This document shows positions 1 to 64,000 of a stretch of 64,000 nucleotides of DNA, piece by piece. A program made the translations under genes and the position numbers. The stretch is from Lolium rigidum (Eukaryota; Streptophyta; Magnoliopsida; Poales; Poaceae), in assembly GCF_022539505.1 (NCBI RefSeq), contig NC_061510.1, positions 400,812,249 to 400,876,248 on the forward strand. The letters are read 5' to 3'. Under the pieces are notes generated by a model that made no database searches, was not told the origin of the DNA, and saw only the letters and a program-made list of their open reading frames with translations. How positions within the stretch are numbered: the stretch's first letter is position 1; every line of letters begins with the position of its first letter.

Positions 1-18
1 ATCACAATATGCCATGTA

Positions 19-100
19 CTCCCTCTGGTCCTTTTTAATTGATTCGAATTTAGTACAAAATTATACTACATCCGAGTCAATTAAAAGAGACCGGAGGGAG
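19..100. mobile_element. Stowaway-type MITE, 82 bp
   Basis: The element starts CTCCCTCTGGTC and ends GACCGGAGGGAG. The terminal inverted repeats extend about 24 bp (to TTTTTAATTGA / TCAATTAAAAG) with few mismatches, and it is flanked on both sides by the TA dinucleotide (17-18 and 101-102) expected of Tc1/mariner-type Stowaway insertions. It lies in what should be the first visible intron of the EXO84 gene. Confidence 0.9.
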
Positions 101-262
101 TACATCAGCTTTTATTCATGCACATTCAGTTTTCCAAATTGTGCTGTTATTTGCTCATCCATGTTTTTTTTTGCAAGTACATTTCACTTGAATTTATCAC
201 TGAAAAATTACACGAAATGCTTTGAAAAATCAAGTGTGACTGAAGTTCAAAGTTTATTACAG

Positions 263-3200
263 GAAATAAGACAACTGTGTTCTTATCTGCAAGACCTAAA
301 GAAGGCTTCTGCTGAAGAGATGCGTAGAAGTGTCTATGCTAACTATGCTGCATTCATCAGGTACCTAGAAGTGTATTTGCTAATTATGCTCTATTCATCA
401 GGTGTGAAATTGAAGTTAATTATACCTATGAGAGTATCTTCATGAAACACTTTATTATTTGGTCTGATAAATTCCCCTTTCTTAGTTTTGTTTCTAAATT
501 AGTGTGCGTCTGTGTGCGTAAGCATGCTTTACTGCTAATGCTATGGTCCCTCAACTGCTGCACAGTCTTGGAACATATTTTTTCACGGACTTCAATCTAT
601 ATATTGTAAGAACTAGATTCCAAGTCTCCAATACATATTTGAGAACAAGGAGACGGCACTTTCTTGGTAACAGTTCCTCTTTTGTTCTGAGTGGCTGGTG
701 TTCACTTACTTTTCTTGTCCTTCTATGGTGGCATCCTGTTTTCAAATCATTGCTTGTATATGTTACTCCCTCCGTTTCATAATTCTTGTCGTGGTTTTAG
801 TTTTAATTTGAACTAAAACCACGACAAGAATTATGGAACGGATGGAGTACATTCAGCTCCTGTGTTCTTCCTCTCTACAACCCATTTCATGACTTCTGAA
901 CACAGTGTCTAAAAATCACTCTCTTGGTTATTAGAACATCAAAGGAGATATCTGACCTCGAAAGGGAGCTGCAATCTATCAAAAATCTGCTAAACACTCA
1001 GTCAGCTCTAATTCATGGCCTTTCCGAAGGAGTTCAGATCGATTCCTTGACTACAGGACCTGAAGATTCCGAAGAAGAGAGCTTCTCTACTGTTGAAGAC
1101 CAGGAGCTTTCAGAAATTCAGAACTGGTATACTGATTTTCCCGAGAGGCTTGATGTCTTGCTGGCTGAGAGAAGAGTGGATGAAGCACTGGATGCCCTGG
1201 ATGAAGCAGAGCGAATCGCTGCTGATGCAAAGCAGAAGCAAATTCTTTCCACAGCTGAAATTCTTGCTTTGAAGAGGGCTATCTCTGACAACCGTCAGAA
1301 GTTGTCAGATCAGCTTGCCGAAGCTGCTTGCCAGTCTTCTACTTGCGGCATTGAACTACGTGCTGCAGCTTCTGCTCTCAAGCGACTTGGTGATGGACCC
1401 CGTGCTCATAGTTTGTTGCTCAGTGCACATAACCAAAGGCTTCAGGGCAACATACAAACGACCCATCCATCTAGCACAGCATATCGTGGGGCGTACACAG
1501 CGGCTCTTGCAAAACAAGTTTTTTCTGCTATATCTCATGCTCTCAGTGACTCTATGGAAGTCTTTGGTGATGAACCATCTTATGCATCTGAAGTAGTTAC
1601 CTGGGCTACTAAGCAGGCAATGTTATTTGCCTTGCTTGTAAAGAGGCACGCTCTAGCCTCTTGTGCAGCCAGTGGGGGTTTAAGAGCTGCTGCAGAATGC
1701 GTGCAAATAGCACTTGGTTATTGCTCCTTGCTAGAAGCTCGTGGTCTGTCACTTTCAGGAGTTGTGATGAAACAGTTCAGACCTTGTGTTGAGCAAGCAT
1801 TAGATTCCAGTTTGAGGAGAATTGAAGAGAGTACTTCTGCTTTAGCTGCAGCTGATAACTGGGTACTAGTCTATTCCCCAACTGGTATACGACCATTTGC
1901 TAGATCATCTGCTGGTAATATGGCACCCAAGCTCTCAAGCAGTGCTCATAGGTTCAATTCGATGGTTCAGGTAACGCGTTTCAGACTATTAATTGGGCTC
2001 CTTTTGCTCTCCCATATTTTCTTGGTTAATTTGATACTTTCAAGGTTTTTTTTTTAACTCCTTAAGGTGAGAACCTCTAGAGAATCCTCTATTTTCTGGC
2101 GAAAAATAGAGGATACGTCCAAGGTTTTTTTTTTTTTTTACTTCTTAAGGTGAGAATCAAATCAAAACTCAAAGAGGCCATTCTTGCAACAAAAGACAGA
2201 TTCTTAAGCATATGGCAGCTGCTTGTATTCTTCTGCTTCATGGGACTCTTCCCTTGTGATATATTTACAGTGTTTTCTTTCTATTTTGAGGATCAATACA
2301 TGTAGTAATCTTATTTTGATTTGTAGGATTTCTTTGAGGATGTTGGGCCACTGCTTAGCCTGCAGTTAGGTGGTTCTACAATGGATGGGCTTCTAAAAAT
2401 ATTCAATACATATATTGATTTGCTCGTAAGTGCTCTACCGAGCTCAATGGATGATGAAGCGAATTTGGAAGGTTTAGGAAATAAGATTATTCGCATGGCA
2501 GAGACTGATGAGCAGCAGTTAGCATTATTAGCCAATGCATCCTTACTTGCTGAAGAGTTGTTACCTAGAGCAGCTATGAAGCTGCCATCTGTAAACCAGA
2601 CCAGCATGGATAGTATGCCTAAAAGGGGTCCAGAGAAGCAAAACCGTGCATCAGAGCATCGTGAATGGAAAAGGAAGCTGCAACGTATGGTGGACAAACT
2701 TAGAGATAGTTTCTGCAGGCAGCATGCTCTTGCTCTTATATTCACGGAAGAAGGTGACACTCATCTGAGCGCAGAAATGTATATCAATATGGATAATAAT
2801 GTTCAGGAGATAGAATGGGTCCCTTCTCTAATTTTTCAGGTACCTACAGGTTTCTATCCCTTAAAAACTTGATGGATAAATCTTATATTTAATACCATTT
2901 TGAAGAATATGATCTACTATGGCAAGTGTCATCATGCTGGTTATTGTATGCTATTAAATGTTTTTTTATGGTGAGACTATATTCAATAGAATGTTGATTG
3001 TCGATGGATATTAGTGGCAGTTTGACTGACTTGTAGGGGGAACAAGTCTATCAGCTCTCATTAGTCTATGATTCAGCACTACTTTCTTTTCATATGTGGT
3101 AAAAACATCGTACTATGCATGCATATACTGTCCTGTTGTTGTTTTTGATTGTTGTGTCGAAAAGCAGTAGTGCTGTTTTCTATCAAATAAGAGGAAAAAC

Positions 3201-4264
3201 AAAATAACTGAACAAAGTTACAAAGAAGCGTGAGGGCTATACAGAAGGATAATACAAGCGGTGGATGTTTCTATTGTGTGATTAGCCACAAGTTAGTATA
3301 TTTATTTTATCAAATCAAAATAGTACCTCTATTTTTGAACTTTTTAAAAAGTATCTTCTGTAGGAAAGACAAATTGCGAGAAAACGTGTGCCCTTAATTG
3401 CTTAAAGAAATGCCAACCATTTGAACTTAACTGGAACTGGATACTGGAGGGTAGTGTTTTGTCAGTGTGCAGATAACAAATCATGGAGCTTGAGCAGTCA
3501 GCTGTATTTTGCAAATCTGCCCAAGAAACTATATCCTTCTGCAGCATCTCATCTGCAGTTGATTGCAGGAACTTTATGCGAAACTACACAGGATGGCGGG
3601 CATTGCCACCGAGATGTTTGTTGGCAGGGAAAGATTTGCTACATTGCTAATGATGCGGCTGACAGAAACAGTCATATTGTGGCTCTCAGAGGACCAGACC
3701 TTTTGGGAGGAAATTGAAGAGGGGCCAAGGGCTCTGGGGCCCCTTGGACTTCAGCAGGTGAGCTCATTTCCCCTCTTATTTTTTTTTAATTTGAGAGTCG
3801 TTTTCTTCTTTTTTATGCCACCAATTATTGTTATTATTTAACACTTTCCTTTGCAGTTCTACCTGGACATGCAATTTGTGATCCTTTTCGGGCAAGGCCG
3901 TTTCTTGTCCCGGCATGTACACCAAGTCATATTGAACATCATCGACAGAGGGATGGCAGCATTCTCTGCTACTGGATTGGATCCTGATAGGTATCTTACT
4001 ATTTATCCGACTCCCATATTGTGTTTTAATAAATTCTTACTGAACCAATTTACTTGTGCCTAAACTGAAATCTGACGTAGCAGTATATTAATTTCTCGCA
4101 GTGCGCTTCCAAGCGACGATTGGTTCATCGAGGTTGCACAAGACACCATCAGCAGGATCAGTGGGAAGGCTCAAACTGCTACCTCGGAGAGGGAGGTGCA
4201 CAGCCCGACGGCCTCCGTCTCAGCGCAGTCCGTGTCATCTGTCAGATCTCACGGCAGCTCCTAG
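263..4264 (+). CDS. EXO84B: Exocyst complex subunit EXO84 (EXO84B-like), 5' end outside the window
   Basis: This encodes the EXO84 subunit of the octameric exocyst, which tethers secretory vesicles to the plasma membrane. Exons by GT/AG and frame: 263-360, 935-1970, 2327-2839, 3569-3757, 3857-3990 and 4102-4264. Phases agree throughout, giving about 710 codons up to the TAG at 4262-4264. Recognisable blocks are EIRQLCSYL and SAEEMRRSVYANY near the N-terminus, TSKEISDLE, LDALLAERRVDEA-like (here LDVLLAERRVDEAL), LKRLGDGPRAH, FFEDVGPLLS, the RHALA...GGLRAAAEC stretch, MFVGRERFA, MRLTETVILWLS and the C-terminal HSPTASVSAQSVSS tail. All match plant EXO84B as I know it. The initiating exon (roughly the first 40 residues) should lie upstream of position 1; the acceptor TTACAG at 257-262 opens the first exon seen here. 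I see no frameshift or stop. Assignment to the B rather than the A or C paralogue is from overall similarity. Confidence 0.93.
766..847. mobile_element. Stowaway-type MITE, near-perfect hairpin
   Basis: An 82-bp foldback starting CTCCCTCCGTTTCATAATTC and ending GAATTATGGAACGGATGGAG, flanked by TA on both sides (764-765, 848-849). The arms pair over almost their whole length, so a transcript through this intron of the EXO84 gene would form a long hairpin. Confidence 0.93.
2041..2155. repeat. Intronic short tandem duplication with hairpin
   Basis: The stretch CAAGG-T(n)-ACTCCTTAAGGTGAGAA occurs at 2041-2073 and again, slightly changed, at about 2119-2155. The spacer holds a hairpin, ATCCTCTATTTT...AAAATAGAGGAT (about 2084-2114). 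It lies in the third visible intron-side sequence of EXO84 and does not touch an exon. Confidence 0.7.
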
Positions 4265-5316
4265 TTCGCACCCCGGGCAACCATCTTCCGTAGACAGGTC
4301 CTTGCAGTATATTTGTAAAGCAATATAGCGTATTTCTCCCCTACACTTCTCGTCTATATGATATCTTTTCCCTGTATATTCTGGTTCCACCTCTGTGTTC
4401 GGCCTGTAGATTGTAGTGTTGTGCAGCTAGTTAGTTGTGATTGTACAGCACAGTGAGTATAGCCAAAAGAAATCCTTCTTTGGAGTCACAAAAGAAGAAA
4501 AAAACATTCCTCTGAATCGTGACATTGTATCTGGTGTGAATTCCATGACCTGTGTGCAAGGTCAGTTCGTTTTCCATTGTAGAACACGATCTACCAGGAC
4601 AGACCAGGTCTCCTTTTATACAAAATCACAAGCCGTGTACATCACACGGCAGTTCGTCATTGATGGCGATAATGATCATATACGACCAGTCTCCGGCTTG
4701 TAGAGTAATGTTCTGCAGCAGGTTATGACTGCATAGCAGTGTTACACGGTGATTACAGGTAAAGATCATTTGCATTAGAGCCGCAAGAGAAGAAAAAACA
4801 TCTCTCTGAATTGAGTTCAGAGCTAAGGTTTGTGTATTTGGTGAGCATTGACCTGTGTTCATGGTTCAGTTCACCTTCCATCGAGAATAAATGAAACACC
4901 TCATGACTGACCGGGTCTCAGCTTCCGATGCATGACAGTACACATCACACCGTAGTTCGTCATCGATGGCGACAAAGCTAGTATGACCAGTCTCTAGTCT
5001 CCTCCTGTCATGTAATATAGCGCGTCGGATCGAGATCGGGTGGCCCGGATCGCAGCCCACCGATGCTCCAGGATCTGAAAGCTTCCCCGTAAAAAAGAAT
5101 CCAGATGATTGTCGCGTGGCACCAACCACAACTAACAAATTAGGGAGACCATGGTAGAAAAGAACTTCCGAGGCCATGATAGAGCATGGAAATTTCGCCC
5201 CAAGACCTGTCCTCGTCTCGGTACGAGTCACAGCGGGTGACTTTTGTGAGCTTTGAACCCTTCAACCTCCACAAAAAAAGGTCCTTTGACATTTGTTGCC
5301 CTCTCCAAACTTCTGT
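4265..5316. other. Intergenic: EXO84 3' UTR plus duplicated block
   Basis: No protein-coding gene is seen. The first part is presumably the EXO84 3' UTR (T-rich, TATATTTGTAAAG around 4310). Much of the rest is a diverged direct duplication, listed separately. The right end is the promoter side of the germin-like gene. Confidence 0.6.
4449..5012. repeat. Diverged direct duplication, units of about 260 bp
   Basis: The block around 4449-4712 recurs at about 4757-5012. Shared landmarks in order: AGAAGAAAAAA-CAT-CTCTGAAT, GACCTGTGT...GGT-CAGTTC, GACC-GGTCTC, CA-CACATCACAC, AGTTCGTCAT-GATGGCGA and GACCAGTCTC. Identity is only moderate, so the duplication is old. I cannot assign it to a known repeat family. 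Confidence 0.65.
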
Positions 5317-5324
5317 TATATATA
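5317..5324 (+). promoter_or_regulatory. TATA box of the germin-like gene
   Basis: The run TTATATATACG at about 5316-5326 sits about 150 bp upstream of the germin-like ATG, in a suitable context for a TATA box. If transcription starts about 30 bp downstream, the three 29-bp repeats at 5366-5452 lie in the 5' UTR. Confidence 0.55.
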
Positions 5325-5365
5325 CGCAGCCCAGCCTCTAAGTGACAGTACCAAAACACGTGCCC

Positions 5366-5460
5366 AACAATCTTGTTTACGAGTAAACTTTGCGAACAAT
5401 CTTGTTTACGAGTAAACTTTGCGAACAATCTTGTTTACGAGTAAACTTTGCGAACAATCT
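5366..5460 (+). repeat. Three perfect 29-bp tandem repeats in the germin-like leader
   Basis: Identical 29-bp units occupy 5366-5394, 5395-5423 and 5424-5452, followed by an 8-base start of a fourth unit (5453-5460). Each unit contains GTTTACGAGTAAAC, a 6-bp inverted repeat (GTTTAC/GTAAAC) around a 2-base centre. The array ends 11 bases before the likely start codon, so it is either leader RNA or a promoter-proximal array of dyad sites. Confidence 0.95.
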
Positions 5461-5471
5461 CATCATCGGCA

Positions 5472-6170
5472 ATGGCGCGTTCCAGAGCCACGTCGAGACC
5501 GTCGCGGGTGCTCCAGTTAGCCGCGTTGGTGGTCACCGTGCTCGTGTCGGCGTGCGCAGCGGACCCGGAGCCGGTGCAGGACTTCTGCGTGGCCGTCGTC
5601 AGCAAGGGAGCAGATGATCAGCCGACGTTCCCTGGTTTCCCGTGCAAGCCAGAGTCCACGGTGGTCTCCGACGACTTCTTCTTCGCCGACCTGTCCCGCT
5701 CCGGCGCCGCCGCGGCGAAAGACAGCCCGTTCGGGTCCGCCGTGACGCCGGGCAACGTGCATGCCTTCCCAGGGCTCAACACCCTCGGCGTGTCCATCAA
5801 CCGCGTCGACCTCGCCCCCGGCGGCGTGAACCCGCTGCACAGCCACCCTCGCTCCGCCGAGCTCGTGCACGTCATCGCCGGCGAGATGCTCGTCGGCTTC
5901 ATCAGCACGGCAGGGAAGTTCTACTCCAAGGTCGTCGGGGAGGGGGAGAGCTTCGTCATCCCGCGCGGCTTGGTGCACTTCCAGTACAACGCCGCCGGCA
6001 ACAGCACCGCCAGGGCCGTCACGGTGTTCAACAGCCAGCTGCCCGGCGTGGTCCTCGCCGCGCCGTCGCTGTTCGGGGCCGAGCCGGAGATTCCCGATGC
6101 GGTGCTGGCCAAGAGCTTCCAGGTGGACGGCGAGATCATCAAGCTCCTCAAGTCCAAGTTCCAGAATTGA
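5472..6170 (+). CDS. Germin-like protein (cupin), secreted
   Basis: A single-exon gene for a 232-residue germin-like protein, the usual length. I chose the ATG at 5472 because an in-frame ATG at 5448 falls inside the leader repeat and would put extra polar residues before the signal peptide. Residues about 12-30 form a hydrophobic signal peptide (LQLAALVVTVLVSACAA), then DPEPVQDFC. Cys39 and Cys58 are the usual N-terminal disulfide pair. Cupin box 1 (GGVNPLHSHPRSAE) supplies His123, His125 and Glu130; box 2 (VIPRGLVHFQYN) supplies His169. These are the four Mn ligands of germins, and all are present. An N-glycosylation site, NST, lies at 177. Family members form apoplastic oligomers with oxalate oxidase, superoxide dismutase or other activity; which one applies here cannot be read from sequence. 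An antisense ORF of about 220 codons over this gene is a GC-bias shadow. Confidence 0.95.
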   Translation: MARSRATSRPSRVLQLAALVVTVLVSACAADPEPVQDFCVAVVSKGADDQPTFPGFPCKPESTVVSDDFFFADLSRSGAAAAKDSPFGSAVTPGNVHAFPGLNTLGVSINRVDLAPGGVNPLHSHPRSAELVHVIAGEMLVGFISTAGKFYSKVVGEGESFVIPRGLVHFQYNAAGNSTARAVTVFNSQLPGVVLAAPSLFGAEPEIPDAVLAKSFQVDGEIIKLLKSKFQN

Positions 6171-9142
6171 CGTAACCATCTCGATCAAGCTGCCTTGCTA
6201 GCTTGGCTGAATTTGTATACTTGTACACCAGTAAATAGCGTTGCTTACTTGGTTCAAATTTCATTACATATATTTGGTGCATCAATAAAACTTCACACCA
6301 CGACGTATCAAAGCTAAACAGTGTCACCCTAAATCTCAATTCGATCGAGCTAAAGCAAGAGAGACCGAACGATGAACACTGAGTTGTTTTGTGATGCGCT
6401 AACTGTCTGCAGCTTTTCTTACTCTTCCTTTTATTTCGCTGAAAAGGGAAACTAGGCTAAAAGGGAAACTAGGCTAAGACACCCACACGATCCACTAGCA
6501 TCTCACGACCCGATCGAGTTTCGTGCTCAACGATCTAGACCCAAGGTAGCGTACAAATCGCAACAATCAGGCGACAACCAAAGGAAAAACGGCTAACTCT
6601 CTCTCTGACGAAACTGAAGTGTTAAAACTACAAGTAACCAGGGGATCGGAACTGAGACAGGGTTTATGCCCAACATTCTACCCCTCAACCTTGTCGAGCG
6701 ATGCTTGTGTCGATGATCCCGATCTTGGTCCACAGTCCTTGGAAACGAACGTACCCAAGTGGCTTTGCTACGATTGTGCAGAACTGGGATTCTTGTAGAG
6801 GAGATGGCAGATTTGTTGTTGATGAAGAGTGTCAATGTACTGTTGAGATAGATGAGGCAAGGGTTAGCTTAGATGAGGTGGAGAGCGTTGCCTATATTGG
6901 ATGTCCTGGACGAGATTGTTACATTCACGGTGGAGGTAAAGACCTACACCTGATTTGATTATATTCATATATGTATGTACACGTAGTTGGATGCGGAGAT
7001 GGAGGCTAAGGTGGATGGATGTGATCTAGGGTTACTTCCTCTAGCCAAGCCTTATATAGGTGGCTCGGTCTAGGGTTTACATCATACGGGTGAGTCGCCC
7101 CAAAACCTAACTCGATTACTACCATTGGATCCTTAGATTGTTCTTCACGTTGACATTTTATTGATCGATTTGGCCTACGAGTCAATCCGGATTCTTGCGA
7201 GCGAGTCCATCAGGGAGGTGGTCTTGTATGACAACTCACTCTGGTGAGCCTACCCGGTTGAATATTCCCTCTTCATTAGCTCCGGAGTGCGTCAAGGACT
7301 TGCCATCGGCTTTGTTTCTTTGCTTGGAGTCGATTGTTGACTCGGCTGAGAGATGAACTGTTGGTGGAAAGTCGTTGAGGGACTCCTAAAACAAAAAAAA
7401 ACAAAGATATGTAGTGACAGATTAATTTTGGCATCCTCCAGCACCCGGTCCTACTGGATTTTTAGTCACGGCACCTTGTGCCCATTGGGATGCTAGGCGA
7501 CATAGACTCCATCCGCTCGTGACCATGCATGGGTCGAACAACATCTTTGACTGCATGCCAAGGACTAACGAATCATCTTCTTGATATGCCACTAAGGAAC
7601 TAATAAGTACTTCCCTCGGGACGGAGTTGTGGTATTCCTTACGCCTTGATCTATACACACATGACCTAGTACGCACCATCTTACATTGCTATATTTATGG
7701 CACAATCTCCTCCGAATTTCCCACTTTGCTTCGTGATATCATCTGGGATGGTAAAAACGCACGTCAAGGCCAAAGACCCACCATCATTCTAAGCGCACTT
7801 GCTGTTTCTCTCACTACTACTTCCATCGCTTCGTAATATTTTGATCAAGATGCCTACCAAGGGCTACTGGAAAGAATCGCCGGTGATGGATTTCCACCCA
7901 TCAAAACTTGGAGGCTCCCTGGTACGAAAATTCAGCCGAAGCACTCCCATGGTGAATTCAGGCTTTCATGGAAAGGAGACTGTGGTTTCCATGACCTGAA
8001 TTTTTCCGCCTTGTCTTGGATTTTTATAACATCCAACCTCATGTAGTACATCATAAATGGCTAGGCCAGATACCACGTAATCACTAGAGGCCTCCTCCAC
8101 CCGCACGTAAGCCCATTTCTTGCTATCTAATTATATTAAGTAGTTTTATACTAAATATTTTTGCCTCTATATCTTTTCTTTTCTTTTCCTGCCAAATATT
8201 AACTGGTCTTTACTGGTAAAATCTTTAGCATACAACTATCGTTTGTTTTGTTCTCTGAATCCAAAAACACTGATCAGAAAACTTGTTGCTAGCTAGTACT
8301 AAAGCAAAACATTCATAGTAGTACATCTTCGTCACTACAAATAGGCTAGTGCAAAGTACAAGACTAGTTCGTCACAGAGTTTATGTATCCTTTTGTGTTT
8401 TAAATTCTGGATATTCCGCTAAAATTGATTCCACATCTAAATGTAAAGAAAACATGCAAAAATGAATACATATCACATTCATCTCAGGATTTAGAAAAGA
8501 AATTGTGCCAATATGCGCTATAGTGTTTATGTGTTTGTACTTTTTGAGTGTCATTAATTATTGTGATAGATATTTCCACAATCAGTGTCTCTAAGAAGAT
8601 ATCCTTATAAAGGTTTGTAATGTGCGATTGCCAAGGTACTTGCAACTATGATAATATTCTAGAGCCTACATACGAAGCTGACATAAAGATATTTGTTGTA
8701 GATTCCATCCCCTCCTCTCTTTTTTTTTTGCGAAAATTCCGCCGATATACTAATAATCATCAATAGTAGTACAAATAGACCTAAAAGTAATAAAAATTAC
8801 AAGCAGACGCCCCGCCATCACCGGAGTCAGGCAAAACTTATCGTAGTAGCCCTTGCTATTTTACACAGCTCGTTTTTTTTTTTTTGTTGTATTGAGGATG
8901 CATGTTCATCCATGGTCAACTAATAGTAATGTTTGTAATATGCAAAATATGTAACACACGATATAAATTCGAGTGTACCTTTTACCCTCTTGCGCGAAAC
9001 GAAAACCAACGAACTATCCCGTTGAAGCCAGGACCGGCACATCGCCCCTGCTCGTACGGTCCTACCCGTGCATCAGCATAAGGGCGAGGCAAACGGAAGT
9101 TGAGCAACCGTTTGCGTTCGTTTTAGATCGAAAATACGTTTG
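6171..9142. other. Intergenic stretch, no confident gene
   Basis: The first 200 bases are the likely 3' UTR of the germin-like gene (AATAAA-like at about 6283). A 17-bp perfect tandem pair lies at 6442-6475. Around 6990-7100 the minus strand carries a TATATAAGG box with TAGGGTTT motifs, a look common in grass LTRs, but I could not find paired ends. From 7400 to 8700 I see no coding pattern. At about 8716-8860 there is a T-rich, AATAATAAAAATTAC-type stretch resembling the 3' end of a retroelement on the minus strand. Confidence 0.5.
6442..6475. repeat. 17-bp tandem pair
   Basis: AAAAGGGAAACTAGGCT occurs twice in direct succession (6442-6458 and 6459-6475). It is a simple local duplication downstream of the germin-like gene. 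Confidence 0.85.
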
Positions 9143-10723
9143 TCACTATCTCCAGCGGCGTGACGCAAAGTGATATGCGGCAGGTTTGCGTCTCTGCGGA
9201 TGCTACGCGGACGCACAAAGTGTCCGCTCGCGTCTCATCGGGCCCGCCTGACAGCGAGTCTGCATCGAGGGCATCGCTTCGGCGGTCAGCGCTTCCGCGT
9301 CTGCGTCGCAGCCTTCGCCATCAATAGCGCGGCTGCCTGTTCTGCGCGCGCGCTGGCGGGCGGCGGCTGGGCTTCTGCGCCGCCTTCAATGGCATCGTAT
9401 CCCCCGCGCGGTCGCCCTTAAAAGTCCACCGGCCGCTCCTCCTTCGCCCACACCTCCACTCGCATCACCACCGCCGCAGCGCCATGGGGAAGAAGAACGA
9501 CTTCGAGGCCTCCGGCAGCGGCAGAAAGAGGGTGCCGCTCCCCGTCACGCTGGGGAGGCTCATGCACGGCAAATGGTTGCCGTGCGAGGCCTGGTCCGGC
9601 GTGCAACTGCCTGGCGGCTGGCGGCTCAGCTGCCGCCGGGTGCCCATCCCTCCAGTCCCTGCGCGCGAGCCTGATCGGAGCGCGGAGATCCGGCGAAGGA
9701 GGCGGTACCTGCCGCCGGACCTCCGCGCCGATTCGGCGTACGCCATCGACTCCGAAAGTTGGCGTACGTATCTGTCGACCGAGACGGATAGGAGAAGAAG
9801 GGCGGGCTTCATGGGCGACAGGGATTTTCCCTTCGCGGCTGCACCGTCGACTCGTCCACGAAGACAGGAGGCGCCGACGCGTCGTCAGCAGCCGCCGACG
9901 CGCGCGCAGTACAACGACGACGACGACGACCGCAACGACCACGACGACGACGCCTACAACGCCTATGACGACGAGGACGACTACATCTAGGCGCTCGCAT
10001 ACCATAACGAGGAGGTGAAGGACGACAGCGACGACTACGTCGCAGCCGTCTTCCACGAATGGCAGCAGGCCATGGCGGAGGGCCGCAATTTTGAGTTCCC
10101 GGAGAACATGATGAACGACGAGATGGCGAAGCTCGGCGTCCTCGTCTCCGAGAACGACGCGCCTGTGCAGCCACCACTGCCCCGCTACGCCACCGGCGTC
10201 ATGCCGCCGGGCCTGTCGGAGGATGAAGCCCTTCGACAGGCGCTACAGGACTCGGCGGCGCCACAACTGCCGCCGTACAACCCCTGGGCTCCTCCTCCAC
10301 AGCCGCAGCCCTGGGCGCCTCCTCCACCGCCGCCACATCCGTATCCCTGGGCGCCTCCACCTCCGCCACAACCGCAACCCTGGACGCCTCCACCGCCGTC
10401 ACAGCCGCAGCCCTGGGCGCCTCCACCTCCAGCACCGCCGGCGCGCCCGGCGTACGCTCCCCGGATGGCAACTGGCCGTGGGCGATACCGGAGCTCATAG
10501 TGCTCGACAGCGACGACGAGCAGCAGTAGGCGTTAGGTTTTTTTTTCATGTTTAAACTATATAAATTATGTTTTCATGTTTAAAACAATGATTCGGGCAA
10601 AAATGCGTCGTGCCGCTGGAGCCACCCCGACGCAAACGGACGCGCGGTCGATTTCGACCATTTCGGCTGACGCAAACGGACGCGCGCGAACGCTAAAACG
10701 CGTCATGCCGCTGGAGATGCACT
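9143..10723 (+). mobile_element. Non-autonomous PIF/Harbinger-like element carrying an ORF
   Basis: The left end reads CACTATCTCCAGCGGCGTGACGC. The complement of the right end reads GTGCATCTCCAGCGGCATGACGC. This gives terminal inverted repeats of about 20 bp, followed by subterminal copies of GACGCAAACGGACGCGCG-type motifs at both ends. The interior is strongly GC-rich compared with its flanks and holds one long ORF. The right flank begins TAA, but I could not fix the left target duplication, so the left boundary is good to about 5 bp. Harbinger is preferred to Mutator because the ORF resembles that of the second element (14158-15526), where a TTA duplication is clear. No transposase is present. 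Confidence 0.65.
9484..10500 (+). pseudogene. TE-borne acidic/proline-rich protein gene with one in-frame stop
   Basis: A reading frame of about 338 codons starting at ATG 9484 and ending at TAG 10498-10500. It is open except for a single TAG at 9988-9990, after the DDEDDYI segment. Both halves are in the same frame. Order of features: a conserved-looking N-terminus (LPVTLGRLMHGKWLP, then LPGGWRLSCRRVPIPPVP and EIRRRRRYLPPDLRADSAY), an Asp-rich stretch, a segment FHEWQQAMAEGRNFEFPEN, then about six copies of a PWAPPPPPQPQ-type repeat and a basic C-terminus. I recognise the N-terminal style from many uncharacterised grass proteins linked to transposons; the function is unknown. It sits inside the 9143-10723 element, so it belongs to mobile DNA, not to a host locus. 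Confidence 0.6.
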
Positions 10724-10888
10724 AAGCTAAAAAAAAAAAGGGGGTCTCCACGTCCTGCTACCCTTGCTTCACCAGAATGTCGAGTACAGCAACTAAAGTG
10801 AAAACAAATTGAAACTAAAGCAAAAAAGACTATAACAAATTCACAAAAAGTGGAGACTTCACACAAAGTGACTCATGCTTATATGCAA

Positions 10889-10925
10889 CTAGTTGAATGC
10901 CCGTGCGTTGCTACGGTCTTTATTT
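10889..10925 (-). mobile_element. Helitron 3' terminus (minus strand)
   Basis: Read on the minus strand, the sequence ends with a short stem, CCGT-AGCAACGC-ACGG, then seven or eight bases and CTAG followed by T. This is the Helitron 3' signature: a hairpin about 10 bases before CTRR, inserted before T. The matching 5' TC end should lie to the right but was not found, so the extent is open. Confidence 0.6.
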
Positions 10926-13900
10926 TTATCGCAACATGTCAATATAATGCATGTAAAAATTCACATGTATAAAAAAACAGATACAATATATTCTAAAAAC
11001 CCACTCTCCATAAGATTCAACTTGGTTTGAAGTATATTTTGATAACCTATATAACTAATATTGTTTGAACACGAAATAAGCACTCAACTAATTATTTTGT
11101 ATTAACAAATGTCTACTCCTCGATGCTCCTTAGATATTGTCGCGCGATGTTAAGGATATTTTGTTCTCCTTCAATTTCATGGTACTTGAGCAAGTGTACC
11201 AGAATATTCTTCCTCAGCTCGTAAACATCATGCACAACAATATTATAGTGTTGATTTTGTTCCCAATAATAATGTTGTGTCGACAAACAAATAGTAACGT
11301 AACTTGTCAGCAATAAGGATACAGTGAGTTAAGGGAAACAATCACAATAGAACGTTATTTTCAAACCTTCACTTCTAGAGGCACATGTGAGATTTGTTGT
11401 CCGAACTTCTAAAGATAAAGTGCAGTAATTGAGACCTAGCTTAATTTCCTTACTCTTTTTTTTCAAAGCTACATGCCGAGAAGAGAGTTTTGTTTCAATA
11501 GAAACACAACTTGGGAAAAATCCTATATGCAAGTGTTTGAAAGACACATGATGCAATTTATGACAACACTACTTACTGGTATGCCATTGCAGAGAGAAAT
11601 TAAACTTTATCATCTGGAGATTAGGTGTTTTGGTACAGTCAGGATGGTACATTGATTTTTTCCAGACTCAGTTTGTACAGAAGATGGTTAGATTAATAAA
11701 GAGCTCGCAAATTTATCATCTCCATTGGCTGATCCTTGCATAGTGAAATGAAAGCATTATTGTATTTCAGAGACACAGTGTGTAAACAAACATTTCAAAT
11801 GCTTCAACGAAAGCACGACATCCAACTGATAGTAGGAAAACATAACATACTTAAATCTGAACATTTGTTCTGCAAAATGAAACTGCGAATTTGGAGTCAT
11901 TTGAAAATAATTCTTCAGAGAAGATGCGCAAGATCCAAGAAAAAAGGACTACATGCCAAACGAGAAAGGTTTACCAACTTCCAACTGCAGATCAAACCCT
12001 CACAATTAGCTTAGTTTATAAGATAGTTGCATAACAAGGTTGTAAATGTATATATATTTCCATAATTCTCAGAAACTCAATTCGGCTCCCGGGTGCATAT
12101 GATCCCTCTACCATAAAAACATATTTGCAAGTGTTAAAAAATTTTGACAAAAAAATTTACATGTACATCTCCATAATATATGTGTATTTGTCAAGTTTCA
12201 CGAAAAAATGATATTTTTTGTAGTCTAAGCGAAAAAGAGAAAATTTATCTTGTGACAAGACTTTGTTTTAGCACCGAATTTTTTCTTTTTTACACACGCC
12301 ACATGACATGTCGATTTTTCATGAAACGACTTTGGGAGCGCGTAGCACATGAAGATGTACGTGCGAAATTTTTGTTTCAATTTTTTTGACATTTTAAAAT
12401 ATGTCTAACATGTATTTCAAAATAAAGGGAGCATACGCACCCATGTGCCAAAACATCACTTCCAATGCACTACTGAACCGGTGAACCCTGTACCCAAATA
12501 CAAAACAACAATACATTTCCAAATGGTTCATATAAGATTTGGGACAGCTGTTCAAACATTCTAATAAAGCTTCAGGGCTTGCTCAATTACCCTTGATATA
12601 AAACAATATGGCGACCAATCCTTAATCAGCATATAATTATGGCAGTAACAGGATTAGTTTACCAAGCAAACTTAGAATGAACTGGATATAGGATGCACTG
12701 TAATAATAATGTAAGCATGACCAAGAAATAGCTCATTTGAAGCAAACCACTACTAAATTCAGTGAAAAGAGTTGGCAAGTGAATTTTGTAGTGGTAATGA
12801 TCTACTCTCTTATAATCAAAACTAACCAACTTGGAACCATTGTTGTAGATTCTTTGCAACTTGTCATGAATTGATTTATTCTGTAGAGATAGCTTGTCTG
12901 CACCTGTGCCACATTTGCAGTAGGTGCAAAGTTATCAACAACACAGAGAAGAGAAGCATTGGAATAAGAAGCTCCATTTATAACATCTCATAATTTCAGC
13001 AGAGAAACATCACACGAGTGCTCACCTAATAATTTTACTCAAGGCCATCCCAAGGCCAAGCAGATTTGTTTTTCACAACACAACTCCATCTTCTCCTCCC
13101 CTCCCCATATTTTCAATGCTAATTTTCTCCGAGATTTATTCTGCCATTTATATCCTTCTTATTTTCAAACCTAACTTATGTAAGAAACTGCCATCACTTA
13201 TTTATGTACTACCATGAGTGAAGAGAGAATATTCTGATTTCTTCTCTCCTTGTTGCTGGCAGAGCTTCAAAAATAGTTTCATGCTTGCAGTAATTTATTT
13301 ACAAAGGCAGTGTTGACTACTGCAATAAGATCAGTACAAGCTTTGTATAGTATTGACCAGACCACACATGGCATCAATTTACCTTCAGAAAACAGGAACA
13401 AACATGTAAGGATAGAAGCATTTAGATGAAGATGTCTGCATGTAGGAAAACAGATTGCACGCACAACGCACACAACACCTATATGCAATTGGAACGGTAA
13501 ACTGTTTCAAGTTCACAGCAATACTTGGACTGGATGTGAGAATAGTGAAACGAGTCTTTCTTGTAACCACACTTATTGTAATTGTCTAAAGCTTTCAGAA
13601 AAGAAAATAATTATATCGATAGGAGCAGACAACATATGTTTGCTCTGAAGAAAAGCATAGAAGTCATATGCAAAAACTTGTAGAACTGGCTAGGAGTCAC
13701 CCTCCTGTACTCCTTACCTTATGCTTACCACCAGAAAAAGGCATGGCCGTAGTGAGTCCAATGAATGTATTTGTTCTCATACAGTTAGGTGGATCTGATA
13801 CGTTTGGAAATTTGGATGAGCCATCCACAGTGGCCATGTTAGGGGAGCTTACTGCAGCAACCGAACTCCCAGCAAAGGAAGATTGGGCAGCCTTGCAGAG

Positions 13901-14157
13901 TCACATCTTGCATCTCGGTGACCTGGCTGCGATGGGGTCGATCTCAATAAGAAGCACCACCATTCGCTTTGCATGATTTCAAGTACAAGGAGAACACCCT
14001 GCACATGATGCTCCTCTTCTTCACCTAAAAGTTCAGGAGACGCATAACAGCTAGGTGAAAATCCTAACACAATTCACCAATCCAAATTGAACACAAATTT
14101 ATAGAGAGAAACAGACACATTGCACAACCTAGACAGGGGATGGGACGGCGTCGCTTA
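10926..14157. other. Probable Helitron interior or intergenic DNA, no recognised gene
   Basis: The region is AT-rich. Small open frames at 11113-11313 (-), 13668-13976 (+) and 13849-14070 (-) have a codon-like look, but I recognise none of them. A foldback element occupies 12084-12449. If the 3' terminus at 10889 belongs to a Helitron, these could be captured exon scraps, but nothing here proves it. Confidence 0.35.
12084..12449. mobile_element. MITE-like foldback element, about 366 bp
   Basis: The left end GGCTCCCGGGTGCATATG pairs with the complement of the right end, GGCACATGGGTGCGTATG, as imperfect terminal inverted repeats. The interior is AT-rich with long A and T runs and has no coding capacity. 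The target duplication is not clear, so the superfamily (hAT- or Mutator-like) is left open. Confidence 0.6.
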
Positions 14158-15526
14158 GAGCATCCCCACTCGTTGGCGCTCCCCACGCCCAAATCCGGCG
14201 AAATTTTCGTCCGGATTGGAGGAAGATTTGGCGTGGGGAGTAGTAGTTTCCCAGCCGCGTGCCCAGGCGAAGTCGACGATGCGAATTTAAAAAACGGAAA
14301 CTTGACAAACTACGGCTAAAAACGGGTGAATATAGACTAAATTTAATGATATTTATTATATTACGGGCGGAGTTCATACATAGAGGCCGAATTCGACTAT
14401 ATTTCGAATTCGGCTAGGGGAATTCAAACGCTAATTTTAAAACACGGCGCTCTACATGCCGAAATGGCGGTAGAACACCGTGTAGTCGCCGCCGTCGTCG
14501 TCGGAGCCGTCGTCGTTGACCTTCGGCTGCGCGGCCTGGCTGCTGCTGCCCTGGCCGGCGTCTCCCCAGCCCGGGGATGGCTTGTACCAGTCGTCGGAGG
14601 AGGACTCGAGGTCGACGACGGGGACAGCGACGCCGGATGGAGGTGTCGCAGGACGGTGGTAGCGCGCGACATCGTCGTTGGCGGTTGGAGCGGCGCGGGC
14701 GGCGAGTTGGCGTGCGGCGGCCAGGTCCAGCAGCCGCCGCTGCTGCTCCGCCTCCTGGCGCTCCCGGTCGCGCCCGGCCCGGTCCGGTGCGGCGTCGTCC
14801 GCGCGCTTCTCCTCCTCCATGTCATGCAGCGACCTGGCGATCGCCTCCGCCATCGCGGCGTCCTCCGCGCGCTTCGCCTCCTCCTCGGCGAGCTGGTTTG
14901 CGGCGGCCTCTTTCTTCGTCTTCTTCCGGCCGCTCCCACGCGTGGAGCGACCGGCGAGGGAAGCCGTTGTTGGCTGCGCCGTCGTCGTCGTAGAACGCCA
15001 TCGGGAGAGTAGAGGGAGAGTGGAGGGAGCGTGGTGCACGGGGTACGCCTCGCGGCGAGCGGAGCGGCGTATATAGGCGCGGCTGGCGCGGGGGATTAAA
15101 TGCCGCGTGGAATGCGACGCGTCCGCGGCGAGCTGACCGGCGGCTGCCTTTAGTGCGCGCGGAAGACGATGCGTGCGCGGAAGACGACGACATTAACTCG
15201 CCGCGTGGCCGGCGAATGCAGACCGGCGGCAGGCTTTTACAGCGCGCGGAAGACGATGCGATGAGGACGATGATCGGTTTCTCTCGCCGACAAGTTGGGG
15301 CCAGCAGACGCGCGGGAAGTTTCCTCGGTATTTCCCGCGCTTTCGTTTCGTCCGGAGTCCCCGAGCGCTCCCCGGGGGGCTGGGGATGGCGTGGGATCGC
15401 CGGATGAATTTAGGCCCAAATCCGAACGAAAACGAGGAACCGGGGGCGCGACTGGGCCGAATTACGCCGTCCGGATGAAAAAAAGGCTCGCCGGGGGCCT
15501 CATCGAGGGGACGAGTGGAGATGCTC
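14158..15526 (-). mobile_element. Non-autonomous PIF/Harbinger-like element with TTA target duplication
   Basis: The left end is GAGCATCCCCACTCGT. The complement of the right end is GAGCATCTCCACTCGT, a 16-bp terminal inverted repeat with one mismatch. TTA flanks both sides (14155-14157 and 15527-15529), the 3-bp target typical of PIF/Harbinger. Subterminal GCCGGAT/CCGGATG motifs are repeated at both ends. The element is 1369 bp, GC-rich inside, and carries an ORF on the minus strand but no transposase. Confidence 0.82.
14452..15039 (-). CDS. TE-borne charged protein of a grass Harbinger-associated type
   Basis: A frame of up to 195 codons. It has a Lys-rich GRKKTKKEAAANQ segment, an Ala/Glu-rich helical stretch (LAEEEAKRAEDAAMAEAIARSL; likely coiled coil), a Ser/Asp patch (VDLESSSDDWY) and a C-terminus ending GDYTVFYRHFGM. 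The true start is unsure: the next frame offers MAFYDDDGAANNGF just upstream, and a frameshift near 14950-15000 may separate the two. It lies wholly inside the 14158-15526 element. I recognise the C-terminal style from uncharacterised grass proteins; no function is claimed. Long plus-strand frames over the same interval are GC shadows. Confidence 0.5.
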   Translation of the reverse strand: MHHAPSTLPLLSRWRSTTTTAQPTTASLAGRSTRGSGRKKTKKEAAANQLAEEEAKRAEDAAMAEAIARSLHDMEEEKRADDAAPDRAGRDRERQEAEQQRRLLDLAAARQLAARAAPTANDDVARYHRPATPPSGVAVPVVDLESSSDDWYKPSPGWGDAGQGSSSQAAQPKVNDDGSDDDGGDYTVFYRHFGM

Positions 15527-15529
15527 TTA

Positions 15530-16040
15530 CACATGGACGAATGGATTCTGCGCTACGAAGAGCTCCTCCCAGCCGTGCCCAGGCACACGGCCGTCGCTGA
15601 GCGGCACTGTCATGCTGCCTTGGTCGTCCTCGTCGGCCATCAAGGTCAGGTCTGGAGCTCCACCGCGTTGAAGGAGCTCCACCATCAAAGTAATTTGGAA
15701 AGCTTCCTGATTGTTTCCTTGATTGTTGCTAAACATTAATGTTTGGGACTCGGACTTGTATCTTCTTTGCTGATTGTGGGGATTACATTGATACGCAATA
15801 AACATCTTTCCATTTTTCCTAAATGACGTGTGAACAATGTTAGATTGACGTTTACAAGAAATCAATGGTTAGGATATCTCCAATGTTTGATGTCAAAGTG
15901 CACACCATCCCCAACTCCAATTTAATAGTAAAGATTCAGAGTTTCAGACACATATGCCTTCTCGCTATTCTGAGAGAGAGAGAGAAAGAAAATAAAAATA
16001 CAACAGCAGGGACGAACAAGCCTCACTCTCAGCTGTAGCG
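15530..16040 (-). other. Possible exon next to the Harbinger insertion; otherwise no gene
   Basis: On the minus strand a frame at about 15530-15700 has a protein-like composition (MADEDDQGSMTVPLSDG..., ending in NPFVHV). It runs into GTGTAAGC at the TTA/TAA target site, which could be a splice donor. I do not recognise the protein and cannot find the next exon. The rest, up to the glycosyltransferase stop, is its probable 3' UTR and downstream region. Confidence 0.25.
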
Positions 16041-17432
16041 TCAGTAGGGCCGCAGGTGTTCGACAAGATCATCGATGTACCTCTCCTGGACCATCTCGTC
16101 CGCAAGAATCTCTTGCAGCTTCCTGGCGTTGCTTGCCAACACTTTACCTTCGTCGTCCACCATGACGCGCCGCACTGCCGCGGCGACAGCGTCCCTGTCA
16201 AACGAGCTGTCGGTGTCGTCCCTCGCCACCTCCAGGCCGATCCCTTTCTCCTCCATGGCCCGCGCGACGAGGGGCTGGTCGACGATGAACGGGAGCATCA
16301 CCAGCGGGAGGCCGAACGCGAAGCTCTCGACGGTGGAGCCCCACCCACAGTGCGTCAGGAAGGCGCCGGTCGCGCCATGCGCCAGCACCGCCACTTGCGG
16401 CACCCACCCCGTGCACACCAGCCCGCGCGCCCGCGTCCTCTCCTCGAACCCGTCGGGCAGCACCCCGCGCTCGCCAGCGTTGCCGCCGGAGTCGAACAGT
16501 CCGACTGGCTTGCGTAGAGCCCACAGGAACCGCACGCCGGCGAGCTCCAGCCCGTGCGCGAGCTCGTGCAGGTTCTTCCGCGTCAGCGGCGCCTCGCTCC
16601 CCAGCGCGACGTAGATGACGGACTTGCGAGGCTGCTCGTCGAGCCACCGGAGTACCTCGTCTCTGTCGTGGGCGGCGACGACCGGCGGCGGAAGCAGGAC
16701 GCCGGCGGGGACGGCGGGCTTGCGGAGGAGGTCGGTGAGTAGCGCAAACATCCCGGGATCGACCTCGTCGCAGCTGCGGTAGATGATCAGACGGCTGCGC
16801 TCGAACATGCCCCACACGCGTTCAATGTCGGGCACGCCGGACGCGTTGGCGCGGAACATGCCGGCGACCCACTCGGCCTCGCTACGGCGGCGGTAGGCGA
16901 CGGTGGACTGGGACGCCATCCATCCGGGCGCGACGGCGAAGTCCTCCGTGGCCCCGCGCGGATACTCAGCGTTCGCCCACCGCGGGCCCAGGAAGGCGAC
17001 GAAAGCGGCGTGGACGATCATGAAGGCGGCGCATGGCACGTTGTGTTCGTCGGCGATGGGCGGGACCCAGTGGTGGCAGAAGTCGTGGATGATCCAGTCA
17101 GGCTTCGTTCCGCCGGCGAGGAACGCGGCGAAGGGTGCCGCGAGCCCGTCCATGGCCTTCTTGAGGAGCTCGATTTTCTCCGGTGGGACGTCGGCGGTGG
17201 ACTCTGCGCCGTCCGGCAGCCCGTCGACGCGCGGCAGCGGCATCGACACGAAGCGGAGGCGAGAAGAAAGGTGCGGCGGCACGGGCGGGAGCCTGGCGAG
17301 GTTCCGCGGCGTTGAGACGAAGGCGATGGCATGGCCACGGGCGGCAAGGCGCTTGGAGAGCTCGAGGAACGGGAGCATGTGACCGAAAGCCAGCCACGGG
17401 AACACAACCACCTCGATCATCGGCGGTGACAA
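16041..17432 (-). CDS. UDP-glycosyltransferase, family 1 (UGT91-like)
   Basis: An intact intronless gene for a 463-residue plant secondary-product glycosyltransferase, which moves a sugar from a UDP-sugar to a small acceptor in the cytosol. The N-terminal domain has the catalytic His18 (WLAFGHMLPFLELSK) and its likely partner Asp117 (WIIHDF). The linker and C-terminal domain lead to the 44-residue PSPG donor-binding box at 343-386: WVPQVAVLAHGATGAF, then HCGWGSTVES, ending in DQ. The terminal Gln is the usual residue for UDP-glucose users, but UGT91 members also use rhamnose or other sugars. The short N-terminus and the FPWLAFGH and CTGWVPQ style suggest UGT91 (soyasaponin rhamnosyltransferase-like); the acceptor is unknown. 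A second in-frame Met at codon 5 (17420) is an alternative start. No stop or frameshift is seen. Confidence 0.93.
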   Translation of the reverse strand: MSPPMIEVVVFPWLAFGHMLPFLELSKRLAARGHAIAFVSTPRNLARLPPVPPHLSSRLRFVSMPLPRVDGLPDGAESTADVPPEKIELLKKAMDGLAAPFAAFLAGGTKPDWIIHDFCHHWVPPIADEHNVPCAAFMIVHAAFVAFLGPRWANAEYPRGATEDFAVAPGWMASQSTVAYRRRSEAEWVAGMFRANASGVPDIERVWGMFERSRLIIYRSCDEVDPGMFALLTDLLRKPAVPAGVLLPPPVVAAHDRDEVLRWLDEQPRKSVIYVALGSEAPLTRKNLHELAHGLELAGVRFLWALRKPVGLFDSGGNAGERGVLPDGFEERTRARGLVCTGWVPQVAVLAHGATGAFLTHCGWGSTVESFAFGLPLVMLPFIVDQPLVARAMEEKGIGLEVARDDTDSSFDRDAVAAAVRRVMVDDEGKVLASNARKLQEILADEMVQERYIDDLVEHLRPY

Positions 17433-17514
17433 TGGCGCGTGGGACGGAGGAGGATCGGAGCAAAATCAGTGAAGTAATGGAGGAAGGATGAATCCATGGC
17501 GGCGGTCGAGTGTA

Positions 17515-17523
17515 CTTATATCG
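17515..17523 (-). promoter_or_regulatory. TATA box of the UGT gene
   Basis: The minus strand reads ACGATATAAGTACAC about 85 bases upstream of the UGT start codon. This is a reasonable TATA box and leader length for an intronless monocot gene. Confidence 0.5.
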
Positions 17524-17779
17524 TGTAGAGCGCGACCGACCTCGCGCTTCTCGTGCCCGATTTTAAACTTGAAATTGTAAGCGTCAATGTGCCAACTCAA
17601 CCATCGGATCAGCTTGTGGTGCCTATTATAATCGAGGGTGAGTGTGCCCAGTGCCCACTGACAAGGTTTTGGTTACCGGATGAATTATCACGGTTAACGC
17701 CCGGTATCCCGTTTTACCTAACCCTCCTAGCAAATTCTTTTACCGGCCAAAAAGTAGCGGATTCGTTCAAGCGGATCAA

Positions 17780-18560
17780 TCTATACCTAATAATAAAGGA
17801 AGGAAGGTTTCTCCCCAAAATTTTCGTCTGTTTTAATTGTATCCTTGGTTTTCAGTTGAATTTACGAGGGCTGCCACCGCCTAGAGGTACCCGTTCGCTC
17901 TTATTTTTCCTCCGCCCGAAAAAATCCTATCCCCGAGCAGAACTGCTATGCGCAAGACCGAAGGTACCAGCGACCAGCGGATGGCCTCGACCGGAGGAAG
18001 CATGTGCAAAGGGAGAGAGAACCCGACGGCGAGCGTCCTCCCTCCGGCATAGGGCGCGGCGCCCATCCGGGGGCAGCTCTCCTGCTGTCCTGCACGAGGC
18101 GGAGGAGAGACATCGCAGCTGGAGGACATGGCGGCGCGACGGCCCTCCTGGGAGCAGCTCTCCCGCACGAGGAAGGCAGAGGATTGACTCCGCAGTTGGA
18201 CGGCTGCCTCCTGTGGGAGCACGACCGCGAAACACTTCCCGGCGGCGGGCGGCGAGCGGAGGGTCGGGCTGCCAGGGAGGCTCGAGCCTGCAGGTGGTGT
18301 ACGGGGAATTGATCTGGAGGCTCGGTTCCTTCCCCTCCCCCTTTTCAATTTCAACATCAACATGTTGGCTACAATGGAGGATTCCGGGTACCGTGCGGGT
18401 GGCAGGCGGGAGCTTGGTGGAGGAGAGGACGGGGCGCACACGCCTGCACCCCTGCTTCCCCGTGCTCGCTTCTGGCGGCGCACCCGCGACTCCGGTTACT
18501 TCGTGAAATTCATCGCTACCCTGACTCATCCCGCATAGCAATTGTTGCTAACACTATTGT
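17780..18560 (+). mobile_element. Helitron-like 5' end and GC-rich interior
   Basis: After an A, the sequence TCTATACCTAATAATAAAGG (starting at 17780) matches the usual start of grass Helitrons. The following 700 bases are unusually GC-rich with open frames on both strands, none of which I recognise. No 3' hairpin with CTRR was found downstream, so the element is either truncated or its end lies in the changed DNA beyond 18540. The perfect stem TAGCAA-TTG-TTGCTA at about 18536-18550 is the nearest hairpin. Confidence 0.45.
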
Positions 18561-19031
18561 CAGTCCAACTCATACGGATTCCATGCATGGTAGACATATT
18601 TTTAGAAAGAGTGGTAATTCTTAATGAACCTGTCCATGAACTTCATAGAAAGGAAATACTTTGTTTCTTATTTCATTTGCAATATATCTTGAATTTTTTA
18701 CGATAAAGTTAAATGGATTTGTTTTACAACTAGCATTGCGAATGAAAGGTTCCAATCCTAATTGGTGCTAGTGGCTACAACATTACGTTGAGAAGTCAGT
18801 CCAACTCAAACGGATTCCATGCATGGTAGACATATTTTTAGAAAGAGTGGTAATTCTTAATGAACCTGTCCATGAACTTCATAGAAAGGAAATAATTGTT
18901 TCTTATTTCATTTGCAATAGATCTTGAATTTTTTTACGATAAAGTTAAATGGATTTGTTTTACAACTAGCATTGCGAATGAAAGGTTCCAATCCTAATTG
19001 GTGCTAGTGGCTACAACATTACGTTGAGAAG
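18561..19031. repeat. Recent 236-bp tandem duplication
   Basis: The unit 18561-18796 (starting CAGTCCAACTCATACGG) is repeated at 18797-19031 with only a few base changes and single-base indels. It directly precedes the LINE relic. The unit holds no ORF. Confidence 0.95.
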
Positions 19032-19039
19032 AGTAGTGT

Positions 19040-20830
19040 GGGGATAAGAGTGAATGCTTACATAGGTCATTATTTCTAAACTAAAAAGGGTTACACCAGG
19101 GCGGCCTTTGTCCCCTATTCTCTTTGATATCATTGCGGATACACTAGCCATTCTTATTGAAGAGGCCAAAAAGATGGTCAAATAGATGGGATTATATAAA
19201 ATCTTGTTGATCGAGGAGTATCGATCTATTTTAGAATACACAGATGACACTATAATTTTCTTGGAGCATGATTTGGTAAATGCTCTTAAGATGAACCTCA
19301 TTATGTGCATATTTGAACAACTATCTACTTAAAAGATTAATTTTGACAAGATTGAAATTTTCTGTGCTGGTAGACCAAAGGATATGGAAGAAGAATACAT
19401 AATCTTATCTGGTTGGGAGGTTGTGTATCTTCCGTTTAGATATCTAGGAGTCCCTATTCACTGCCGCAAACTCAAAAACGGTGAAAGGAAACCATTGGTG
19501 GACCACTTCAAAAATAAATTAAGCAATTGAATTGCAAAAAAAAATTATTATTTTGTTCCACAAGTCTACCAATGTCTATGTTATGCTTCAAGGAAATACC
19601 TAAAGGGTGAGGAAGATAATATACTTCTTTAGATCCCACTTCTTCTGGTATAGTAATGGCCATGAAAAGAAGTATAGATTAAATAAATGGAACACTATTT
19701 TTAAATAAATTACTAGGGTGGGTTGGTATTTAAGTTTTAGAAATTAAAAATATATGTTTACTTAGAAAATGGCTATTTAATGGTGTATGGCAAGAATTAA
19801 TATGCAACAAATACCCACACTGCAAAACCTTATCTCAGGTTCCAAGCAAACCAACTGACTCTCACCATTTTTGAAGGCCTCATGAATGTCAAAAATGACT
19901 TCTTCCATAGAGGATCCTTTGAAATTGGTAATGAAATGAACAATCGGTTTGGTTAGGAGATAAGCCTCTGAGTGAACAATACCCATCCATATATGATATT
20001 GTATAACAGATGAATGTGACTATATCAAATTTAATGTCCACAGAAAATAGCATTTTGGATCGCTTTGCCAGGAATAAAAGAGATAGATGATTACATTCAG
20101 TTGAGCACCTCATGCATGTCCAATTATCCATCCAACATGATGTTTTAAAATGGATACTAACAATGACCGGTAAGTTTTCGGTTAAATCTATGTACCATAA
20201 TGCTCATACTCATTTTATTTGCAAATACATATGGAAGATCAAGGTACCACTTAAAGTCGGGATTTTTATGTAGTTTCTTCATTAAAAAAGTGAACCCTTC
20301 CGCATAGCAGTTTGGCCAAATAAAACTTGAATGGGTGTACAAAGTGATATGTTGTGATCAAGATGAAGCAATATTACATGTATTCATGTTATGCCCTATT
20401 GCTGAGATTCTATGGCACATTGTACACATGACTTTTAATATAACCACCAACCAATATTGCAAATTTATTTGGCAATTGGTTGCATGAGGTGTAAAAGAAA
20501 CAAAAATCTCACACTAGAGTGGGTGTATGCGAATTGTATGGGCTATTAGGGATGTTTGGAATCATTTTATCTTTAACAAAAACATTGTCCCATCATTTAT
20601 GCATATTATGCCTTTGGATAGCAATTGGATCCATATTTGGTCAAATCTGCAGTGGGAGGAGGAGCATGAGAACATGTATTTTGGATGCAAACATTTGGTG
20701 CCGGCATCACGAGATATGTATGGCCCATATAGATGGTTGTTTGATCAAAGAATTAGATGTTTATGCCAAGGAGTGGTGTGTGTTTAGATGGCTTATCCAT
20801 GTTTCTACACTCTTTGATCATGAGTTTTAA
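19040..20830 (+). pseudogene. Degenerate LINE (non-LTR retrotransposon) reverse transcriptase
   Basis: Read with shifts between frames, this shows LINE RT blocks in order: a relic of the QGDPLSP motif near 19095 (GLHQGGLCP-like), DIIADTLAILIEEAKK, the catalytic box as YTDDTIIF near 19240 (YADD with A to T), INFDKIEIFCAG, and YLGVPIHCRKLKNG near 19440. Further on, 20220-20480 has the zinc-binding tail characteristic of plant LINEs (KYIWKIKVPLKVGIF; HVFMLCPIAEILWH). Many stops and frameshifts make it inactive. The 5' part (endonuclease) is not visible. Confidence 0.8.
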
Positions 20831-21716
20831 TAATTTATGATACTTTCGGTTCCTTATATTTAGTTAGACTTTGGATAATCTTTTAATAAAACTAGATGAT
20901 TCCCGCGCGTTGCTGCGAAAATATTAGCTTAACAATAAACACTAAGCAGTTGTGAAAATAGATGTACGCGGCACATGGTATTTTTGCAGAGTCCTCTTCG
21001 GCCATCCGGTTCATGCTGATGATAGAATATTGAAACTGTCCCGTTCTTGTAAAATAAAATTAAAATGCCGTGTTATTGACGTGCATATACAACCAAACAA
21101 AGCTAATGCTATCTTACAATACAAAATTAGGGTCCTTAGATATAGTTTGAAAATGATCAATAATAATATATATGAGCTGAAATATTATCTAATATCTTGA
21201 TAACTACGAACATACATTTTGTCTCAAGGTGAACATGAAATTCAGTCTGTTTAAGGGCAAGGTACACTGTACCACAAAATTAACCATGCAAAAGCAAATC
21301 ATTTTCATTCTCTTGGATTCAGTTGGCGTGGAGGTGCATTCTAATAGAATTCTCCATCACTCATAGCTCATAAATATACATACTTCCAAGATGCGTCATG
21401 TTCAGAATGACAATTTCCATGTTTTACAATCTCCATATCTGGCATATGTTAAATGGCTCTTGCGGTCTTGCCCATCTACAGCAGATGAAATTCTAGAACT
21501 GCAAATGAACATCCCCAGAATATGTGTATATATATTCCTCGACGTTGACATGATCTTGACATAAGGCATAACTATACTATGGGAAGAAGTTAGTACAACG
21601 GAGCATAATTTGTAGTACTTACCCGTTGAAGGGGAGGCCAAAATTCCTTGTGGTTGAGCACCTCATCTCAGGAAATTTCCAACGATAACTGAAACTGCAG
21701 GAACTTGAGACGTTCC

Positions 21717-23430
21717 TGATGTCTACGCCCCCCCTCCTTTTCCTGTAGACAGTGTTGGGCCTCCAAGAGCAGAGGTTTGTAGAACAGCAGCAAGTTTTCC
21801 CTTAAGTGGATCACCCAAGGTTTATCGAACTCAGGGAGGAAGAGGTCAAAGATATCCCTCTCATGCAACCCTGCAACCACAAAGTAAGAAGTCTCTTGTG
21901 TCCCCAACACACCTAATAGGTGTACTAGTTCGGAGAAGAGATAGTGAAATACAGGTAGTATGAATATATATGAGCAGTAGCAACGGTGCCAGAAAATAGC
22001 TTGCTGGCGTGTAGTTGATGGTGGTAGTATTGCAGCAGTAGTAACGCAGTAAAACAGTAAACAAGCAGCGATAGCGGTATTTAGGAACAAGGCCTAGGGA
22101 TTACACTTTCACTAGTGGACACTCTCAACATTGATCACATAACAGAATAGATAAATGCATACTCTACACTCTTGTTGGATGATGAACACATTGCGTAGGA
22201 TTACACGAACCCTCAATGCCGGAGTTAACAAGCTCCACAATTCAATGTTCATATTTAAATAACCTTAGAGTGCATGAAAGATCAATTCGACTAAACCAAG
22301 TACTAGCATAGCATGCACACTTGTCACCTTCATGCTATGTAGGAGGAATAATACACATCAATACTATCATAGCAATAGTTAACTTCATAATCTACAAGAG
22401 ATCATAATCATAGCATACGCCAAGTACTAACACGGATGTACACACTGTCACCATTACACCGTGCAGGAGGAATAAAACTACTTTAATAACATTACTAGAG
22501 TAGCACATAGATAAATTGTGATACAAAATACATTGCAATCATAAAGAGATATAAATAAGCACTTCACTATGCCATTCATAACAGTGAATAAGTATTCTGT
22601 GAAATATAGCCTAAGAGACCCACACGGTGCACACACTCGTCACCTTTACACACGTGGGACAAGGAGTCTCCGGAGATCACATAAGTAAAATTCACTTGAC
22701 TAGCATAACGACATCTAGATTACAAGTATCATCATATGAATCTCAATCATGTAAGGCAGCTCATGAGATTATTGTATTGAAGTACATAGGAGAGAGATGA
22801 ACCACATAGCTACCGGTACAGCCCCGAGCCTCGATGGAGAACTACTCCCTCCTCACGGGAGCAGCAGCGGTGATGAAGATGGCGGTGGAGATGGCAGCGG
22901 TGTCGATGGAGGAGCCTTCCGGGAGCACTTCCCCATTCCGGCGGCGTGCCGGAACAGAGACTCCTGTCCCCCAGATCTTGGCATCGCGATGGCGGCGGCT
23001 CTGGAAGGTTTCTGTGGGTTTCATCGAACGTGTTAGGGTTTTCGCGACGGAGGCTTTAAATAGGCGGAAGGGCAGCCTTGGAGGGGGCCTGGGGCCACCA
23101 CACCATAGGGCGGCGCGGCCCCCCCTCTGGCCGCGCCAGGGTGTAGTGTGGGGCCCCCAGGGCTTCCCTCTGGCGGCTCTCGGGTGTTCTGGATGCTTCC
23201 GGGCAAAATAGGAACCTGGGCGTTGATTTCGTCCGATTCCGAGAATATTTCGTTGCTAGGATTTCTGAAACCAAAAACAGCAGAAAACGAGACCGGCACT
23301 TCGGCATCTTGTTAATAGGTTAGTTCCGGAAAATGCACGAATATGATATAAAGTGTGCATAAAACATGTAGATATCATCAATAATGTGGCATGGAACATA
23401 AGAAATTATCGATACGTCGGAGACGTATCG
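21717..23430 (-). repeat. 3' LTR of element A
   Basis: 1714 bp, matching 26903-28617. On the minus strand its first base is mutated (CGATACG for TGATACG). The LTR end carries the 7-bp inverted repeat GATACGT...ACGTATC around a short centre. Several antisense frames inside (for example 23033-23307) are LTR shadows. Confidence 0.92.
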
Positions 23431-25966
23431 GCATCCCCAAGCTTAGTTCTGCTCGTCCCGAGGAGGTAAAACGATAACAAAGATAATTTCTGGAGTGACA
23501 TGCCATCATAACTTTGATCATACTATTTGTAAAGCATATGTAGTGAATGCAGCGATCAAAACAATGTATATGACATGAGTAAACAACTGAATCATAAAGC
23601 AAAGACTTTTCATGAATAGTACTTCAAGACAAGCATCAATAAGTCTTGCATAAGAGTTAACTCATAAAGCAATAATTCATAGTAAAAGCATTGAAACAAC
23701 ACAAAGGAAGATTAAGTTTCAGCGGTTGCTTTCAACTTGTAACATGTATATCTCATGGATATTGTCATCATAGAGTAATATAATAAGTGCAATATGCAAG
23801 TATGTAGGAATCAATGCACAGTTCACACAAGTGTTTGCTTCTTGAGGTGGAGAGAAATAGGTGAACCGACTCAACAATAAAAGTAAAAGAATGGTCCTCC
23901 ATAGAGGAAAAGCATCGATTGCTATATTTGTGCTAGAGCTTTGGTTTTGAAAACAAGAAACAATTTTGTCAACGGTAGTAATAAAGCATATGTATCATGT
24001 AAATTATATCTTACAAGTTGCAAGTCTCATGCATAGTATACTAATAGTGCCCGCACCTTGTCCTAATTAGCTTGGACTACCGGATTGTCGCAATGCACAT
24101 GTTTTAACCAAGTGTCACAATGGGGTACCTCTATGCCGCCTGTACAAAGGTCTAAGGAGAAAGCTCGCATTGGATTTCTCGCTATTGATTATTCTCAACT
24201 TAGACATCCATACCGGGACAACATAGACAACAGATAATGGACTCCTCTTTTATGCATAAGCATGTAACAACAATTAATTTTCTCATATGAGATTGAGGAT
24301 ATTGTCCAAAACTGAAACTTCCACCATGGATCATGGCTTTAGTTAGCGGCCCAATGTTCTTCTCTAACAATATGCATGCTCTAACCATAAGGTGGTAGAT
24401 CGCTCTTACTTCGAGACAAGACGAACATGCATAGCAACTCACATGATATTCAACAAAGAGTAGTTGATGGCGTCCCCAGTGAACATGGTTATCGCACAAC
24501 GAGCAACTTAATAAGAGATAAAGTGCATAAGTACATATTCAATACCACAATAGTTTTTAAGCTATTTGTCCCATGAGCTATATATTGCAAAGTGAAGAAT
24601 GGAAATTTAAAGGTAGCACTCAAGCAATTTACTTTGGAATGGCGGAGAAATACCATGTAGTAGGTAGGTATGGTGGACACAAATGGCATAGTGGTTGGCT
24701 CAAGTATTTTGGATGCATGAGAAGTAATCCCTCTCGATACAAGGTTTAGGCTAGCAGGGTTGTTTGAAACAAACACAAGGATGAACCGGTGCAGCAAAAC
24801 TCACATAAAAGACATATTGTAAATATTATAAGAATCTACACCGTCTTCCTTGTTGTTCAAACTCAATACTAGAAATTATCTAGACCTTAGAGAGACCAAA
24901 TATGCAAACCAAATTTTAGCATGCTCTATGTATTTCTTCATTAATGGGTGCAAAGTATGTGATGCAAGAGCTTAAACATGAGCACAACAATTGCCAAGTA
25001 TCACATTATCCAAGACATTATAGCAAATTACTACATGTATCATTTTCCAATTCCAACCATATAACAATTTAACGAAGAAGAAACTTCGTCATGAATACTA
25101 TGAGTAGAAACTAAGGACATACTTGTCCATATGCTACAGCGGAGCGTGTCTCTCTCCCACAAAGTGAATGCTAGGATCCATTTTATTCAAACAAAACAAA
25201 AACAAAAACAAACCGACGCTCCAAGAAAAGCACATAAGATGTGACGGAATAAAAATATAGTTTCAGGGGAGGAACCTGATAATGTTGTCGATGAAGAAGG
25301 GGATGCCTTGGGCATCCCCAAGCTTAGACGCTTGAGTCTTCATGATATATGCAGGGGTGAACCACCGGGGCATCCCCAAGCTTAGAGCTTTCACTCTTCT
25401 TGATCATAGTATATCATCCTCCTCTCTTGACCCTTGAAAACTTCCTTCACACCAAACTTCTCATAAACTTCATTAGAGGGGTTAGTACATAATCAAAAAC
25501 TCATATGTTCAGAGGTGACACAATCATTCTTAACACTTCTGGACATTGCTCAAAGCTACTGGAAGGTAATGGAACAAAGAAATCCACCCAACACAGCGAA
25601 AGAAGCAATGCGAAATAAAAGGCAGAATCTGTCAAAACAGAACAGTCCGTAAAGACAAATTTTAGTAAATACTTCCGTTGCTCAGATCAGAAAACTCAAA
25701 ACTAATGAAAGTTGCGTACATATCTGAGGAACACGCACGTAAATTGGCATATTTTTCTGAGTTACCTACAGAGAAAACAGCCCAGATTCGTGACAGATAG
25801 AAATCTGTTTCTGCGCAGAAATCCAAATCTAGTATGAACTTTACTATCAACGACTTTACTTGGCACAACAAAACCCCTAACTAAGATAAGTAGAGGTTGC
25901 TACAGTATTAAACAACTTCCAAGACACAAATATAAAACAAAGTACTGTAGCAAAATAACACATGGG
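23431..25966 (-). other. Element A 3' internal region, no long ORF
   Basis: This is the non-coding part of element A between its ORF and 3' LTR. The purine-rich motif AAGCTTGGGGATGC(C) occurs three times on the minus strand (next to the LTR at about 23430, and at about 25318 and 25370). A frame at 25662-25871 (CAETDFYLSRIWAVF...) is also conserved in element B. Confidence 0.8.
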
Positions 25967-26740
25967 TTATCTCCCAAGAAGTTCTTTCTTTATAGCCATT
26001 AAGATGGGCTCAGCAGTTTTAATGATGCACTCGCAAGAAATAGTAGTTGAAGCAAAAGAGAGCATCAAGAAGCAAATTTGAACACATTTAAGCCTAACAT
26101 GCTTCCTATGCATAGGAATCTTGTAAATAAACAAGTTCATGAATAGCAAAGTGACAAGCATAGGAAGATAGAACAAGTGTAGCTTCAAAAATTTCAGCAC
26201 ATAGAGAGGTGTTTTAGTAACATGAAAATTTCTACAACCATATTTTCCTCTCTCATAATAACTTTCAGTAGCAACATGAGCAAACTCAACAATATAACTA
26301 TCACATAAAGCATTCTTATCATGAGTCTCATGCATAAAATTATTACTCTCCACATAGGCATAATCAATTTTATTAGTTGTAGTGGGAGCAAATTCAACAA
26401 AGTAGCTATCATTATTATTATCATCAAATATAAGAGGCATATTGTAATCATAATCAAATTCACTCTCCATAGTAGGTGGCAACAAAAGACTACTATCATT
26501 ATAATCATCATAAATAGGAGGCAAAGTATCATCAAAGTAAATTTTCTCCTCCACGCCCGGGGGACTAAAAAGATCATGCTCATCAAAACCAGCTTCCCCA
26601 AGCTTAGAATTTTCCATATCATTAGCAACAATGGTATTCAAAGTGTTCATATTAATATGTTCCATGGGTTTTTTAATTTTCGGATCAAACCATCCATGTC
26701 TTAAATCAGGAAATAGAGTAAAAAGCTCATTGTTGTCCAT
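25967..26740 (-). CDS. Element A protein, unknown function, hydrophobic C-terminus
   Basis: An intact 257-residue ORF starting 130 bases after the primer-binding site. The N-terminal half is acidic and Asn/Asp-rich (DYNDSSLLLPPTMESEFDYD). From about residue 145 it has the module ALCDSYIVEF, YYERGKYGCRNF and TPLY, then two likely membrane or strongly hydrophobic stretches (LKLHLFYLPMLVTLLFMNLF and CFLMLSFASTTIS), ending in KKELLGR. The C-terminal 100 residues recur in element B (36677-38044) on a different N-terminus. It has no CCHC knuckle, DTG protease or YVDD box, so it is not a standard gag-pol. I do not recognise the family; a packaging or membrane-targeting role would be a guess. Confidence 0.7.
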   Translation of the reverse strand: MDNNELFTLFPDLRHGWFDPKIKKPMEHINMNTLNTIVANDMENSKLGEAGFDEHDLFSPPGVEEKIYFDDTLPPIYDDYNDSSLLLPPTMESEFDYDYNMPLIFDDNNNDSYFVEFAPTTTNKIDYAYVESNNFMHETHDKNALCDSYIVEFAHVATESYYERGKYGCRNFHVTKTPLYVLKFLKLHLFYLPMLVTLLFMNLFIYKIPMHRKHVRLKCVQICFLMLSFASTTISCECIIKTAEPILMAIKKELLGR

Positions 26741-26873
26741 TATGCCTTACTAGTGTAAACAAGAAATAAAAAGATGCAATTGCAGGATCTAAAGGAAATA
26801 GCTTCGAGTACTTACAACGGCGGAAAATAGCTTGGTAGCCGAGGTCCGGAGTGTGAGTACCTTTTACCTTTCC

Positions 26874-26891
26874 TCCCCGGCAACGGCGCCA
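26874..26891 (-). other. Primer-binding site of element A (tRNA-Asp type)
   Basis: On the minus strand TGGCGCCGTTGCCGGGGA lies 11 to 12 bases inside the 5' LTR. It complements the 3' end of plant tRNA-Asp including CCA. The same site is used by element B. Confidence 0.85.
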
Positions 26892-26902
26892 GAAAAATAG
26901 CT

Positions 26903-28617
26903 TGATGTCTACGCCCCCTCCTTTTCCTGTAGACAGTGTTGGGCCTCCAAGAGCGGAGGTTTGTAGAACAGCAGCAAGTTTTCCCTTAAATGGATCACCC
27001 AAGGTTTATCGAACTCAGGGAGGAAGAGGTCAAAGATATCCCTCTCATGCAACCACTGCAACCACAAAGCAAGAAGTCTCTTGTGTCCCCAACACACCTA
27101 ATAGGTGTACTAGTTCGGCGAAGAGATAGTGAAATACGGGTAGTATGAATATATATGAGCAGTAGCAACGGTGCCGAGAAAATAGCTTGCTGGCGTGTAG
27201 TTGATGGTGGTAGTATTGCAGCGATAGTAACGCTTGAGTAAAACGGTAAACAAGCGGCGATAGCGATATTTAGGAACAAGGCCTAGGGATTACACTTTCA
27301 CTAGTGGACACTCTCAACATTGATCACATAACAGAATAGATAAATGCATACTCTACACTCTTGTTGGATGATGAACACATTGCGTAGGATTACACGAACC
27401 CTCAATGCCGGAGTTAACAAGCTCCACAATTCAATGTTCATATTTAAATAACCTTAGAGTGCATGAAAGATCAATTCGACTAAACCAAGTACTAGCATAG
27501 CATGCACACTTGTCACCTTCATGCTATGTAGGAGGAATAATACACATCAATACTATCATAGCAATAGTTAACTTCATAATCTACAAGAGATCATAATCAT
27601 AGCATACGCCAAGTACTAACACGGATGTACACACTGTCACCATTACACCGTGCAGGAGGAACAAAACTACTTTAATAACATTACTAGAGTAGCACATAGA
27701 TAAATTGTGATACAAAATACATTGCAATCATAAAGAGATATAAATAAGCACTTCACTATGCCATTCATAACAGTGAATAAGTATTCGTGAAATATAGCCT
27801 AAGAGACCCACACGGTGCACACACTTGTCACCTTTACACACGTGGGACAAAGAGTCTCCGGAGATCACATAAGTAAAATTCACTTGACTAGCATAACGAC
27901 ATCTAGATTACAAGTATCATCATATGAATCTCAATCATGTAAGGCAGCTCATGAGATTATTGTATTGAAATACATAGGAGAGAGATGAACCACATAGCTA
28001 CCGGTACAGCCCCGAGCCTCGATGGAGAACTACTCCCTCCTCATGGGAGCAGCAGCGGTGATGAAGATGGCGGTGGAGATGGCAGCGGTGTCGATGGAGG
28101 AGCCTTCCGGGGGCACTTCCCCGTTCCGGCGGCATGCCGGAATAGAGAATCCTGTCCCCCAGATCTTGGTGTCGCGATGGCGGCGGCTCTGGAAGGTTTC
28201 TGTGGGTTTCGTCGAACGTGTTAGGGTTTTCGCGACGGAGGCTTTAAATAGGCGGAAGGGCAGCCTTGGAGGGGGCCTGGGGCCACCACACCATAGGGCG
28301 GCGCGGCCCCCCCTCTGGCCGCGCCAGGGTGTAGTGTGGGGCCCCCGGGGCTTCCCTCGGCGGCTCTCGGGTGTTCCGGATGCTTCGGGCAAAATAGGAA
28401 CCCGGGCGTTGATTTCGTCCGATTCCGAGAATATTTCGTTACTAGGATTTCTGAAACCAAAAACAGCGGAAAACGAGAAGCGGCACTTCGGCATCTTGTT
28501 AATAGGTTAGTTCCAGAAAATGCACGAATATGACATAAAGTGTGCATAAAACATGTAGATATCATCAATAATGTGGCATGGAACATAAGAAATTATCGAT
28601 ACGTCGGAGACGTATCA
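26903..28617 (-). repeat. 5' LTR of element A
   Basis: 1715 bp from TGATACGTC (minus strand, at 28617) to the end at 26903. It is nearly identical to the other LTR. Frames inside it at 28022-28586 are not genes. Confidence 0.93.
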
Positions 28618-29979
28618 GTTCCCACCACCATTTTGCACTTTTTCGTTCCGTCAAAAGAGCATGTCATCTATTCATAAGTTAACCAATTTGGACCTGAAGC
28701 AAGTTGTAGATATCCCACTAGAACCTATAATAATTGAATAGATTATTAATAGGCTAGAACCGAAATGAAGAGATGGAACAGAGATGACAAAACCTCAATC
28801 AATTAATTTGTATGGGCATTAAAACTGTCAAAGAAGGCCAGGAATGAAGCTCTAGGAATTGGGTAGCTGGTTTATATTAGCCAAAGAGTAGGCAGACCAT
28901 GGAACCAAAAGAACTGATGGATTAATAACAGTAGCTGCAGGGGAGAAAGCTCTTCATTATCTGGCCTCATGGCAATGGAGAACCCCACTCTACACAATTT
29001 TATGAAGATATGTTCTTGCTCGTTGCCTGTAAAGGTGAGCATTACCCAAAGATATCAGATCACTAAAATAAAGGAAAATAGGAAGGTTAGAGCAACCACA
29101 CTTCATTGCACTTGCACCTTCAGGTAAATACCCGGTTGTTCGACCATGTGCGTGTAACGACGAACCAGAAGGGGATGAACCGAAGGATTCTGCTTTGTTC
29201 TTGTGCGCACCATGCGGGTCCAAATCGATACATCAAATAAAGCACACACACGATCAAGCACGGGAAGAACAACCTGCTACGAAGCACCATTGGTAGCATT
29301 GAGCTATGAGATGGGTGGACTTGTGAGGGAACATGAGGGGAGGGGACATTAGAATGTGCAGGGGCGTGGCGCAGTAAATAGGGAGAGGAAGATTAAGTGT
29401 ATGAGACCACACAAGATTTGAAGCATCTCTTGGTAAAAATAAATTGGTATAGGTCTAGTGGAAAATTTTAATAGCCTAGTCTGTTTAAAAATAATAAGTG
29501 TGGAAAAACATGCTGACGTGGAAGGATGTGATTGGTCGAAGATGATTGATGTGGTGGATGGCTTGCATGTTGAGAGAAATCAACTTAGTGGATTGCTCCT
29601 ATTTAGATATTATAGATTATAGATATTGTATGCATCGATTGATGCAGAGGATGGGGTTTTCCCTTTCGGAATAAACTAACGTATTCCCTTTGTTAGACAT
29701 GATGTCTTCCGTAATCTCAAAAAGACACACAATCTTCAGCTATTTGCAGAGAAGACGTGCGAAGGGGAAGGAAATTTTACGAGGTTGATGAGAATGAGAA
29801 AATCATTTTGCATTTTTTCCTCAGGAGACATGCGTGAAATAGCGATACAACGTACATGTGAAGGATGATTGTACGGTGCAGGTGGGTCAAATTCTGAGTG
29901 AAGACATTGATGTATGATCTGTGTGGGTGGGTCATGTTGAGTGTTGAGTGTCGACGGTCAAGTGTTAAGGGTTTGATGA
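28618..29979. other. Helitron remainder and flank, no gene
   Basis: After the target duplication of element A the sequence continues as AT-rich DNA up to the Helitron end at 29616. From there to 29980 is the left flank or diverged start of the LINE. I see no recognisable protein. Confidence 0.5.
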
Positions 29980-30371
29980 ATGAATGATCACCTGGATCAT
30001 GCAGTTTGTCATGAGTGGTAGTTTGGAGATCAATATTAACGGGGAGGTGAACCCCTATATTAGACCATCTTGCGGAGTGAGACGGGGGGATCCCATCTCC
30101 CTCCTCTTTAATGCTGCAGTAGATGCCCTTGTGGAGATCTTGGAGAAAGCCAAGAGCTTCGATCACATATCCGGAGTGGTAGGACATCTTATTCCTAGGG
30201 GTGGAGTCACCCACCTCTAGTACGCGTATGACACCTAGATCAAGGTAGAGGGGTCACAGTCGGACATTGCCAATCTAAAGTTTCTACTCATCTGCTTTGA
30301 ACAGATGCCAGGCCTTAGAATAAATTTCGAGAAAAAGCGAGGTTGTGATTCTGGGAAACTCCGATGAGGAC

Positions 30372-32403
30372 TGATACGTCTCAAACGTATCTATAATTTC
30401 TTATGTTCCATGCTATTTTTATGACAATACCTACATGTTTTATTCATACTTTATATCATTTTTATGCATTTTCCGGTACTAACCTATTAACAAGATGCCG
30501 AAGCGCCAGTTCTGTTTTCTGCTGTTTTTGGTTTCAGAAATCCTACACAGGAAATATCCTCGAAATTGGACGAAACAAAAGCCCACGGCCCTATTTTCCA
30601 CGGAGGATTCCAGAACATCGAAGAAGAGTCGGAGTCGGCCAGCAGGGGGGCCACCCCATAGGGCGGCGCGGCCTGGCCCCCTGCCGCGCCAGGGAATGGG
30701 GAGCCCACCCCCTGGCTCCCCCAACGCTGCCTCTTCGCCTATATATTCCTTTGTATCGGAAAACCCTAGTAACGAGAGCCAAAATACGAGAAAAGTTACT
30801 GAGACGCCACCGCCGTCAATCGCATCTCGGGGGGATTCTGAAGATCTCCTCCGGCACCCTGCCGGAGAGGGGAATCATCACCGGAGGGCTCTACATCGCC
30901 ATGCCCGCCTCCGGACTGATGCGTGAGTAGTTCATCCTTGGACTATGAGTCCATAGCAGTAGCTAGATGGTTGTCTTCTCCTATTATGCCATCATGTTTA
31001 GATCTCGTGAGTTGCCTATCATGATCAAGATCATCTATTTGTAATGCTACATGTTGTGTTTGTTGGGATCCGATGAATATGGAATACTATGTCAAGTTGA
31101 TTATCGATCTATCATATATGTGTTGTTTATGATCTTGCATGCTCTCCATTGCTAGTAGAGGCTCTGGACAAGTTGATACTTGTAACTCCAAAAGGGGGTA
31201 TTTATGCTAGATAGTGGGTTCATGCCTCCATTGAATGCGGGACGAGTGATGTGAAAGTTCTAAGGTTGTGGATGTGTTGTTGCCACTAGGGATAAAACAT
31301 CAATGCTTTGTCTAAGGATATTTGTATTGTTTACATTACGCACGGTACTTAATGCAATTGTCTATTGTTTGCAACTTAATACTGGAAGGGTGCGAATGCT
31401 AACCCGAAGGTGGACTTTTTAGGCATAGATGCATGTTGGATAGCGGTCTATGTTCTTTGTCGTAATGCCCTAAGTAAATCTCATAGTAGTCATCCTTATA
31501 TGTATGTGCATTGTTATGCCCTCTCTATTTGTCAATTTCCCAACTGTAATTTGTTCACCCAACATGTTATTTATCTTATTGGAGAGACACCACTAGTGAA
31601 CTGTGGACCCCGGTCCATTCTTTTACATCTGAAATACAACCTACCGCAATCATTGTTCTCTGTTGTTCTTTGCAAGCAAACATCATTCTCCACACCATAC
31701 GTTTAATCATTTGTTTACAGCAAGCCGGTGAGATTGATAACCTCACTGTTAAGTTGGGGCAAAGTATCATGATTGTGTTGTGCAGGTTCCACGTTGGCGC
31801 CGGAATCCCTAGTGTTGCGCCGCACTACACTCCTTCACCAACAACCTTCACATGGCCTTCATCTCCTACTGGTTCGATAAACCCTTGTTTCTTACTGAGG
31901 GAAAACTTGCTGCTGTACGCATCACACCTTCTGACAAGGGATTAACTTATCAATGCCTACAGATTGTAGACTAGGGTTTTAGTCGGAAGTAGAGGGCAAG
32001 TAGATCTCGAAGGTTTCAGCCGAAAAGTGCTCGACGATATGAAAACTAGGGTTGCGTGAAACAATGAATCGATGCTCTCTTTGTCCCTCAACTCCCCCTT
32101 ATATAGGAGGTGGAGTCGAGGGATTCATAATACACAAGTTACAGAGTCTGGGAGGGTTTCTAACCCGTCCCGTAAAATTACAAGTCTATATTTTCTAATA
32201 CAACTCTAACTTTCCTTAATATAACTTGGACTTCAAAACTTCATATTCTTCGACTCGTGGGCCTTCGGTAAACCCCGGGTACCATCTTTGGCATGCACAT
32301 TGGGGATGCCTATGTCACCTTCCTCTTGGGGTTCGCAACGGACGTGTGCTTTACCGTCACAAGAAGCTACTTTCTGGCGCCATTGCAATCCTTGTCACGC
32401 GCA
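30372..32403 (+). mobile_element. Solo LTR (family C) inserted in the LINE
   Basis: It begins TGATACGTCTCAAACG and ends CCTTGTCACGCGCA, with the perfect 5-bp target duplication AGGAC (30367-30371 and 32404-32408). Removing the nested insertion at 31932-32317 and one copy of its duplication leaves 1641 bp, against 1639 bp for the related LTR of element C2. No internal region remains, so this is the product of LTR-LTR recombination. Confidence 0.93.
31932..32317. mobile_element. Solo LTR D (386 bp) nested in solo LTR C1
   Basis: It begins TGACAAGGGATTAAC, ends GGGATGCCTATGTCA, and has the 5-bp target duplication CCTTC (31927-31931 and 32318-32322). It contains CCTTATATAGGAGG, a TATA-type core. 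Comparison with the LTR of C2 (around 42275), which lacks this block, confirms it as an insertion. Confidence 0.93.
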
Positions 32404-34871
32404 AGGACTAGCAAAGAGTAGCCGACAATCTGAATTTCATGCTAGCCTCGTTTCCTATTGCCTACATGTGGATGCCGGTCCAGGATACTAGGATCCTTAC
32501 AAGCATCTGGACCCGTTGGTAGGATGAGTTATGTCGAAGGAGCAACCTTGACATGCTAGGTTTGCGTATAAAGGGAGCAAGAAGGTCCTCATCGACTCTT
32601 GCCTCTCGAGCCTTGCCATGTCTATCGTGGGGCGATATCTCCTACAAGAGGGAGTACACGACTCATTCGATAAGGATTTGTCCCGCTTCTTCTAGAAGGA
32701 TACCAATGGTCGCCAGAAATATCAGATGGTGAAGTGGCATGATATATGTGCCCCCAAGGACCTTGGGGGCATAGGAATCTTGGCGTCTAGATGCTTTAAC
32801 GAGGCACTCATGCTGAAATGGGTGTGGCGGATTCTTAGTGATGAGGAAGGCGTTTGGCTTCACGTTATCAAGGAAAAATATCTTCACGTGCGCCCAATTC
32901 TAGCATGTGCTCACCGAGAGAGATGTCACTTTTGGAGGTCCATCCAGGCAATCAAGCATGACATCAGTCATGGGGCTTCCTTCGCTGTAGGCAATGGAGA
33001 GGGGACCCATTTCTGGTTGGACCCATGGATTGGTGGGCAGCCCTTGCGGGAGGTTTATCCTTGCATCTTCGCGATCTGCGCAGAGCCGCACTGTTGGTAG
33101 CCTCTGCGGCGGATGGGGTTACTTGGAACATTTTGTTCAAAAGAACCTTCAGAGCAGAGGAAACTCTAGCTTGGGGAGAACTCAGAGATAGCCACTCTCC
33201 CTCACAAACATGGAGATAATGTCTCTTGGTATATCTCCCCTTCGGGGGTCTTCTTGGTTAGCTCGGCGTATCAGGCACTATTTGGATGGCCATCCTTGCC
33301 CTGGATAGGACAACTGTAGAAAACTCCCTTACATTTGGCAGTTGTTAGGAGATCGTTTGCCATGTGGGGTCGAGGTGGCGAAGTGACATGGGCCGCGAGA
33401 CGAGTTGTGTCCATTATGTGGATCCCGGAGTTGGGGACCCATGTAAAGTTCACCAGTCCCGCTACTAGGTTTATGTAGAGCGTTGTCTGAGAGGATTTGG
33501 GCCCTGAGTGGTAGGCCCAAGATCTTGGCGAGTTCCTAGAGACCCGAGTGAGCAACACTGGAGAGCGGTGATACGTCTCAAACGTATCTATAATTTCTTA
33601 TGTTCCATGCTAGTTTTATGACAATACCTACATGTTTTATTCATATTTTATATCATTTTTATGCATTTTTCGGTACTAACTTATTAACAAGATGCCGAAG
33701 CGCCAGTTCCTGTTTTCTGCTGTTTTTGGTTTCAGAAATCCTACACAGGAAATATTCTCGGAATTGGACGAAACAAAAGCCCACGGCCCTATTTTCCACG
33801 GAGGATTCCAGTACATCGAAGAAGAGTCGGAGGCGGCCAGCAGGGGGGCCACCCCATAGGGCGGCGCGGCCAGGCCCCCTGCCGCGCCCAGGTATGGGGA
33901 GCCCACCCCCTGGCTCCCCCGATGTTGCCTCTTCGCCTATATATTCCTTCGAATCGGAAAACCCTAGTACCGAGAGCCAAAATACGAGAAAAGTTACTGA
34001 GACGCCGCCGCCATCAATCCCATCTCGGGGGATTCTAAAGATCTCCTCCGGCACCCTGCCGGAGAGGGGAATCATCACCGGAGGGCTCTACATCACCATG
34101 CCCACCTCCGGACTGATGCGTGAGTAGTTCATCCTTGGACTATGGGTCCATAGCGAGTAGCTAGATGGTTGTCTTCTCCTATTGTGCCATCATGTTTAGA
34201 TCTTGTGAGCTGCCTATCATGATCAAGATCATCTATTTGTAATGCTACATGTTGTGTTTGTTGGGATCCGATGAATATGGAATACTATGTCAAGTTGATT
34301 ATCGATATATCATATATGTGTTGTTTATGATCTTGCATGCTCTCCGTTGCTAGTAGAGGCTCTGGCGAAGTTGATACTTGTAACTCCAAAAGGGGGTATT
34401 TATGCTAGATAGTGGGTTCATGCCTCCATTGAATCTGGGACAGGTGACGAAAGTTCTAAGGTTGTGGATGTGATGTTGCCACTAGGGATAAAACATCAAT
34501 GCTTTGTCTAAGGATATTTTATTGTTTACATTACACACAGTACTTAATGCAATTGTCTGTTGTTTGCAACTTAATACTGGAAGGGGTGTGGATGCTAACC
34601 CGAAGGTGGACTTTTTAGGCATAGATGCATGCTGGATAGCGGTCTATGTTCTTTGTCGTAATGCCCTAAATAAATCTCATAGTAGTTATCATGATAAGTA
34701 TGTGCATTGTTATGCCCTCTCTATTTGTCAATTGCCCAACTGTAATTTGTTCACCCAACATGTTATTTATCTTATTGGAGAGACACCACTAGTGAACTGT
34801 GGACCCGGTCCATTCTTTTACATCTGAAATACAACCTACTGCAATCATTGTTCTCTGTTGTTCTTTGCAAG

Positions 34872-36404
34872 TGATACGTCTCCAACGTATCCATAATTTC
34901 TGATGTTCCATCTTGTTTTATGACAATACTTACATGTTTTACTTGCGCTTTATAATGTTTTTATGCGTTTTCCGGAACTAACCTATTAACAAGATGCCAC
35001 AGTGCCAGTTCCTGTTTTCTGCTGTTTTTGGTTCCAGAAAGGCTGTTCGGGCAATATTCTCGGAATTGGACGAAATCAACGCCAAACATCTTATTTTTCC
35101 CGGAAGCATCCAGAACACCGAAGGAGAGTCGGAGGGGAGCCAGGGGGCCCCACCCCACAGGGCGGCGTGGCCAAGGGGGGGGCGCGCCCCCCTACTGTGT
35201 GGGCCCCCCAGAAACCCTTTTGCGCCGCCTCTTCGCCTATTTAACCCCTCACGACCTAAATCCTCGATACCAATTGACGAAACTCCAGAAAGACTCCAGG
35301 GGCGCCGCCGCCATCGCGAAACTCCAATTCGGGGGACAGAAGTCTCTGTTCTGGCACCCTGCCGGGACGGGGAAGTGCCCCCGGAAGCCATCTCCATCGA
35401 CGCCACCGCCTCCATCATGCTCCGTGAGTAGTTCCCCCATGGACTACGGGTTCTAGCGATAGCTAGTTGGTATTCTCTCCTCAATGTACTTCAATACAAT
35501 GATCTCATGAGCTGCCTTACATGATTGAGATCCATCGATGTAATCGGTGTTGTGTTTGTTGGGATCCGATGGATGATACATTATGATTAGTCTATCTATA
35601 AAGTTTGTGAAGTTATTGTTGCTGCAATATTGTTATGCTTAATGCTTGTCACTAGGGCCCGAGTGGCATGATCTTAGATTTAAGCTCTATACTTATTGCT
35701 TAGATTGTATCTACAAGTTGTATGCACATGTCACTGTCCGGAACCAAAGGCCCCGAAGTGACAGAAATCGGGACAACCGGAGGGGATGGCGGTGATGTGA
35801 GGATCACATGTTTTCATGGAGTGTTAATGCTTTGCTCCGGTACTCTATTAAAAGGAGTACCTTAATATCCGATGAGATTCCCTTGAGGCCCGACTGCCAC
35901 CGGCTGGTAGGACAAAAGATGTTGTACAAGTTTCTCATTGCGAGCACGTACGACTATATATGGAAAACATGCCTACATGATTAATAATCTTGATGTTCTG
36001 TCTTAATGCTTTGAATCATATCAATTGCCCAACTGTAATTTGTTCACCCAACACTTGTTACTTGTTATTAGAGAGTTACCACTAGTGTAGATCGTTGGGA
36101 ACCCCGTTCCATCTCTCATCATCATATACTCGTTCTATATGTCATTGGAAGTAGTATCAACTATTTTCTGGTGCCATTGCTTCTGTGTTACTGCTACCGC
36201 TGCTGTATTACTATTACTATTGCTCTCATATTACTGCTGCTTTCACATCACCCCTGTTACTAGTGCTTTTCCAGGTGCAGCTGAATTGACAACTCAGTTG
36301 TTAAGACTTATAAGTATTCTTTACCTCCCCTTGGGTCGAATCAATAAATTTGGGTTTTACTTCCCGCGAAGACTGTTGCGATCCCCTATACTTGTGGGTC
36401 ATCA
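34872..36404 (+). repeat. 5' LTR of element B
   Basis: 1533 bp from TGATACGTCTCC to CTTGTGGGTCATCA. The end carries the inverted repeat GATACGT/ACGTATC. Open frames inside (34978-35484 and similar) are not genes. Confidence 0.94.
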
Positions 36405-36415
36405 AGACAGTTTTC

Positions 36416-36433
36416 TGGCGCCGTTGCCGGGGA
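36416..36433 (+). other. Primer-binding site of element B (tRNA-Asp type)
   Basis: TGGCGCCGTTGCCGGGGA lies 12 bases after the LTR and is identical to the site of element A. Confidence 0.85.
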
Positions 36434-36676
36434 GGCATAGCTCTACTCATAAGTTCACCTGGGGAGTACACTCTACCTCTCTCTCTGTTTTTGTTTTATT
36501 TTATTTTGTTTTGCTTAGTTTACTTTTGTTTAGTTTATTTGTGCTTAGTTTATTTCTGTCTAGTATTATTTTTCTTAGTTTACTTTTGCTTAGTTTGTTT
36601 TTGTCTTGTTTTATTTTTCTCATATACCCAAAAATCCATAAAAATTTGAAAAGCCTAAAAATTAAAAACTGCTGTT

Positions 36677-38044
36677 ATGGGAGAACCCATAACCTACTTG
36701 GAGCTTATAGAATATTATAATAATTATAGAGAATCAAGAACTAGTAAAGTAATGAGTGCTATGATAGAAAAATTGAATACAATTGCTAAAATTTTGCTTA
36801 AACGCCATGATATAAATTGTTGCTCTAAAGAGGATACTAAACATCTGAAATTTCAATGTGGCTTTAGTGAAGAAGTTTTAATTAAGAACTATAATTGGAA
36901 TAGCTATATTCATCTTGGGTTCGAAGAGGTAGAACAATTTTTCTTATTTATGGGAGCCTCTGAGATAGAATCCTTCATGGCTAAAAATTATGAAACTTGT
37001 GTTGTTTGTAAGGACCTTAAAGATTATGTCTCTTCTATCCTTAATTTTTGCAATGAAAGTTACACTGATAATCCTTATATCATTGATTATAAAGAGAGAC
37101 TCATTAATGCACAAGAATGCACTCACAATTTGCGGGAACCTATGGAAGAAGAAATTGATGAACCTGAAAGCTCATTGGATGAAAAAGAGGAGGAAATTGA
37201 TGAACCTGAAAGCTCATTGGATGAAAAAGAAGAGGAGAGTGATGAACAAAAGGAGGAAGAATGAATTAGCTACCCATGCCAACCATCTAATGAGAGTAAC
37301 TCTTTATCTCTTACACTATTTGATTGTCCTCCATGCTTACCGAAAGAGGTTGAATGTTATGTTCCTGTGGATTCTCTTGAAATATTACCTATGAGTAAAA
37401 CTTGTGAGAATAATTATGCTACTGTTATCTATGATAATCCATGCTACTTTGATAAATCTTATGATAATGCTTTGTTTGTGCCTGATGTCGAAATGCATGA
37501 TACTAAAGAATTTTGCTTAGCAAATGTTTATGATAAATCTCTAGATGATGGTCCTATGTTACTTGATAATATTAATTGTACTACTAATGAAAATGGGATT
37601 GGAGAATTCTTGACTTTATCTATGAGTCCCATATCTTTTGAGATTGATCAATCATTATGTTATATTGTTGATAAAAGTGGGTTTGAAAGTTTGGATCCCA
37701 TTATTTTTGAGCTTGATAAGAATTATGTGTCTATGAATCATGAAAAACATGCTTTATGTGATAGTTATATTGTTGAGTTTGTTCATGAAGCTACTGAAAA
37801 TTATTATGAGAGAGGGAAATATGGTTGTAGAAATTTCCATGGTACTAAAACACCTCTCTATATGCTGAAAATCTTGAAATTACTCTTGTTTTACCTTCTT
37901 ATGCTTTTCACTTTGTTCTTCATGAATTTATTTATGTACAAGATTCCTATGCATAGGAAGAGGGTTAGACTTAAATGTGTTTTGAATTTGCTTTTTGATG
38001 CTCTCTTTTGCTGCAACTCTTATTTCTTGCGAGTGCATCATTAA
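36677..38044 (+). pseudogene. Element B protein, one in-frame stop, shared C-terminal module
   Basis: One frame of about 455 codons from ATG 36677, interrupted only by TGA at 37262-37264. The first part (195 residues) begins MGEPITYLELIEYYNN and ends in an acidic repeat, EEIDEPESSLDEKE, present twice in tandem. After the stop the same frame continues through SCENNY-like polar sequence to the module ALCDSYIVEF, YYERGKYGCRNF, TPLY, and hydrophobic stretches also found in element A. Near 37981 one extra base, relative to A, throws the last 30 residues out of frame, so the KELLGR ending is lost. The protein family is unknown to me. The N-terminal half has no counterpart in element A. Confidence 0.65.
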
Positions 38045-40480
38045 AACTGTTGGGCCCATCTTAATGGCTATAAATAAAGAACTTCTTGGGAGATAACCCA
38101 TGTATTTATTTTGCTACTATTTTGTTGTGTTTTGGAAGTTTTTACTACTGTATAAACCTCTCCTTATCTTTATTTTATTGCAATATTGTGCCAAGTGAAG
38201 CCTCTAATCGAAGGTTGATACTAGATTTGGATTTCTGCGCAGAAACAGATTTCTATCTGTCACGAATTTGGGCTGTTTTCTCTGTAGGTAACTCAGAAAA
38301 ATCTGCCAATTTACGTGTGTGTTCCTCAGATATGTACGCAACTTTCATTAGTTTTGAGTTTTCTGATTTGAGCAACGGAAGTACCTCTTTAAAATTCGTC
38401 TTTACTGGTTGTTCTGTTTTGGCAGATTCTGTCTCTGTTTTTTACATTGTCTCTTGTGGACTTTGAGTGAGGCTTTCTAGACGTGGAGAGCTGTAGCTAA
38501 TGTTTTATTGAGTTCTTGCAATGTGTCACTACAGGACCAAGGTGGATTCAAGTTTTTTGAGTACTAACCCCTCTAATGAAGTTTATGAGAAGTTTGGTGT
38601 GGAGGAAGTTTTCAAGGATCAAGAGAGGAGGATGATATATGATCAAGAAGAGTGAAAAGTCTAAGCTTGGGGATGCCCCCGTGGTTCATCCCTGCATATT
38701 TCAAGAAGACTCAATCATCTAAGCTTGGGGATGCCCAAGGCATCCCCTTCTTCATCAACTTATCAGGTCACTTCTATTGAAACTATATTTTTATTCGGTC
38801 ACATCATATGTACTTTACTTGGAGCGTCTGTGTGTTTATTTTCATTTTGTTTGTGTTTGAATAAATTCGGATCCTAGCAATCCTTGTTTGGGAGAGAGAC
38901 ACGCTCCGCTTTTTCATATGAACACTTGTTCTTCGTTTTACTTTTAATGTTCAATGATAAAAGTTGGAAGCTACAATACTTGTTATTATTTGGTTGGAAA
39001 CAGAAAATGCTTCATATTGTCTTGGATAATTTGACGCTTGGCAATTGTTTTGAGCTCTCAAGTAGATCATGATTAAGTTCTTGCACCATGTATTTTAAAC
39101 CTATTAGTGGAGAACTACCGTAGAGCTTGTTGAAATTGGTTTGCATGATTGGTCTCTCTTAAGGTCTAGATATTTTCTGGTAAAAGTGTTTGAGCAACAA
39201 GGAAGACAGTGTAGAGTATTATAATGCTTGCAATATGTTTTTATGTAAGTTTTGTTGTACTGGTTCATATTTGTGTTTGCTTCAAATAACATTGCTAGCC
39301 AAAGCCTTGTACTGAGAGGGAATACTTCTCGTGCATCCAAAACCTTGAGCCAAAACGTATGCCATTTGTGTCCACAATACCTACCTACTATGTGGTATTT
39401 CCTGCCATTCCAAAGTAAATTGCTTGAGTGCTACCTTTAAACAATTCAAAATGCTTCTCAATTTGTGTCAATGTTTTATAGCTCATGAGGAAGTATGTGG
39501 TGTTTTATCTTTCAATCTTGTTGGGCAACTTTCACCAATGGACTAGTGGCTTCATCCGCTTATCCAATAATTTTGCAAAAAGAGCTGGCAATGGGATTCC
39601 CAGTCCCAAATTAATTAACCAAAATAGACACTCCTCCATGGTATGTGATTGTTGGACGGCACCCGAAGGATTCGGTTAGCCATGGCTTGAGAAAGCAAAG
39701 GTGGGGAGGAGTGTCATCATAATAAAACTAAAATAAAAAGGCACTCCTTCATGGTATGAGATTGTTAGCAGGCACCCGAGGATTCGGTTAGCCATGGTTT
39801 GTGAAAGAAAGGTTGGAAGGAGTGCCACCCAAAAATAAAAGAAAATGGGAGCCGCTCTTTGAAGGTTTGTCCGGCAAGGGGGTTAGAGTGCCCACTACCA
39901 TTCGTTGACAACAACAAACACCTCTCAAAACTTTACTTTTATGCTCTCTTTATGTTTTCAAAACCAAAGCTCTAGCACAAATATAGCAATCAATGCTTCC
40001 CTCTGCGAAGGGCCTTTCTTTTACTTTATGTTGAGTCGGTTTACCTACTTCCTTCCATCTTAGAAGCAAACACTTGTGTCAAGCTGTGCATTGATTCTTA
40101 CATACTTGCTTATTTGCATTCATCATATTACTTTATGTTGACAATTATCCATGAGATATGCATGTTGAAAGTTGAAAGAAACCGCTGAAACTTATATCTT
40201 CCTTTGTGTTGCTTCGATGCCTTTACTTTGAATTTATTGCTTTATGACTTAACTCTTATGCAAGACTTTTGATACTTGTCTTGAAAGTACTCTTCATGAA
40301 AAGTTTTGCTATATGTTATCTATTTGTTAGCAACTATAGATTATTGCCTTGAGTCACTTCATTCATCTCATATGCTTTATAATAGTATGATCAAGGTTAT
40401 GTAAGTAGCATGTCACTACGAAATTATTCTTTTTATCGTTTACCTACTCGAGGACGAGTAGGAACTAAGCTTGGGGATGC
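38045..40480 (+). other. Element B 3' internal region, non-coding
   Basis: It holds a stretch (about 38215-38385) closely matching element A, with a small conserved frame CAETDFYLSRIWAVF. Purine motifs AAGCTTGGGGATGCC lie at about 38661 and 38721, with the functional copy next to the 3' LTR at about 40468. Long T- and G-rich spacers show no protein I recognise. Confidence 0.75.
39627..39830 (+). repeat. Tandem repeat in element B, units of about 105-115 bp
   Basis: The block CACTCCTCCATGGTATG...GGCACCCGAAGGATTCGG...GCCATGG, ending in GGAGGAGTG, is repeated with changes at about 39740-39830 (CACTCCTTCATGGTATG...). Each unit starts and ends with partly complementary CACTCC/GGAGTG, so each could fold back on itself. 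Confidence 0.7.
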
Positions 40481-42015
40481 TGATACGTCTCCAACGTATC
40501 CATAATTTCTGATGTTCCATGCTTGTTTTATGACAATACTTACATGTTTTGCTTGTGTTTTATAATGTTTTTATGCTTTTTCCGGAACTAACCTATTAAC
40601 AAGATGCCACAGTGCCAGTTCCTGTTTTCTGCTGTTTTTGTTTCCAGAAAGGCTGTTCGGGCAATATTCTCGGAATTGGACGAAATCAGCGCCAAACATC
40701 TTATTTTTCCCGGAAGCATCCAGAACACCGAAGGAGAGTCGGAGGGGAGCCAGGGGGCCCCACCCCACAGGGCAGCGCGGCCAAGGGGGGGCGCGCCCCC
40801 CTACTGTGTGGGCCCCCCAGAAACCCTTTTGCGCTGCCTCTTCGCCTATTTAACCCCTCGCGACCTAAATCCTCGATACCAATTGACGAAACTCCAGAAA
40901 GACTCCAGGGGCGCCGCCGCCATCGCGAAACTCCAATTCGGGGGACAGAAGTCTCTGTTCCGGCACCCTGCCGGGACGGGGAAGTGCCCCCGGAAGCCAT
41001 CTCCATCGACGCCACCGCCTCCATCATGCTTCGTGAGTAGTTCCCCCATGGACTACGGGTTCTAGCAGTAGCTAGTTGGTATTCTCTCCTCCATGTACTT
41101 CAATACATTGATCTCATGAGCTGCCTTACATGATTGAGATCCATCTGATGTAATCGGTGTTGTGTTTGTTGGGATCCGATGGATGATACATTATGATTAG
41201 TCTATCTATAAAGTTTGTGAAGTTATTGTTGATGCAATCTTTTTATGCTTAATGCTTGTCACTAGGGCCCGAGTGGCATGATCTTAGATTTAAGCTCTAT
41301 ACTTATTGCTTAGATTGTATCTACAAGTTGTATGCACATGTCACTTGTCCGGAACCAAAGGCCCGAAGTGACGAAATCGGGACAACCGGAGGGATGGCGG
41401 TGATGTGAGGATCACATGTTTTCACGGAGTGTTAATGCTTTGCTCCGGTACTCTATTAAAAGGAGTACCTTAATATCCGATAGATTCCCTTGAGGCCCGG
41501 CTGCCACCGGTTTGGTAGGACAAAAGATGTTGTACAAGTTTCTCATTGCGAGCACGTACGACTATATATGGAAAACATGCCTACATGATTAATAATCTTG
41601 ATGTTCTGTCTTAATGCTTTGAATCCTATCAATTGCCCAACTGTAATTTGTTCACCCAACACTTGTTACTTGTTATTGGAGAGCTACCACTAGTGTAGAT
41701 CGCTCGGAACCCCGGTCCATCTCTCATCATCATATACTCGTTCTATATGTCATTGGAAGTAGTATCAACTATTTTCTGGTGCCATTGCTTACGTATTACT
41801 TGCTACCACTTGCTTGTATTACTATTACTATTGCTCTCATATTACTCTCTGCTTTCACATCACCCCATTACTAGTGCTTTTCCAGTGCGGTCTGAATTGA
41901 CAACTCAGTTGTTAAGACTTATAAGTATTCTTTATCTCCCCTTGTGTCGAATCAATAAATTAGGGTTTTACTTCCCGCGAAGACTGCTGCGATCCCCTAT
42001 ACTTGTGGGTCATCA
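40481..42015 (+). repeat. 3' LTR of element B
   Basis: 1535 bp, nearly identical to 34872-36404, ending CTTGTGGGTCATCA before the target duplication GCAAG. Confidence 0.94.
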
Positions 42016-42567
42016 GCAAGCAAACATCATTCTCCACACCATACCTTTAATCCTTTGTTTACAGCAAGCCAGTGAGATTGACAACCTCACTGTTAAGTTG
42101 GGGCAAAGTATCTTGATTGTGTTGTGAAGGTTCCACGTTGGCGCCGGAATCCCTGGTGTTGCGCCGCACTACACTCCTTCACCTACAACCTTCACGTGGC
42201 CTTCATCTCCTACTGGTTCGATAAACCTTGGTTTCTTACTGAGGGAAAACTTGTTGTTGTACGCATCACACCTTCCTCTTGGGGTTCCCAACAGACGTGT
42301 GCTTTACCGTCACAAGAAGCTACTTTCTGGCGCCGTTGCAATCCCTGTCGCGCGTAAGCAGCTACTTTTTTGGCGGCGTTGCCAGGGAGATCAAGACACG
42401 CTGCAAGGGGAGTCCCTCACACCCAATCTCTTTACTTTGTTTATTGTCTTGCTTTATTTTATTTTCTGTCTTGTTTGCTTTCTCTATATCAAAAATACAA
42501 AAAAAATTAGTTACTTGTTTTACTTTATTTAATTCGGTTTGCTTTACGTATTTTTATTATTGTTAAA

Positions 42568-42639
42568 ATGAATACTCCTGAGAACACTAAGTTGTGTGAC
42601 TTCACTAGCACAAATAATAATTATTTCATATGCACTTCT
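42568..42639 (+). CDS. Start of element C2 gag, cut by the gap
   Basis: ATG in the context TTGTTAAAATG, about 200 bases after the primer-binding site, opens MNTPENTKLCDFTSTNNN and runs into the N block after 24 codons. The position fits the first residues of an LTR-element gag; the remainder cannot be seen. Confidence 0.5.
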
Positions 42640-42739
42640 NNNNNNNNNNNNNNNNNNNNNNNNNNNNNNNNNNNNNNNNNNNNNNNNNNNNNNNNNNNNN
42701 NNNNNNNNNNNNNNNNNNNNNNNNNNNNNNNNNNNNNNN
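42640..42739. other. Assembly gap, exactly 100 N
   Basis: A placeholder gap of unknown true size. It should hide the rest of element C2. It also marks the left edge of the piece that seems to be inverted. Confidence 0.99.
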
Positions 42740-43626
42740 GTCGCCGGGTTCGGCTTGCTAGCCGGCGGGTTCGGCTTGCTAGCCCCGAGTTTGGCGATGA
42801 AGCCCCGGGTTGGGCGAGAAGTCCCCGGGTTCGGCATGCTAGCCGGCGGGTTTGGCTTGTTAGCCCCCGACTTGGGCGATGAAGCCCCGGGTTCGGCTGA
42901 GCAGCCCCGGGTCGGCCGGCACGAATATTGAATCCGAGTCCGGTGACGGTATGATGGACGGCTTCTTGAGAACCGCCAAGGCGACACCTGGCGGAATGGC
43001 TTGCCGGGTTGAGCCAATCTTGGATAAGGCATCAGCCGCTTCGTTGTTTGCTCGTGGCACATGGTGGAATTCGCAGCCGTCGAAGAAGCCGGATAGCTGC
43101 TGGACATGGAAGCGGTATGAGGCCATGTTGGCGTCCTTCGCGTCCCAGTCGCCGGATGCTTGCTGTATAACCAAGTCGGAGTCGCCGAAGCAAGAATGCG
43201 ACGCACGCCAATCTCCTTGGCTAGCTTCAGCCCATGAATGAGCGCCTCGTACTCCGCCACATTGTTGGAGGCGGCGAAGTGGATGCGCGGGACGTAGTCC
43301 GACGGTCCCCCTTGGGAGAAGTGATGACGATGCGGCTCCCAAGCCGTTGCGCATCTTCGAGCCGTCGAAGTGCATCTTCCAATGTGTGGAATCCGGCACG
43401 GGCGGCGATGCGCATCTCGGCCCGGTCGACGAAGAAGTCCGCGAGGATCTGCGACTTGATGGGCTGTGCGTGGCTCGTAGAGGATGGTGTGGGCGGCTAG
43501 CTCCGGGGCCCACTTGGCAACCCGGCCGTTGGCATCCTTGCTGCCGATGATTTCCGCCAAGGGTGCTGTGGCAACCACCACGATGGGGTGCTCTTGGAAG
43601 TAGTGCTTGAGCTTCTTGGCCGCCAT
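42740..43626 (-). pseudogene. Tat-lineage element: RNase H region of pol
   Basis: Read with frame changes, the minus strand shows WKMHFDGSKMRNGLGA, SNNVAEYEALIHGLKLAKE, GDSDLVIQQASGDWDAKD and VPRANNEAADALSKI. This is the Ty1/archaeal-type RNase H signature added in Tat-lineage Ty3/gypsy elements. It is followed by a low-complexity linker of ASKPNP/RGFIA repeats reaching the gap. The integrase that should follow is not here; it is found on the plus strand at 55065-56412. Confidence 0.82.
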
Positions 43627-43646
43627 GTAGACGCCGTAGGTGACCT

Positions 43647-44750
43647 TCAGTAGTGGGGGTAATTTTGCTTCGGCTGGGAGAGCACTTCGCTAAGGTAATA
43701 GGCCGGGCGGCTGAACCAGCTGCTCCCTGTTGCCGGCTTCTCTGCGCTCCACCACCGGGACAACGCTAACCACTCGGTTGGTGGCTGCGATGTACAACAA
43801 CATCGGCTCCATTGAACCGGCGTTGCAAGGATTGGCGCGGTTGAGAGCACGCGCTTCAAGTCACGGAAGGCCTCATCCGCTGCGGTGACCGGACGAATTT
43901 GTCCGCCTTCTTCATTAGTTGATACGGGGCGGTGCCTTCTCCCCGGCCGGGCGACGAAGCGGCTCAAGGAGGCCGGGCAGCCGGCAAACTTACGGACGTC
44001 CTTGAGGCGCTGCGGCGGTTCCATCTTCTCTAGGGCGCTGATCTTGTCCGGGTTGGCTTCGATCCCTCGGCGAGAGACGAGGTAGCCAAGGAGCTGGCCG
44101 GACGGCACGCCGAATGTGCACTTGGCCGGGTTGAGCTTCATCCGGAATCTTCTCAGATTGGTGAAGGTCTCTCTCTGGTCATCAAGGAGGGTAGTCGTCT
44201 CCTTGGTCTTTACAACGACATCATCCACATATGCGTGAACGTTTACGCCGATTTGATCCTGCAAGCATTTTTGCATGCACCTTTGGTAGGTGGCGCTGCA
44301 TTTTTCAAGCCGAACGGCATAGTCGTGTAGCAATAAGCCCCGTACGGGGTAATGAACGAAGTCTTTATTTGATCGGCCGGATTCAAAGGAATGCGGTGGT
44401 AGCACTGAATAGGCATCTAGGAAAGACAACGAGTTCACGGCCGGCGATCGAGTCTATGACTTGATCTATGCGCGGCGGGGGAAGGGATCCTTTGGGCACG
44501 CCTTGTTCGGGCTGGTGTAGTCGATACACATGCGCCGGGAGCCGTTCTTCTTCAAAACCGGGACCGGGTTCGCCAACCGGTCCGGGTGCAGCACTTCCAT
44601 GATGAAGCCGGCGGCTAGGAGCCGGGCGATTTCTTCACCGATGGCCTTCCTTCGTTCTTCGGCGAAGCGCCTGAGAGGCTGCTTCACCGGCTTGGCTTCG
44701 AGCCGGACGTGGAGGTGGTGCTCAGCCAACTCCCTCGGCACACCCGGCAT
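43647..44750 (-). pseudogene. Tat-lineage element: reverse transcriptase
   Basis: The minus strand gives VRLEAKPVKQPLRRF, ARLLAAGFIMEVLHP, NPVPVLKKNGSRRMCIDYT, a frame change near 44440, then ATYQRCMQKC, the catalytic AYVDDVVVKT, LNPAKCTFGVPSGQLLGY and YYLSEVLSQPKQNYP. Order and motifs are those of Ty3/gypsy RT. At least one frameshift separates the finger and palm parts, so it is inactive as sequenced. Confidence 0.88.
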
Positions 44751-44825
44751 GTCTCTTGGAGTCCACGCGAAGATGTCCCGATTCTCACGGAGGAAGGCTG
44801 GTGAGCTCGCTTTCCTATTTCTTGT

Positions 44826-45500
44826 TCAAGCCGGCACCGATGGTGACGAACTTGTCCGGCTGCGCCGGGTCCAGCGAGGATCTTCTTGGTGTTGTCGGCC
44901 GGCTGGAAGTGAGTCGTCCCGGCCGGGTTGCCCGCAGCCGGCATGTCGTGCTGCGCGGCTTTGGCGAGGCGACGGCGTCGTGGATGAGCTGCTTCTCGGT
45001 GGCGATGACCGGCGTGCGGGCCATCTTGGAGCTCGCGTGGCGCAGTCCATGGAGCGGCGATAGTCGCCGGCTACGGTAATGACCCCCTTGGGGCCAGGCA
45101 GCTTCATCTTCAGGTACCCATAGTGGGGCACCGCCATGAACTTGGTCAGGGCCGGCCTGCCCAGGAGCGCGTGGTAGGGACTCACGAGGTCCACCACCTC
45201 GAACTCGATTCTCTCGGTGCGGAAGTGGTCCGGCTTCCCGAACATCACCTCCCGCGTGATCCGGCCGATCGGCTGGCAGCAATGGCCTGGCACGATGCCA
45301 TGGAAGACGGTGGGGGTGGGGCGCAACTCGGCCTCTGGATGCCCGGCTTGCGGGCGGTGTCGCGGTAGAGGATGTTGATGCTTGCTGCCGCCGTCGATGA
45401 GGACGCGCGAGAACGCACGCTGCGCCGGGTTGTGCCGATGGTGGGGTCGAGGACCATGGCGTAGCTGCCCGGCTTCGGCGGGACAGCCGGTGTGTCGCGG
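44826..45500 (-). pseudogene. Tat-lineage element: aspartic protease region
   Basis: After the SINILY remnant of the (D)GGSSINILY active-site block (disrupted by a frame change near 45400), the frame shows VFHGIVPGHCCQPIGRI, EFEVVDLVSPYHALLGRP and MAVPHYGYLKMKLPGPKG. These are characteristic of the protease-to-RT part of plant gypsy pol. Confidence 0.8.
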
Positions 45501-47548
45501 CGATCAAAAGTGATGGCCTGCTCGACCGGTTTAGGTGCTGGGGGACCGGCGGTATGACCGCGTTGACCTCGAGGAACGGCGCTCTTGGCTCGTCCTGTCC
45601 TCGGGCTCGGAGGTGAAGATGATGTAGGTGGCGTCTTCGGCCGGATATCGGCCGGCATGGTGCACTTGGTTAGCCTCGTGGTGCTCGAGGTTGGCGTTCT
45701 CGCGCCGGCTTGGCCACCCGGCCCGCCGGCTGGTGGAGGCGGGGGTGGAGGCGGTAGAGGTTCACCGCTTGTCAGCCGCTTCATGAAGTGGCAGTCGCGG
45801 GTGGTGTGGTTGGAGGGGTTCTTGCCGCTGTGGTACTTGCACGGCGAGTCGAGCATCTGCTCGAAGGTGTACTTCGGCTTCCATTGCCGGTCTTGCTTCA
45901 GCGGCGGCTGCCGCCTGCCGCGTTGTACGCCACGGCGGCCACGTGGGCGGAGCCGTACCGGCGGTCCGGCTGGTCGTTGTGACGCTTGCCGCGGTAGTTG
46001 TCCCGCCGGCTGCCGTGCGAGCGCCCTCGGCCGGCTTGTTGTTGTCCCGTCTTGCTTGGGGCCGGTGAAACATCGGCCGGCGCCTTGCCGGCTTCCTCTG
46101 CCGGCGCGTACTTGTGCTGCGATGACCATCAAGGCGGCCATCGTCTTGGGCTCGCTGCGGCGTAGCTTGTGCCACGGCATGGTGTTGGGTCGGCAGCCGC
46201 CCATGAAGAAGGCGATGGCTTGCATCTCGTGCACGCCCTCGCAAGAGTTGCGCATCTCGCACCGGCGCGTCGAGTACGCGCGATCCGTCTCGTCCGGGCC
46301 CTGCTTGCACATCTCAAGCTGTTGAGGGCGACCCGGCCGGCGATAAGTGCCGGGGAAGTTGCTGATGAAGGCGGCTTCGAAGTCCGGCCAGCCGTTTATG
46401 CTGCCGGGCTGGCGGGTTGTTGAGCCACGTGCGGGCGGAGCCGAGTAGCATGAGGGGGAGTAGCGCACAGCCCGGCGCTTGTTGCCCTTGGCGATGCCGG
46501 CTGCCGTGGAGTAGTCCAGCAGCCAGTCTTCCGGCTTGGCGGTGCCGTCGTACTTGGGGGTGTCGCGCGGGAGCTGGAAGCCATCGACCATGGGCTCGTT
46601 GAGGATCCGCGGCCCGAAGCACTTTGGGCCGGCTGGCCCCTCTTCTTCCGCGATGCGGGATTGAACCGGCCGGTCGAGGCGGTCTCGGGCGTCAGCGGGC
46701 TCGATGCGCGGGCCCGGCCGGGAGTGTGCCGGCTGGCGTGCGCCGCTTGCTACGGAGCCGGCCGGTGATGACGGCGGGGCCCGGAGTCTTGCTCCTGGTT
46801 CCGGCTTGGAGGGGCCGGCTGCGGGCTGCTGCCGCTCGGCTGGTGGCTTGGCCGGCCCGGGCTGTGCGTGGCCGGGAATCATGGCGCCGGCTTGGTGCTG
46901 GGGAGGAGGACTCGGCCGTGTCCCCGGCGCCTTCCATGTCGTTGCTGCGGCTCCACGAGCGTGAGAAGCTGCGGGGGCATTGACATACACGGGGTCGGCG
47001 ATCTGCACTGTTGGCTGCGTTGAGCGGCTCGGTCACCCGCCGGTGCGGCGGCGTAACTCTTCGCCCTCGAGGCGGTTCAGCTCTTCTGCGGCGGCTTCGG
47101 CCGCGCGCACGGTCTTGTCGGGGGTGTTGTAGACGGGGAGCTCCGCGGACGGAGCCGGCGAAGGAGCGCCGTCGCGGGCGATCTCGGCGCCAAGGTCGCG
47201 GCCCTGCGGCGGATGTGGCCGGCTCGGCTTGGCTCGTCGCCGCACAGGTGAGGCCGTGGGCGCGGTTGTACTCGCGGCCGGGTGATCTCCATGCGGCGCT
47301 TAGCGGCAGCCGGTTCTTCGGTTTGCTTGAGGAGGAGCTGGCGGTGCGCCTCCAAGTCCGCCTCGATGGCGGTGGGGTCTCCGCCGGGCGTGAGCGGGGT
47401 GCTCAGCTTTGCCGGACTGCATCCAGCCGGGACGGTGGTGGTGGCGCTTTCGGGCCCGAGCCGGAGGCGTTGGGGTCGATGTTGCGCTCCAGGTCGGGGC
47501 CGCGCATGCGCGGGTTCTTGGTGGGGAGCTCGTCGCCAGCCATCATGA
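45245..47548 (-). pseudogene. Tat-lineage element: gag
   Basis: Starting near MAGDELPTKNPRMRG (about 47546), with frame changes at about 47400 and 47050, the main frame covers 47008-45245. Seen in order: a Pro/Ala-rich region, PKYDGTAKPEDWLLDY, the gag core (FEAAFISNFPGTYRRP and GPDETDRAYSTR), a Cys/His cluster CKYHSGKNPSNHTTRDCHF, and then the protease. These are typical of plant Ty3/gypsy gag. Frameshifts make it non-functional. Confidence 0.85.
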
Positions 47549-47842
47549 CTTGCACGACGGCGGGGCTGGCGGGAGCGGCTGCTGCCGGCTCGCGGAGGAG
47601 GGCTAGCGCAGCGCAGCACTGCCGCGGGTAGCGCGGCGGTGCGACGGTGGCGGCGTAGACGTCGAAGCCGCCGAAGGAGATGACGCTGCCGCCGGCTGGG
47701 AAGGGCCGGTCAGCGAAGCGGCCGGCGTTGTCGGCCGCGCGGTCGAGGAGCCGAATCTCCGAGATCAAGCACTGAGCGACTCGCTCGCCGGTGGTGGTGG
47801 TGAGGCCCGTCCGGATGAAGACACCGGCCGAGGATGCTGAAG

Positions 47843-47861
47843 GCCCCACGGTGGGCGCCAA
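47843..47861 (-). other. Primer-binding site of the Tat element
   Basis: On the minus strand TGGCGCCCACCGTGGGGC follows the LTR end (ACGACA) by two bases. The position is right for a primer-binding site. I do not assign the tRNA. Confidence 0.75.
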
Positions 47862-47862
47862 A

Positions 47863-48747
47863 TGTCGTGGTATCGTCACGGCATATGCCATAGGGTGGCT
47901 AATCGAAGTGGTTCTGAGGGATCTCACGGCGGTATCCGGATGCGGGTATGGGCACGAGCGACACGGCGACGTACCCGGGTTCGAGGCCCTCCGATGGAGG
48001 TAAAACCTCTACTCCTGCTATGAGTGTATATGATGATCACACGGTACAATGGTGCTCCTAGAGCTGTGTCTGGCTGCTCTACGAGAGGCTAAGGAAGACT
48101 ATGGTCTCTCTCACGGGGCAGCTACTGTGAGGTGGGTGAAAGCAATAAATGATCGATCACCTGCACGAGAGGGGGTAGTGCGGCTTATATAGGCACCGGC
48201 ACTTTACATATAAGACCCTATAGTTCTGCGGCCGGCTGGGCCGGCTCCGGCTTCCGCTCCTTCCCGAGGCGGTGACGTCGGGAGTGGTTGAGGCATCGTG
48301 GCCTGTCCCATCCGGCTGCCACGGTCGGCGGTATGGAGGAGGTGTCCCTGTCGCCGTCGGCCACGTAGCCGGTACGGATCGTCGTAAGCCACGACGGCCT
48401 GTCCGGCGCGTGGCACTATTGCTCCACGGTGCCCGCGCTTTACGGAAGATGGAGTCGGCGTGGACTTTGGGAACCCGGATCACCTACCCGGTTCCTTCCG
48501 GTGCAAGACTCGCCGGCCTCGAGTCGGTGCGAGGTACAAACCCCGGTCGGATATGGCTTGTAGAAGCCGGCCCAGCTACGGCATTGGTGGCCGTAGCCGG
48601 GCCGACTAGGACCTAGAGCCAGCCGGCTCCGGACCAGCCGGCCACGGCGCCAGCCGGCTGCTCCTCAGCCGGCCTTTGCCGCGAGCCGGCCAGTGGCCAG
48701 CCGGCTGCTCCGCGTCCATTGCCCTATCCGGGGTCTTCCCCCCGACA
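47863..48747 (-). repeat. 5' LTR of the Tat element (inverted in this assembly)
   Basis: 885 bp. On the minus strand it runs from TGTCGGGGGGAAGACC to GATACCACGACA and matches, in inverted orientation, the LTR at 61628-62514 (887 bp). It contains the core CTTATATAGGC and many CCGGCTGG motifs. The outer 5 bp (48748-48752, TAGAA on the plus strand, TTCTA on the minus) equals the target duplication beside the other LTR. Confidence 0.95.
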
Positions 48748-48880
48748 TAGAAAATATATCAGCATCTAAATTTTAAAATCAGTATTATGAGAACTAATTA
48801 TTTTAAATATGAATTTGGTATTATGTATGTTTATTTCTTTCTACTTCTATAGTCAAATTTGTAAAATTTGACTTTAAAAA
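48748..48880 (-). mobile_element. Half of a MITE split by the Tat insertion (left part)
   Basis: On the minus strand this reads AAGTCAAATTTTAC...GATATATTTTCTA. It continues at 62520 as TGTATTCGGTCAAACTTTG and ends ACGGAGGGAGTA at 62602. Together they have the internal pattern of a Stowaway-like foldback element (paired GTCAAA/TTTGAC motifs). The outer end on this side is degenerate. Confidence 0.6.
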
Positions 48881-50378
48881 AAAAAACACATGGTAAATAA
48901 AAACATGGGGATTAATATATATTGTCTCGCTACAAAACTTAAACAACAATAAGTAGTTTGCGAGACTGCATTGTCATTTTGTGAACTCAGATCTTCACCG
49001 GCGAGTGTAAGAGCCGCCCAGTCCATCAACTGACGTGGGTAACCACGACATCGCCCATATGAGTTGGGCTTGGGTTTTGGGTTAGAAGCGTAATGGTGGT
49101 TTGATGGTGTACAAGCACAACACAAAGGGAACAAAACAAGGTTTACCCAGCTCCAGGCCTCCGATGGAGAAATCCTATGTGCTGCTTGTCTGCTTGTATT
49201 ATGGATGATGATTACATAGTCGCCAAGGAGACAAAAAATGATGTTGATATGGTGTAACTAGGGTTTGGCGTATCTCTCTCTTTTCTTACCCTTGGCTAGC
49301 GGCCTCTCGTGGCTTTTATAAACGAAGCCAGGTCTCAGGGTGCCGAGTTCAGGTAGGTTACAATGATTAGAACTTATCTTTCTAAGCTTAGACCTTATTG
49401 CACACGTCGGGCCTTAGATGCCTCGTACGGCCCAACTCCATCTTGATGATGGGATCCTCATGGGCCTTTTCTTAAGCCACACCAAGTATACCTATAAGAG
49501 TGATCCATTTAGATGTACCCACATCACTAGTGCTGTACCCATTTGGGCGCGTTCATGTTCGTTTGACTTTTTTTTTTACCTTTCAAGTTAAAATAATTAT
49601 ACTTGAGCCAAAATAGTACATAAATTTGAACTAAACTAGATAAAGTGAAACTATAACATAAATTTAAAACTAAACTAATAATAGCTTATCTAGGGTTTGC
49701 CCTACTGCTCATTCGCTCTGCCACCGGTGGCCACGTGGGCACTGCCACCTCGAAGAAGTCCTCGGGGAGAAGCTCATCGTGAGAGTCAAACCATGACTCC
49801 AGCGGAGAAGAGTGCCACCGGAGGTCGTGCTTCGTCTTGAACCACTAGCTCCACTCCCACGAATCCATCACATAGTTCAGGACCTGGAGAGGGCTCGGCG
49901 GCGGCGGATCTCCAATTAGATGCCAACTCCGGAGGGCAGGCCATTTGACCATCAATTGGATTAAAATTCGGGGGCAAATTAGAGCCAAACTAACACAGCT
50001 CGAACGAGTTATCCGTTTATGCTACGCAAATACTGTGAGAAGCTGACGTAAATGTTAGCATGGGCAGACCATACACAAGTTTTGACCAGCTATTAGATGC
50101 AGTGACCCCATGTTAGCATGGGCAGACCACGAGTAGACCACTGATTGCAGGCGTTACGCATGAGTAATCACTTTGGTTACTGGCACTCTAGCATGGGATG
50201 CGAAAGCGATTGACCCATTATAACCGATGAATTTCCTCCTACTACGTACCTGCATTTCCACCAAAATCTTAAACATCCTAGTTTCGTGGCCTTGTCAGTG
50301 CAGCGACCCCCACCCACCCATCACTTCGGTCAACCGCTCAAACGCCATACTGGCACTCCATGCGCGTGCCGCCGGGGC
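48881..50378. other. Upstream region of the dehydrogenase gene; TE-derived pieces, no gene
   Basis: At about 48990-49500 the minus strand has TTTATAAAAGCC-like and leader-like sequence (GGGTAAACCTTGTTTTG) suggestive of an LTR fragment; ends were not paired. At about 49690-49900 the minus strand has a short protein-like stretch (DSHDELLPEDFFEV), again in the style of Harbinger-associated ORFs, with stops. From 49980 to 50378 is the likely promoter. Confidence 0.4.
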
Positions 50379-50387
50379 CATAAATAC
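50379..50387 (+). promoter_or_regulatory. TATA-like box and CA run before the dehydrogenase gene
   Basis: CATAAATAC lies about 109 bases before the ATG, followed by (CA)n at 50386-50399. The spacing is suitable for a TATA box. Confidence 0.5.
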
Positions 50388-50487
50388 ACACACACACCGG
50401 CCACAAGGCACTCACCTTCTCCGGCCTTCTCTCCTCCACCTGAGCTTGCCAATCCAGCAGCCAAAGCTTCCTGCCTCCTAGCTAGCA

Positions 50488-53400
50488 ATGGCGAGGCAAG
50501 CCATGACGAATGGGTTCCTCAGCTGCTTCATGCATGTGGGGCTGGCGCTGGTGCTTCTCGCCTACCTCCCCGTCGCCTTCGTCTGCCGCCTCGTTTACAG
50601 GCTGCTGGTCAGGCCCTTCGTCTCCGGCGAGGACCTCCGCGGCAAGGTCGTCCTCGTCACCGGCGCTTCCTCCGGCATCGGCGAGGTCAGTCTGCCCTAC
50701 CATGTACCGTGCGTTGTACAGTTCATTATGTTTCTTCTCTACGCGCGCCGTTCCATGGTGTGCCTTTGTTGAATGAATTGAGTATTGATTTTATAATTTT
50801 AGAAGTTACTATAAGGTTGGCGTGTCTTTGATATAGTACAAGAGAGTGATTTAGTGATGATAGTTTGATTTGTCTTCTGAATCATTCCCGACAAATATTC
50901 TTTTTTTTATCCATATACAGGGCCCCTCATATATTACCTAGTTTACGACCAAATACGATAAACAGACGATAATCTGGAGTATATACGTACCACCGTGAAG
51001 GACTGAAAGCTACGTGTAGCTATATGCTACATGCTCGTTGCCATGGAGTATACTCTAGCTCTGATGCAGATATAGTATTGGTACTATGTATGTATAGTGC
51101 CGTGTACAGTATGTTGGAGTGGAGTAGGAATATCAATTCTGTACTCGCCGCCTGAGTAAATGCAGTTTCCCGGCCCTTCGGGGCCATTCCCGGTTCCCTG
51201 GCCGTATTGAATTCTCACCCTCTATCCCTCCCATCAGTCTCCTGGAAACTTGCGACACAAGTGAGATGCAGGACAGCAGCAGTTATCGTGCACTGCATGC
51301 TGATGTTGCCAGCCATACGTGTCCACCACCAGCTGCATGTGACTATGCAGTCACCCGAGTAAATACCACCATCAATTATGTGACGGTGGTCACGAGCTAT
51401 TTGCGTAAACTACCGTGAACGGATCATGCTATTCCCATCTTAACTTTTTAAAATTTAAATATACCTAGACACTAAACAACACCTAGGTGCATCTAAATTT
51501 AGTAAAAATTAAGATAACTTTGATGAGACGAGGGAGTAGATCACATGCATGCTTCTACCGTGCATTCTCTGCATTAAGATTCCTCTTCTCAATTTTTATT
51601 GGTTTATATTAGATACTTCCTCCGTTCCTAAAAAAGCTTTGCAACTTTTATAAATACAGATGAATCTATAGCTAAAACATATCTATGTATCTCCGTATCT
51701 AGATAAAGTTGAGATTTTTTTTTTTTTTAGAAACGAAGGATTAGAAATCCATGTTCAATTTAAACTCAATAAAACACAGTGCACCCTAGAATCTCTAGAA
51801 TCTCATCATGGTAGGGCACAAAGCTGATGCGCGTATGTTGGGGCATTCACTTCTTATCGAAGTTTCATGCTGCCTAATCAAATTATGGGATAGGAAAATC
51901 AATGAAACCGTTCTGTTCCATCTACTGCCCATGTGTTCATTTTTTGTTGTATGTCCCACGAGGATTAAATTAATTGATGCATATGCCTTTGCCTCCTCGA
52001 TCTTGTTCCATTTGCAGCACCTTGTGTACGAGTACGCGAGGAAGGGCGCATGCGTGGCGCTGGTAGCTCGGACGGAGATCGCCCTGCGAGCCGTGGCCAA
52101 GACGGCGCGCGACCTCGGCGCGCCAGATACGCTGGTGGTGCCGGCGGACATCACCAACGTCGACGAGGCCAAGCGGGCTGTCGAGGAGACTGTCGCACAC
52201 TTCGGAAAACGTGAGTACCTCAGCCCCACAATTTCACCACTATTTTGTTAGTTTTAACGCCCCAAGAGCCAATTTGCTAGGACCAAAAAATCAATTACTC
52301 TTCTCAGTAATTAGTGCATGTGCCAATAGTTTTATAGACAGAATAAAAGAGAGAAAATATAGCAAAGAAAAAAAGGATAATAAATAAGATATGCCTTATA
52401 AACCTTAACAATTTTAAAGGATGAAGGGGCTAACGGGCGGGAGTACAGTTGACAATACTAGTGTATGCGTCAGATAACGACAACAATATGTCACGTTATT
52501 TAAAGAAAATCGCTATCAAGAGCGGTGATGTGAGGTTCTTAACAATAATACTATGTGATTAGTACAACATCTAGTCTTGCTGATGGTAGTGTGTACCACC
52601 GCTAGTCCTAGTCTTGCTGACGGGAGTAATTACAGTTGTTTGTACCGAGCGAGCGGGTGGATCAACTGCTTGCCAATTGAATGTCTCAGTAAGGTGAACC
52701 TACTTCTAGTAACCAAGCGTACGGCATGTCATTTTGAGTATACCGGCCATCTTAAAGTCAAACTGTTCGAAAATACTCTCTCCCAAAAATAGTCCAGAAC
52801 TTTTTGTGCAATTTTAAATTTTCAAATATTTGAAATTGAAAAAAACATTTTTAAATATATATTTGATGTCATAATAATCCCAAATTATTCTCCACACATT
52901 CTATCTCAAATGTTTTAGTGAACTGCAAAGTTTCAACTTTAAAAGTTGTATGATTCGAGCTTCTAGTGGTATCAAGCAAAAATAACTTTTATCAAACATA
53001 TTAATCAAGCAGTAATAACTAGTTTCAGACTAGCTAATTCCTCACTCGTTTCTATCGATCTGCAGTGAATCACCTGGTGGCAAACGCAGGAGTGTGGTCC
53101 AGCTGCTTCTTCGAGGAGATCACGAACATAACGGCCTTCCACGGCGTCATTGTAAGAAACATTCAATCGAGAGACATACACAAAACGATATCATCAGTAA
53201 TAATTTGTTTAATTCACAATAGAAGCGGTATAGTCTTCATGTTCTTTCTCCATACATTTATAGGATCTCAACTTCTGGGGCGCGGTGTACCCGACATACT
53301 TCGCTTTGCCCTACCTGAAAGCCAGCCGTGGCAACATCGTGGTCACGTCCTCGATCGCCGGCAGAGTCCCAGTGGCTAGGATGAGCTTCTACAACGTACG

Positions 53401-54134
53401 ACAGACTAACTTCTCAGTCAGCTCACCCAACATCTTTATTGTAGTCACCTTTATTCTTTACTAAATTTGAATCATTGGTACTCACTTCGTTTATAAATAT
53501 ATATCTTAGATTTGTCTAAATCTGGAGACTGAGGTACTACTTAGTACGTGTTGGAGGAAATCTAACTTTCTCGTCAATGTGCTTGTAGGCAAGCAAAGGC
53601 GCGGTGATACGGTTCTATGAGACATTGAGGTCGGAGCTCGGGTCGCATGTACGCATCACCATCCTTATGCCGGGTTACGTGGAATCCAATCTCACCATGG
53701 GCAAGGGCATCCAGAAGGACGGCAATGTCGGCATCGACGAGGAAGCCCGCGATGTACATATACATATATGCCTTTCAACATTAGATAGCTTGTGTTCTTG
53801 ATGGCCAGCCGACCGGTGAATTGATCAAGGTATATAATTTTGGGCATAATTGCAGATAAATGTGGGGCCTTTTCCGGTCGGGAAGACAGAGACGTTGGCG
53901 GAGGTGGTGGTGGCGAGTGTGCGGCGGGGCGACGACTACGTCACTTGGCCGGGGTGGTATTGGCCGTTCCACATGATGATGTGTGCTGCGCCGGAGGTCG
54001 TCGACTGGTTCTCCCGAGCGTTCTACGTCTCCAAGTCCGGCGACAAGGACGGTGACACCCTCAGCAAGAAGGTTCTTATGGCGTTCGGTGGCAAGAAGTC
54101 CTCTTTGTACCAGCCAGAGACCATCCGGTCATGA
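50488..54134 (+). CDS. HSD/steroleosin-type short-chain dehydrogenase, six exons
   Basis: Exons: 50488-50685, 52018-52210, 53066-53151, 53264-53395, 53589-53753, 53856-54134. All are GT/AG with matching phases, giving 350 residues. An N-terminal hydrophobic anchor with a proline knot (LALVLLAYLPVAF, residues 19-31) is as in oil-body steroleosins, so the enzyme is probably on lipid droplets or ER. The NAD(P) motif TGASSGIG is at 58-65, NAG at 137-139, and the catalytic triad Ser189, Tyr202 and Lys206 (FYNASK) is complete. The family is annotated as 11-beta-hydroxysteroid dehydrogenase-like; plants use it on sterols or brassinosteroid-related compounds, and the substrate here is unknown. Intron 1 (1.3 kb) carries MITE remnants. 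No defect is seen. The gene sits in the contig that appears reversed, so its true strand is probably minus. Confidence 0.93.
51433..51536. mobile_element. Stowaway-like MITE remnant in SDR intron 1
   Basis: The right end GACGAGGGAG is followed by TA. The interior is an imperfect foldback (CTTAACTTTTTAAAATTTAAATA...CTAAATTTAGTAAAAATTAAG). The left end is eroded (TTCCCATC). Confidence 0.5.
51616..51740. mobile_element. Stowaway-like MITE in SDR intron 1
   Basis: It starts CTTCCTCCGTTCCTAAAAAAG after TA and ends TTTTAGAAACGAAGGA. The ends are related by inverted complementarity (TCCGTT...AACGAAGGA), with a truncated right terminus. Confidence 0.6.
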
Positions 54135-54349
54135 ACGAAAACTAGCCATGAAGAATGTATGCACGGGGCCTGTTAAGCAAAGAAGTTATCTTTACTATTA
54201 AATGAAAGTTGGGAATGATGAGATGTTCTTTAGCACTTATCCTTAAAACATGCTTTGTCCAGCTTTGTAAATAAATCAACCATAAGCATACATCTTCACG
54301 ACTAAGTTAAAGAAAAAAACAGTCTGATGGGCTCACATCACAACAAAGC

Positions 54350-54645
54350 CTAACATAAACAACACAAAAGAGGCCGCGCCCCTAGGGTGTCGGCAAGGCG
54401 AAGCAGCTCAACGACCGGATGGGGAAGGGAGGCGACGTGGCCAATGCAAGTCTCGAAGCATAGCATCCAGTCGCTCCCTATCCCATTATCTACGGAGCGG
54501 GTACCACTACTACAAAGCGCCAACAATTTGAAAATAGAGTCATCAATGCATTGTAGGAAGGTTCTTTTAATAACCATCTTGCTACGAATTTTCCAAAGAG
54601 TCCAAATCATGGCAGCAAACATCAACCAGAATAAGCGCCTCCGTT
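54350..54645 (-). pseudogene. 3' end of the LINE, at the edge of the inverted contig
   Basis: On the minus strand, starting at the gap edge, AACGG is followed by codons for RRLFWLMFAAMIWTLWKI, RSKMVIKRTF and a tail ending LCCLC before a stop. This is exactly the continuation expected of the LINE that breaks off at 33568 with SNTGER. The first five bases equal the C2 target duplication with one mismatch. In a corrected assembly this piece reads on the plus strand right after element C2. Confidence 0.85.
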
Positions 54646-54745
54646 NNNNNNNNNNNNNNNNNNNNNNNNNNNNNNNNNNNNNNNNNNNNNNNNNNNNNNN
54701 NNNNNNNNNNNNNNNNNNNNNNNNNNNNNNNNNNNNNNNNNNNNN
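54646..54745. other. Assembly gap, exactly 100 N
   Basis: A placeholder gap and the right edge of the piece that seems to be inverted. The true gap should lie inside the pol region of the Tat element, where a nested insertion (54746-55064) starts. Confidence 0.99.
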
Positions 54746-55064
54746 CCATGATCACCATATGGATGGCAAGACTCAAGCAAAGGATCTCTTCGAGATGGCT
54801 CATCTTGAACTTGCACTTCATTTCTTCATTCTTCATCATGTTGATGTCTTGAAGTAACTTGAGGGCTCACTTCATCTTCATCTTCAAGACATACTTGACA
54901 CTTGATATCCTTCATCAATTTCTTCTTATTGCAACCTTGAAGCCAACATATGGTTCAAGCATTGCCTATGGACAACTCCTACAAATATAACTCAATGCAA
55001 ACATTAGTCCATAGGGATTGTCATTAATTACCAAAACCACACATGGGGGCTCCAAGCACTTTCA
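54746..55064 (+). mobile_element. Right end of an unidentified element nested in the Tat pol region
   Basis: Non-coding and AT-rich, ending ACACATGGGGGCTCCAAG and CACTTTCA directly before Tat coding sequence. A terminal CA fits an LTR end. The left end would lie in the gap, so neither the target duplication nor the class can be tested. Confidence 0.5.
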
Positions 55065-56412
55065 CCATGCAGTCGAATCCGGAAGCTCCCACGCAGGAGG
55101 CCCTGTTGGTCAGCGTATTCGAGATAAGATGCGTACCTTCATGGGCACAAGAATTCCTCTCCTACCTCACCGACGGTGTCTGCCCTGATGATAGAGTCCA
55201 GGCCAGGCAGATTGAGAGAAGGGCCAAGGCCTATACCATCATCAACCACCAGCTGTACAAACGCAGCGTAAGTGGGGTGTTCCAGCGGTGCGTCGAGCCG
55301 GCTGAAGGGATTGAACTCCTACGGGAAATCCATCGAGGAGAGTGCGGACATCACGCCTCATCCGCGAGCCATAGTGGCCAAAGCCTTCCGGCACGGTTTT
55401 TATCGGCCGACCGCGCTCGGAGACGCGTAAGATTTGGTGAAGAAGTGCAACGGCTGTCAGCGCTTCGCAAAGCAAAGACACCAGCCGGCTTCCGCCTTGA
55501 AAACCATCCCCATCACATGGCCGTTTGCCGTATGGGGCTTGGATATGGTAGGCCCATTCAGAACAGCGCGATACGGCATGACACATCTCTTGGTGATGAT
55601 TGACAAATTCACCAAGTGGATCGAAGCCAAGCCAATCAAGAAACTGGACGGGTCCACAGCCGTCACTTTCCTCAAGGAAATCATTGTGAGATTCGGCTAC
55701 CCCCACACCATCATCACCGACAACGGCACCAACTTCTCCCAAGGCATCTTCTCTCGCTATTGCGGGGAAATGGGGATCCGGATGGCCCTATCTTCTGTGG
55801 CACACCCAGAGTCCAATGGACAAGTGGAAAAGGCTAACGGCTTAGTCCTAGCCGGCATCCGGCCCCGGCCGGTGGAGCCGCTCGAGCGAGCAGCTCGGCT
55901 GCTGGATTGAAGAACTGCCCAATGTGCTGTGGAGCCTGCGCACAACGACAAAACGCTCAGTCGGCTTCACACCATTTTTCCTCGTATACGGGGCCGAAGC
56001 CGTCTTGCCGACTGATATCGAGCATGACGCGCCAAGGATCAAGCTCTACACAGAAGCCGAAGCCAAAGAAGCTCGCGAAGATGGAGTTGACCTGGTCGAA
56101 GAGGCCCGGCTGCTGGCTGAGTCTAGATCTACTATCTACCAGACAAAGCCTCCGACGCTATCACAGCCGGAAGGTCCAGCCCTTAGCATTCCGAGAGGGA
56201 GACCTAGTGCTCCGGCTGATCCAGCAGGACAGCCGGACAGCATAAACTATCATCCCCATGGGAGGGTCCCTTCATCGTGAGCAAGGCGATGAGGCAATGA
56301 TTCCTACTATCTCATAGATGCCCAAGAGGCTAAGAAAAACAAGCCGGACAAGGCTGACGAGGAGACTAAACATCCCTGGAATGTCAGGTTACTCCGCCCA
56401 TTTTACACATGA
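55065..56412 (+). pseudogene. Tat-lineage element: integrase
   Basis: Read with frame changes: LTDGVCPDDRVQARQIERRA, AKAYTIINHQLYKRS, the zinc finger (HRGECGHHASS, then KKCNGCQRF), the core D in GLDMVGPF, D in TDNGTNFS and E in NGQVEKAN (the DD35E triad), then GFTPFFLVYGAEAVLP and the C-terminal end HPWNVRLLRPFYT before TGA at 56410-56412. Shifts near 55370, 55880 and 56150 disable it. It is the missing continuation of the pol that ends at 42740 on the other strand. Confidence 0.88.
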
Positions 56413-57010
56413 GAGCAGGAATGTATGTATCCCTTTGTATCCCTTTTGTGAGTTATGAAAAAGCTTGCGCCAAGAGCGCTGTTTCCGACAAGTTTTTCGC
56501 GTACTTTACCTTGTTTCGCCAATTGGCTTGAACCCTCTCACGCGGTCGGCTCAGTAACGTGATCCGGTTTCCGACAGCTCGGCTTCCGATCCAGCCTACT
56601 GCACCGCAACCCGGCTGTCCGGCTGGCGGGAGTAAGGCCTAGGGAGCCGCACGCGAAAAACGACTAAGGGAAAGAGTAAAAGCGAGTTGACTTGCAACTT
56701 TTCATAAAAGTGCCGGATTGCCGAATTCAGCTCGTTCGACCGAAGTACTCGTCGGCCTCACCCAGCGGCCCGCTCTTGATCCGGCGACGGATCGCAAGTC
56801 GGACGTACGACCGGCAAGGGCACATCCAAAGAGTGGGGCGGATGGGAAAAAGCGAACGAGTCGAAAGAAAGCAACTCGGCACACAGATGATTAACAAACA
56901 CATTAAAGCGTGCCTTAATAAAAGGATAATAACATTGTCTTACATATGCACCCGGCATCCCGGGGATTTAACGAATTGTCTTGGCAAAAGCATAAGGAAA
57001 CAGGTAAAAG
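56413..57010 (+). other. Spacer between integrase and antisense gene
   Basis: Non-coding element DNA with CCGGCT-type motifs. It includes the probable 3' UTR of the antisense gene. No further domain is recognised. Confidence 0.6.
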
Positions 57011-60000
57011 CTAAGCGCCGGCTGGATCAGAACCAGCCGGGGGAGCATCAGCAGAGCCGGCCGCCGGGTCATCCTCGGGCACATCGTCCGCCTCCTCGTC
57101 CTCAGCCGCCTCCTCCTCGTCGTCAGACGGCGGATTCGGGTCCGCGATGAAGATGGACTTATCGACGAAGTCGGCAATGGCGCGAGCGCGGGCAAGCCGA
57201 GCAGGTCTTGTTCTCCGCCGGGAGCTTGTCCTCCACGCCGGCGCGCCGGAATTCCAACCGGTCGAGGCTAACCTCGTTATACCAGGAGAGCACAAAAGAT
57301 AGCGCCATATCGGCTCCGGCGCGCGTGGCCGACTCCTTCCAGCCCAAGAAGCGGTCGGGAGCCCCGTCCAGCCAAGCGATGAGCTTGGAGAGATCTTCCG
57401 GCAGCGTCTCCGTCGGCCACGGCAGCCGGATCAGCTCCTCCGCCGCCTTCCGCAGCTCCCGGCCAAGCTTGGTGACCGGCTCCACGCGGGCGGCGATGGA
57501 CGCCGGATAGTCGTCCATGGTGAAGCGGTCGGAGCTCTGCTCCCCGGTGGCCGCCGGCGATCCTCCCGCGCTCGCCAACGAGCCGCTAACGCCTCCTCCT
57601 CGCGCCTCGTGGAAGGCCGCTGCAAAGAAGAAAAGCATGTCGAAGCCATCAAAGCCGAAATAAGCTGAAAAATGCAAATTTTCAAAGTCCTAAGTAAGCT
57701 CCGGCGGCAGCCAGCAAGATCCGACCGCCCTCAGCCTGAAGATGGAGATTCCAAAGCTCTAAAGAAAGCTCGGCGACAGCCGGCAAGAACCGACCGCCTC
57801 CAGCCCGAAGATGGAGATATCGAAAAAATCAAGTTTCTCGCCGCCGGCTGCCAACCTAAGCCGGCTGAGCCGACGGCCGAAAGCCGGCAAAGGGGAAGGC
57901 ATAAGACAAAAGACCCACCCGCCAAGCCGCGGTCGAGCGCGCTAAGTTCCTCCCAACCACCGCTTGGTGGTGGCCGACAACTCGTTGGACTTGGTGGTCA
58001 CCTCTTGCCGGAGCGCAAGCCGCTGCCGTTCCACCTCCTCCAACCGCTTGCTCGTACCCTCCAGCTTTTCCTCCTGTTCCTTCTTGAGGGCGGCAAGTTC
58101 CTTGAGATGGTTAGCCTCAAGAAGGCGCAGCCGTTTCAGCTCCCGTCGGCCAGCCTTCAGCTTGACGGCAAGCAGCTCTGCTCGCCTCCTCACTTGTGGC
58201 GCATTGAGCGCGGGCAACTCGGAGGTCCGACTCAAGCTGCGGGACCCGGGCGGCCTCAGCCGCAAGCCGGCAAAAACAAGCCGTCAGCAAAACGAAGCGT
58301 AAAAAGAGTAAAGGCAAAGAAGAGAAAGCCTCACCCTTGACAGCCTCCAGCTCGCGAGCCAAGCCGGCTCGCTCGATCTTGGCCTTGTGGTAGCTAGTCA
58401 CCACCTTGTTGTACAAGACGGTGCGTCGCTCCGTAACCGCCTAAAAGAAACAATCAGATATCCAGACGAAACCCGGACCGGCTCCAAGCAGCCGGACCAT
58501 GCCTCGGAGGGCTACCAGGATAATAACAAAATTGCAAAAACAAGAAGACACCTACCTTGTCAGCATCCTCCAGCGTTGCTAGCTGGGCAAGGGCCTCGGC
58601 GGCCTTGTTCTTAAGGGCGGCCCGGTAGCCGGAGAAGACCATCTTCATGGGCGCCGTACCAGGCTGCCCCTCCCGGTTGAACACCTCGCAAGAATCCGCC
58701 GTATGCCACGCACGCCTCCATGGTGCCAGCCGAGCCAAGGCCGGGAGTCGAGAGGCGGACGGCACATGCAGCAGCCGGGCCCCCTTGGCCACGTGAAGGC
58801 CCTCGGCTGGGCCCGGCGGGCCCTCGTCCTCACCCGAGCCCGGAGTCGGCGTCCTTTGAGCGCGCCGGCTGCCCCCTCGCCGGCTCCTTCCCGGTCGGCT
58901 CCTCCTCGTCGGCTCCGGCCGGAGGCGGCGCGGTCGGCGCAGCCGGCCCGGTGGGAGCCGCTCGCATCCGGCGCTTGAGGCGCTCCTTTCGGAGAACTCT
59001 CCAGCACCACGACGTTGGGCGCGGGCCCGCCGACCTCGGTCGAGGCGGCGCAGCCCCACCGGCTCCAGCTCCCGCCGCGAGCTTGGCATGCCCCCGCCGG
59101 CCCGGCTGCCCGCTCCACAAACGGGGCGCGGCGCGGAAACATGTCGTCTAAGGTCGGCCGGCGCGCCGACTGACCCTGGTCTCCGCCGCCAGGCGCCGCA
59201 GAAGGCGCGGCATAAGAAGACGCCCCCGCAGAAGGTGGCGTAGCCGCAGGCGGCACGTTAGTAGCCGGCGGCGTGCGCGCGCGTGCTGAAGGTTGCGGGG
59301 TTGGCTCCCTCCTTTGCCGCTGAAGCGGCGACGTGACGGGAGGAGCCTGCCGAGAGCCGCCTCCCCGGGTAAACTTAATCGCGGCCCTAATCGAACAAGC
59401 AAGAAAAGATAAATACGAGAGGAAGGAAAGAAAAGGAATCAAACAACGAGAGGAAAAGAACTCACCCGGCTTTCTCCGGGACCTTCTTGGGCGCCAGCCG
59501 GCGCTGTTTCTTGGCCCTCGCCTCCGAAGCGGCCGTGGACCCGACGCCGGCCCGCTTCCTCCCCTTCGGCGCAGAAGTCGCCGTGCTCGTAGGCGGCGGC
59601 GCGCGGCAGGCACCGCCGGGATGGGCCCCGTGCCGGATTGGGCCGGCTCCGCCTGCGTCCGCTCCCCGCTCCTCGCTCCCGCTCATGCTCGTGCGAAGGC
59701 GGCGGGTTATGCTCCCCCGGCCGCCCGATCCTGCGCCACCGGCAGATCATCGTCGCCAGCTTGGTCGCCGGCTAAGTCAGCCGGGTCAACGAGATCCGGC
59801 GTCCAGACCTTCGTCGCCAAGTCGCCATCCTCGATGCCTTGGCGGGTGAAAAGCTGAAAACAAGACAAGATAAATATCGAGTCGGCCACGCTGCCGCAAG
59901 TCGGAAGACGGAAAAACATCAAACTTACCAGTTCAGGCGGCTGCTCCCGATCGTAAGGCGCCAGCCCCCAGTCCCAGTTGTCCGGCATGTTGGCCTTGGT

Positions 60001-60806
60001 GATGTTGTTCACCCGGTGAGCCACCTGGGACTTGGAGAGCTCCAACTTCGACGTCCGTGTCGGGTCGAGCCGGCCGGACATGTGGCCGATCTTGTGGACG
60101 CGCCACTGGAGCGGTATGACCCGGCGCGAGATGTAGGTGCGAGAGGAGGTCCTCGGCACTCAGCCGGCCCCCCGTGACGCACTCGCCCAGGAAGTCCCAC
60201 AGGAGGTTCACCTCCGCGTCCGGGTCCGAGGACTTGGGGTTGTAGCCCCAGTTGATCCGGCCGACTGGCGGAGCCGGGTTGAATTCCGGCAGGTTGAGCC
60301 GGTCGAAGGCCGGGCTTTCGTTCCGCACATAAAAGAAAGACATCTGCCAATTCTTTACAGAATCGACAGTCGGAATCCGCGGGAAGGACGTACCCGTACG
60401 GGGATAGATGGAGGCGGCGCCGCAGGTCCTCAGGCGGCCTTCGGTCGTCTGCGCCTTGATGTAGAAGAGCCGGCTCCAAAACTCCACGTCCGGCCACAAG
60501 CCGGCGTAGCCTTCCATAAAGGCCACGTAGCAGCTGAGGAGGATCATGGCGTTGGCCGGCGAGCAGGTGCGGCTGCAGGCCGAAGTGATCGAGGAACCGG
60601 CGGAAGAAGTTGGAAGCCGGCAGACCCAATCCGCGGTCGAGATGCGCGCCGAAGACCACGCGTTCGCCGGGCTCCGGCCGAGGCTCCTCCTCCGCGCCCG
60701 GCGCCCTGGTAATCACCCCCGCCGGGATGCGGCGGAGGCGCACGAGCCGGGCAATGTCGTCGTCCTGCATATAGGAACCCTTCCAGGAGCCGCTCGGCTG
60801 AGCCAT
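57011..60806 (-). pseudogene. Antisense multi-exon gene of the Tat element (putative gypsy-type transposon protein)
   Basis: On the strand opposite to gag-pol, ATG at 60806 opens MAQPSGSWKGSYMQ, then RRIPAGVITRAP, GERVVFGAHLDRGLGLPASNF and FRRFLDHFGLQPH. After a 1-base shift near 60547 it continues MILLSCYVAFMEGYAG, DVEFWSRLFYIKAQ and NWQMSFFYV. After another shift near 60150 it reads KSQVAHRVNNITKANMPDNW. This matches the domain called 'putative gypsy type transposon' in grasses. Introns with good GT/AG signals: 59854-59928, 59387-59465 and 58441-58555, with a further donor at about 58334. Later exons encode Pro/Ala-rich, then coiled-coil sequence (LKELAALKKEQEEKLEG), FVLSWYNEVSLDRLEF and an acidic end (DDEEEAAEDEEADDVPEDD), stopping near 57011. 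Tat-lineage elements (Retand, RIRE2, Grande type) are known for antisense ORFs in this place. The function is unknown. Confidence 0.75.
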
Positions 60807-61627
60807 CGAGGACGAAGAAGAAGAGGAGGTCCAAGAGAGGCGGAAGGGCGAAGAAGAGCCGCTCCTCGCCGGAGGAGATCGCGGTGGAGAAGTGCGCGCC
60901 GTCGATGCGCGTGGCCCCGTGGCGCCGGATTGGCGGGTTTGCGGCGGTAGCTCGGCGGAGGATCGTCGGGGCGACCGCTCGCTGAGGTTCGCCAGAAGAA
61001 CGGAAGAGGAATGGCGTCGGAGCAGCGAGAGCTTGAGTGAAGAGAAGGAGCGGGGCAGGAGCGCGAGGAGGAAGAAAGGGGCAAGTGCCGCCTCGATACC
61101 GCCCCCGCGGCATTTATAGCCGACCGCGGCGGGCGGTTGGCCTCCAAGTGGCCGACGTGGGCCACGTCTCCGGATTTACTGCGCCGTAACTCCTCCCACG
61201 ACCGCTACCGTTACCGAAACGGCCACACCACGTCGCCCACTACCGCACCGGATCCGGAGGGACATTGATGTGACCGGACGAACCGGCGTGCGAGCCCCAG
61301 CGTCCAGGCCGGTCAAGTCGGGCGCAGGACCCGAGGCGGCGGAGATTCCGGCGCGCAGCGAGCCGGAGCCGGACAAGAAGTTCCACTCGAGCCAAAATTC
61401 ATCAGCAAGGCAGAGGCGCCATCAGATCTTGCGAGAAAGCGAAAACTGTGCAAGTATAAAAAGCGGCCGGCTAGAAGCAGTCGGCAGGAACGAGCCGGAT
61501 GAGGGCGCAGCCGGCTGAATGGAAATTCTCAGCCGGCCCCTCCAAGTGCCGTCTAATATATTCGAGAAGCCAGGAAAACCTGCCTAGGTCCTTCTAAACG
61601 CAGGACCTTGCCAGCTTCGGGGGCTAA
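60807..61627 (+). other. 3' internal region of the Tat element, purine tract
   Basis: This is the promoter side of the antisense gene (minus strand: CGGTCGGCTATAAATGCC at about 61130-61110, a TATA box) and the end of the element. The purine-rich AGCTTCGGGGGCTAA lies directly before the 3' LTR. No plus-strand gene is seen. Confidence 0.65.
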
Positions 61628-62514
61628 TGTCGGGGGGAAGACCCCGGATAGGGCAATGGACGCGGAGCAGCCGGCTGGCCACTGGCCGGCTCGCGGCAAA
61701 GGCCGGCCGAGGAGCAGCCGGCCGGCGCCGTGGCCGGCTGGTCCGGAAGCCGGCCGGCTCTAGGTCCTAGTCGGCCTGGCTACGGCCACCAATGCCGTAG
61801 CTGGGCCGGCTTCTACAAGCCATATCCGACCGGGGTTTGTACCTCGCACCGACTCGAGGCCGGGCGAGTCTTGCACTGGAAGGAACCGGGTAGGTGATCC
61901 GGGTTCCCAAAGTCCACGCTGACTCCATCTTCCGTAAAGCGCGGGGCACTGTGGGGCAATAGTGCCACGCGCCGGACAGGCCGTCAGGGCTTACGACGAT
62001 CCGTACCGGCTACAGTGGCTGACGGCGACAGGGACACCTCCTCCATACCGCTGACCGTGGCAGCCGGATGGGACAGGCCACGATGCCTCAACCACTCCTG
62101 ACGTCACCGCCTCGGGAAGGAGCGGAAGCCGAAGCCGGCCCAGCCGGCCAGTAAACTATAGGGTCTTATATGTAAAGTGCCGGTGCCTATATAAGCCGCA
62201 CTACCCCCTCTCGTGCAGATGATGGATCATTTATTGCTTTCACCCACCTACAGAGCTGCCCTGTGAGAGAGACCATAGTCTTCCTTAGCCTCTCAGGAGC
62301 AGCCACACACAGCTCTAGGAGCACCATTGTACTGTGTGATCATCATATACACTCATAGCAGGAGTAGAGGTCTTACCTCCATCGGGGGGCCTCGAACCTG
62401 GGTACGTCGCCGTGTCGCTCGTGCCCATACCCGCATCCGGATACCGCCGTGAGATCCCTCAGGAACCACTTCGATTAGCCACCCTATGGCATATGCCGTG
62501 ACGATACCACGACA
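61628..62514 (+). repeat. 3' LTR of the Tat element
   Basis: 887 bp from TGTCGGGGGGAAGACC to GATACCACGACA, followed by TTCTA (62515-62519). Its partner at 47863-48747 is in inverted orientation in this assembly. Confidence 0.95.
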
Positions 62515-62600
62515 TTCTATGTATTCGGTCAAACTTTGTATAGTTTCACTTTAACTAAACCCTGGTTGCAGGGTAATTGTGAACCGAGGGACGGAGGGAG
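62515..62600. mobile_element. Half of a MITE split by the Tat insertion (right part)
   Basis: It begins with the target duplication TTCTA, continues TGTATTCGGTCAAACTTTG, and ends GAGGGACGGAGGGAG before TA, a Stowaway-type terminus. The other half is the outer flank of the inverted LTR (48748-48880). Confidence 0.65.
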
Positions 62601-64000
62601 TACGGAGCTAGAGGAGTGTGGATGTGTAGCCATATAATTTTAAATTTTAGATATCACATTTAAAGTTTTTAGAAAAACTAAAAAAAGCGTTTAGATGTAT
62701 TCAATGGTGTATCATACAAGCGTGCATAATCTCACAGTGATTTTTATATATACTCTATGGTAAACAAAAATAACAAAATTCAATAAATTTATAGTTTTGA
62801 AATGTGCACTATTTATTATACTCAAATTCAAACTTTTGTAGTTTTGTGTAGCACACAATACAAAGTACTTTGAGATTTAACAATTTTGTAGTATACCTTA
62901 TAGGCTACATCTAGGATTTTTTTTCAGAATTTTTGAAACCTTTTTTTTAGAATTGATTTTTTTTGAAACCTTAAAACATAAATTTCCATTTTAAGAATAA
63001 AGAGTTACATGCAGCTTAGCCTCTATTTTGAATTTCCAAAAGCCGGGGCTGCTATGCTTGAAAATAAGTTGGCCTTGGTGCTACCAATGAAATTTACACC
63101 GTACCTTCGAGATGTTTATATATATATGTGTAACATTTAATTTCAGATTCTTTTGAAATCACAGCAATATGTTTTTCAAATACTAAGATCACAGGTGCTC
63201 ATGTGCCAAACAGACTTTCCGAGAAAGTTGGCGATAGTGTGAGATGATTTCATCATTCCATTAACCGTACTCCTACTTTCCAATCGAACACTCAAGATTC
63301 AAGACTGACCAGAGTATGACCCAACATTGAAGTCATATTGATTCAAGCGGGAGTTAGTTGAGTCTTAAACGCATGATGACTGTTTTCACTGACAAGCATC
63401 TGACACACATACACATTTACTATACACGTCAGTTCCTAGGTCGTGTTGTCATTCACACATACTATGCATGAGAGCATGTGTTGAGAGCTGAACAAGCTTA
63501 ATTAACCTTCAAGTCGTCGGTCGGCCATTCGTAGTAATCGAATCTTAAAGAGTGAACTAACAGCCGTTCAATACAAAGCGTCCATGTTTTCCAGTATGCG
63601 GTCAGGCTACATGTTTGATTGCAGAGCCACCGCGATCCTATATATAGCTTCACGTTTCAGCACGATCTAACGAAAAGGGCCCATAGATCCTACTATGATT
63701 TTGGAGGGATGTACCAGCTGATTTGCATACGTGTTAAGGTTTACTACATAAGAACAATAACAATATTAGAGCTATCAGCTGCAGAAACCACAAATGTAGC
63801 TCAAAGCTACATGTAGCTATTTAAAAAAAAATTCAATAAAACATTTATTTTTTTAAAAAAAATCTAAACTAAATCTACATGTAGATATTGTTGTGTTTTA
63901 CCGATGTGCAAATTTTCAACTCAAAATACTGAATGGTTGCATGTTGGTAGAACATAATATTGTCTACATTTAATTTTTTTTATATTTTTTTTTGAGCTTT
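62601..64000. other. AT-rich intergenic DNA, no gene seen
   Basis: No coding pattern, paired repeat ends or RNA gene were recognised. Long A and T runs and a CTACATGTAG-type short palindrome near 63806 and 63878 are the only notable points. Confidence 0.6.

Follow-up and report, generated by a model that had tools for sequence, protein, structure and literature searches.

A short contig very likely placed in reverse between two scaffold gaps of the Lolium rigidum reference genome

Introduction

The locus described here raises the question of whether a short piece of the published Lolium rigidum sequence is printed in its true orientation. The window, by which we mean the whole 64,000-nt stretch that was analysed (C3:400812249-400876248), contains two runs of 100 N, gap 1 at 42640-42739 and gap 2 at 54646-54745, and no other N runs. 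Read from left to right, the contig bounded by them (42740-54645; 11,906 bases) carries one half of a minus-strand LTR retrotransposon, a plus-strand gene for a short-chain dehydrogenase and the end of a minus-strand LINE. A first-pass annotation had proposed that this piece lies backwards between the gaps, on the basis of the LINE and of the retrotransposon.

The reference genome of L. rigidum has a size of 2.44 Gb in 1,764 scaffolds, seven of which are chromosomes, and its report describes Nanopore contigs from Flye, purging of duplicates, ALLHiC scaffolding and manual curation, the reads being deposited under BioProject PRJNA799061 (PMC9664059). Orienting short contigs by Hi-C is difficult (PMC7672694).

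Results

A LINE divided between the left flank and the opposite contig end

On the plus strand at 28618-33568, with 28618 as a provisional left limit, there is a LINE remnant, interrupted by an apparent solo LTR (C1, 30372-32403, flanked by AGGAC at 30367-30371 and 32404-32408) and cut at 33568 by C2, an LTR element to whose family C1 seems to belong. The remnant ends there in ...SNTGER, and the contig read from 54645 downward gives RRRLFWLMFAA. We used the remnant left of 33568 alone as the query, read across frame changes with X at stops, and obtained 15 protein relatives. In a tblastn comparison with the window, 5 of the 15 (P0001, P0002, P0003, P0006 and P0011) reached 33568 or came to within at most 6 bases of it, and the remaining 10 stopped short. 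All five that reached the break resumed on the minus strand, at 54643 or 54640, with 49-69% identity in the first stretch, in agreement with the earlier claim that the LINE continues on the complement of 54645. This continuation (54411-54645, minus strand) gives the first LINE residues behind the target duplication of C2. For 4 of the 5 relatives the last residue matched on the left was also the first matched on the right, which would be expected of a 5-bp target duplication whose two copies code for one and the same residue; P0011 has two unaligned residues between its two matches. Relatives that cross the break in a single chain read TGKR|SRLFW, TGKR|RRLFW, TGRR|RRLFW and TGER|RRLFW. The assignment to LINEs by RT and zf-RVT domains was made through the relatives only, with PF13966 or PF00078 precomputed for 7 of the 15. 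A search for a target duplication of the whole LINE, in which the 3' side was compared with 20401-30371, gave just five overlapping or scattered 9- and 10-mers. There is also a more distant LINE remnant at 19090-20424 (plus strand), sharing 24-40% identity with the broken LINE's relatives.

An LTR retrotransposon with inverted halves

The second divided element is a Ty3/gypsy LTR retrotransposon, putatively of the Tat type. Its 5' LTR (47863-48747) lies on the minus strand with the outer flank at 48748-48752, which reads TTCTA on that strand, and its 3' LTR (61628-62514) lies on the plus strand with the outer flank TTCTA at 62515-62519. The pair is 97.5% identical (22 mismatches in 879 aligned bases, plus 14 gap columns) and mutually inverted, so the earlier observations on the LTRs and on the outer 5 bp were both reproduced, and an LTR pair with a 5-bp target duplication is present. 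The left half (42740-47862, minus strand) carries gag-like, RT and RNase H regions and ends in GC-rich tandem repeats with an 81-bp unit (42740-42916), which lie in the Tat linker at the contig end and are a likely cause of the assembly break. The right half (55058-61627, plus strand) carries the integrase and then an antisense ORF (60009-61175, minus strand, 388 aa). Within the contig Pfam located RVT_1 and RNase H, both on the minus strand, and beyond gap 2 it located the integrase core on the plus strand; the order of RT, RNase H and integrase was found with the halves searched separately. The gag-like domain scored 23.9 bits against a cut-off of 24.1, and the ORFs submitted gave no Pfam match to a protease. 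The domain layout given before thus stands for gag-like, RT, RNase H, integrase and antisense ORF, but the protease named in it was unseen by Pfam, and the statement that no domain is duplicated or missing holds for the Pfam-visible domains, which do not include the protease.

The halves were also kept unjoined in the search for relatives, for which the RNase H piece was the sole query (543 relatives, 120 of them listed). All 120 listed relatives matched the left half, and 32 of these matched the right half too, on the plus strand from 55028 onward; 7 of the 120 also matched outside both halves. A stricter count of tails covered 118 of the 120 and omitted P0026 and P0072, for which no left match reached the required 45% identity although both match the left half in the less strict count. 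In 48 of the 118, the protein ran on beyond the left match for 80 residues or more, and 29 of these 48 tails matched the right half. The other 19 did not, most of them resembling variable linker, and this was counted against misorientation. None of the 48 tails matched elsewhere, hits back in the left half aside.

What the two gaps stand for

C2 (33569-42639, plus strand) consists of a 5' LTR, a nested element and the start of the internal part, and it is cut by gap 1. The LTR occupies 33569-34871 and resumes at 42021; the nested element B (34872-42015) is inserted at a repeat boundary inside it and has a GCAAG duplication on both sides. Behind the LTR there is a primer-site-like stretch and then 24 codons of a short open frame to 42639. 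There is no C2 LTR copy in the window right of 42358, and no C2 3' LTR in the window; gap 1 must therefore stand for the rest, that is most, of C2 in the corrected order. The three ORFs of element B that were submitted had no gag or pol domain above the Pfam cut-offs. Element B and another LTR element of the window (21717-28617, minus strand, LTRs 98.1% identical, duplication GTTCC) have common internal sequence, 80.5% identical over about 1.8 kb.

In the corrected order, gap 2 falls between RNase H and integrase, within the Tat linker and beside the GC-rich repeats at 42740-42916. Because not one of the 32 Tat relatives extending into the right half matches the 282 bases at 54746-55027, a further insertion is probably hidden in part by gap 2. 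The sequence foreign to these relatives (54746-55057, minus strand, the limit 55057 being set by eye) probably represents a nested element's end. We dropped the idea that 54746-54866 is copia-like, as its 33 residues gave no Pfam family.

A second copy of the region

By way of the dehydrogenase flank, a second copy of the region was found in the genome (2,438,458,167 bases in 1,764 sequences), on the same chromosome, about 0.81 Mb away and in the opposite sense. We compared 60 kb of that locus (C3:400027001-400087000), which contain one N gap at 13 kb from the nearer join, with 8137-63994 of the window. The window segments follow one another there as 63994-62515 (minus), 48745-54643 (plus), 33524-33399 (minus) and 20729-8137 (minus), with no N at or between the joins and with indels between some blocks. 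Among blocks of more than 70 bits, all 6 from the contig are plus (6,032 aligned bases), and those from outside it are minus in 13 of 14 cases (6,439 aligned bases). The lone plus block outside the contig (89 bp, 8720-8808) is out of order and was counted against misorientation, as was the finding that none of the 20 kb preceding the window on its left gives a strong block within the 60 kb compared. In the 20 kb to the right, both of the blocks above 150 bits are minus. From the senses of the blocks it follows that, relative to the second copy, the gap-bounded contig is the only part that is turned. Three ORFs of the window, with Exo84 C-terminal, cupin and UDP-glycosyltransferase domains (Pfam; 900-2057, 5445-6170 and 16041-17465), are possible anchors of gene order. 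A 236-bp tandem duplication at 18559-19031 was also observed in the window, of which the second locus seems to hold one unit.

The second copy is without the Tat and the C2 insertion at these sites and displays both joins uninterrupted. At the Tat site, 62752-62515 (minus) runs directly into 48745-49779 (plus); 117 of 120 bases are identical, 71 of them consecutively across the join, and the target duplication occurs once. At the LINE/C2 site, 22 consecutive identical bases cross the join and AGCGG is present once; 35 bases of the window's LINE just beyond the join are missing from this copy. The target duplication AGCGG/AACGG that had been assigned to C2 is confirmed by it, and since the second copy of the region shows AGCGG, the AACGG at 54641-54645 probably arose by a later change there. 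The second copy supplies a line of evidence independent of the two used before, and it agrees with the reversal of the contig. The second locus may be a segmental duplication or a retained second haplotype.

A real inversion of this copy after the insertion of Tat and C2 would also give the printed order, and the second copy would then just display the ancestral one. The gaps conceal some of C2 and, probably, a portion of a nested element, where breakpoints could sit. However, such an event needs both breakpoints in exactly the two gaps that bound one short contig, and we consider it highly improbable. No breakpoint was seen within assembled sequence; both switches of orientation relative to the second copy fall between gap-separated blocks, as had been claimed from the coincidence of the breakpoints with the gaps. 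Among the assembled contig ends we saw no inverted repeats through which recombination could have produced an inversion. An inversion private to this haplotype, with breakpoints in those portions of two nested retrotransposons that the assembly lacks, would be a very unlikely history. The two joins and the second copy all support the previous judgement that an error of scaffolding is the likelier explanation.

The flanks of Tat had further been said to join into one MITE. Their foldback scores 38, which was equalled or exceeded by 7 of 1000 shuffles and by 83 of 1938 other pieces of the window, and the DNA fold of the joined flanks has a z of -2.26, with 5 of 200 shuffles folding as well. BLAST found no other MITE copy crossing the join in the window; in a gapped alignment, one low-identity stretch crosses it with a score of 60 (mean 25, sd 6.9, 636 pieces). 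Because the foldback, the fold and the copy searches are weak by themselves, we rejected the MITE as an independent line, and it counts only through the second copy, where the adjacency of the flanks is upheld.

The dehydrogenase gene

The gene carried by the contig is predicted to encode a short-chain dehydrogenase of the 11-beta-hydroxysteroid-dehydrogenase-like kind (50488-54134, exon limits predicted; plus strand as printed, minus once turned). Its exon blocks are open across 50488-54134, and the predicted protein has an adh_short domain (Pfam), and is 96% identical to a Festuca glaucescens protein. Across the protein searches, relatives from Lolium and Festuca were recovered. Exon 1 has 8 matches in the genome, of which 2 are full-length, one at this locus and the other at the second locus with 99% identity. 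A comparison of the two copies over five exon stretches, 747 coding bases in all, gave 12 differences, and since 11 of the 12 are synonymous, both look maintained.

With a second copy of the gene on the same chromosome, a mixing of copies is conceivable, by which a contig from another place or haplotype would have been inserted here wrongly. Yet both ends of the contig fit their neighbours independently, the LINE in frame and the LTRs with an identical flank, a full-length exon 1 occurs in just those two places, and the second locus has no Tat or C2 insertion at these sites. We regard a misplaced contig as scarcely credible, and less so than an inversion. If the contig is instead in its right place and reversed, the gene belongs on the minus strand, as the second copy and both joins indicate; the strand printed would be wrong, as was suspected earlier, and the annotation of the gene would carry the wrong strand relative to its neighbours.

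Discussion

Because the split LINE, the inverted Tat LTRs and the second copy of the region agree, we judge that the contig at 42740-54645 was placed in reverse during scaffolding, with a probability of roughly 0.96 as far as can be read from sequence. Scaffold gaps bound it on both sides and both broken adjacencies are restored when it is turned: the LINE and the Tat element each become whole, the latter with matching target duplications, and the contig becomes collinear with the second copy. The reversal is very likely an ordinary assembly error of a short contig and the apparent inversion an artefact, as the first-pass annotation had proposed.

The ends of the contig sit in nested retrotransposons, where the assembly broke, one end being the LINE base that adjoins the C2 insertion and the other the GC-rich repeat within the Tat element. 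The misorientation would have arisen in Hi-C scaffolding. The wrong orientation may have won owing to few contacts for a contig of 11.9 kb, and the inverted second copy nearby perhaps also favoured it.

L. rigidum is a major weed and the artefact very likely sits in its published reference genome. A comparison with other ryegrass genomes would show a false inversion of about 12 kb. The orientation of a contig can be read without reads from target duplications, split frames and the uninterrupted site in a duplicate, and this approach could be applied to every short contig between gaps.

The divided element resembles Tat-type Ty3/gypsy elements, to which it putatively belongs, in its LTR pair, target duplication, gag-like region, RT, RNase H, integrase and antisense ORF; it appears as an ordinary element which differs in being split in the printed scaffold. 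Extra ORFs are described for plant LTR elements (PMC7264820). The case is like those treated in the HiC-Hiker paper, in that a short contig has the right place and the wrong orientation between scaffold gaps (PMC7672694). Unlike there, the evidence here comes from sequence inside the contig and from a second copy, not from Hi-C contacts; that paper also treats 3D-DNA output, with contigs below 15 kb set aside. Our use of LTR retrotransposons as an internal test of an assembly is shared with the LTR Assembly Index (PMC6265445), which rates continuity, whereas we take the orientation of a single contig from target duplications and split coding frames.
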